IMG/VR virus record: IMGVR_UViG_3300049482_000189
Location: 1-34,001 of that record
Reading direction: 5' to 3' (one strand)
Length of the DNA: 34,001 bases
Source of the DNA: a virus
Within the stretch, counting starts at the first letter, position 1. Every line of letters begins with the position of its first letter. The notes under the pieces are model-generated. The model was not told the DNA's origin, searched no databases, and worked only from the letters and a program-made list of their open reading frames with translations. Both the position numbers and the translations under genes were made by a program. Below are positions 1-34,001 of this stretch, piece by piece.

Positions 1-2743
1 GATTGGGCCCGCCGGCTTGTGGGCTGTTGGGGTCCATGACCCCCAGTTCTGATTCGAGGGTCGGGAGCCCTTCGAGGGAGGTTGCTTGGACATCTTGATT
101 CTCCTGTGTTGGGGTAGGTTGTGCAGCGACCTGTGGAGCGGCTTGTGGACTGGCCATAATCAAATCGCTAACAGCCACGTCAAGAACCGCCATACGCTGG
201 TTGAGAGGCCTGAAGCTTTCTCGAAGGGCGTCCGTGGCTTTTTTGCCACTTTTGCCCTTGCCCGCCGCAGTAGTGGCATCAAACTCGGCTTTCAACTTCT
301 CGACGTCACTCAGCGCTTTAACCATGGCCGAGTCTACAAGCGCACCCGACGCGTCCATGAACGGAGCAAACAGCTTGTTGCGCGACTCCAGATCTGCGTT
401 TTCGTTCTCCGCCTGCGCTACCCACTGACTGCTGAACGTGAACAGCGACGCAGCGTTCGGCTTGGCGCCCACTTTCGATGGGGTTTTATCTGCTTTGTAG
501 CCAAAGGCGGTGTTAAAACCCTTCCACCACGGCTTGTTTTCAGTGGGTATATCGTCGGGGATAGCCTCGACAATAGCAGCAGTGGACGCCTCGCCCGTGG
601 CAGTACGGACGGTTGCCTGCTCGGTAGTGTCATTCGAGTTAATAGGCTGCGCAGACTCAGGGGCCGAACTCACAGTAGCCCGTCCAGATGCCGCCGGAGC
701 CGTACCCTGCGTACCCTTAACATCAGGGAGCACCTTCTTAAGCTCGTCTTTTTTCTGCTGCACTGCCGGCTCGGCTCGCGGCCCGGCAAACCCGCCAGTG
801 GCGCCACCAGCCAGTGCACCAACGGCAGCACCGATGATGCCCTGGGTGAGTACGTTTGTGTTCTCATCCTTGACGTTCAGGGCGGCTGCAGTGGCAGGAT
901 CGGTCAAAGCCGCCTGGTTGGCAGCTACCTGCTCAACAGCGCTCTGTACGCCTTCCTGGGTGCCTTCAAATGCGGCAGCTTTCAGCGGCCGGGTCAGGAC
1001 ATTGCCAGCCAGCTTACCCTCGACCCCGGCGGCCAGGCGTTCGATCGTGCCCATGCCGGCAAATAATTTGCCCAACCCCGGCACGCCCGACAACAGCGGG
1101 AGTAAAGTGATGACGGCAGACGCGCCGGCCATAGTTGAGGAGGCTTCCTGGGCCTTGTCAGTCAGCAGGCGGCGCAGTTCTTTTGCGGCCATCGCATCGG
1201 CGCCGGCCGCAGACATGCCACGGTCCTCGGCAGACTGTGCATAGGCTTCGTATATGCGGGTGTTTTCTTCGCTGGCGAGCAGGTCCGTGAGCGGCAGGGC
1301 GTTGATGGTGTCCCGCACCTGGTTCTTGCTCATGCCGAATTGACCGACAGCCGATACAACAAGGCCGATGGTTGAGGCATTTATGCCTGATTTGGTCATG
1401 CTTTCAAGCGCTTTGGCTGCGCCCTCCGCATTCAAGGCTTTCTCGCCGGCCTTTAGTGCCGCAGCGTCGCCCGTTATGGCTTTCGCGGCCAGTGGGTTTA
1501 CCTTGGGCGCGTTTTTGACGGCAGCGACAGCCGCAGCCTCCGCGGCTTCAGCCCTCTGCGCATTCTGCAAGAGTGCACGATACTCACCTGGGTCTACAGT
1601 CCTACCGGCTTTTATCAGGTCTTTAGCTTGCGACAGTTCGGTCCGAGCAATCTTCGCTGCGGCAGAAGCTTCAGTGCTTGCAGCTGCGAGCCCTTCGGCA
1701 GTTCTGGCAGCGCCAATGGCGGTCCGGGTGCTCGTCGCCGCAGCGTACGCCCGGGCACCGATGCGGGCTACCAAATTGGCACCCACGAAGGGGCCCATCT
1801 GTCCGGCGAAGTTGCCGATGTAGGCAGTCATCAGGCCAGGGCTAGTCAGGGTGCGTTCGACGATATCAGTTGTAGGCATGCCCAGAGCCATCATGTTCTG
1901 CACGGCTATCTGGTCTTGCCGGGCCTGTGGCGACATCGAGTCTACTGCGGCCGATTTGGTCCAGCCCAGCAGATTGCCGCCCCACTCACTTTCGGCGAAA
2001 TTGCCACCAAACAGAACGGTGTCAACGCCCCCGATCAGGTCGCCCACCCCACCAATGGCGTTACCGCCTAGGGTGATCGCGCCCCCGACCAGTTTTTCAG
2101 TGGTACTACGCTCGTCTGGGCCGGCAAGTTTCAGGTCGCCCTTGAGGAACGCGGTCATATCTCTGCGCGCCCGGGCATCGAAGCCGGCGGCGATCGCAGG
2201 GTTGTCCTTGTCATACGGCGAACTAATAGCCGTTTCAAGAGCGAAATCCTCGATCAGCGCCCTTTGATCATCCTCGTCAAGCAGGGAGATATACCGCCCG
2301 AAAGTCGTGTCGTCTTTGAGCGCGTCTTTACCAAATTTCGCCAGCACCCTGTTCTGCACCAACTGCATCATGCTCTGCGGTGTACCTGCAGGTCCGCCAC
2401 CCTTACCTGCAGCCTTCGCAGCTGCAGCAGCCGCGGCATCCTGACGGAGCTGCAGCTCCTGCTGTCTAACCTGATTCTCGGTAGCGGCTTGGCGGGCTTC
2501 GACAAACTGCTGGCCGTAGCCGGTTGCCGCGAACGCGTTCATGTCATCGTACGCTGCATTGCCCCTGGAGCGCAGAGCGTCATAGGCCTTGGCTGGGCTC
2601 ATCGACTGCGGTACATTCACGCCCGGCGCTACTTGCGGCACCTGACTGAAATCGCGGCGGAGCACGTCTGTTGCAGGCGGCAGTTCAAACGCCGCGGCAG
2701 GCGCGGGGTCGACGACTTCGGTGATGGGGTCAAAATCTGTCAT
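1..2743 (-). CDS. Large ejection-type (internal virion) protein, C-terminus beyond the left edge
   Basis: This frame is open from the ATG at 2743 to the first base of the window, about 914 codons, with no stop, so the protein is truncated by the window. The start overlaps the stop of the preceding gene as ATGA. It begins MTDFDPITEVVDPAPAAAF. An Ala/Gln-rich stretch follows, then several glycine-rich hydrophobic segments at about residues 221-237, 301-325, 537-565 and 633-653 (the last contains GAAVGALAGGATGGF), separated by Ala/Lys/Glu-rich helical sequence. I see no catalytic motif. Its size, its position as the last gene after the nozzle and transglycosylase genes, and its amphipathic Gly/Ala-rich segments match the very large internal proteins that podoviruses eject into the host envelope (compare T7 gp15/gp16). 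The coding assignment is firm; the ejection role is inferred from position and composition. Confidence 0.85.
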   Translation of the reverse strand, partial: MTDFDPITEVVDPAPAAAFELPPATDVLRRDFSQVPQVAPGVNVPQSMSPAKAYDALRSRGNAAYDDMNAFAATGYGQQFVEARQAATENQVRQQELQLRQDAAAAAAAKAAGKGGGPAGTPQSMMQLVQNRVLAKFGKDALKDDTTFGRYISLLDEDDQRALIEDFALETAISSPYDKDNPAIAAGFDARARRDMTAFLKGDLKLAGPDERSTTEKLVGGAITLGGNAIGGVGDLIGGVDTVLFGGNFAESEWGGNLLGWTKSAAVDSMSPQARQDQIAVQNMMALGMPTTDIVERTLTSPGLMTAYIGNFAGQMGPFVGANLVARIGARAYAAATSTRTAIGAARTAEGLAAASTEASAAAKIARTELSQAKDLIKAGRTVDPGEYRALLQNAQRAEAAEAAAVAAVKNAPKVNPLAAKAITGDAAALKAGEKALNAEGAAKALESMTKSGINASTIGLVVSAVGQFGMSKNQVRDTINALPLTDLLASEENTRIYEAYAQSAEDRGMSAAGADAMAAKELRRLLTDKAQEASSTMAGASAVITLLPLLSGVPGLGKLFAGMGTIERLAAGVEGKLAGNVLTRPLKAAAFEGTQEGVQSAVEQVAANQAALTDPATAAALNVKDENTNVLTQGIIGAAVGALAGGATGGFAGPRAEPAVQQKKDELKKVLPDVKGTQGTAPAASGRATVSSAPESAQPINSNDTTEQATVRTATGEASTAAIVEAIPDDIPTENKPWWKGFNTAFGYKADKTPSKVGAKPNAASLFTFSSQWVAQAENENADLESRNKLFAPFMDASGALVDSAMVKALSDVEKLKAEFDATTAAGKGKSGKKATDALRESFRPLNQRMAVLDVAVSDLIMASPQAAPQVAAQPTPTQENQDVQATSLEGLPTLESELGVMDPNSPQAGGPN

Positions 2744-3105
2744 AGGGAGTCCAGTAATTTGCCTAAGTTCATGCGGAGCTCGGTGCGCATATCATCGTAC
2801 TCTGATTCAAAGTCAAGTGGAACCTGCTCGAAATCTTCAGAGACCATCGACATCGGCGTATCCAAGTCGGCCACAGTGTAAAGATCCAGGCCGTACGTCT
2901 CGGCCATTTCCTTCTGCGTCTCGGGCTTGACGACTATTCGCCGCTTACCGCCCGGCTCGTCCAGCACGCCCGCATACCCGACCTGCCGGTTGGCCTCACT
3001 ATCGCCAATCGACGGCAGTGCATCCCTGGCAGTGTTGTACAGAATAGCCGCTGTGCGGGCTTCCTTGATGAACCTGGAGACATGCTTTTTCTTTTTGGCG
3101 GCCAT
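2740..3105 (-). CDS. Small virion-associated protein of unknown function (121 aa)
   Basis: The gene encodes 121 residues starting MAAKKKKHVSRF. The ATG overlaps the TAA of the transglycosylase gene as TAATG, with GGTGGAG about ten bases upstream. The N-terminus is strongly basic (KKKK at 4-7). The C-terminal third is acidic, containing EDFEQVPLDFESEYDD. The charge asymmetry would suit a small linker or chaperone-like partner of the neighbouring internal proteins, but I recognise no family. It sits between the transglycosylase and the large ejection protein and is translationally coupled to both, so it is probably part of the same ejection apparatus. Confidence 0.8.
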   Translation of the reverse strand: MAAKKKKHVSRFIKEARTAAILYNTARDALPSIGDSEANRQVGYAGVLDEPGGKRRIVVKPETQKEMAETYGLDLYTVADLDTPMSMVSEDFEQVPLDFESEYDDMRTELRMNLGKLLDSL

Positions 3106-4730
3106 TATGCTTGCACTCCACCGTAGAATCCCAGGGTTTTCGCCCTGTTGATCCAGTTAGAATACAGCTGGGCCGCAGTAAGTGGAATGCCTTTCCTAGC
3201 TAGATATGGATTCGCCGCCAGAGCAGACGCCCATGCTTTGGGGCCGATGATGGTAGGTAGGGGGGTGTTGGGCGACTTGCGCAAAGCCGCGGCGATCTTG
3301 CCGCCGGTGTCCTCGCCAAAGTGGTGCATAGCATACAGGTTCAGCGGGTTGGCAGGATCGAACTGGCCTGGGAATTTAGCAGTAGCGGCAGCGTAGTTCA
3401 GCATACGCAGCTGGCGCTCTGCCTGAGCCTGGTGCGCCGGGCTCGCCCGGAGCGCCGCGATCTCATCATCAGTCCTACCCTTTGCCCATGGCAGTTGCTT
3501 GGCCACACGCATCCACGTGTCGGGTGTGAACTGCGTAAGACCGGCCGCGCGGGATCCGCCAGCTCGGGCCACTGGAGAAAACGTAGACTCAAGGCCTGAG
3601 AACAAAAGGGCAGCTTCAGTACCACCCGGCCCACCCGGCGCATGCTCGGTGTACAGGGTAGCCGCCTGGTTGAACGCTGGCACCAACTGCGGAGGCATGG
3701 TTGGCGGGGCTTGGTATGAAGTAGCATTGGCTGGCACAGTCGGCAGCGGATCAGCACCCGGCGCACCCTGTGGATAGCGGAGAATGCCTTGCCCAGTGGC
3801 AGCAGGGTAGCCGCTTCCTGTGGGGATGCCGTAATTGCTTTCCGCACCGCCCACGATAGGCGGGCCGACAGGGCCGGGCGACTGCATAGCCGCCGCTTCT
3901 TTGACTAGATCAGCGCGCTGCCGCCTCAAATTCTCTGCGCGCGGATCCGTCAGGCCGCGCGACAAACCGTATGGGGAAACAGGGCTGGCCGCGTCTGCTG
4001 CGGCTATTTCAATATCTAGCTGCTTAATTCTGTCCCTGAAAATGCCCTGATTGGTATCAAAAGCACGTCGGTCTTCGTCCGTAGCCATAGGACGTGGCTG
4101 TTGCGGCGCGCGCGTGACGCCCAACACGCTGCTTGGAATGCCCGGGATATTCAGGGGAGTATTGCTAAGTGGGCCAGTGTAGGGAGTGCTGGGACTTACT
4201 GCAGTCGGGGCAGCAGCGGCACCCGGCAACGGAGCCAGCTGGCCCTGCGCCCTCGCGTCGGGCGGCATTTGGTATGGGGTGCCGAACGCACGAGCTGAAA
4301 ACGCCTGCATTTCTGACGGGGCCACAGTAGGGTTCGCAACGGTTGGAGCAAGGATGCCGCCATACAGTGGGTTGCCGGCCTGGTCCTTGTTAATGCCCTG
4401 CTGCCCAGTGATAGGGTCAAACTCGTCAAGTGGCACACCCATGTACAGCGCCCTGTTACCAGCCTGCATCTGATCGCCCTGCGCGCCGAGCACGCCCGCT
4501 TTACCCATAATATCGGTCTGCCTGACGGCGTAAGGATAGAAGGTGTCCTTAATCACACGCTGCTGCGCCCGATCGCGCTCGGCGTCCAGGTTGTACCCGT
4601 ACGTGTTGATCGCATCTTGTGCATGGGTGATGGATGCCTGCGTGTCAGCCAGCACACCGATGCCATTGAATGGGGCGGTCGCGCGTGGGACTGGCGTGGC
4701 CGTCATGTACGGGTTTCTTTGTTCGCTCAT
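3105..4730 (-). CDS. Virion lytic transglycosylase (SLT-like domain, C-terminal)
   Basis: The protein has 541 residues. Residues 1-360 are Pro/Ala/Gly-rich and low in complexity. A soluble lytic transglycosylase-like domain follows: the catalytic glutamate is E381 in FSGLESTFSP, and the typical AAGLTQFTPDTW motif lies at 395-406. Later positions LYAMHHFG (465-472) resemble the conserved Y/H region of the SLT fold. This family cleaves the MurNAc-GlcNAc bond of peptidoglycan without water. In podoviruses such domains belong to internal virion proteins that open the cell wall during genome entry. The neighbours (276-, 295- and >900-residue proteins) fit an ejection complex. The ATG overlaps the upstream stop as ATGA and has GGAG eight bases upstream. 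Domain call fairly firm; timing of action is inferred. Confidence 0.85.
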   Translation of the reverse strand: MSEQRNPYMTATPVPRATAPFNGIGVLADTQASITHAQDAINTYGYNLDAERDRAQQRVIKDTFYPYAVRQTDIMGKAGVLGAQGDQMQAGNRALYMGVPLDEFDPITGQQGINKDQAGNPLYGGILAPTVANPTVAPSEMQAFSARAFGTPYQMPPDARAQGQLAPLPGAAAAPTAVSPSTPYTGPLSNTPLNIPGIPSSVLGVTRAPQQPRPMATDEDRRAFDTNQGIFRDRIKQLDIEIAAADAASPVSPYGLSRGLTDPRAENLRRQRADLVKEAAAMQSPGPVGPPIVGGAESNYGIPTGSGYPAATGQGILRYPQGAPGADPLPTVPANATSYQAPPTMPPQLVPAFNQAATLYTEHAPGGPGGTEAALLFSGLESTFSPVARAGGSRAAGLTQFTPDTWMRVAKQLPWAKGRTDDEIAALRASPAHQAQAERQLRMLNYAAATAKFPGQFDPANPLNLYAMHHFGEDTGGKIAAALRKSPNTPLPTIIGPKAWASALAANPYLARKGIPLTAAQLYSNWINRAKTLGFYGGVQA

Positions 4731-5557
4731 AGCAATGCTCCGCTGCCATCCAGACTCATGGCGCTATTACTTAGGTTAGTGTTTGTATAATTACTTTTTC
4801 CGAAGCCCAAAGCAACACCGAGCTGCGCGCCAAAACTGCGCTGGCCTATGCTCTTGTCACCTACCATGCCAGCCTTGGCGTTTTCGATGATCTCGGAGCG
4901 CGCGACCCGCAGATTATCTATACCGCCCGACACCGTGCTGCCAATTTTGCTCAGGCTACCCGCGGTATCCGTAGCCGCCTTAACCTGCATGCCAACCGCC
5001 TGCGCCAGGGAACTCATCGCGTTGGTCTGGATCTGCTTACCAAGCTGCACGGCCTGGGCCATATGTATGCGACGCTGCTCTTTGTACGTTTCATAGTACG
5101 ACTCCGCCAGTGATAGTCCAACAAAGGCGCTGTTCACGCGGGTCCACCGCGAGGAAATATCCGCGCGGTAATCCATATCCTCCCGGGCGCCATGTGAATA
5201 GCGCGAGAGTTGCAGGCGTGCGTCGTACCACTTCTTCTGGATCGCCGCCGCCGGCACCAGACTGCGCGCCCGAAAGAACGCATTGTCGAGCGGGCGGGGC
5301 GGAATCAGGAACACTTCCGTGACGAACTGCGACATCACCGGCACGTACAGCGTCTGCCATGTGGTGTCGTCGGCCGCAGCGATGTTGTAGTACCGTTTGG
5401 ACACCACGTTCGCCGAGCGCATGACGTTGGCTTGCAGGAACATCATGCCAGCCTGCACGACTGAGTCGAAACCGCTGGACAGCCGGGAGCCTTCAGCTAT
5501 GGAGCCTACATCGGTTTGCTGTGCAGCGATCGGGGCGTCGGGGTTCTTGGTAGTCAT
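4727..5557 (-). CDS. Internal virion/ejection-type protein (276 aa)
   Basis: The gene encodes 276 residues and is coupled to the gene before it by an ATGA overlap; AAGGA lies 11 bases upstream, a poor spacing, so coupling probably matters. The middle is rich in Ala, Gln, Arg and Tyr and looks helical (SLAESYYETYKEQRRIHMAQ). The last 80 residues are Gly/Ser-rich. There are no membrane segments or catalytic motifs. Its size, predicted helical character and place directly before the transglycosylase gene resemble the small internal core proteins of podoviruses (compare T7 gp14), but I see no diagnostic sequence match. The function is inferred from context only. Confidence 0.8.
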   Translation of the reverse strand: MTTKNPDAPIAAQQTDVGSIAEGSRLSSGFDSVVQAGMMFLQANVMRSANVVSKRYYNIAAADDTTWQTLYVPVMSQFVTEVFLIPPRPLDNAFFRARSLVPAAAIQKKWYDARLQLSRYSHGAREDMDYRADISSRWTRVNSAFVGLSLAESYYETYKEQRRIHMAQAVQLGKQIQTNAMSSLAQAVGMQVKAATDTAGSLSKIGSTVSGGIDNLRVARSEIIENAKAGMVGDKSIGQRSFGAQLGVALGFGKSNYTNTNLSNSAMSLDGSGALL

Positions 5558-6441
5558 CGCGGTATCAGTCCTTCGCCTACGCCCTGGCGCGAAGCCCTGG
5601 TTGGGCTGGGCAGATTGTTCCAGTCAATGGGCACGCCTGCAAGCTGGCCCATGTTCGGCCTCGTGTCGGCCATTTCAAGCGCCTTACTGCGCTCGAACGC
5701 TTGCACTTGCAATGCACGGTCACGATCGATGTTATTGCTCATCGACTTCACGGCATCGACGATGATACTGCTGGTGAACTCACTGCGCATCCTGGTGGCG
5801 CCGGTATAAATTTCCGTGCCGTACTGGGCAATTTTGCCGGCCGCTTCACCGGCGTTGTACGACAACTGCGCTGTGGTAAACAGCACGTTCAGGCGATCTT
5901 CGTTTTTCTTGTCGGCTTTGTTCTCTTCGCGGCGGCGGCCATAATCAGCAGAGTCAGCCCAGGCGCCGTTGATGCCAAACGAGAAGTTATCCCGCTGCTT
6001 GGTATCAAGCTCGGGAGTAGTGGCACGCATACGGTTATACACGCTGAACACGGTCACTTCGGATGCCAGAGCATCAGACGCCACATAGTTCGGGTTGTAT
6101 ATAGGCTCACTGCGCACAATGCCCACGTACGTGGCCTCGCGGGGCTTAAACATGGTGTCATAATTGGCGCGCCGGCGCTCCGCCATCTTGGAATAGGCAT
6201 CGGCCAGGTCAGCGTTGTCTTTCGAGTACCCGTACTGCCGGACCGCGGCGGCCAGAGCGATATAGTTCGCTGCAATCTTTGTGGAAATGTATGCAATGTT
6301 GGTCGCGTCATCAAACAGGAACGGCGTCGCCCCGCCGCCACTGCCAGCGCTGGGTGGAGCCAGCAGCTGCTGGTTATACGCCTCAGGTGTATGCGTCAGT
6401 CGGGCGAGGGCTTTGGCCTGTGAATTTATGTCGAGTATCAT
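5554..6441 (-). CDS. Internal virion/ejection-type protein (295 aa)
   Basis: The gene encodes 295 residues beginning MILDINSQAKALARL. It has a good AGGAGA ribosome site seven bases before the ATG, and its start overlaps the upstream stop as ATGA. After a Ser/Gly linker (SAGSGGGATPF) most of the protein is Ala/Tyr/Arg-rich and likely helical, with a highly charged part around YGRRREENKADKKNEDRL. No transmembrane segment or enzyme motif is visible. It lies between a 130-residue protein and the 276-residue protein in the cluster that ends with the transglycosylase, so a role in the internal core or ejection channel is plausible but unproven. Confidence 0.8.
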   Translation of the reverse strand: MILDINSQAKALARLTHTPEAYNQQLLAPPSAGSGGGATPFLFDDATNIAYISTKIAANYIALAAAVRQYGYSKDNADLADAYSKMAERRRANYDTMFKPREATYVGIVRSEPIYNPNYVASDALASEVTVFSVYNRMRATTPELDTKQRDNFSFGINGAWADSADYGRRREENKADKKNEDRLNVLFTTAQLSYNAGEAAGKIAQYGTEIYTGATRMRSEFTSSIIVDAVKSMSNNIDRDRALQVQAFERSKALEMADTRPNMGQLAGVPIDWNNLPSPTRASRQGVGEGLIPR

Positions 6442-6830
6442 AGTGATTCTCCTACGGCCTGTCTCAGTGCGTTCCCGTGCATTCTTACAGCGGCATATCC
6501 GCCTAGGTCAAATAGTACAGCAATCGAGAAGTCTGCACAACGATAAGCGAAGCCCGGCGGGTCGATAGCAAGGGCCACCAGAATTTCGTTCAGTACGTTG
6601 TCGTAGCGCTCTGGGTTCGATGCGCGCAGTGGGTTCTGCCTGAAGCCCAGGTATGCGGACACGACGACAAAGCCGCTGGGCAGATCGTCACGCAGCAGCG
6701 CCCGGCAAAGGATGATCGAACTCAGGCATAAATCCACAGCCAGCGGGTGGTCGCCCAGCTTGGCGTCGTCGAACACCTTCTGGATGCGCTTCTGCGACTC
6801 AACTGACCACTTGCCTACATCTTCAATCAT
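6438..6830 (-). CDS. Hypothetical protein in the tail/ejection cluster (130 aa)
   Basis: The 130-residue product starts at an ATG with GGAGAG seven bases upstream; the start overlaps the stop of the nozzle gene by four bases (ATGA). The N-terminal part is charged (VESQKRIQKVFDDAKL). A mixed alpha/beta region follows with hydrophobic patches such as CLSSIILCRALL and FSIAVLFDLGGYAAV. It has no signal peptide and no family I recognise. Because it is translated directly after the nozzle and before the internal proteins, it could be a small tail component or assembly factor. This is inference from position. Confidence 0.78.
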   Translation of the reverse strand: MIEDVGKWSVESQKRIQKVFDDAKLGDHPLAVDLCLSSIILCRALLRDDLPSGFVVVSAYLGFRQNPLRASNPERYDNVLNEILVALAIDPPGFAYRCADFSIAVLFDLGGYAAVRMHGNALRQAVGESL

Positions 6831-8557
6831 GTACCGCTCTCCGATAAATCCACCATGGACGTGGCAAGGTGGACTTCGCGCACTGTCCGATCACCAATCA
6901 ATTCGATCGCCCACTCACAGCCACGGAACTGCGACGGTATCCGGCACGGGTCGGGCGTGTTGCATGGGAACTGCGCGGCCAGCTGCTGATCGCACCAGAT
7001 CTTCACCGTCAAGCCGCCGTTGCACGGGCCGACAGCCTTGAATGCAGCCATCGTGGTGATCTGCGGGAACACAAAGGTTTTGGACTTCCAGCGGTATACG
7101 CCTTTACCTGGGCGCCGGGTGGCGTCGGGAAACGGCAGGGACTTCCAGCCTGTGGGTGTGCCGACATTAACGCCGCCGTGGTCGGTGTTCAGGCAGAGTA
7201 TGCCCGGCACCCCGTCAAGCGTGGTCAGGTCGCTGAATATGCGCTCAGAAAAAGTCTTGCTTTTTATCGACAGCTCGAACGAAATTCGTTCACCAAAAGC
7301 GTATAGAATGCCGTCCCGCCAAGCAAGATAGCTAACGTCAGTGAATGGAATATCTTCATAGATGGCGTCTCCGCGGTTGAGTAGGGTGGCGGTGGAATCG
7401 ATCGCGCCGTCGTTGACGATGTAGACACCCTCAGGGGTGACCACCGCGCCGCCAACATCGGTCATGCACGCGTAGGACACGGCGGGCGCCCGGGCGACTT
7501 TGTTCGCTGCAGCTTTGGGGCCTTCCTCGCCCTGCTCGAAGTTGAGCTGATACAGGCTGTTGGTCGTGCCGATCAGGCCCAGACCGTTGTTACCCACGGC
7601 CGTGACAACGCGCTCGGGCAGCAGCATGGTGCAGGAGATCGGGAACGCGTTCCAGACGAAGCGCTCGGACACGCACACCAGGCCTTCGCCGGTGGGCAGA
7701 TTGCCGGCGACGATCAAGTGGCCTTCTTCCGTGGCGTAGACATCGACGATGTCCATGTCCGGCGGCAGCGCGAAGTTGCGCTCGGAGATCAGACTGAAGT
7801 CGGTCATGGTGGAGGTCATGGCGATGTTGGCCGTGATGGTCGTCGCCGCCGGGGCGCTGAAGCCCTGGATGTCTGCGCGGTCCGGGCTGTTCGGTGAGTT
7901 GCCGGGCTCGAACGTGTAGGCGCTGTAATAGAACTCGAACGTGGTGATGGCGTAGGTGTTGATGTACTCGGGCGGGAACGTGCATAGGACAGACTGAATG
8001 CCATCCGAGAACAGGGTGAAGTCCAGGCCGGCGACCACAATGCTGGTAGGCACGCTGCGCGCACCGTCTGCGCGCACGGCCACGACGCTGAGGTTAACGG
8101 CGATCGGGCGCTCCGTCACGGTAGCAGCACTGCCTGGGGCGAGCGCGTACGAGAGCACCACGGGCGCCGGGATAGCCAGTGGCACGCCGTTTTCGCCCTG
8201 CATGCCCAGGCTGCCGGAACGTATGCGGAGCATATCCGATCGGCGCAACAGGGTCACGCCGGGCGTTTCGGGCGGTAGGATGCCTACGACGCCTTGCATC
8301 ATCGGGCGTGGCATGGCCACAGCGCGGAACAGGGTGTATTCGGGCGCGGCGGCGTCTTGCCTCTCCAGGTACAGTAGGGACACCACCGGGCGGCCGACAT
8401 CGGCGCTCAGCGTGCGGTTCTGGAACTTGTACCGCGGCTGCAGGGTGCCATTGGCCAGGAAGACGTCGTGGGCGATCGCCCCGTTGTTCTGCTGCAGCAG
8501 CTGCGGCGCCAGCTCAGGCACTATTCCGGAGAATCCAGTGACTCGGGCGCTCGGCAT
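6827..8557 (-). CDS. Tail nozzle-like protein (podovirus tail tubular B-like role)
   Basis: The protein has 576 residues. The N-terminus, FSGIVPELAPQLLQQNNGAI then NGTLQPRYKFQ, follows the pattern of podovirus nozzle-type proteins, in which a short 'PxLLPxxxAxxAxNxxLxxGxLxPxR' stretch opens the chain. The middle is beta-rich with repeated short blade-like segments (for example HLIVAGNLPTGEGLVC). The C-terminus ends in the region WAIELIGDRTVREVHLATSM, also typical of these proteins. Nozzle proteins close the distal end of the short tail until DNA ejection. The start follows the previous stop directly (TAAATG) with weak GGTGAAG. The position after two adaptor genes supports the call. The assignment rests on remembered family patterns, not a search. 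Confidence 0.75.
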   Translation of the reverse strand: MPSARVTGFSGIVPELAPQLLQQNNGAIAHDVFLANGTLQPRYKFQNRTLSADVGRPVVSLLYLERQDAAAPEYTLFRAVAMPRPMMQGVVGILPPETPGVTLLRRSDMLRIRSGSLGMQGENGVPLAIPAPVVLSYALAPGSAATVTERPIAVNLSVVAVRADGARSVPTSIVVAGLDFTLFSDGIQSVLCTFPPEYINTYAITTFEFYYSAYTFEPGNSPNSPDRADIQGFSAPAATTITANIAMTSTMTDFSLISERNFALPPDMDIVDVYATEEGHLIVAGNLPTGEGLVCVSERFVWNAFPISCTMLLPERVVTAVGNNGLGLIGTTNSLYQLNFEQGEEGPKAAANKVARAPAVSYACMTDVGGAVVTPEGVYIVNDGAIDSTATLLNRGDAIYEDIPFTDVSYLAWRDGILYAFGERISFELSIKSKTFSERIFSDLTTLDGVPGILCLNTDHGGVNVGTPTGWKSLPFPDATRRPGKGVYRWKSKTFVFPQITTMAAFKAVGPCNGGLTVKIWCDQQLAAQFPCNTPDPCRIPSQFRGCEWAIELIGDRTVREVHLATSMVDLSESGT

Positions 8558-9484
8558 TTACTTCACCATCATCGAAGCGTTGGCAAGAATAGCCGTCACT
8601 GGGACTGCAGCGCCCGGCACGTATGCACGGAGCTCGATGGTGTTGGCGAATGGTCCAGTGATCGACCCGAAGAACGTGAACTCGTCGGAGTTCTCTACCG
8701 GCGAGATGGCCACGAACTGGGTGTTTATGCCGGTAGCGATCAGGGCGATGGCGCAGTTGAGCGGGGTGGTCAGCTTGGCATTTATGGAGATCCCGACGAT
8801 CGCGTTGGCAGGCACGTTGATGATCTGCGTGGTCGCCAGCAGGGCTGAGTTCGCCACCGAAGGGCCATCGATCGCCGGGGGCGCGGGGGTCCGGAACAGC
8901 TGGACACCAGCAGCGGCAGAACTGAGGGCCGCAATCTCCAGGTCAACGATCTGCAGCACCGCGTTTGGCGTAGCCGCTACGTCGTTGGGGTATGGTATGG
9001 AGCCGACCGTATCGTACAGAGCCACGACGCCGGTGTTGGTGGTCGAGGCATCGCGCATGGTTAGCTCGACAGCGCCCGTTGATGGGGTGACGACCGCTGA
9101 TATACCGTTGACGCCGGTGACGCTCGACAGAACCTGCCCAACTGCAGTGGCCTGACCAAATTGGTTGAAATTGAGCGGGCCATAATCGCCGGCAAGAATG
9201 CCGGTAGGTTTCAGGCTAAATGTGAAATCGGTAGGGCCGCCAGTGACTTCGATGCCCGCACCACCATTGAGCGAAAACGGTGGTGCGCCGCCGCCGCCGG
9301 CCCCTGTGTCGTCTATGATCAGGTTAGGCCAGTTGCCGGTGATGGTGACGGTGTTGTTGATGGACGTAAAAACGGGTGGCTGCGTGGTGATATCCAGGCC
9401 GCCACTGGCGTTCGGAACCACCGTAGTGATGCCGAACCCTTGGGATTCGTTTACGAGGTCCTCGCACTCGCCGTAGATAGTCAT
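8558..9484 (-). CDS. Tail fibre/appendage-like protein (308 aa)
   Basis: The 308-residue protein starts MTIYGECEDL, with GGAGT a few bases upstream of the ATG. It contains a Gly hinge (GAGGGGAPP), then AGIEVTGGPTDFTFSL and GPLNFNQFGQATAVG, which are short beta-type repeats of the kind found in trimeric fibre shafts. The GxGIEVTG element also occurs twice in the 1538-residue fibre encoded upstream. The C-terminal half is hydrophobic and beta-rich (NVPANAIVGISINAKL) and may be a receptor- or partner-binding head. It lies between the adaptors and the nozzle, where podoviruses often encode a tail-attached fibre. Exact role unknown. Confidence 0.78.
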   Translation of the reverse strand: MTIYGECEDLVNESQGFGITTVVPNASGGLDITTQPPVFTSINNTVTITGNWPNLIIDDTGAGGGGAPPFSLNGGAGIEVTGGPTDFTFSLKPTGILAGDYGPLNFNQFGQATAVGQVLSSVTGVNGISAVVTPSTGAVELTMRDASTTNTGVVALYDTVGSIPYPNDVAATPNAVLQIVDLEIAALSSAAAGVQLFRTPAPPAIDGPSVANSALLATTQIINVPANAIVGISINAKLTTPLNCAIALIATGINTQFVAISPVENSDEFTFFGSITGPFANTIELRAYVPGAAVPVTAILANASMMVK

Positions 9485-9493
9485 GCGCTACTC

Positions 9494-9859
9494 CTAAACT
9501 GTGGTCTTGATGTGAACGATGGCCGGGGCAGTGTCCGTGAGCGCAAGCTCAAACGAGTCGACCGCCCGGCCGTTGGTTGACAGCACCGCGTGGTATCGAC
9601 CCCGCAGCAGCTGGCTAAGTATAGCGCCGAACATGAACGTGATTTTGTTATTCACCACGGACTGACTGAAGAACTCCGCGGCCTCGGCCTCCAGACCGAT
9701 GCGGCGGATGGTCAGGATGAACTCCCCGCCCGCGTTAACGTCCGCAGCGGCCGGGTTGCAGGGCCCATTGGAACACAGCACGGCGGCGTTCGCCACGGTC
9801 AGAACCAGGGTCTGGGTCTCGTCTGAGACGGTGACTACATTTGGCCCGTAGATACTCAT
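9494..9859 (-). CDS. Small beta-rich tail-cluster protein (121 aa)
   Basis: I choose the ATG at 9859, which overlaps the upstream stop as ATGA; a GTG three codons earlier (9868) is possible but lies inside the previous gene. The product, MSIYGPNVVTVSDETQTLVL and onward, is beta-rich with two close cysteines (LCSNGPCNP). It ends in short strands (DSFELALTDTAPAIVHIK). The first residues, MSIYG, resemble MTIYG at the start of the next gene product, so the two may share a docking peptide. No enzyme motif is visible. A small tail or fibre-attachment subunit is the best guess. Confidence 0.75.
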   Translation of the reverse strand: MSIYGPNVVTVSDETQTLVLTVANAAVLCSNGPCNPAAADVNAGGEFILTIRRIGLEAEAAEFFSQSVVNNKITFMFGAILSQLLRGRYHAVLSTNGRAVDSFELALTDTAPAIVHIKTTV

Positions 9860-10536
9860 ACCAACCACCCGCGGACGCGCCGCTGATCAATACGCAAGTC
9901 TGCGCCGGTGAAGTTCTTGCTGATGGCGATCTTGGCGTCGGACATACCCTTCTTAAACTCCATCTCCCACTTCTGGGCGAGCTGCGGGTTGTACCATTTG
10001 GTATCGGGCATAAGCAGAAGGCGTGACAGCGCCCCCGCCACGATCGCATCGCGGTACTGGTCGTTGACCAGCTTGTCGAGCAGGACGCTGGTGCGCGCCG
10101 GGGCAACGCAGAACTGCACGGTCAGGGTGTGGTTCTGCGCGTCCTCATCAAACCTGGAGTTGAACGACACGTCGTCGAGCAACGGCTCCCGGATGAACTC
10201 AAGCCAGTCTGGCCCGTCCATGAAGAAGTCGCCGCACGCGCAAGGCGTCAGACTGCTCTGCAGTACCAAGCTGCGGCTACCTTCGAACACCGTTATAGCC
10301 CGAATGACCTGGTACTGGTCGGGCGGGCACAGCTGGTATCGGCGGGTGTCCCGCTGGATCGGGATATTCTGTACGACCCGGAGGAGTTCGGTGCGCCGGC
10401 AGAAAGTCAGGTACGCCTCCCGCAGCTCCGGGATCACTACGTTGGGCGGGGCGGTGCGGGCGTGCCGCATGATCGCAGGTACCAGGTCATACAGCGTGGT
10501 TTCGTTCTGGGCAACGTATGTTGAGCAGGGGATCAT
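9856..10536 (-). CDS. Head-tail adaptor/tail tubular A-like protein (226 aa)
   Basis: The protein has 226 residues. It begins MIPCSTYVAQNETTLYDLVP, and its C-terminal half contains DQYRDAIVAGALSRLLLMP followed by WYNPQLAQKWEMEFKKGM. That 'YrdAIvaGAlaRLl.mp...w.n..la..y...F' pattern is characteristic of podovirus gatekeeper/adaptor proteins of the tail tubular A type. These form a dodecameric ring between portal and nozzle. There is no good ribosome site; the ATG overlaps the previous stop (ATGA), so translation is probably coupled. The product of the gene before it has similar size and a helical start and end, so there may be two adaptor layers. Confidence 0.75.
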   Translation of the reverse strand: MIPCSTYVAQNETTLYDLVPAIMRHARTAPPNVVIPELREAYLTFCRRTELLRVVQNIPIQRDTRRYQLCPPDQYQVIRAITVFEGSRSLVLQSSLTPCACGDFFMDGPDWLEFIREPLLDDVSFNSRFDEDAQNHTLTVQFCVAPARTSVLLDKLVNDQYRDAIVAGALSRLLLMPDTKWYNPQLAQKWEMEFKKGMSDAKIAISKNFTGADLRIDQRRVRGWLV

Positions 10537-11198
10537 GGGCGCAGCGCTCTGTTATTCTTCAGGGCTACTTCGGCTTGGAGGCCGCCGTAGAGCAGGTCTT
10601 TGTATACTCGGTACTGGTTGGTCGAATTGGCCAGCGATGTCGCTGACTCCATGTCGACCGAATAGGCCTTGTACAGCATCCAGGCTTCCAAGCAGGGGAT
10701 GTACTGCCCGCTGATGAACAGCGTCAGTGACGTGTTGGTGTACGGGCCTGGGTTGCCGGAGACAGTCACGGTCGGCGCTGGAGTCAGGCCTTCCGGCACC
10801 GGCGGGAATATGCGGAAGCCGGGCGGCGAGGTGGTCAGGGAATAGCCCTGAGGGACGTACGGAATAGGATCGCCGTTGCAGTCTGTATTGACAACAGCAA
10901 TACACGGGTCGTCCGGAATAGAGGCAGTGATCTGATCGTATTCGGTCAGCGAGCCAGCCGGGCCGTTAATACTGGAAACCGACGACAGCCCAGTCGGAAA
11001 GCCCTGGACTGTGCCGGGCACCAGAGTGACGGCTTGTGGCGGAAAGGTGTTGGCGTCCTGCCGGACTTGGGAAATGGCCGCGATGCCAGTATTCATGTAC
11101 GACAGCAGCATTGGGATGGACCATCTGTAATGCTCAGCACCAGGACGCATGTCATTGAGCTGACTGCCGACGGAGTCAAGTATGTCGATTACGCGCAT
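10533..11198 (-). CDS. Adaptor-like structural protein (221 aa)
   Basis: I place the start at the ATG at 11198 (MRVIDILDSVGSQLND), which has TGGAG about ten bases upstream; the longer GTG start at 11213 would contain that site. The N-terminal pattern 'ILDSVGSQLND......YRWSIPMLLSYMNTGI' and the helical C-terminus (YKAYSVDMESA, YRVYKDLLYGGL) match a family of phage adaptor proteins that I recall being called DUF6682-type. The central part is beta-rich and Pro/Gly-rich. It is coupled by ATGA to the tubular A-like gene. The start overlaps the end of the HNH endonuclease gene by ten bases. Probable role: connector between portal and tail; the family name is from memory. Confidence 0.72.
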   Translation of the reverse strand: MRVIDILDSVGSQLNDMRPGAEHYRWSIPMLLSYMNTGIAAISQVRQDANTFPPQAVTLVPGTVQGFPTGLSSVSSINGPAGSLTEYDQITASIPDDPCIAVVNTDCNGDPIPYVPQGYSLTTSPPGFRIFPPVPEGLTPAPTVTVSGNPGPYTNTSLTLFISGQYIPCLEAWMLYKAYSVDMESATSLANSTNQYRVYKDLLYGGLQAEVALKNNRALRP

Positions 11199-11728
11199 CG
11201 TAATAATCTCCACGGTTGCATGGTCATTATTCGCTCGGATTCATTTCTAATCAAGGCGACCAATTCAAGGTCGGCATGACTGCCCAGGCGGACGGGGCGC
11301 CCAAACACGTTTATCTGCCCAACAAACCTGTTTCCTTTTTTGGTCACGCCGCGCACGCCAGTCGTGTTGTTGGAGCTAATTTTACGGGCTTGGAAGTTGG
11401 CTGCGTGTGCCAACGCAACTGCGCCCCAGTCTTTATTTTTGCAGTTGGTAGAGGCATCTACTTCGCGCAGGTTGCAAGGGCGATTGTTCAGCTTATTACG
11501 GTCAATATGATCCAGCTGCCCATCCGGCCAGCGTCCGTGCGTCATGGCAAAGACTACACGGTGGGTAAGGAACAAGCGCCCGCCAACGCGCACCCGTAGA
11601 TATCTGTCGCCTCTGCAAAGCGATGCACTGCTTTCGTCGTTGCGTCGCCGACGCAGTGAGCCGTCTTCGTTCAGCACGAATTCGTCATGCAGTGCGTCTA
11701 CAGCAACCCCACGCTCGATTGTTTGCAC
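11189..11728 (-). CDS. HNH homing endonuclease with AP2 DNA-binding domain
   Basis: The 179-residue product starts at GTG (11728) with GGAG eight bases upstream. The HNH nuclease core is visible: H56 in THRVVFAMTHGRWP, then DHIDRNKLNNRPCNLR at 73-88. An AP2-type DNA-binding region follows at about 119-168 (NTTGVRGVTKKGNRFVGQI). This HNH plus AP2 order is typical of free-standing phage homing endonucleases, which cut intron- or gene-less relatives and spread by repair. It is inserted between a small acidic gene and the adaptor gene and overlaps the adaptor start by ten bases. No split gene is seen beside it, so it is free-standing rather than intron-borne. It probably plays no part in the virion. 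Confidence 0.9.
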   Translation of the reverse strand: MQTIERGVAVDALHDEFVLNEDGSLRRRRNDESSASLCRGDRYLRVRVGGRLFLTHRVVFAMTHGRWPDGQLDHIDRNKLNNRPCNLREVDASTNCKNKDWGAVALAHAANFQARKISSNNTTGVRGVTKKGNRFVGQINVFGRPVRLGSHADLELVALIRNESERIMTMQPWRLLRCA

Positions 11729-11740
11729 GGCACGCTCCGG

Positions 11741-12088
11741 TTAGGGGATGTCTAAATCGTTCAGTTCGCTATCGAAGGATGTGGCCGAATTAGCCAGCTT
11801 CGCTGCTTCTTCTTCCGCGTCGAGTTTGGCTTGTGCTTCAGCAGCGGCTTTCTTCTGCGCCTTGGTCAGCGGAGCGCCGGCAGGGGCGAGGTCGATGCCT
11901 GGCTCGCGTTCGGCGGGCTCAGTGGGTTTCTCAGGCTCAACGTCGATCACGTGGGGGAGGCGTTCGCCGGGTGGGTAGTACTTCAAGCCGAGCTCGTCCG
12001 CACGTTTTGCGATGTCAGCGGATTCGACATAGGCGAAGCCTGATTTGTCTACCCAGTGGCCCAAAGACTGCTTGGTTGTATCACTCAT
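11741..12088 (-). CDS. Small acidic, Ala/Glu-rich protein after the terminator (115 aa)
   Basis: The 115-residue product begins MSDTTKQSLGHWVDKSG. The ATG has AGGAG six bases upstream inside the leader ACCAACAGGAGT. The N-terminal half is ordinary globular sequence with a proline-rich linker (VEPEKPTEPAEREPG). The C-terminal third is a likely helix (AQKKAAAEAQAKLDAEEEAA). It is the first gene after the strong terminator at 12145-12183 and so probably the first gene of the tail transcript. I do not recognise a family; small proteins with an Ala/Glu helix at this place are sometimes head-completion or chaperone-like factors, but nothing here proves it. Confidence 0.78.
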   Translation of the reverse strand: MSDTTKQSLGHWVDKSGFAYVESADIAKRADELGLKYYPPGERLPHVIDVEPEKPTEPAEREPGIDLAPAGAPLTKAQKKAAAEAQAKLDAEEEAAKLANSATSFDSELNDLDIP

Positions 12089-12114
12089 AACAAACTCCTG
12101 TTGGTGGTATGTAA

Positions 12115-12143
12115 AAGGTACGCCGTAATGATTGCGGCGTCAA
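12115..12143 (-). promoter_or_regulatory. Candidate sigma70-type promoter for the tail genes
   Basis: On the minus strand TTGACG (12138-12143) is followed by 17 bases and TACCTT (12115-12120). The -35 matches 5 of 6 consensus bases with ideal spacing, but the -10 matches only 3 of 6. It lies between the capsid-cluster terminator and the ribosome site of the 115-residue gene, exactly where transcription would have to restart. A short inverted repeat (ACGCCG/CGGCGT, 12120-12140) spans the spacer and could bind a regulator or simply form a hairpin. Weak support from sequence, reasonable support from position. Confidence 0.35.
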
Positions 12144-12144
12144 T

Positions 12145-12183
12145 AATTTAAACAAAAAAGGGCCCCAAGCTTGGGGCCCTTTT
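12145..12183 (-). terminator. Strong intrinsic terminator after the capsid cluster
   Basis: A perfect 28-base palindrome lies at 12156-12183, with arms containing GGGCCCC and GGGGCCC around AAGCTT. On the minus strand it is followed by TTTTTTGTTT, so it is a textbook Rho-independent terminator for leftward transcription. It begins about 17 bases past the stop of the 218-residue gene. On the plus strand the stem is followed by only four Ts. It would end or strongly reduce the transcript carrying scaffold and capsid genes. Confidence 0.93.
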
Positions 12184-12199
12184 CAAAGTGCTACACCGA

Positions 12200-12856
12200 T
12201 CAGTATTGACCGTAGCCTGCGTATTCACGCAGGATCGGGGTAATACGGAGCTGCAGATCGCCCAACTGGTTCGACTGCCCATTGGCGCTTGGGGCAGGTA
12301 CACCAGCCAGCAAAATCTGCAGATACTGCGACACCGCAGCGGTACGGATTACTGCGGCATTCGCGAAGCCCATCGCGGCTACCGGCGCGAACAGAATCGC
12401 CGAAGTCGGAATGAGCACAGCCGAACCCACTGCATCCAGAGCGAAGCCTGGAGCCTGGACCACGATGGCACCAGCGGCTACTGCGTTGGCGTCGTCATAT
12501 GCAATGGCGCCGCCTGCTCCGTTGGTGATGTACATACCGCAGGTGAGGCCTGCAGGGCCAGGAGCTACGACTTCAACGGCCACTGCTTCGATCAGTGAAT
12601 TGATCGGGAGCAGGATGGCGTTGATAATATCGCCGTTGCCGAACGTGTTGTCGCGCATGTAGTAGTTCAGGGCCGGATCGAGCGGGTTGGAGCTCTGTGC
12701 AGCCAAACCGAAGTTCAGACTGCGTTGGAGACCACCAGCGCCACCGCCTTGCTTATGGGCCGCGAGAGTGACGTTCGCCGGGGTAGCCGGAAACATCGCG
12801 GAGTTGAAGTTGCGAGTGGATGCACCACCAACAAACAGGTTATGGTTCTTTGCCAT
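12200..12856 (-). CDS. Probable head decoration or second abundant head protein (218 aa)
   Basis: The gene encodes 218 residues, beginning MAKNHNLFVGGASTRNFNSA, with an excellent GAGGAGA ribosome site. It is Ala/Gly-rich with hydrophobic beta-type stretches (INSLIEAVAVEVVAPGPAG, GSAVLIPTSAILFAPVAA). It lacks a signal peptide and any enzyme motif. It directly follows the major capsid gene and is the last gene before a strong terminator, a common position for decoration or cement proteins needed in high copy. The composition and strong ribosome site agree with high expression. I do not recognise the family, so the decoration role is inferred. Confidence 0.75.
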   Translation of the reverse strand: MAKNHNLFVGGASTRNFNSAMFPATPANVTLAAHKQGGGAGGLQRSLNFGLAAQSSNPLDPALNYYMRDNTFGNGDIINAILLPINSLIEAVAVEVVAPGPAGLTCGMYITNGAGGAIAYDDANAVAAGAIVVQAPGFALDAVGSAVLIPTSAILFAPVAAMGFANAAVIRTAAVSQYLQILLAGVPAPSANGQSNQLGDLQLRITPILREYAGYGQY

Positions 12857-12895
12857 GTTAAATTCTCCTCAGAGATTGGGTGGGTGAAGCCTCGG

Positions 12896-13822
12896 TCAGA
12901 CGACCGAGACTCTCGCGTAGACGTCGACCAGCGCGTCAGGGTACACGGTTTTGAAGCCGTATACTGCCAAACCCTGGTAGTAGGTCGCCCAGTCATCGAC
13001 GTCTTCGATCACGCGGGTCTTATCGATCTGCGAGGCGAAGGCGGTTGCGGATTTGACGCCGCTGATGATGTGGTAGTTACCAGCTGCATCCATACGCAGG
13101 TTGGTAGACTCCAGGATGTTGAAGCCCATCACTGTTTCGGGCAGGCGACCGTTTACCATCGGAGACCAGCCAAGGCCGGTGATGAGGGCGGATTTCAGGT
13201 CGGAAGCGCGCAGGACGGTCAGCCAGGACGGCGGGACCACCATGTAACGGCCTTCACGCGGAGCGCACTGCTCGTCAAGGACCTGGTGAACTTTCGACAT
13301 GGTGTCGATGATGTTCGAGGTCGTGACGACAACAGGAGCGCCGGCAGTGCCGATGTTCAGGTTACGGGACAACACGCCAGCATTGGCGCCGCGGTTGAAC
13401 GGGGAGACGTCCAGGAACAGGCTGTTCAGGACGGTGCCGTCAATGGTGCGGGCAAGCTGGTACGAGGCACGGCGGAGGAACGATTCGCGCCAGCGGTCGA
13501 AGTTGCAGATCTGTTCTTCGTCGATCTGGTTCATCTTGATCGAGAAGTCCAAGGCACGATCGATAACCATGGTCAGCGGTTCGCTGTCGATGGTGTCGTG
13601 TTCGATGCGCTGGTTCTTGTTGTATTCACGAACACGGACTTCGGGTTCGCGGAAGAAGGTGATTTGGTCACCGCACTTCTGCAGTTCACCGGAGTATTCG
13701 GTAGTCGAAATATCCGAAAACACGGTGGTGCAATAGAAGCGTTCCAGCAAATCCATGCTGAACATTGGGGTGATGATATTGTTGGAATACTGAGGGTATC
13801 CCGCGGCTGCTTTAACTGCCAT
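12896..13822 (-). CDS. Major capsid protein
   Basis: The 308-residue product follows the scaffold gene and has AGGAGA seven bases before its ATG. Visible features fit an HK97-fold coat protein: an N-terminal arm (AAGYPQYSNNIITPMFSMDL), a charged extended-loop-like region with GDQITFFREPEVRVREYNKN, a long helix (RWRESFLRRASYQLARTID), and the P-domain pattern with REGRYMVVPPSWLTVLRAS and later GFNILESTNL. The last part (TRVIEDVDDWATYYQGLAVY) resembles the C-terminal A-domain of many phage coat proteins. Position between scaffold and a probable decoration protein supports it strongly. No cleaved delta domain is obvious, which matches the presence of a separate scaffold. Confidence 0.88.
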   Translation of the reverse strand: MAVKAAAGYPQYSNNIITPMFSMDLLERFYCTTVFSDISTTEYSGELQKCGDQITFFREPEVRVREYNKNQRIEHDTIDSEPLTMVIDRALDFSIKMNQIDEEQICNFDRWRESFLRRASYQLARTIDGTVLNSLFLDVSPFNRGANAGVLSRNLNIGTAGAPVVVTTSNIIDTMSKVHQVLDEQCAPREGRYMVVPPSWLTVLRASDLKSALITGLGWSPMVNGRLPETVMGFNILESTNLRMDAAGNYHIISGVKSATAFASQIDKTRVIEDVDDWATYYQGLAVYGFKTVYPDALVDVYARVSVV

Positions 13823-13840
13823 GATGATTCTCCTAGGAGG

Positions 13841-14842
13841 TTATGAGTTGTAGTCGATCCGACCCTCACTGTCCGCCTTTTTGTATAAGGCGTCAATTTG
13901 GTTCAGGCGCTCGATGGAAATTTGCCCTTTGACGAAGGCTTTGTGCGCATTGGTGCGTTCGGACCACTTCAGGTTGGGAGCTTTATTCCCATTTGCCTGG
14001 CGGGGAATGGCAGTGGCGCCGGCTACGGCAGGGGCCGTAAGCGATGCAACTACATTGGACGTGGCCTTACTGCGGAAACCGTCAAAGATCTCGGTAACGC
14101 GGTCTAGGTCCCGAGCATTGTGCGCTTGCATCAATGCCTGCCCAACGGTCAATCCAGTGAACGGCACACGCGAACTGGCGTGGTCCTTCCATGCAGCACT
14201 GGACGTTAAATTGTCCAGGTCGCCGACTGACTTGCGGACGCTTGCAAGAAACGCCTTTTCAGTCATATCGTCAATCTTACGGCTCGCTCCACGAAGCTGC
14301 TGAATTTCTCGGTTCAACGGCTCGATTGCCGTTTTAACCAACTTCATTGCCTCACGCTTAGCGGCTTTCTGGATCACCGAAAAAGACTCCGCATAGGTGG
14401 TCTTTTCGTCATCCGTGAGTTCCAACTCAGGGTCGTCGAGGTCGAACGAAACTGGAAGGAACTCATTGTCCTGACCGGCCGGGGCCTGTGCAGGGAGGGG
14501 GTGTCCGCCATTGATACGAGCTTCAAGGGCTTCGCGCTCAAGGCGTTCGCGTTCGTACAGCCCTTGCAGGGTGTGCCAACGCTTTTCATTCTTACGTGCT
14601 TCTTCTTCCCAGTCGATCGTCGGGGCTGCCGAGGTATTCGGCGGGTCAGCGACTGGGGCGGCAAGATCGGAGTTCACCGCATACAGCGAAATGTCGAGTT
14701 CTTCGGCCGCGCCGGGCGTTGGGGCGCCACCGTCTACCACAGATAAAATGGGCTGGGCGTTGTCGCCAATGCCATCAGCCGCTTGGCTGATCTGGGCTTG
14801 GAGCTGGGCTCGTTTTGATTTCATTGCTGACGGTAACGACAT
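13841..14842 (-). CDS. Capsid scaffolding protein
   Basis: The 333-residue protein starts MSLPSAMKSKRAQLQAQISQ with GGAGA seven bases upstream. It is highly charged and largely helical: coiled-coil-like segments include ARKNEKRWHTLQGLYERERL and AAKREAMKLVKTAIEPLN. It has acidic patches (DLDDPELELTDDEKT) and a basic, polar C-terminal end (KWSERTNAHKAFVKGQISIE). This composition and the place immediately before the major capsid gene are those of phage scaffolding proteins, which bind coat protein by a charged C-terminal helix and leave or are degraded before packaging. I see no protease catalytic residues, so self-cleavage is not suggested. Confidence 0.85.
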   Translation of the reverse strand: MSLPSAMKSKRAQLQAQISQAADGIGDNAQPILSVVDGGAPTPGAAEELDISLYAVNSDLAAPVADPPNTSAAPTIDWEEEARKNEKRWHTLQGLYERERLEREALEARINGGHPLPAQAPAGQDNEFLPVSFDLDDPELELTDDEKTTYAESFSVIQKAAKREAMKLVKTAIEPLNREIQQLRGASRKIDDMTEKAFLASVRKSVGDLDNLTSSAAWKDHASSRVPFTGLTVGQALMQAHNARDLDRVTEIFDGFRSKATSNVVASLTAPAVAGATAIPRQANGNKAPNLKWSERTNAHKAFVKGQISIERLNQIDALYKKADSEGRIDYNS

Positions 14843-14868
14843 GGTAATCTCCGATGTCTTGCGCTAGG

Positions 14869-15057
14869 CTAAGACGTTTTTAGTAGGACCAAAAGTTCTT
14901 CCAGTTCCAATGCCCGGCCTTGAAGGCGATGGAGCTGCGTTACTTCTTGTTCGCGGCAGAGCCGGGTCTTTACCAGGTCGAGCCGCGCGGCGATTGCTCT
15001 GCGCAAAAGCTCAGCAGGTTTAGACCCGGCTACTGCCGCGAACTCCTGCGCACTCAC
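14869..15057 (-). CDS. Small helical protein before scaffold (62 aa)
   Basis: The ORF starts with GTG at 15057, overlapping the stop of the previous gene (GTGA). It contains no internal Met, so this is the only good start; no strong ribosome site is present and translation is probably coupled. The sequence is Leu/Ala/Arg-rich and likely an all-helical hairpin (LLRRAIAARLDLVKTRL, then LQGRALELEELLVLL). It could be a small head-assembly protein. It has no similarity I recognise, and its short length leaves some doubt. Confidence 0.6.
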   Translation of the reverse strand: MSAQEFAAVAGSKPAELLRRAIAARLDLVKTRLCREQEVTQLHRLQGRALELEELLVLLKTS

Positions 15058-15299
15058 TTGGTATAGAAACCTTGTTTGGTGCGCGGCTCAAACGGCGAGC
15101 GGATCGATCCGCCCGAACCCATGTTACTGGTCACTTTGCTGCCGGGGCTCTTGTTGTGAGCAGAGGCTGGCAGTTGGGTGCCGAACTTGGTCTTGGGGGC
15201 GGTGCCCATGACGCCGGTGTTCGGGCCGCCGGCGGCGGTTCCGTACTTGGTGCGCATGGAACCGGATGGGTAAATTGAATGACGGGTAGCTTTGCTCAC
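15054..15299 (-). CDS. Small basic Gly/Ser/Thr-rich protein (81 aa)
   Basis: The ORF begins at a GTG (15299) with a full AAGGAG ribosome site six bases upstream, which decides the start. The 81-residue product is basic, Gly/Ser/Thr-rich and has short degenerate repeats of the form K/R-x-K/Y-G-T (MRTKYGTAAGG, PKTKFGTQLP, then EPRTKQGFYTK). Such composition suggests a disordered, possibly nucleic-acid- or capsid-binding peptide. Its position just before scaffold and capsid genes suggests a head component. No family recognised. Confidence 0.68.
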   Translation of the reverse strand: MSKATRHSIYPSGSMRTKYGTAAGGPNTGVMGTAPKTKFGTQLPASAHNKSPGSKVTSNMGSGGSIRSPFEPRTKQGFYTK

Positions 15300-15309
15300 G
15301 GTGGACTCC

Positions 15310-15711
15310 TTATCGTGCTTGACTGATAATGCCGGATGGGACGGTATTTTGGATAGCCAGGACGACGATGTCGCCTACGGCCGATTCTGAGACGGTAACG
15401 CGGTACAGGCCAGCGCGGTCGAGCACTAACTCGGTGTCATCGGACGTCAGCATCAGCTGCAGGCCCTCTTCGGTGACAATCTGAGTGTGCATGCCGCCAC
15501 GACCATCGAACACAACACGCTCCACAAACACCTCATCGGTGTCGGCGATATTGAACGCCGCCAGGATCACGGGGGTGTCGCCGACTGCGAAGTTCGACGA
15601 TATGGGGCTGGAAGAGCGGAAATCGAACAGGAACGTGGTGCCGCCGGAAACATCCGGATCTGGTGGCAGACGTGGAGCCTGCGAGATAATTTGCCCTGTG
15701 GGAGTGCTCAT
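15310..15711 (-). CDS. Stand-alone copy of the fibre N-terminal module (133 aa)
   Basis: The 133-residue protein starts at an ATG preceded by CAGGAG twelve bases away. Residues about 27-120 match the N-terminal module of the 814- and 1538-residue fibres encoded upstream: SSSPISSNFAVGDTPVILAA parallels STSPISQEVAVALEPVRIEA, followed by FNxxDxDxVxVExV and later LVLDRAGLYRV against ILLDTAGFYRF. The module looks beta-sandwich-like. It is encoded beside the scaffold and capsid genes, so a free form that decorates the head or caps a fibre attachment site is possible. The homology is visible in the sequence; the function is inference. Confidence 0.8.
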   Translation of the reverse strand: MSTPTGQIISQAPRLPPDPDVSGGTTFLFDFRSSSPISSNFAVGDTPVILAAFNIADTDEVFVERVVFDGRGGMHTQIVTEEGLQLMLTSDDTELVLDRAGLYRVTVSESAVGDIVVLAIQNTVPSGIISQAR

Positions 15712-15750
15712 AGTGATATTAACTCCTGAAAATCACTGCTTGTCAAGTAC

Positions 15751-16116
15751 CTAGTAAACTTGTAACACCATTGCTTGCTTAATCGCCCAGAGCTTGTCAA
15801 ATATCTCCGGCTCCACACCGATGCAGCCACCGCTCAAGTAGTTGTCGGCTGAGGTCGGACTGCGTATCTGCTTGGTGCGGGACGGGAGGTTCGGGTGGAT
15901 GGCCCACACGTCATTTTCATCGCGCCGAAAAATCAAAACCTTCATGTCGAGCTGCTTGGCGTAGCCCCGCGTCAGGATGTAGACACCCTCTGGCGTGGGA
16001 GTTGCTGGCTTGCCGAAAACCGCAGGTGCCTTGATCGACACCTGCGGATGTTCGACAAACAGTGTCCCTTTGTCGAGTGATGCCAGTAGCACCACGCTCA
16101 GGAACATTTGCTTCAT
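15751..16116 (-). CDS. L,D-transpeptidase-like (YkuD-type) protein
   Basis: The 121-residue protein has a short hydrophobic N-terminus (MKQMFLSVVLLASL), then TPTPEGVYIL (39-48), H74 in WAIHPNLPS, and the cysteine motif YLSGGCIGVEPE with C98. The TPxGxY start, the upstream His and the S-G-G-C-I motif are those of the YkuD L,D-transpeptidase fold, whose cysteine makes or breaks 3-3 crosslinks in peptidoglycan. It is shorter than most cellular members and appears to be a minimal domain. The start overlaps the stop of the secreted-protein gene (ATGA), so the pair is co-expressed from the promoter at 16976-17003. In a phage it might modify host wall during infection or lysis; that is inference. 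Confidence 0.82.
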   Translation of the reverse strand: MKQMFLSVVLLASLDKGTLFVEHPQVSIKAPAVFGKPATPTPEGVYILTRGYAKQLDMKVLIFRRDENDVWAIHPNLPSRTKQIRSPTSADNYLSGGCIGVEPEIFDKLWAIKQAMVLQVY

Positions 16117-16937
16117 CTGCCTTTAACGTCCGACACCACTTCAATCGGCTGTTCAATTACTGGCGGATCTGGGACGGTAACAACTGGTGGTTGCGGGTCA
16201 GCCGGTCGGCAAGCGGTGCCGAGTACGGCTCCAATGTCAACGCCTGGGTTGGCGCATAGGTACAGGATTGCCAGGTTCGCGTCCAGGCCGGATAGGATAC
16301 GGGCGTTCTCACGGATTTGGCACTGCGGGTCTTGTTTGGCCCCGCCCAGTGCAATTCCAAAGCCCATGCCGGATGCACCACCACTCACGCCACCAGCGGT
16401 ACAAGCGGAGCTGGAATAGATGGCTGGAGCGTAGGCACTGACGTTGTTGCCGTACTTATTTGCGTGTTTAGCTTCGCCCGTCCCTTCAAACGTCACGTTT
16501 TGGCTGGAGCTGTTATTCGAGCTGTTAGAGTTGTCGCTGGACTGCGACTGGCCCTGCACCTGCCCTTGCGACTGCTCGGCACTACCGCCGGCGCCGCCAG
16601 CCCCACCGTATGCCGTACTGGACGAATTGCCCGAGTCGTTGATCGACTGTTCCTGGCCCTGCTTGGCGTCGCCGCCAGAAGCATAGGCGTTACCACCATC
16701 GGAGATGCTGATGTTGGAGTTCAAGTTGGTGCTGTCGGCGCTGGCGCTCGACGTGGAGCCGCTGACTGCGGCGGCTGAGGCAGTGGCTGCAGCGGCTGCT
16801 GAAGCATCGGCAGACGCGCTGCCGCCGCCAGTATCGGTGCCGGTGGTATTACAACTATTACCCTGGCAATAATGCTCAGAGTTCGCCAGCGCAGTGCCGG
16901 ATAAAGTGAGTAGTAAAATGAAAAGTAAGTTACGCAT
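16113..16937 (-). CDS. Exported low-complexity Ser/Gly/Gln/Asn-rich protein (274 aa)
   Basis: I choose the ATG at 16937 (AGGAG nine bases upstream); it opens a clean Sec signal peptide, MRNLLFILLLTLSGTALA, with cleavage after residue 18. The mature part starts NSEHYCQGNSC. About 130 residues of Ser/Ala/Gly/Asn-rich sequence follow, with GQ/SQ repeats (EQSQGQVQGQSQSSDNSNSS). The C-terminal third is ordered: SSSACTAGGVSGGASGMGFG, then CQIRENARILSGLDANLAIL and a proline-rich tail. Six cysteines could form disulfides in the periplasm. I recall similar exported proteins in other phages but no known function. It has its own promoter and is translated with the L,D-transpeptidase. Confidence 0.85.
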   Translation of the reverse strand: MRNLLFILLLTLSGTALANSEHYCQGNSCNTTGTDTGGGSASADASAAAAATASAAAVSGSTSSASADSTNLNSNISISDGGNAYASGGDAKQGQEQSINDSGNSSSTAYGGAGGAGGSAEQSQGQVQGQSQSSDNSNSSNNSSSQNVTFEGTGEAKHANKYGNNVSAYAPAIYSSSACTAGGVSGGASGMGFGIALGGAKQDPQCQIRENARILSGLDANLAILYLCANPGVDIGAVLGTACRPADPQPPVVTVPDPPVIEQPIEVVSDVKGR

Positions 16938-16945
16938 GATGCTGT

Positions 16946-16957
16946 ACTCCTGTTGGT
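16946..16957 (-). promoter_or_regulatory. Leader/ribosome site ACCAACAGGAGT shared with the 12088 gene
   Basis: The leader contains ACCAACAGGAGT nine bases before the ATG at 16937. The same 12 bases occur at 12094-12105 in front of the 115-residue gene. These are the two genes for which I see candidate promoters. The core AGGAG acts as ribosome site; the conserved upstream ACCAAC may be chance or a shared leader signal. Confidence 0.5.
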
Positions 16958-16975
16958 TATTCGGTGTGTGCCCTG

Positions 16976-17003
16976 AGTATACCACTCGGGTTGAGGTAAT
17001 CAA
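16976..17003 (-). promoter_or_regulatory. Sigma70-type promoter with extended -10
   Basis: On the minus strand TTGATT (16998-17003), a 16-base spacer and TATACT (16976-16981) form a good sigma70 promoter; TGG directly before TATACT gives an extended -10. The predicted start near 16969 leaves a leader of about 30 bases before the ATG at 16937. The promoter overlaps the last codons of the 429-residue fibre gene and would give the exported protein and L,D-transpeptidase an expression route separate from the structural transcript. Confidence 0.65.
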
Positions 17004-18289
17004 GGGCGTGATGGGGTGACCACGCCGAATACCTTTTCAGCATAATTCACATACTGCTGGAATTCTGCGTCGGTTATCTGCCTATTGATTAACACTGCGT
17101 CACTCAAACTCCAAACTGCGCCGGCTGTAAATGACAACTGCGAACCTCCGATAGGTGATATTGGAGCGTATGGAGCAGTCCCCCCTGCCCACTTGTCGGT
17201 GCCATTTACTTGCGCGGTTTGCAGTCCGTTAGTGCAGTAAACCGAATATACAATAGGTCTATCAGCTACAAAAGGTCTAAACGTGTCGGTAATTAATTCC
17301 GTAATTATAGTAACGGGGTCAAAAACATCCACCTCGGCTCGTGGATAGCTTGGGTCGCCCACGTGTGTGCGTAGGGCTGAGCCAAGACCTTGCCAGTTAA
17401 CATGGTGCCAAAACCCCAAGTTTGGGGTGAACGATGCGGCAGAGCCATTTGCAGTTGGTCCGAGCAGTTTACTACTACCAACGCACAGATATGAAAACTC
17501 TGGCCACTCCATACCACTTGCACTACGTTCTATCCTGTCGTCAACACCATCGCCGGTTATACCATACTTACCTGTAGCCAAGAGGGTCCACAAAGGGCGG
17601 CGGGCAGCGGTAGCCTGCGGTATATCATTGCCGTTGCCCGACTTATCGCGTATCAGGCCCACAGGCTGTCCAACCTGGTTCACAAACACCAAACCAGCGA
17701 CATCCTGGAATAGCGCAGGTTCGTATCCGCCAAGCACTTCTTTGCAGGATAGGCGATCGATGCTCATCGAATACCCTGCGGCTGAGATATTGCCGACACG
17801 CAGGCGTACTGGCGCGCTGGCGCTGTTGTTGCGTACCACAGCGCGATACGTGCCGTTGCCGGAGACATTGATGGCGCCGTCGGCAGATGGCGCATTGGCG
17901 GCACTGACCTGGAACGTGCCCGTACCGACAAAGTTTATGACGGTGAACTCAAGCAGGTACAATTTCAGGTTATCGAGCACCGACAGGAATGTCGACTGGC
18001 CTGGGGCCCAGTTCGTGTCGGCGTTCAGGCTGCCGCCCGATATGCTCATGTTGGAGCCGACCACCCATGTGCCTACTGCATTGAAGTCGACCTGCGGGTT
18101 CAGCTCCGGCCCAAGATCGAGGTTGTCCATATCCGGCGGAGACAGATCAAACCACGTACCTTCCTCGCCGTTGGTGAACCACTGGCGCGGATCCCACAGC
18201 CCGCCACCGCCACCAGTCAGGAGCGGCTGTATCACCGCACGAATGGCGGAGAATAGGGCGCTTCGGATCGGACTGCGTAGGGCGCTCAT
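17000..18289 (-). CDS. LamG/concanavalin A-like fibre protein with an inserted domain (429 aa)
   Basis: The protein has 429 residues. An amphipathic N-terminus (SALFSAIRAVIQPLL), Gly hinge and NGEEGTWFDLS (40-50) open it. The next piece of the same module, ALFQDVAG, does not appear until residue 192. About 140 residues (51-190) are inserted, a jelly-roll-like domain with LGPELNPQVDFNAVGTW. The lectin module then continues with GQPVGLIRDKSGNGNDIPQA and DGVDD to a C-terminal strand pattern (DAVLINRQITDAEFQQYV). Such modules are common in tail fibres and probably bind glycans. The start follows the previous stop by one base, with only a weak ribosome site. Confidence 0.82.
   Translation of the reverse strand: MSALRSPIRSALFSAIRAVIQPLLTGGGGGLWDPRQWFTNGEEGTWFDLSPPDMDNLDLGPELNPQVDFNAVGTWVVGSNMSISGGSLNADTNWAPGQSTFLSVLDNLKLYLLEFTVINFVGTGTFQVSAANAPSADGAINVSGNGTYRAVVRNNSASAPVRLRVGNISAAGYSMSIDRLSCKEVLGGYEPALFQDVAGLVFVNQVGQPVGLIRDKSGNGNDIPQATAARRPLWTLLATGKYGITGDGVDDRIERSASGMEWPEFSYLCVGSSKLLGPTANGSAASFTPNLGFWHHVNWQGLGSALRTHVGDPSYPRAEVDVFDPVTIITELITDTFRPFVADRPIVYSVYCTNGLQTAQVNGTDKWAGGTAPYAPISPIGGSQLSFTAGAVWSLSDAVLINRQITDAEFQQYVNYAEKVFGVVTPSRP
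17628..17674. repeat. Copy A of a dispersed 47-bp repeat in lectin modules
   Basis: These 47 bases match 21264-21310 at 43 positions, including a perfect 20-base run at the start and a perfect 14-base run at the end. Both encode GQPVGLIRDKSGNGN of the lectin module. Identity at DNA level beyond what the protein requires suggests recent duplication or recombination between the two fibre genes. Confidence 0.85.
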
Positions 18290-18290
18290 T

Positions 18291-18596
18291 TTACTGATCT
18301 ACCATGATGCCGACGGCGATCGTGGTTTCAGGCTTGTTTATACTCCACACGCCTGGGCCGACGATATACTGCGGCTGCCGTACACCACCGATGCCGGGGC
18401 CAAATACGAAGCCCGTGCTTTGGAAAGTGTTCGCCGGGTTCTTGTGGGTGATCTCCACCGACTGCAGGTCTGGCAGCACGCCGCCGAGTGCAGTGAATGC
18501 CGCGATCGTGGCAGTTTCGCCGGCGGGTACAGTGATCTCCACGACATTGACGCTGGCGCCAGTAGTGGGGGGAAGAACTTGCTGATTAAGTGCCAT
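18291..18596 (-). CDS. Small beta-rich protein of the fibre block (101 aa)
   Basis: The 101-residue product starts MALNQQVLPPTTGASVNVVE; GAGGA lies eight bases before the ATG. The sequence is beta-rich with short strands (VVEITVPAGETATIAAF) and a Gly-rich loop (FGPGIGGVRQPQYIVGPG). No signal peptide or motif is seen. It is followed after one base by the 429-residue lectin-like fibre gene and may be a fibre subunit, tip or assembly partner. Family not recognised. Confidence 0.75.
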   Translation of the reverse strand: MALNQQVLPPTTGASVNVVEITVPAGETATIAAFTALGGVLPDLQSVEITHKNPANTFQSTGFVFGPGIGGVRQPQYIVGPGVWSINKPETTIAVGIMVDQ

Positions 18597-18606
18597 GTCA
18601 TAGTCC

Positions 18607-18867
18607 TCAGTTCGGTTTTGGATTAAGTGATTTTTCGCTGCTGGTGGATGACGTCGGAGCCTGGTTTAGTGTTATATCGCCCCCGTCAACAGGAGCATCT
18701 CCTGTGGATTGTATCTCAGATTCTGCCTTACCAACAGTCAATACAACTTTGCACCACAGCAGGCAGTTTGGCAGGGCAACGTAGCCCTGAACCATGGGCT
18801 GGGGTTGCTGCGGGCCGGGCATCGAAGCGCAGCCGGTAAGTATTAAAAGCAGGAGTAGTTTTCTCAT
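18607..18867 (-). CDS. Small predicted lipoprotein (86 aa)
   Basis: The gene encodes 86 residues with a typical lipoprotein signal: MRKLLLLLILTGCASM, lipobox LTGC with the lipidated cysteine at position 13. Serine at +3 rather than aspartate at +2 predicts outer-membrane sorting. The mature part is short and polar, with a second Cys pair (PNCLLWCKVV) and a Ser/Thr/Pro-rich tail. GAGG lies six bases before the ATG. It may be an outer-membrane lipoprotein made in the infected cell, for example a superinfection-exclusion factor or an outer spanin, but no inner spanin partner is visible beside it. Lipoprotein nature firm, role unknown. Confidence 0.82.
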   Translation of the reverse strand: MRKLLLLLILTGCASMPGPQQPQPMVQGYVALPNCLLWCKVVLTVGKAESEIQSTGDAPVDGGDITLNQAPTSSTSSEKSLNPKPN

Positions 18868-18874
18868 GTGTGCC

Positions 18875-19396
18875 TCAGCTGCGCCGGACTAAAAATTCTG
18901 TGTAGGCATCGTATACGATGTTGCCGCCGTTAGGCGTGTCGCTTATTCGGATCCTAGCAATAGTGGTGGCAAGCGCCCCTACAGCAGCTGGCGCGCCACC
19001 CTGCAAACTAAAGCTATTAGACGTGGGGTTTATCTGCACCCAGGCGCCGGGAACGTAGTTGACGCCGTTTGCCAACATCACAAATAAACCGCCGTTGAGA
19101 ACCTGCGATTCTATGTCCACCCTTACGAACATGGCGTTCGACAGCCCCCAGGTAAACGGGTGCGTATTTTGTACTACGCTACCAAAACTCACGCTTGGTG
19201 TTATCCTGTGCCCAAAAAATGCAGTTGGTCCAGCAAAATCCAAAAACGCTTGTAGCCCTGCAAACGGCACATTCATACTGGCAATAAAAGTCGGAATTGC
19301 TACTGCAGTTGGCCACACCAGCTCACTGCCGACGTACAGCTTGTCGATCGCACCAAGAGATGCGGGTTCGGTATCGCCTATGCGCAACTTACCCAT
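18875..19396 (-). CDS. Fibre-block protein with tail-type N-terminal motif (173 aa)
   Basis: The protein has 173 residues. Its start overlaps the previous stop by one base (TGATG). The opening MGKLRIGDTEPASLGAIDKL followed by YVGSELVWP matches a short motif often seen at the start of phage tail and fibre proteins, where a small strand pair precedes a binding domain. The remainder is beta-rich, with WGLSNAMFVRVDIESQVLNG and RIRISDTPNGGNIVYDAY, consistent with a jelly-roll-like domain. It is probably a small receptor- or glycan-binding virion protein. No enzymatic residues are apparent. Confidence 0.75.
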   Translation of the reverse strand: MGKLRIGDTEPASLGAIDKLYVGSELVWPTAVAIPTFIASMNVPFAGLQAFLDFAGPTAFFGHRITPSVSFGSVVQNTHPFTWGLSNAMFVRVDIESQVLNGGLFVMLANGVNYVPGAWVQINPTSNSFSLQGGAPAAVGALATTIARIRISDTPNGGNIVYDAYTEFLVRRS

Positions 19397-20013
19397 CAGG
19401 TTCTGACAGTCCAGCCAAATACGCCGGGCTCAAACAGAGCCAAGCCGGCACCGTCACCTTGCGATACGAACCAGGTCTGGCCGTTATGTGTGACTTCATC
19501 TGGCCTGCCGGTGAACTGATTGACCAGGAAGTACGCAGTAAACTGGTTGATCGGCTGCACCCAGATGGTGACTTCGCCGGGTATGCGGGCAGGGACGACC
19601 AGTGCCAGCAGGCCGGGTGCCGAGGGGTCGGGCCAGATAGCTGTGTCGTACTGCTGGATGACCCACCAGAACTCTTGCTGGTTGTCTACCATACGGTAGT
19701 GCAGGCCGGGAGTGACCACGCCTTCAAAGGGCAGTGCGGAATCCGACCACGAGGCGCCGACAGAAGTGGCGAGCGACGTCACCACATCCCGCGGGTTATC
19801 CGCCGGGTTGCCGTGCGACACTGTGACGCCGGGAAGGGCCACTACAGCGGCCTCAAATACGGGATCCGACCACGCGTGGAACATGGCATGCGACGGCTGA
19901 GCGCCTGAGAACGCCGGGACGCTGAAATTGCCGGGGCCGAAGCCCTGTGCTTCAAGCGCCGCGTTGGCTGCCGCCATTTGCGCGACTGGTACGATTGCTG
20001 AAAAGTTACTCAT
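19396..20013 (-). CDS. Fibre-block protein with C-terminal chitin-binding-like module (205 aa)
   Basis: The protein has 205 residues and AGGAGA before the ATG, one base after the previous stop. The N-terminal part has QGFGPGNFSVPAFSG and HAWSDPVFEAAVVALPGVTV, a pattern I recall from other phage proteins. The last 50 residues, with VTIWVQPINQFTAYF, then DEVTHNGQTWFVSQGDGAG and EPGVFGWTV, follow the CBM5/12-like module: aromatic residues on a small three-stranded fold (W/Y...VTHNGxTW...PGxxGW). Such modules bind chitin or other polysaccharides and are found at tail-fibre ends. Probably a glycan-binding virion accessory protein. Confidence 0.8.
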   Translation of the reverse strand: MSNFSAIVPVAQMAAANAALEAQGFGPGNFSVPAFSGAQPSHAMFHAWSDPVFEAAVVALPGVTVSHGNPADNPRDVVTSLATSVGASWSDSALPFEGVVTPGLHYRMVDNQQEFWWVIQQYDTAIWPDPSAPGLLALVVPARIPGEVTIWVQPINQFTAYFLVNQFTGRPDEVTHNGQTWFVSQGDGAGLALFEPGVFGWTVRT

Positions 20014-20014
20014 G

Positions 20015-21529
20015 TTATTCTCCTGCCCAATTGATGGCGTTGTTAAGTTCTTGTGGGGTTAATTCTCGATTTATCAGTATCTCACGGCCGTACCGTCCTC
20101 GGTACTCAAAGCTAGGGTAATTGCCAATCCTGAAAATATCCTGCCAAGCTGGAGGTGATAAACCAGCCAGCACTGTCACCATGGTTTTGGCGGGGCCCAT
20201 CAGAGCAGCGTGTAAATCGCCGCGCGTATTGTTTACTGCGCCCCCATCTACTGTTATGCCCAATAAAGCCGACGAACTAGCGTAGCTCGTTGTCCCACTA
20301 CTGCCTGCTGCGGCCACCCCCCAGAAAGCGGAGCTTTGATCACTACCAAACATAGCCAAATAACTGTTGTCCGTATCGTTCGGGTCAATACGGACTATGT
20401 GCGTCCACCTGCTGACTGGCGCTGTATTAACCCGCGATTCCATGCCGTCGTCAACGCCATCCAACTCGTACATCCCGTCGGTAGCAACAGCGGGCATGCG
20501 TGCTGTCACAGTCTGAGTCCTATGCGCGGCGTTACCAGATATGTCGTCGATTCTAGCCAGCAGCTGCGCTTCCGCAGTAACCGGCACCGTACCTGCCGCA
20601 TCTTGCCACATGGTGCCAAAGTCGCGCGAGTCATATGCGAAGCCCTGTTCACCACTACTGAACAAGTCGCGCGGGATGAATGCCGGCGTTAGGTAAGCTT
20701 CTAGGTTAATAGCTTCGTCTACGAGTAAAGCACGTTCGGTTGCTACTCCGCCGTAGAACCCAATTTGTGCCATTGCCGCTGTGGAATACAAAACAAAGCG
20801 ATTGGACGCCGCTACGCCATTCCTCACTGGGGGCACTGCCGCCGTGTTGCCGTTAGATGTTGCGCGTAGTTCGTTTGGGGTAGTGGTAGAAACACATCGC
20901 GCCGTTACACGAGTCCCTACCACAAACGCCGAATTAAGCTCCAAGATGTTGCTAGCACCCGCCCCGACCCGCGACGCAGCTACAATTCGCTGGACCACAT
21001 CTGACCGTTGAAACATTCCCTGCACACTCGCCGAAGATGGGCCAGCCCCAATAGATGGCACTTTCGCTAACACGGATGTGCCAATACCAGCGCCAGTATA
21101 GAAACGAATAGCTCCCCAAAATTCCCAGTCGGTTTCCCACTCTGGAGTCAAAGTAGCGAGGCTGCCTGACAGGTTGTCGTCAACGCCATCATTAATGAGG
21201 TAGTGTCCGCTACTGTCCTGCTGTAGTTGCGGGCGGGCGGCGGCGGTGGCTTGAATGATGTGGTTGCCGTTGCCCGACTTATCACGAATCAAGCCTACAG
21301 GCTGTCCAACAGCTGTGACAGGAATTGTGCCAGCGGCATCCTGAAACATGCTGGAGAAATCTGAAGTGTCAAACCAGACACCCTGACCGCCATTACGGAA
21401 CAGGTCGCGTGGGGTGAATGCACCTGCTATATTCGGGAATATCTCGATCACGCCCAGCATGATTTTGTTCAGGGCTAAGCCGCCAAGGAACTTGGCGTTG
21501 ATCTGAGTGGTTTCGATGACTATAGCCAT
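20015..21529 (-). CDS. Tandem LamG/concanavalin A-like fibre protein (504 aa)
   Basis: I choose the ATG at 21529 ([17 protein letters not shown]), which overlaps the upstream stop as TGATG; the longer reading would lie inside the collagen-like gene. Two copies of the phage lectin module are present. Copy 1 is at about 38-120 (PRDLFRNGGQGVWFDTS, FQDAAGT, GQPVGLIRDKSGNGN, DGVDD) and copy 2 begins near 280 (PRDLFSSGEQGFAYDSRD, WQDAAGTVPVTAEAQLLARI, DGVDDGM near 355). It ends with YGREILINRELTPQELNNAI, the usual closing strand and helix. These modules probably bind surface glycans. The 429-residue neighbour carries a third, interrupted copy. Confidence 0.85.
   Translation of the reverse strand: MAIVIETTQINAKFLGGLALNKIMLGVIEIFPNIAGAFTPRDLFRNGGQGVWFDTSDFSSMFQDAAGTIPVTAVGQPVGLIRDKSGNGNHIIQATAAARPQLQQDSSGHYLINDGVDDNLSGSLATLTPEWETDWEFWGAIRFYTGAGIGTSVLAKVPSIGAGPSSASVQGMFQRSDVVQRIVAASRVGAGASNILELNSAFVVGTRVTARCVSTTTPNELRATSNGNTAAVPPVRNGVAASNRFVLYSTAAMAQIGFYGGVATERALLVDEAINLEAYLTPAFIPRDLFSSGEQGFAYDSRDFGTMWQDAAGTVPVTAEAQLLARIDDISGNAAHRTQTVTARMPAVATDGMYELDGVDDGMESRVNTAPVSRWTHIVRIDPNDTDNSYLAMFGSDQSSAFWGVAAAGSSGTTSYASSSALLGITVDGGAVNNTRGDLHAALMGPAKTMVTVLAGLSPPAWQDIFRIGNYPSFEYRGRYGREILINRELTPQELNNAINWAGE
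21264..21310. repeat. Copy B of the dispersed 47-bp lectin-module repeat
   Basis: This is the partner of 17628-17674 (43 of 47 identical). It lies in the first lectin module of the 504-residue protein. The second module of the same protein does not share this DNA identity, so the closest relative of module 1 is in the other gene. Confidence 0.85.
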
Positions 21530-23973
21530 CAGCCTACAACCGCGTACCAACGGTTTGGATCTTTGGTCGGGATGGCATCGTACTGAGCCTGCGTGCCCTG
21601 CCAAAGCGACAACACAGTGGTGCCATCACGCGAGTTTAATACGCCCGTTGCGTTCGGATTTGGTGCGCCAGCAGGGCCGATCGGACCTTGCGCACCAGTC
21701 GTACCCTGCGGGCCGGCAGGGCCGGTGTTGCCAGCGGGTCCCTGTGGGCCTATAACACCTTGCGCGCCGTCGGCGCCAGCTGGACCAGCTGGTCCGATCG
21801 GACCTTGGGGGCCTGTCGCGCCGGGCGTGCCGGCTACACCGGTTGGGCCGGCAGGGCCTACAGGGCCGGGCGGGCCGGCAGGGCCTTGAGGGCCGCCGGT
21901 GCCAGTGGCATCGAGGATGTTGTAGAACATCGCAGGGTCAAAGTTGGGCGCCAGGGCATCGTACTCAGCCTGCGTGCCGATCCACTGCTTGACGAATGCC
22001 GGGCTGTTGAAGTCCCTGACGGCGTCCGCCAACGAGCTCGGCGGGCCTTCGGGACCTTCCGGGCCTTCGGGACCAGCTGGACCAGTCGCGCCGGCGGGTC
22101 CCGTGTTGCCAATGGGGCCGGCAGGGCCGACATTACCTTGCACGCCTGGAATACCCTGTATACCAGGGACACCCTCTGGGCCTTCTGGGCCTTCTGGGCC
22201 GATTGGGCCTTGCGCGCCGGGAGTGCCGGCAGGGCCAGTCGCGCCAGTCGATCCAGTCGGGCCGATCGGGCCAGTGGCGCCGGTAGTGCCGGGCTGGCCT
22301 TGAGGGCCTTGCGGGCCGGCAGGGCCTTGCGGGCCGGGTGGGCCTTGGATTCCGTCGCCGCTTGCACCTTGGACTGACAGGCGCATGATTGGCGGGGGGG
22401 CCGGGGGCACCGCGTTCATGGTCAGACTGAACTGGTTGTTGTTATTTGCTGTGACCCTGGCGACGAGCGCAATAACGCTGCCTGCAGGGTAGGCATTAAG
22501 CAGTGGGATCGAAAACCCAACCGTCTGAAGAAAGTTGGCGGAGATCTGCAGGATAACGTCGCGGGTGAGCGGCGTGCCGCCATTTACCTGGAGGCCGTAC
22601 TCCAGCGTGCCAGTGCGGATCGTCGGGTTGCTCAGCTCCATATCGAATGCAAGCGTCGCCGTACCGGCGGGGATATCCTCGTCGATGGTAACTGCAAGGC
22701 CGAGCGGAATCCACGCGGTCGGCGGGGCAATGTTTGCGGCCTTGATTACCACGTTGGCGTTGTGTGTGTCCTGCCATGAGAACGATACAGGCGCCGGGGA
22801 TGAATAGCCCAGCTGCTTAACGCCAAAAGCGTCGATAGCAGTTACAACCACGCCGGAACCGACGACAGCGCCGGGCATTGTGATCTGCAAGTTGGTCGTG
22901 TCCAGAATTACATTCGGGCCCTCGATAATTACGCCTTCGGGGGATTCGATCAGCAGCACGTGCCCAGCGGGACTGCTGGGGTCAGGCACGATCGACATTG
23001 AGCCTTCCCGCGTACCATCGCTGGCAATAATCGGGGCCGTGAAGGTTTTTTCACCGGTGATGGTCTGGGCAGTGTCGGTGTAGACCAGATTCGGTAGGAT
23101 CGGGCCGGCCGGGCCTTGTGGGCCAGTAGGGCCTGTTGCGCCGGTCGGGCCGGCGGGGCCAGGAACAGTCGAAGCCGGGCCAGTTGGGCCGGCGGGGCCA
23201 GGAACAGTTGACGCCGGGCCAGTCGGGCCGGCGGGGCCAGGAACAGTTGACGCCGGGCCAGTCGGGCCAGTCGGACCTGGGGCGCCGGCGACGCCTGGAG
23301 TACCAATTGGGCCAATCGGGCCAATCGGGCCGACTGGGCCGACTGGGCCGACTGGGCCGTCCGCGCCTGCAGGTCCAGTCGGGCCGGCTGGGCCTGCGGG
23401 GCCTGAGCCAGGTGGACGCCAGCCGACTTGGACAGGTGGATCGAACTGAGTGGCGCCGGGGATGATGATCGAGAGTACGTCGTTTGTCGTGCCGCCGGGC
23501 GGGAACGTAGCGCCGCCACCGCCGCCGCCTCCGGCGAGATTGTTGATTGCCGTGGCAATGGCGCCCATGACGTCGACCATGGCCACTGAGCCCGTCCTGA
23601 GCAGTTCCAGGACCGGCTCGTGCGTCATGGTAAACGGGAACTGCACCACATACGAGTCGTTGCCGCCGCGGCGCACGACTTTATACCGGCCGGCGACATC
23701 CACTATCATCGTAGTGCGGTTGGCGTTCAGAATCGCTGGCTCGCCCGCAGGAGCGAAGTTGCTGGACACCATAGATGGACCGACGCCGGCGATCTGCTCG
23801 ACAGACACGGTGTCCTCTCCGACGGTGAAGATCATCAGGCGGACGGGTTCGTGGACGACTACAAATTCTTCTGAGAAGTCCGGGCCGCCGGGGATGAGCA
23901 GTAATGCTCCGGGCAGAGCTTCGCCGCCTGGTGCGAAAGAGGTCAGGGACGCTGAGCTGCGGTCGGATGACAT
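21529..23973 (-). CDS. Collagen-like fibre protein (814 aa)
   Basis: The 814-residue protein starts with AGGAG a few bases before the ATG. Order of parts: an N-terminal module at about 10-130 homologous to that of the 1538-residue fibre (SFAPGGE, later DVAGRYKVV, then FPFTMTHEP). Collagen-like Gly-X-Y segment 1 covers about 188-291, followed by a beta-rich globular domain of about 245 residues. Gly-X-Y segment 2 covers about 539-646, then a GTQAEYDAL motif. Gly-X-Y segment 3 covers about 688-772, then a second copy, [20 protein letters not shown], at the very end. Gly-X-Y repeats form trimeric rods; the GTQAxYDA element is common at ends of phage fibres. Virion fibre role is highly likely; receptor unknown. 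Confidence 0.9.
23144..23260. repeat. Three tandem 39-bp repeats in collagen segment 1
   Basis: Three head-to-tail copies of a 39-base unit (23144-23182, 23183-23221, 23222-23260) encode 13-residue units [13 protein letters not shown]. Copies 2 and 3 differ at one base; copy 1 differs from them at two or three. The near-identity implies recent expansion by slippage or unequal recombination. Unit length keeps the Gly-X-Y frame except for the interrupting STV triplet position. Confidence 0.95.
23303..23356. repeat. Six tandem 9-bp repeats in collagen segment 1
   Basis: Six 9-base units (CCAATTGGG once, CCAATCGGG twice, CCGACTGGG three times) encode [18 protein letters not shown] on the minus strand. 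Exact tandem copies suggest replication slippage that changes rod length in steps of three residues without breaking the frame. Confidence 0.95.
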
Positions 23974-23976
23974 GGA

Positions 23977-24387
23977 TTACTCCTGAATGGTTTTAAGCTG
24001 GAGCCCGCCTTGGGCCAAGCGCACGTCGACAGACTGGCCGCCAGAATCGGTAACTGCAATATAGCAGCTCGGTGGGAAATAAAGAAAGTCCCCATCGCCG
24101 ACAAAGTCGCGCAGCTTGCCAGTTGCGAAGGCGATACCGCCCTCGCCCAGCCCGTCACCAGCGAAACTTATACTGTCGAAAACCGCTGCGTTGTGAGAAT
24201 GCGCAGCCTTTCGGTACGTGCCGTCGGCTTCAAACGTCTCAAGGTGGCTGAAATCGACCGAATACGGCGGGGCTCCGCCTGTGATCGGGCCAACTGACAC
24301 AATCACCGTGGGGCCTTCTCCGCTAAGACCAGAAGCTTTAGCGGGGCGCAGGGCGACAGATGCTATTCCTGGGTTCAATACGGTCAT
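23977..24387 (-). CDS. Stand-alone copy of a repeat module of the 1538-aa fibre (136 aa)
   Basis: I choose the ATG at 24387 (MTVLNPGIASVALRPAK), whose ATGA overlaps the stop of the 1538-residue gene; no ribosome site precedes it, so translation is probably coupled to the giant fibre. The sequence ITGGAPPYSVDFSHLETFEA is the same motif as IAGGRPPYTIDFSNVQVSGY and IAGGVGPYTVDFSNVSARAV in that fibre, and FLYFPPSCYIAVTD follows where the repeats have FLYPQGGYSD. It is thus a single free module, possibly a cap, a terminal subunit or a chaperone for the fibre. Homology seen directly; role inferred. Confidence 0.82.
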   Translation of the reverse strand: MTVLNPGIASVALRPAKASGLSGEGPTVIVSVGPITGGAPPYSVDFSHLETFEADGTYRKAAHSHNAAVFDSISFAGDGLGEGGIAFATGKLRDFVGDGDFLYFPPSCYIAVTDSGGQSVDVRLAQGGLQLKTIQE

Positions 24388-27300
24388 GGGAATGGATTCG
24401 GTATGGGTGTGTAGGAGATAGTGGGCCCGTTGTACGTCCGGCTTGGGACAGCAACGATGAACCACCACGTTGTTATTTCACCGATCAGATTGCGTACCTC
24501 GACCTTGAAACCGGCCGGCAGTCGCTGCTGATCATCTTCCGCGGAGAACTTCAGGTTCTGCGACGCCCCCAGCGTGGTCCAGACACCAGTTGGGCTGGTA
24601 TCGCCGGACTCGGTCTGGCCGTACAGGAAGGTGACGCGCACCGAGTAGTTGGCAGCTGATCCGCCGGATGGGAACCAGCGGCCGAGCTGCTGGTTGATCG
24701 GGTCGTGGTAAATAGGCGCGCCCTGGACCGTGCCGTTGCCGAACAGGAACAGACTGCCGAATTTGTTCGGCGGCGATGTAGCCTGCGGGGGCCGGGTGAG
24801 CTGGAACTGTGCACCTAGGTAGCGGTAGTAGTCCGAGTACCCGCCGTTCGGGTTGGCCGTAATCTGGGTGATTCCGACGTTGCCCTCAATGGCATTGGGG
24901 ATCCACAGTACAGCCGAGCGGCCGACAGAGTCGGTGATGGTCACGAAGCCAGTCAGCTCGATACCCAGATCGATAGCCAGCGAATCGCTCCACGTGGAAC
25001 ATGTGCGCAGATTCATCTGGTAGTTGCGGGTGATCGGGCCGGCGGTCACGTTATTGAACACATTACTGGCTGGGACAAGCCCGACGAAATCATCGCTGCC
25101 GTCAAGCAGCACGCTGAACTGGAACGGATCCACAGGGATGATCGGGGCGGGGCCACCGCCACCACCGCCGCCGCCGGGCGTGCCGGAAGTGCAGTCGCCC
25201 GAACCCGGCTGGTTCAATCGAATGGCCGGAGCTGCGAGCACTGTCGTGGTGTTCTTTTGCCGGAACTGCAGGTTGAACACGGAGAATGGTGCCGCCTGGA
25301 AATCCGCGGCCCAAGTCGGGCTTACTGACTGATTCGGTGGGTTGAGCGGGAAGGTGTATGGGATGTCGAGCCAAACGCCCAGAGCAGAGCTGCCCGAAAG
25401 CGGGTCGGTAGGATCGACAGCACCGCCGCCGGTGGCCGTGCACAAAACTTGGTACTGCGTAGCCAGCGGTACACCAGACACGCCCAGGCTCTGCCAGCGA
25501 AGCAGGATGTCGGGCTGTACGCCGTTATCATCTTGGCAGAGCATGAATCCGTCGTTGCGGATGGTGATGCGCTCGTATTCGCACAACTGAGTTGACGCCA
25601 GCACTACAGTGCCTTGCGGTGGGGCGGCCGGGTCTTGGCAGAAGTTGGCGATCGGCGCGAACACGTTGGCCTGCACGCTTGACACTGCACGGGCCGACAC
25701 ATTGCTGAAGTCGACCGTGTACGGACCGACACCGCCAGCGATATCGCTGATCTGGACGCCGATGGCCTTCAGCGCTTGCGCGCCGGAGCCGGCCGGGATC
25801 GTCGGACCGTTTACCGGCGAAACGAGCTGGGTGTTGCCGCCCTGCGGGATACCAACCGACGGAGTGATGCCCAATTTGGCAGTGACTGGTGGAATTGGCG
25901 GAGCCGCAAACGGGGTAATGGCGAACTGGTCGGCATACTGGCCGGGCGCGCCATTGCAGGAGGTGGTGAACTCGTTACCACCTGGGATATACAGCTTCTC
26001 AGTACGCAGGCCATCGTTGAACTCGATGTAGCTGCCGGCGCGTATACCGATTGCGGCAACACCAACCTGCGTGACGTTATACGCGTTGGCGCCGGTCAGG
26101 GCGTCCAGTTTGGCTCCGAAGAATATGCCTGGGTTGCCGCCGCTGAATGCCCCGCCCACAACCGGTGAATCTTCACGTACCAGCGCGACGGCGCGGTTGG
26201 TCAGGACGCCGGGAGCAGTTTCGTTCTGCAGGGTGACGAAGAACGGTTCCCCGTTATCGTCATTCTTCAGCTGCGCAGTGAACTGCGTGCTGATATCACT
26301 GAACACATTGGACGCCACCACGCGCAGTGACACTTCGCCGCGCGCCGGGAATTGGGACTCGCCGGCGGTCAAGGTGATGTTCAGGTTGCCAGTGCTGCCG
26401 TTGAGCGGGGCTGAGACCGACGGAGATACGCAGATAGTCGCGCTGATCGGTGTCTCAGATGCCACGAACCCGCGGTATGAGTAAGACTCGACGTAGAAGT
26501 TGCCGGGCGACGGATCGGCGACCAGGGTCAGGTCGCTGTTCACCAGGTTACCTTCACTCTTGCCCTGCGGGATGAAGTGGAACGCAGTGCGTTGCTCGAT
26601 GCCGATGCCGGAGTCGCGGATGATCACGTAGCCCTGGACCCGCATGACAATGCCGTAGTCCTTAGTTGGTACGAACGCGTAGGCTTGGCTGAACACAGGG
26701 TCGACGCGCAGAACCACGTTCTGGCCGGACTGCACGCCATCTCGGATCGGAGACGAACTGGGGCTGGAACCGCCAAAGAACGTGGCAATAGCCGAACCGA
26801 CATCTATGCCGGTGGCGACATCGCGGATATAGCCACTGACCTGCACGTTCGAGAAGTCGATCGTGTAGGGCGGCCGGCCGCCAGCGATGTTGCGCGGAGC
26901 AACTTCCAGGTACCCGAACGTGACTTCGTCTGGAGTGGTGTTTATGGTGCCGGGGCCGATATCAGGCCACGTGACGGGCGTGCTCGGATCCAGTGCCGAC
27001 GGCACCATAAACAGTTCGAACGTCACTGGCAGGGTGGACGGAGGCGGAGTGCCAGAGGGGGTGATGTAGAACGTATCCTCGTACGCGCCCTGCGGGGCGA
27101 GATACGTGCCGACTGGGGCAACGCCGTCAGCGCCGGATGGCAGGTAGATCGGGGTTACAACGCCGGCGCCATTTTGGATCAGTGCAAACGAGCCGGGGGC
27201 GAAGAATATACCGCCGTAGCCGGACGCAGACTCGTCGTAATTGACAGCGTCGGGCACAACTTCGAGGGCCGCAAAGGTCATGCTCAGCGGGCCGCCGGGT

Positions 27301-29000
27301 AGCCCGGAGGTCGGGCCAAATATGTCGACGACCTGCCGGGTGCGATCAACCACACCGCCGGTTATCTGCTGGAAGAATCCGCTGGCCACCACGTTGTCGA
27401 AATTGACGGCGTACGGCGGATTCAGCGTGATGCTGTCGTCTTCAGTGAAGTTCCACAGCCGGGCGGCTACGCGCGCCGAGGTGAGTAATTGACTGTTGAG
27501 GTCGAAGTCCAGCAGCTCGGTATTGCCGCCGCCGAGAATGATATCGCCGGGCACGTCGGTGGACGGAGCATATGCGATCAGGCAGCGCGGGAACGTAGCA
27601 TCGGCATTGGTCAGGATGTTCCAGGAGTCGGAATAGCCGCCCTGCGGGTACAAGAAATCGCCGCAGCCGACGAACCCTTCACTGCCGGCCGGCACGTAGA
27701 ATTTACGGCTGGATGGGCCATTCAGCTGGGTGACGGTGACGTACGAGCCGGCATTGATCCGGATTGAAGCCCAACCACTTTTCGTCAGGTCATATGCTAG
27801 GGCCACCATGGTATAGGCCATGGTCGCGACCTGATCGGCGCCGATCAGCTGCACCTGGTTGCCGACGACGTTCACAGTCGTGGCACGGGGCTCAAGACCT
27901 TCGTACAGCAGTGCCGTGGCTGATACATTGCTGAAATCGACCAGCCAGGGGCCGCCGGAACCACCATTTTGGCGAATATCGCGCAGAGATAGGTAGATTG
28001 TGCCGCCTAAATCGGCCAAACTCGTGTTTGTGGCCGGCAGAACGACGTCGGGGCGCCGAATTGGCGCCGAATCGAAGCCGCCGGGCGTGCCGGGGTCGGC
28101 AATTGACGGAGCGATGCACAAAAACCCGATAATATCGCCATCTTGGGCGCAGCAAGGGGCCGAAACCACGTACGGATCGCCGGGCGTGCCGGTTCCAGTC
28201 ACTTCGGTGCCGAATCCGCGCGAAACGAAGGTCCGGGACACGAAAATACCGTCGTCGTCAGGGAAAACCATGTTTCCTTGGCGGCTGGAGAGCTTCACAT
28301 TGGCCGAAATGGTCACGGTAACAGGGCCCAGCAAGGGGTCTGTCTCGGTCACAACCATATCCACGGTGGCCGTATCGGCCCCGAGAATGGTCTCGATGCG
28401 GTTTTTCAGGGCTACAACGTATGGATCGAGCGCCGAACCGAAGCCAGTCACCTCGATACCACTGCCACCTTCGACAAACGTACGCTCAGCGTACAGTCCG
28501 TCGGGCAGTCGGACGATTATGTTGTTCGGCTGCGGGGAGATTTTCAACTCCAGGCCGGCCAAAACGCGTTCCAACTGCTCCACCAAGCCCGGGATCAGCG
28601 GCGCTAACACGCTCCAGATCAACTCGTGGGTCATGGTGAACGGGAAACCGATCAGGGTGAAGTCGCCGGGCGCCGTGTCGCCGGTGGTGGAAAACACGAA
28701 CCGGTAAAATCCTGCCGTATCCAGCAGGATACTGGTGCGCTGGCTGTTCAGAGTCACTGGGCCGCGCCATGGCATAAATGGCGAGCTAACTGCGACGCCA
28801 TCGACGTGGATCACCTGCTCAACCGTGATCGTATCTCCGTCGCGCAGGTTGAATGCCTCAATCCGAACCGGTTCAAGCGCTACCGCCACCTCCTGGGAGA
28901 TGGGGCTGGTGCTGTTCACGTCGAAAAAAATGTAAGCCGGGTTCGATTCGCCGCCGGGAGCAAACGAGCTGAGCGATCCGGAGCCACGAGCAGAGGTCAT
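24384..29000 (-). CDS. Giant repeat fibre/adhesin-like virion protein (1538 aa)
   Basis: The 1538-residue protein starts with GGGAGA six bases before the ATG (ATGA overlap with the upstream gene). An N-terminal docking-type module ([26 protein letters not shown]) covers about 1-130. Two tandem elements follow, GSGIEVTGFGSALDPYVV near 180-198 and FGTEVTGTGTPGDPYVVS near 262-280. The rest is a series of large beta domains, each starting with a variant of GPYxVDFSNV (near residues 345, 523, 705 and 1087) and ending with a variant of YPQGGYSDxxxI; two further copies are degenerate. An eight-Gly hinge at about 25154-25177 separates the C-terminal domain (GQTESGDTSPTGVWTTLGAS and on). There is no enzyme motif. 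Likely a long appendage of Ig-like repeats. Confidence 0.9.
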   Translation of the reverse strand: MTSARGSGSLSSFAPGGESNPAYIFFDVNSTSPISQEVAVALEPVRIEAFNLRDGDTITVEQVIHVDGVAVSSPFMPWRGPVTLNSQRTSILLDTAGFYRFVFSTTGDTAPGDFTLIGFPFTMTHELIWSVLAPLIPGLVEQLERVLAGLELKISPQPNNIIVRLPDGLYAERTFVEGGSGIEVTGFGSALDPYVVALKNRIETILGADTATVDMVVTETDPLLGPVTVTISANVKLSSRQGNMVFPDDDGIFVSRTFVSRGFGTEVTGTGTPGDPYVVSAPCCAQDGDIIGFLCIAPSIADPGTPGGFDSAPIRRPDVVLPATNTSLADLGGTIYLSLRDIRQNGGSGGPWLVDFSNVSATALLYEGLEPRATTVNVVGNQVQLIGADQVATMAYTMVALAYDLTKSGWASIRINAGSYVTVTQLNGPSSRKFYVPAGSEGFVGCGDFLYPQGGYSDSWNILTNADATFPRCLIAYAPSTDVPGDIILGGGNTELLDFDLNSQLLTSARVAARLWNFTEDDSITLNPPYAVNFDNVVASGFFQQITGGVVDRTRQVVDIFGPTSGLPGGPLSMTFAALEVVPDAVNYDESASGYGGIFFAPGSFALIQNGAGVVTPIYLPSGADGVAPVGTYLAPQGAYEDTFYITPSGTPPPSTLPVTFELFMVPSALDPSTPVTWPDIGPGTINTTPDEVTFGYLEVAPRNIAGGRPPYTIDFSNVQVSGYIRDVATGIDVGSAIATFFGGSSPSSSPIRDGVQSGQNVVLRVDPVFSQAYAFVPTKDYGIVMRVQGYVIIRDSGIGIEQRTAFHFIPQGKSEGNLVNSDLTLVADPSPGNFYVESYSYRGFVASETPISATICVSPSVSAPLNGSTGNLNITLTAGESQFPARGEVSLRVVASNVFSDISTQFTAQLKNDDNGEPFFVTLQNETAPGVLTNRAVALVREDSPVVGGAFSGGNPGIFFGAKLDALTGANAYNVTQVGVAAIGIRAGSYIEFNDGLRTEKLYIPGGNEFTTSCNGAPGQYADQFAITPFAAPPIPPVTAKLGITPSVGIPQGGNTQLVSPVNGPTIPAGSGAQALKAIGVQISDIAGGVGPYTVDFSNVSARAVSSVQANVFAPIANFCQDPAAPPQGTVVLASTQLCEYERITIRNDGFMLCQDDNGVQPDILLRWQSLGVSGVPLATQYQVLCTATGGGAVDPTDPLSGSSALGVWLDIPYTFPLNPPNQSVSPTWAADFQAAPFSVFNLQFRQKNTTTVLAAPAIRLNQPGSGDCTSGTPGGGGGGGGPAPIIPVDPFQFSVLLDGSDDFVGLVPASNVFNNVTAGPITRNYQMNLRTCSTWSDSLAIDLGIELTGFVTITDSVGRSAVLWIPNAIEGNVGITQITANPNGGYSDYYRYLGAQFQLTRPPQATSPPNKFGSLFLFGNGTVQGAPIYHDPINQQLGRWFPSGGSAANYSVRVTFLYGQTESGDTSPTGVWTTLGASQNLKFSAEDDQQRLPAGFKVEVRNLIGEITTWWFIVAVPSRTYNGPTISYTPIPNPFP

Positions 29001-29281
29001 AACAGTTCTCCCGCCAAATTTGCCACGATACGGTCAAACATGGCTTTGTTCGGGCTGGTCCGGGCTGACTTGGGCGGAGTGAACACCACCGGCGTGGACC
29101 AGAACAGCGTCTTGTGTCCGTTCGATGATACACCCTGGTCGTTATAAGCGAAACGTAATCCAGTACGAAATTCGACCACCGCCAGGGGCGGGAACAGGGT
29201 CAGCTCCCGCACGACGCCTTCGCCGCGTATCGTATCGAATACCAAGTCGCCAGCGGAAATTTCATCGCCATCGAAAATCAT
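28997..29281 (-). CDS. Small SH3/KOW-like protein after portal (94 aa)
   Basis: The gene encodes 94 residues, MIFDGDEISAGDLVFDTIRG and onward. Its start overlaps the portal stop as ATGA. The pattern 'DLVFDTIRGEGVV...AVVEFRTGLRFAYNDQG....GHKTLFW' is that of a small barrel (GxGxV, V-x-F, then an aromatic loop and xLFW), seen in small phage proteins I recall but cannot name. The C-terminal 25 residues are basic (PPKSARTSPNKAMFD). Located between portal and the giant fibre, it could be a small head or packaging accessory protein. Function unknown. Confidence 0.75.
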   Translation of the reverse strand: MIFDGDEISAGDLVFDTIRGEGVVRELTLFPPLAVVEFRTGLRFAYNDQGVSSNGHKTLFWSTPVVFTPPKSARTSPNKAMFDRIVANLAGELL

Positions 29282-31371
29282 TGGGGAACTCCAGTCTGCG
29301 CTTCACGCATATCGTTGTTAATCTGGTTCCCCGCGTCGGGGATTGGAGGCTGGCCGGAGCCACCGCGGATGGCGTTCTCCAGCAGTGCCGGGTTCAGAGG
29401 CTGGCGGCCCGAGCCTGCAGCCGCGGGGGCTCCGGCGTCGGGCGTCTGCATGCCAGGCAGGGGAGTGGGTGGCAAGCCACCTGCCGCGCCGAGGGTTTCC
29501 GGAGTGGTCCGGCCAGCCAAGATGTCCTGTTGGGCCCGCTCTTTGGCGGCCTTCGGGTCCTCGACCATATCGTCCACCGGCAAGCCCGTCGATTTCAGGA
29601 TCTCGCGGAGCAGGATCTGTATGGTTTCCGGCTTGACGATGCCGGACTGAGTGTATGGGGCGAGCAGCTGCAGCAGTTCTGCGTTGCGGCTCTGCGCCAG
29701 TTCGCGCTGCAGCAGTCCGCTGGCGCCAGTGGCGATAACCTGGGCGTCACCCTTGATGGTCGGATCGTCCGATGTCATCAGGTTGAACTCGTAGTACCCG
29801 GTGATCAGTTTCTCGACCACGTCGCGGTCTACGTTCAGGATCGCTGCCTTCACGCCCTTGGCCGCGTTCGACATCAGGGCGGCGAGGCCAGTGGCAGTAC
29901 GGCCGGCGCCGGCCGCGGCGGGCGAGCCGAGCACGTACGCAGGAACGCCGGACACGTCGTCCGCCATGTTCTTGTAGTAATCGAACAGCGCTTGCAATGG
30001 TGCGCCCACGTTCGGCACCGCGTAGAAGTTAAACGCCGTCCTACCACCGCCGGTGAGATCAGGCGACACGCCATATATGCGGTACGGTACGACGTTTGTC
30101 GGGTCTTCGCCAGCGGCCAAGCGCTCGGTTTCGACTTCGCCGATCGGGCCGGACGAATAGCCTGCGTTCTTCAGTATGGATCGGGCGGTCGAGTTGCACA
30201 CGCGCTCCAGATCCAGCAACAGGGTGATGATACTGTCGCCCCAGAACGAGCCGGGCACCTTCACCCAACTCGTGGAATAGATTGGCCGGCGCCCCGTCTC
30301 GTACGGGTTCAGCACAGCTTTCACGGTGATGTTGGCGATCGTCCAGACTTCGACTTCGTAATACGCCTGCGGGTCCGGGACCAGCAAGCCACCATCGATC
30401 AGTGTCTGCCCATCGACCTGCCCGTTGTAAACCAGGGTATCCAGTGGGGTGGTATACCCGACCAGGGCCTCTTCTTTCGTCTCGATGCGATCCCGGGCCT
30501 GATCGAACTGCAACTGCTCGCTGAACCCGTTCGGGAAATCATTCAGCACGCGGCGTATGGCTTCCTCACGGAACCCGAACATCCCGATGCAGGCATGTAA
30601 TCGTTCGCCCAGCATGCGCTGGCGCGTGATCATGTATTTCCCATCCTGCGTCGTGGTCGAGTCCGGGGATGGAAATACGTCGAATGGACTGACGCGCATC
30701 ACAAACGGCACAGGCTGACTGCGCACCACCAGTTTATTTTCTTCCCACACCGACTTTTTCGTATTCACGAACACCGGGCCGCGCAGGAACGCGGTCGGGA
30801 ACACACTGAGGTCATCGATGAACGCACCAAACGCGTTGCGCCAGTTCCCTTCCATCAACTGATCCTCGATCAGCTTCTCCATGTTGGTATTGGCTTTATC
30901 AGCCAACTCCTGGGCCATCCGCAACGCTTCGGCCTTGAGCAGTCGAGCCTGATCGGTCAGTCCTTTCGGATCCCGCTCGCCCGACCGCACGGTTTCCTCG
31001 AGTGCATCGATCACGGCCTCCCTGAGGCGCTTCGGGAGCTTCGGGATCGGTGTCGAGTTCAGTGTCCAGGGTTTGTCGTAGGACGGGATGAGTATGTCGG
31101 TCAGCCACGAGGCACCGGCGCGAGACTTCAGGCTGGCAATGCCCATATGTGGCGGATTGACCATGTCGATGTCGCCCAACTGCGTGGCAGTGTACTCACG
31201 GCGCTTCGAAAACGCGCAATTTATTAATTGCGCGTCGATCCTGGCGTTCTGGCGATGATCAGTGGCTTCAGTAAACGCGCCGCGCACGTATTCGGAGAGT
31301 CGGTTCTCCAGTGTCGTTTGCGGAGTGGTCTCCGGCGGGTCCATGTAAATTTTCGACATGTCTTCGTACAT
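29278..31371 (-). CDS. Portal protein
   Basis: The 697-residue protein begins MYEDMSKIYMDPPETTPQTT; AAGGG lies upstream of the ATG at 31371, making it preferable to the Met four residues later. The C-terminal half contains GAGRTATGLAALMSNAAKGV and IKGDAQVIATGASGLLQREL, matching the 'RTAxGLxxLMxxAxK...KGDxxVxAxGxxxL' pattern of podovirus (P22/T7-type) portals. The middle has RVSPFDVFPSPDSTT and ILKNAGYSSGPIGEVE. Portals form the twelve-fold ring at one capsid vertex through which the terminase pumps DNA. The length is near that of the P22 portal (725). It follows terminase with two tiny genes between. Downstream genes start directly at its stop. Confidence 0.9.
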   Translation of the reverse strand: MYEDMSKIYMDPPETTPQTTLENRLSEYVRGAFTEATDHRQNARIDAQLINCAFSKRREYTATQLGDIDMVNPPHMGIASLKSRAGASWLTDILIPSYDKPWTLNSTPIPKLPKRLREAVIDALEETVRSGERDPKGLTDQARLLKAEALRMAQELADKANTNMEKLIEDQLMEGNWRNAFGAFIDDLSVFPTAFLRGPVFVNTKKSVWEENKLVVRSQPVPFVMRVSPFDVFPSPDSTTTQDGKYMITRQRMLGERLHACIGMFGFREEAIRRVLNDFPNGFSEQLQFDQARDRIETKEEALVGYTTPLDTLVYNGQVDGQTLIDGGLLVPDPQAYYEVEVWTIANITVKAVLNPYETGRRPIYSTSWVKVPGSFWGDSIITLLLDLERVCNSTARSILKNAGYSSGPIGEVETERLAAGEDPTNVVPYRIYGVSPDLTGGGRTAFNFYAVPNVGAPLQALFDYYKNMADDVSGVPAYVLGSPAAAGAGRTATGLAALMSNAAKGVKAAILNVDRDVVEKLITGYYEFNLMTSDDPTIKGDAQVIATGASGLLQRELAQSRNAELLQLLAPYTQSGIVKPETIQILLREILKSTGLPVDDMVEDPKAAKERAQQDILAGRTTPETLGAAGGLPPTPLPGMQTPDAGAPAAAGSGRQPLNPALLENAIRGGSGQPPIPDAGNQINNDMREAQTGVPQ

Positions 31372-31379
31372 GGGTGCCC

Positions 31380-31562
31380 TTATTTCTTCGGTTTTTTACG
31401 TATTGGCACTCCGCCTAGGGCCGGGCCCAGGGCAGTGAATCCGCGCGTTATCGGGTTATCAACTATGGCGTCGCCGACCTTGGCCGCGATCCGTTTCGTC
31501 CTGGCGACATTCGCCGGCGGCGGGACAGGCTTGACCTTCGCGACGCGTCGTCTTGGCGGCAC
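31380..31562 (-). CDS. Small very basic protein (60 aa)
   Basis: The ORF starts with GTG at 31562, three bases after the stop of the 35-codon gene, with AAGAAG as an A-rich ribosome site. The product opens MPPRRRVAKVKPVPPPANVA and closes IRKKPKK, and has a neutral middle (GDAIVDNPITRGFTALGPAL). The charge suggests DNA or capsid-surface binding. It could be packaged with DNA or assist the portal gene just after it. No family recognised; its short length keeps confidence moderate. Confidence 0.65.
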   Translation of the reverse strand: MPPRRRVAKVKPVPPPANVARTKRIAAKVGDAIVDNPITRGFTALGPALGGVPIRKKPKK

Positions 31563-31564
31563 GG

Positions 31565-31672
31565 TTATTTCTTCTTCTTGTTCTTGGCGATCATGGCCAG
31601 GAATCCGGCTTTACTCTTACTGCCGGCGCTCATGTTTTTGACGGGTTTCTTCACTACGGTGACTTTCTTCAT
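31565..31672 (-). CDS. Tiny lysine-rich protein (35 aa)
   Basis: The ORF, ATG at 31672 to TAA at 31565, encodes MKKVTVVKKPVKNMSAGSKS and ends AKNKKKK. GAGGAA lies seven bases before the ATG, a clear ribosome site, and the frame is followed at once by the next basic gene. About a third of residues are lysine. Such peptides may bind DNA or RNA or neutralise packaged DNA; nothing here tells which. It is too short for most automated gene callers. Confidence 0.6.
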   Translation of the reverse strand: MKKVTVVKKPVKNMSAGSKSKAGFLAMIAKNKKKK

Positions 31673-31693
31673 GGCGATTCCTCAGTGAGCGAA

Positions 31694-31709
31694 ATGTTTC
31701 TCGAAACAT
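31694..31709 (-). other. Short hairpin in the terminase-portal gap
   Basis: ATGTTT and AAACAT form a six-pair stem around a four-base loop in the 58-base gap between the large terminase stop (31731) and the 35-codon gene. The stem is A/T-rich and followed by only TTTC on the minus strand, so it is at best a weak attenuator or an mRNA processing/stability element. Confidence 0.3.
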
Positions 31710-31730
31710 ACCATGGCGCTACCGATTTGT

Positions 31731-33167
31731 CTAGGCCCACGTGTACGGCTTGGTATCGGGCTTCTCTCCGGAGCGGCGCCGCGCCTGCGGACTCGCGTCA
31801 CGGCCGAATCGAGCAAACACCGACATGTACTGCAGCGAGTCGCATATGTCAGATATCGGGTGGTCCTTTGTCGGCAGTTCCTTGAATCGCGAGCCGGTGC
31901 CATGCACGAGCTCGTAGCAATACTCACCGGTGAGTCCGTCGATCAGTCGCTGACATGACGGATCAATCTGCAATCCGTCGATTCGATTCAAGAAAAAGTT
32001 TACTGCTTCAAGCCTGGGTGCGATGGAGTTGGTGCTCGCCGGGTGCGCGCGGATGCCGCGTGAGTGCAGCACATCCATGCTGGTGCGCTTGTCTATCCCA
32101 CCGCGCCCCATGCCCGCCGGATCCAGGATGCCCACGATCTTGTACCCCTGGTATTTGGCCGCGATGGCCGGCAGCAAGTAGTCATCCAGAAATTCTTCCA
32201 TGCCCGAGTCGCCGGGGATTATCTCCTGCAGTATTCGCAAGCCACGGTTCGTCAGCTGCCCGATTACCGCGGCCGGGTTAAGCCCCACGTCCATACCAAC
32301 TAAGATGGGAAGCCCACGGACTGGGGTCAGCGGCGCATTGGCCACGTGGATCCTGTGGCTGAAGTTCGGGAACACGGGCTTGCCGGCGATCGACACCGAC
32401 GGTTCACACGCGAGCATGTTCCGCACGAACGCATCGCTAGACCCCTCGATCGAGTGCTCGTAGTATTTACCAGGAAGGAACTGCAGGTTCTCCGCGTCCG
32501 GGTTCACCACCCATTTCGCCAGCTCCTGGTCCCAAAAGACTGCCGGCGGCTGCTCGAAGTATTCCCAGCCCGCGGGCAGCGGCTGCCCGGTGCGGAACAC
32601 CTCATGGGTCCAGTGCAGGGATTTCGGGGCGTTGGTATCTAGCAGGATGCAGGGATACGTGGGCGGCACGCCATCTTTGAGCGCCGGGTATCGGCCGACA
32701 CGGCCAATCAGGTTATTCACTATCTCCCTGTCAATTTCCCGGACCTCGTTGATCCAGGCAGTGGTCAACTCCAACGACAGCAATTTGCTGACATCGTCCG
32801 GGCGGTCGAGCGCCAGGAATATGAACTCCGCGTCGACGTGCGTCCCGTCCGGCAAGGTCTGTCTCATCCGGCCATTAAACGGTATTGAGTATACTACTGG
32901 ACATATCGAGTCTGGACACCATGCTTGGAACGTCTTGACAGTTGTGGACCTGAGCTCAGGAAATGTGTTTCTGACTACAAGATGGCGCGACTGCCGTATG
33001 CCTTCCCTGTTGGGGGCCTGGTTCATGGCGTTCATGACGAGATCCATGACACACGTCGATGACTTGCCGCTGCCGACGGGGCCCAAAATCGTTTTAATAA
33101 ACGCCCGGGACTGGTGGAACCTAAGGCCAGTTTCGCCCGGGCAGTACATCACTTCTTTCATGGCCAT
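31731..33167 (-). CDS. terL: Terminase large subunit (ATPase and nuclease)
   Basis: The 478-residue protein starts at an ATG with AAGGAC a few bases upstream. The ATPase half has Walker A GPVGSGKS (29-36) and a Walker B/catalytic-Glu segment LTTAWINEV with E141. The RNase H-like nuclease half shows the expected acidic residues: D293 in ILVGMDVGLNPAAV, D349 in VGILDPAG, and D440/D443 in HPISDICDSLQY. The enzyme cuts concatemeric DNA and drives it through the portal. It is preceded by the small terminase and a 34-codon ORF whose end overlaps its start by ten bases, and followed by two tiny basic genes and portal. All key motifs are intact. Confidence 0.96.
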   Translation of the reverse strand: MAMKEVMYCPGETGLRFHQSRAFIKTILGPVGSGKSSTCVMDLVMNAMNQAPNREGIRQSRHLVVRNTFPELRSTTVKTFQAWCPDSICPVVYSIPFNGRMRQTLPDGTHVDAEFIFLALDRPDDVSKLLSLELTTAWINEVREIDREIVNNLIGRVGRYPALKDGVPPTYPCILLDTNAPKSLHWTHEVFRTGQPLPAGWEYFEQPPAVFWDQELAKWVVNPDAENLQFLPGKYYEHSIEGSSDAFVRNMLACEPSVSIAGKPVFPNFSHRIHVANAPLTPVRGLPILVGMDVGLNPAAVIGQLTNRGLRILQEIIPGDSGMEEFLDDYLLPAIAAKYQGYKIVGILDPAGMGRGGIDKRTSMDVLHSRGIRAHPASTNSIAPRLEAVNFFLNRIDGLQIDPSCQRLIDGLTGEYCYELVHGTGSRFKELPTKDHPISDICDSLQYMSVFARFGRDASPQARRRSGEKPDTKPYTWA

Positions 33168-33262
33168 GTCGAGTCCTTACGCATTACCGACAAGAGCGCA
33201 TTTCGTATGGCGAGCGACAGTGGGTGGTACACCAGGTGCAGCTGGCCGTTGATCTCCTTCAT
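33158..33262 (-). CDS. 34-aa ORF between small and large terminase
   Basis: ATG at 33262 (ATGA overlap with the small terminase stop) to TGA at 33158 encodes MKEINGQLHLVYHPLSLAIR and ends MRKDSTWP. A near-perfect GGAGG lies five bases before the ATG, better than that of the large terminase. It ends ten bases inside the large terminase gene. It may be a real micropeptide or simply a translation bridge that delivers ribosomes to the terminase start. No family known. Confidence 0.5.
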   Translation of the reverse strand: MKEINGQLHLVYHPLSLAIRNALLSVMRKDSTWP

Positions 33263-33750
33263 GGCGCCTCCAATCCAGGTACAGCCTGGTCTATGGTTAT
33301 GCTGCGCCGCTCGCCGCCCAGCTGTATGTTGAACACCACGCCGGCCTGGGGCAGCTGCGCTGCCACTTTGGTGCCGAACTTTTTCGGATGCATGCGCTCA
33401 GCCAGCCATTTCATGTGGTCCGCGAGCTCCCGGGAGCCCTTGGGGGACGTAACGCCGTCAGCCACATCAGTCAGAACGCGCGTAGCCTCATCGATGAAGG
33501 CCTGGGCAGCGATCTCCCCGGCCGCGTCCATCCGGGCGATCCGGGTCTCGTCCGCGTTGATCCAGTCCATCATTTTTGGCAGGGAGATCTGCAGCATGTT
33601 GGCAATGGCAGTAAGCGTGTGCCCGCGGCCGTACAGCTCGGCGATCAAGTTGATCCCCACGCTGTCGAAGTAGGCGGTGCTGTCTTTCATCCGGGTCGGA
33701 AAAGTCACCGGATAATATTTGAGCAGGTCGATTTCAGGCAGGTTTCTCAT
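33259..33750 (-). CDS. terS: Terminase small subunit
   Basis: The 163-residue protein starts at ATG 33750 with GGAGGA eight bases upstream. A helix-turn-helix-like segment, AELYGRGHTLTAIANMLQIS then KMMDWINADE, occupies about residues 38-68. An Ala/Glu-rich oligomerisation helix follows, and KWLAERMHPKKFGTK, a pattern typical of small terminases, precedes a beta-type C-terminal tail. Small terminases recognise the packaging start site and load the large subunit. The position directly before the large terminase and the size fit. The DNA site recognised cannot be told from here. Confidence 0.85.
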   Translation of the reverse strand: MRNLPEIDLLKYYPVTFPTRMKDSTAYFDSVGINLIAELYGRGHTLTAIANMLQISLPKMMDWINADETRIARMDAAGEIAAQAFIDEATRVLTDVADGVTSPKGSRELADHMKWLAERMHPKKFGTKVAAQLPQAGVVFNIQLGGERRSITIDQAVPGLEAP

Positions 33751-34001
33751 GTTTGTCCTCCGGGCGTCTCCACACTTTAGCAGGGCCGACCTTGGGTAGT
33801 CTAGCCTGCCATTGGATATACCCCAGGGCCAAAAGCACGCGCCGTGCCGCGATCGGTTTCAGGCGGAGTTCCTTGCACGCAGCCTTGGTGAAATGCGTGC
33901 CCTTGGCGTTCTTTCCTACGGCCATACGGTATATGGCGTACACTTCGGCGATCGGTTTTTCGACGGCATTTAGCGCACTCTGCTGCAGGTAGGGCGGGAT
34001 G
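33734..34001 (-). CDS. Partial gene at right edge, small DNA-binding-like protein
   Basis: The frame is open without a stop to the last base of the window; a GTG at 33943 could be a start but has no ribosome site, and in-frame sequence continues upstream (YLQQSALNAVEKPIAEVYAI), so the gene probably begins beyond the edge. The visible 89 residues include THFTKAACKELRLKPIAARR and LLALGYIQWQARLPKV, a helix-turn-helix-like arrangement followed by a basic tail (WRRPEDKHEKPA). It overlaps the small terminase start by 17 bases. It could be a regulator or packaging accessory protein; unknown. Confidence 0.7.
   Translation of the reverse strand, partial: IPPYLQQSALNAVEKPIAEVYAIYRMAVGKNAKGTHFTKAACKELRLKPIAARRVLLALGYIQWQARLPKVGPAKVWRRPEDKHEKPA

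Follow-up and report, generated by a model that had tools for sequence, protein, structure and literature searches.

The locus analyzed here raises the question of why one module occurs both as a free 133-aa protein and at the N-terminus of two very different fibres, and what it does in the virus particle. The window, i.e. the complete 34-kb stretch of DNA analyzed, is an IMG/VR virus record, to which HMO-2011-type podoviruses are distantly related via their capsid and portal proteins (about 25-30% identity). On the minus strand, TerL is followed by the portal gene (29278-31371), a 94-aa gene, the 1538-aa fibre (24384-29000), a 163-aa gene and the 814-aa collagen fibre (21529-23973). After further genes come the 133-aa protein (15310-15711), two small genes, the putative scaffold (13841-14842), which was named for its position beside the capsid gene, the major capsid protein (12896-13822) and the tail tubes. 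The module comprises residues 1-126 of the 1538-aa fibre (28623-29000) and residues 1-119 of the 814-aa fibre (23617-23973). The body of the former (24384-28622) carries a GG-x-PY-x-DFSN motif again at residues ~355, 715 and 1097, and the body of the latter (21529-23616) is collagen-like with a C-terminal Phage_tail_C domain (PF24243).

Among the neighbouring genes on the minus strand, the product of the 163-aa gene (23977-24468) resembles the internal repeats of the 1538-aa fibre (GG-x-PY-x-DFS motif; BLASTP E-value 5e-4) and may represent a further fibre domain in free form. The proteins encoded at 20015-21604 and 17000-18289 have a GQPVGLIRDKSGNGN-type stretch in common, and each has a match to the virion structural family phrog_10356. 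The segment 15751-17003 encodes a 121-aa protein, whose YkuD (L,D-transpeptidase) match is just above the Pfam cut-off, and next to it a protein rich in Ser, Asn and Gly that has a hydrophobic stretch at its N-terminus; the related contig L005 contains both proteins as well (45% and 61% identity, respectively). An HNH endonuclease gene (11189-11728) separates the first tail-tube gene from the post-capsid genes, and the ORF list of L005 contains no HNH endonuclease gene at the corresponding place.

A sequence-only reading of this DNA had proposed that the two fibres and the 133-aa protein share one module. Its reading frames and coordinates for the three proteins are correct, and BLASTP, shuffling and profile-profile comparison agree on the shared module. 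By BLASTP, the N-termini of the 1538-aa and the 814-aa fibre are 40% identical over 132 aa (89 bits, E-value 7e-22), and the 1538-aa fibre and the free protein are 34% identical (51 bits, E-value 3e-12). The BLASTP match between the 814-aa fibre and the free protein is not significant; the Smith-Waterman score of this pair is nevertheless above those of all 5000 shuffles (Z 6.2), as are the scores of the fibre-fibre pair (Z 36) and of the 1538-aa fibre with the free protein (Z 19). The profile-profile alignment for which the earlier reading had called matches the fibre profile to the free profile over 104 columns (hhalign 98.4%, E-value 4.8e-15).

The motifs that had been listed for the two fibres are indeed all found in both. 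The free protein, which had been described as little more than these motifs, shares the core only (SPIS strand, PV, VxVE, DxAGxYR), and SFAPGGE and FPFTMTHE are absent from it. Its own termini (SGGTT and VPSGIISQAR) are matched by a free relative in another contig. In codon-aligned DNA, the two fibre modules of the window are only 53% identical, the free form being even more divergent, for which reason the free protein is no recent derivative of the window's fibres. These comparisons make the 133-aa protein a genuine relative of the fibre modules, though an older one.

AlphaFold2 models computed with the family alignment predict a beta-sandwich for the free protein as well as for the fibre N-terminus (core pLDDT ~97); the two models are not independent, because largely the same alignment was used. 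They were compared by strand order and shared PDB matches, and agree in strand order and in the three leading matches, two of which come from phage capsid or portal-vertex structures. In the free protein, a disordered arm (residues 1-21) precedes the beta-sandwich core (~22-122) and a short tail. The module is accordingly described as a predicted jelly-roll-like beta-sandwich of about 100 residues after a flexible N-terminal arm.

The top PDB match is YomS (6i5o_A; Z 8.6-8.7, rmsd 4.4-4.8, 102-104 aligned residues), with Z-scores in a range that common folds also reach without being related. It is followed in VIA-align by chains of the 7-7-1 capsid and the Milano portal vertex, with Z-scores near background (Z 8.0-8.3, rmsd 3.8-4.3, 104-105 aligned residues). 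Chain 0 of 9hz8 (135 aa) was identified as the 7-7-1 decoration protein gp002 by the length of 135 given in the paper, and chain l1 of 8fwg (137 aa) as the Milano mCP gp10 by similar length and fold. A profile search of PDB sequences up to an E-value of 10 hit neither the Milano mCP/7-7-1 family nor YomS/XepA. PDB sequence hits to TAL effectors were rejected as spurious, because no matched stretch passed alone. In the BFVD, podovirus proteins match better than the PDB entries, with E-values down to 1e-7; among them are a 150-aa and a 485-aa protein of phage ctUS21, where the fold again occurs in one short and one long protein.

For the wider occurrence of the module, 47 contigs of the window's clade were obtained by a capsid-protein alignment scan, and a profile built from six modules was iterated to convergence at 1e-3. 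It matched 52 domains (about 50 copies) in 29 sources, the window included. Several of the contigs are near-identical, and since many are closely related, the number of independent lineages is perhaps eleven by our own estimate. All 18 portal-bearing contigs have a module copy after the portal gene, and wherever a capsid gene is present the module is located in the portal-to-capsid interval; contig L004 ends inside the fibre. In 17 of these 18 contigs, the distance from the portal gene to the start of the first copy is 76-470 bp, and in L020 it is 1263 bp.

The iterated profile also matches ~105-aa proteins far upstream of the portal (L013:506-814, L016:569-886, L023:688-999, L025:289-594, and one in L026). 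These were left out of the argument, because the profile took them in only after iteration and they form a long branch in the tree. They might represent a second, distant free form.

When IMG/VR was scanned directly with the module three times, the already known contigs and two short contigs came back; the free protein, used singly as the query against IMG/VR, had no relative there. The prevalence outside the clade rests on few pattern-based scans, because most contigs were recruited via capsid similarity. In 50,697 phage records, tblastn detected no relative of the window's modules; module queries from other loci gave no significant match, and the region 11.9-24.0 kb of the window gave none as a DNA query. 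Scans with capsid proteins yielded no relative in contigs of bacterial and archaeal genomes. The module gave no match above chance in ten annotated regions of HMO-2011-type phages and of others related by capsid or portal, and these regions include the gene that follows the portal in the HMO-2011 type. Searching 35 module members against Pfam and PHROG revealed no convincing family match.

Where the module is fused, it is located near the N-terminus, either singly after an arm of ~20-25 residues or as an N-terminal tandem pair. It is followed by collagen in the window, L037, L040 and L042, with a pectate-lyase beta-helix in addition in L037 and L040, and by YadA-head repeats with an S74 intramolecular chaperone in L013. 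Alanine-rich or short-collagen shafts with tail-fibre PHROG matches follow in L014, L020 and L029, and unannotated bodies in the L012-L026 group, L030, L053 and the 1538-aa fibre of the window. The same domain is thus placed N-terminally on unrelated C-terminal bodies, as is characteristic of an N-terminal anchor domain. Collagen, YadA-type and S74 parts are typical of trimers, and the module-bearing fibres are presumably trimeric on account of these shafts.

An alternative is that the module binds glycans or a receptor instead of serving as an anchor. Jelly-roll domains resemble carbohydrate-binding modules, visible here in weak CBM16 hits, and a low-affinity surface binding of such domains has been proposed by the authors of the Milano study (PMC10491603). 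Against this, the module is near N-terminal wherever it is fused, with the lyase and chaperone parts located further along, which makes a binding role improbable. An anchoring role is preferred: on the basis of homology, near-N-terminal position, shaft variety, synteny and predicted fold, we infer that the small beta-sandwich domain probably fastens spikes and fibres to the particle. As a whole, the explanation that we consider probable is that in this podovirus clade the module is the base through which trimeric fibres and spikes are anchored to the virion, and that this base is kept while shafts and tips are exchanged. The docking platform that had been proposed from the sequence is in this respect well backed, as a putative docking module, by the near-N-terminal position, the unrelated shafts and the location after the portal in every portal-bearing contig.

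Under the anchor reading, the arm and the sandwich would attach to the particle, with the strand that follows the sandwich leading into the shaft. The base would stay constant, while collagen, beta-helix lyase, YadA-head plus intramolecular chaperone and other shafts and tips would be swapped, so that one particle could carry several fibre kinds on the same base type. The two fibres of the window share the arm (SLxSFAPGGE) and the strand into the shaft (FPFTMTHE), which makes it most likely, as far as these motifs indicate, that both rely on one type of site. A motif akin to the exit strand, P-x-[ST]-[MLV]-[TS]-H-[DE], is also found in the fibre modules of L030, L037, L040 and L042. Between the window (28623-29000) and its near relative L004 (8226-8603), the fibre module is 84% identical (dN 0.088), compared to 92% for the remainder of the fibre (dN 0.049) and 93% for the portal (dN 0.042). 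The fibre module has thus changed faster than the remainder of its fibre and the portal, the reverse of what is expected of a constant docking site.

Concerning the place of attachment, the chances of a head site are about even. The head is weakly pointed to by the free copy beside the scaffold, the location of the tail genes elsewhere and the weak likeness of the fold to decoration proteins. Alternatively, the module may fix the fibres to the neck or tail instead of the capsid, the module-bearing spikes then being tailspikes encoded beside the portal. The first module gene adjoins the portal gene, and some bodies are tailspike-like, with a weak hit to a pre-neck appendage family among the matches. 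The tail-tube genes and a separate tail-fibre-like gene (8558-9484), however, are located after the capsid gene, the free copy lies beside the scaffold, and the weak fold likeness is to capsid decoration proteins, so that attachment to the neck or tail is a possible but somewhat less favoured solution than the head.

The free form itself occupies a recurrent slot. In the window, L005, L006, L013 and L030, free modules lie upstream of the scaffold and are separated from it by a few small genes, and the corresponding gene encodes a fused ~500-aa protein in L012, L015, L016, L021-L023, L025 and L026. In most members of both sets the slot is marked by a small helical gene adjoining the scaffold (14869-15057, minus strand, in the window), which is clear in the window, L005, L013 and the L012 group and weak in L006. 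In the module tree, in which the deeper forks are unresolved, the free modules of the window and L005 form a pair (100/98) related to the window's fibre modules (90/83). The free module of L013 clusters with the fused ~500-aa modules (93/93), and the free and fused states hence seem, on this grouping, to have been interchanged at least once.

That the free gene is a decayed fibre remnant would agree with a module present and a shaft absent. Relatives in the same place in L005 and L006 as well as an AGGAG ribosome-binding site and distinct conserved termini contradict this, and such an origin is very improbable. The free proteins of the window and L005 are 40% identical over the whole length, about the same as several accessory genes; the capsid proteins are 83% identical. 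The 133-aa protein would rather be a long-diverged paralogue with the same predicted fold in the slot beside the scaffold gene, and most likely belongs to the head as a structural subunit, for decoration or as a base, instead of being a truncated fibre.

According to the sequence-only reading, the free copy could fill or cap the sites used by the fibre modules, or compete with the fibres for them. The fold predicted for the free and the fibre modules is the same, and two precedents are known. In Milano, the free LP2 matches the N-terminal strand of the Ig-bearing LP1, and both are located in quasi-equivalent sites (PMC10491603); in Klebsiella phage KpV767, the second receptor-binding protein is shortened to 69 aa and retains the attachment peptide (PMC6872550). 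So far, this suggestion is not supported for the free copy in the window, which belongs to a separate lineage with the free protein of L005 and has its own slot beside the scaffold. As it is devoid of the arm and the exit strand that both fibres share, a separate decoration or base subunit is likelier than a cap or competitor, and we regard the filler role as unlikely. Less likely still are mixed capsid platforms, in which a dedicated free beta-sandwich base and fibre-borne copies would together let one site type show unrelated fibres of several kinds, with the free subunit setting their ratios.

Several known systems can be compared to the proposed anchor. Milano LP1/LP2 are free and fused versions of one capsid-binding element in one virion; their element is a short N-terminal strand, and the module is predicted to be a folded domain (PMC10491603). 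Agrobacterium phage Milano gp10 and 7-7-1 gp002 have a similar length (135-137 aa) and a beta-rich jelly-roll-like domain, but are shaftless dimers that decorate the T=9 capsid of myophages, and show no sequence match in the PDB profile search. YomS and the C-terminal domain of XepA are the best PDB fold match and occur as single-domain (YomS) and two-domain (XepA) versions forming pentameric discs; unlike the module, they were described from lytic cassettes of Bacillus prophages, are fibreless and give no sequence match in that search (PMC6834076). SPP1 gp12 and other head fibres resemble the collagen fibres as collagen-like trimers on the capsid, gp12 being described as collagen-like/coiled and set beside the module by description only (PMC7602432).

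A parallel in architecture is provided by the Klebsiella-phage, T7 gp17-type and T4gp10-like branching adapters, with a conserved N-terminal part, exchangeable C-terminal bodies and several fibres per phage; these receptor-binding-protein systems also include truncated forms that keep the attachment part only (PMC6872550). The module differs from these adapter families in that it has no Pfam match to them, that a separate free paralogue is encoded close to the scaffold gene, and that modules also occur as tandem pairs. This putative adapter-domain family is undescribed in the libraries searched (Pfam, PHROG), and with its definition the unannotated fibre and spike genes of an uncultivated podovirus clade can be found by their N-terminus. 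With free, fused and tandem forms in matching places, it offers a concrete model for how phages build and swap their adhesion parts.
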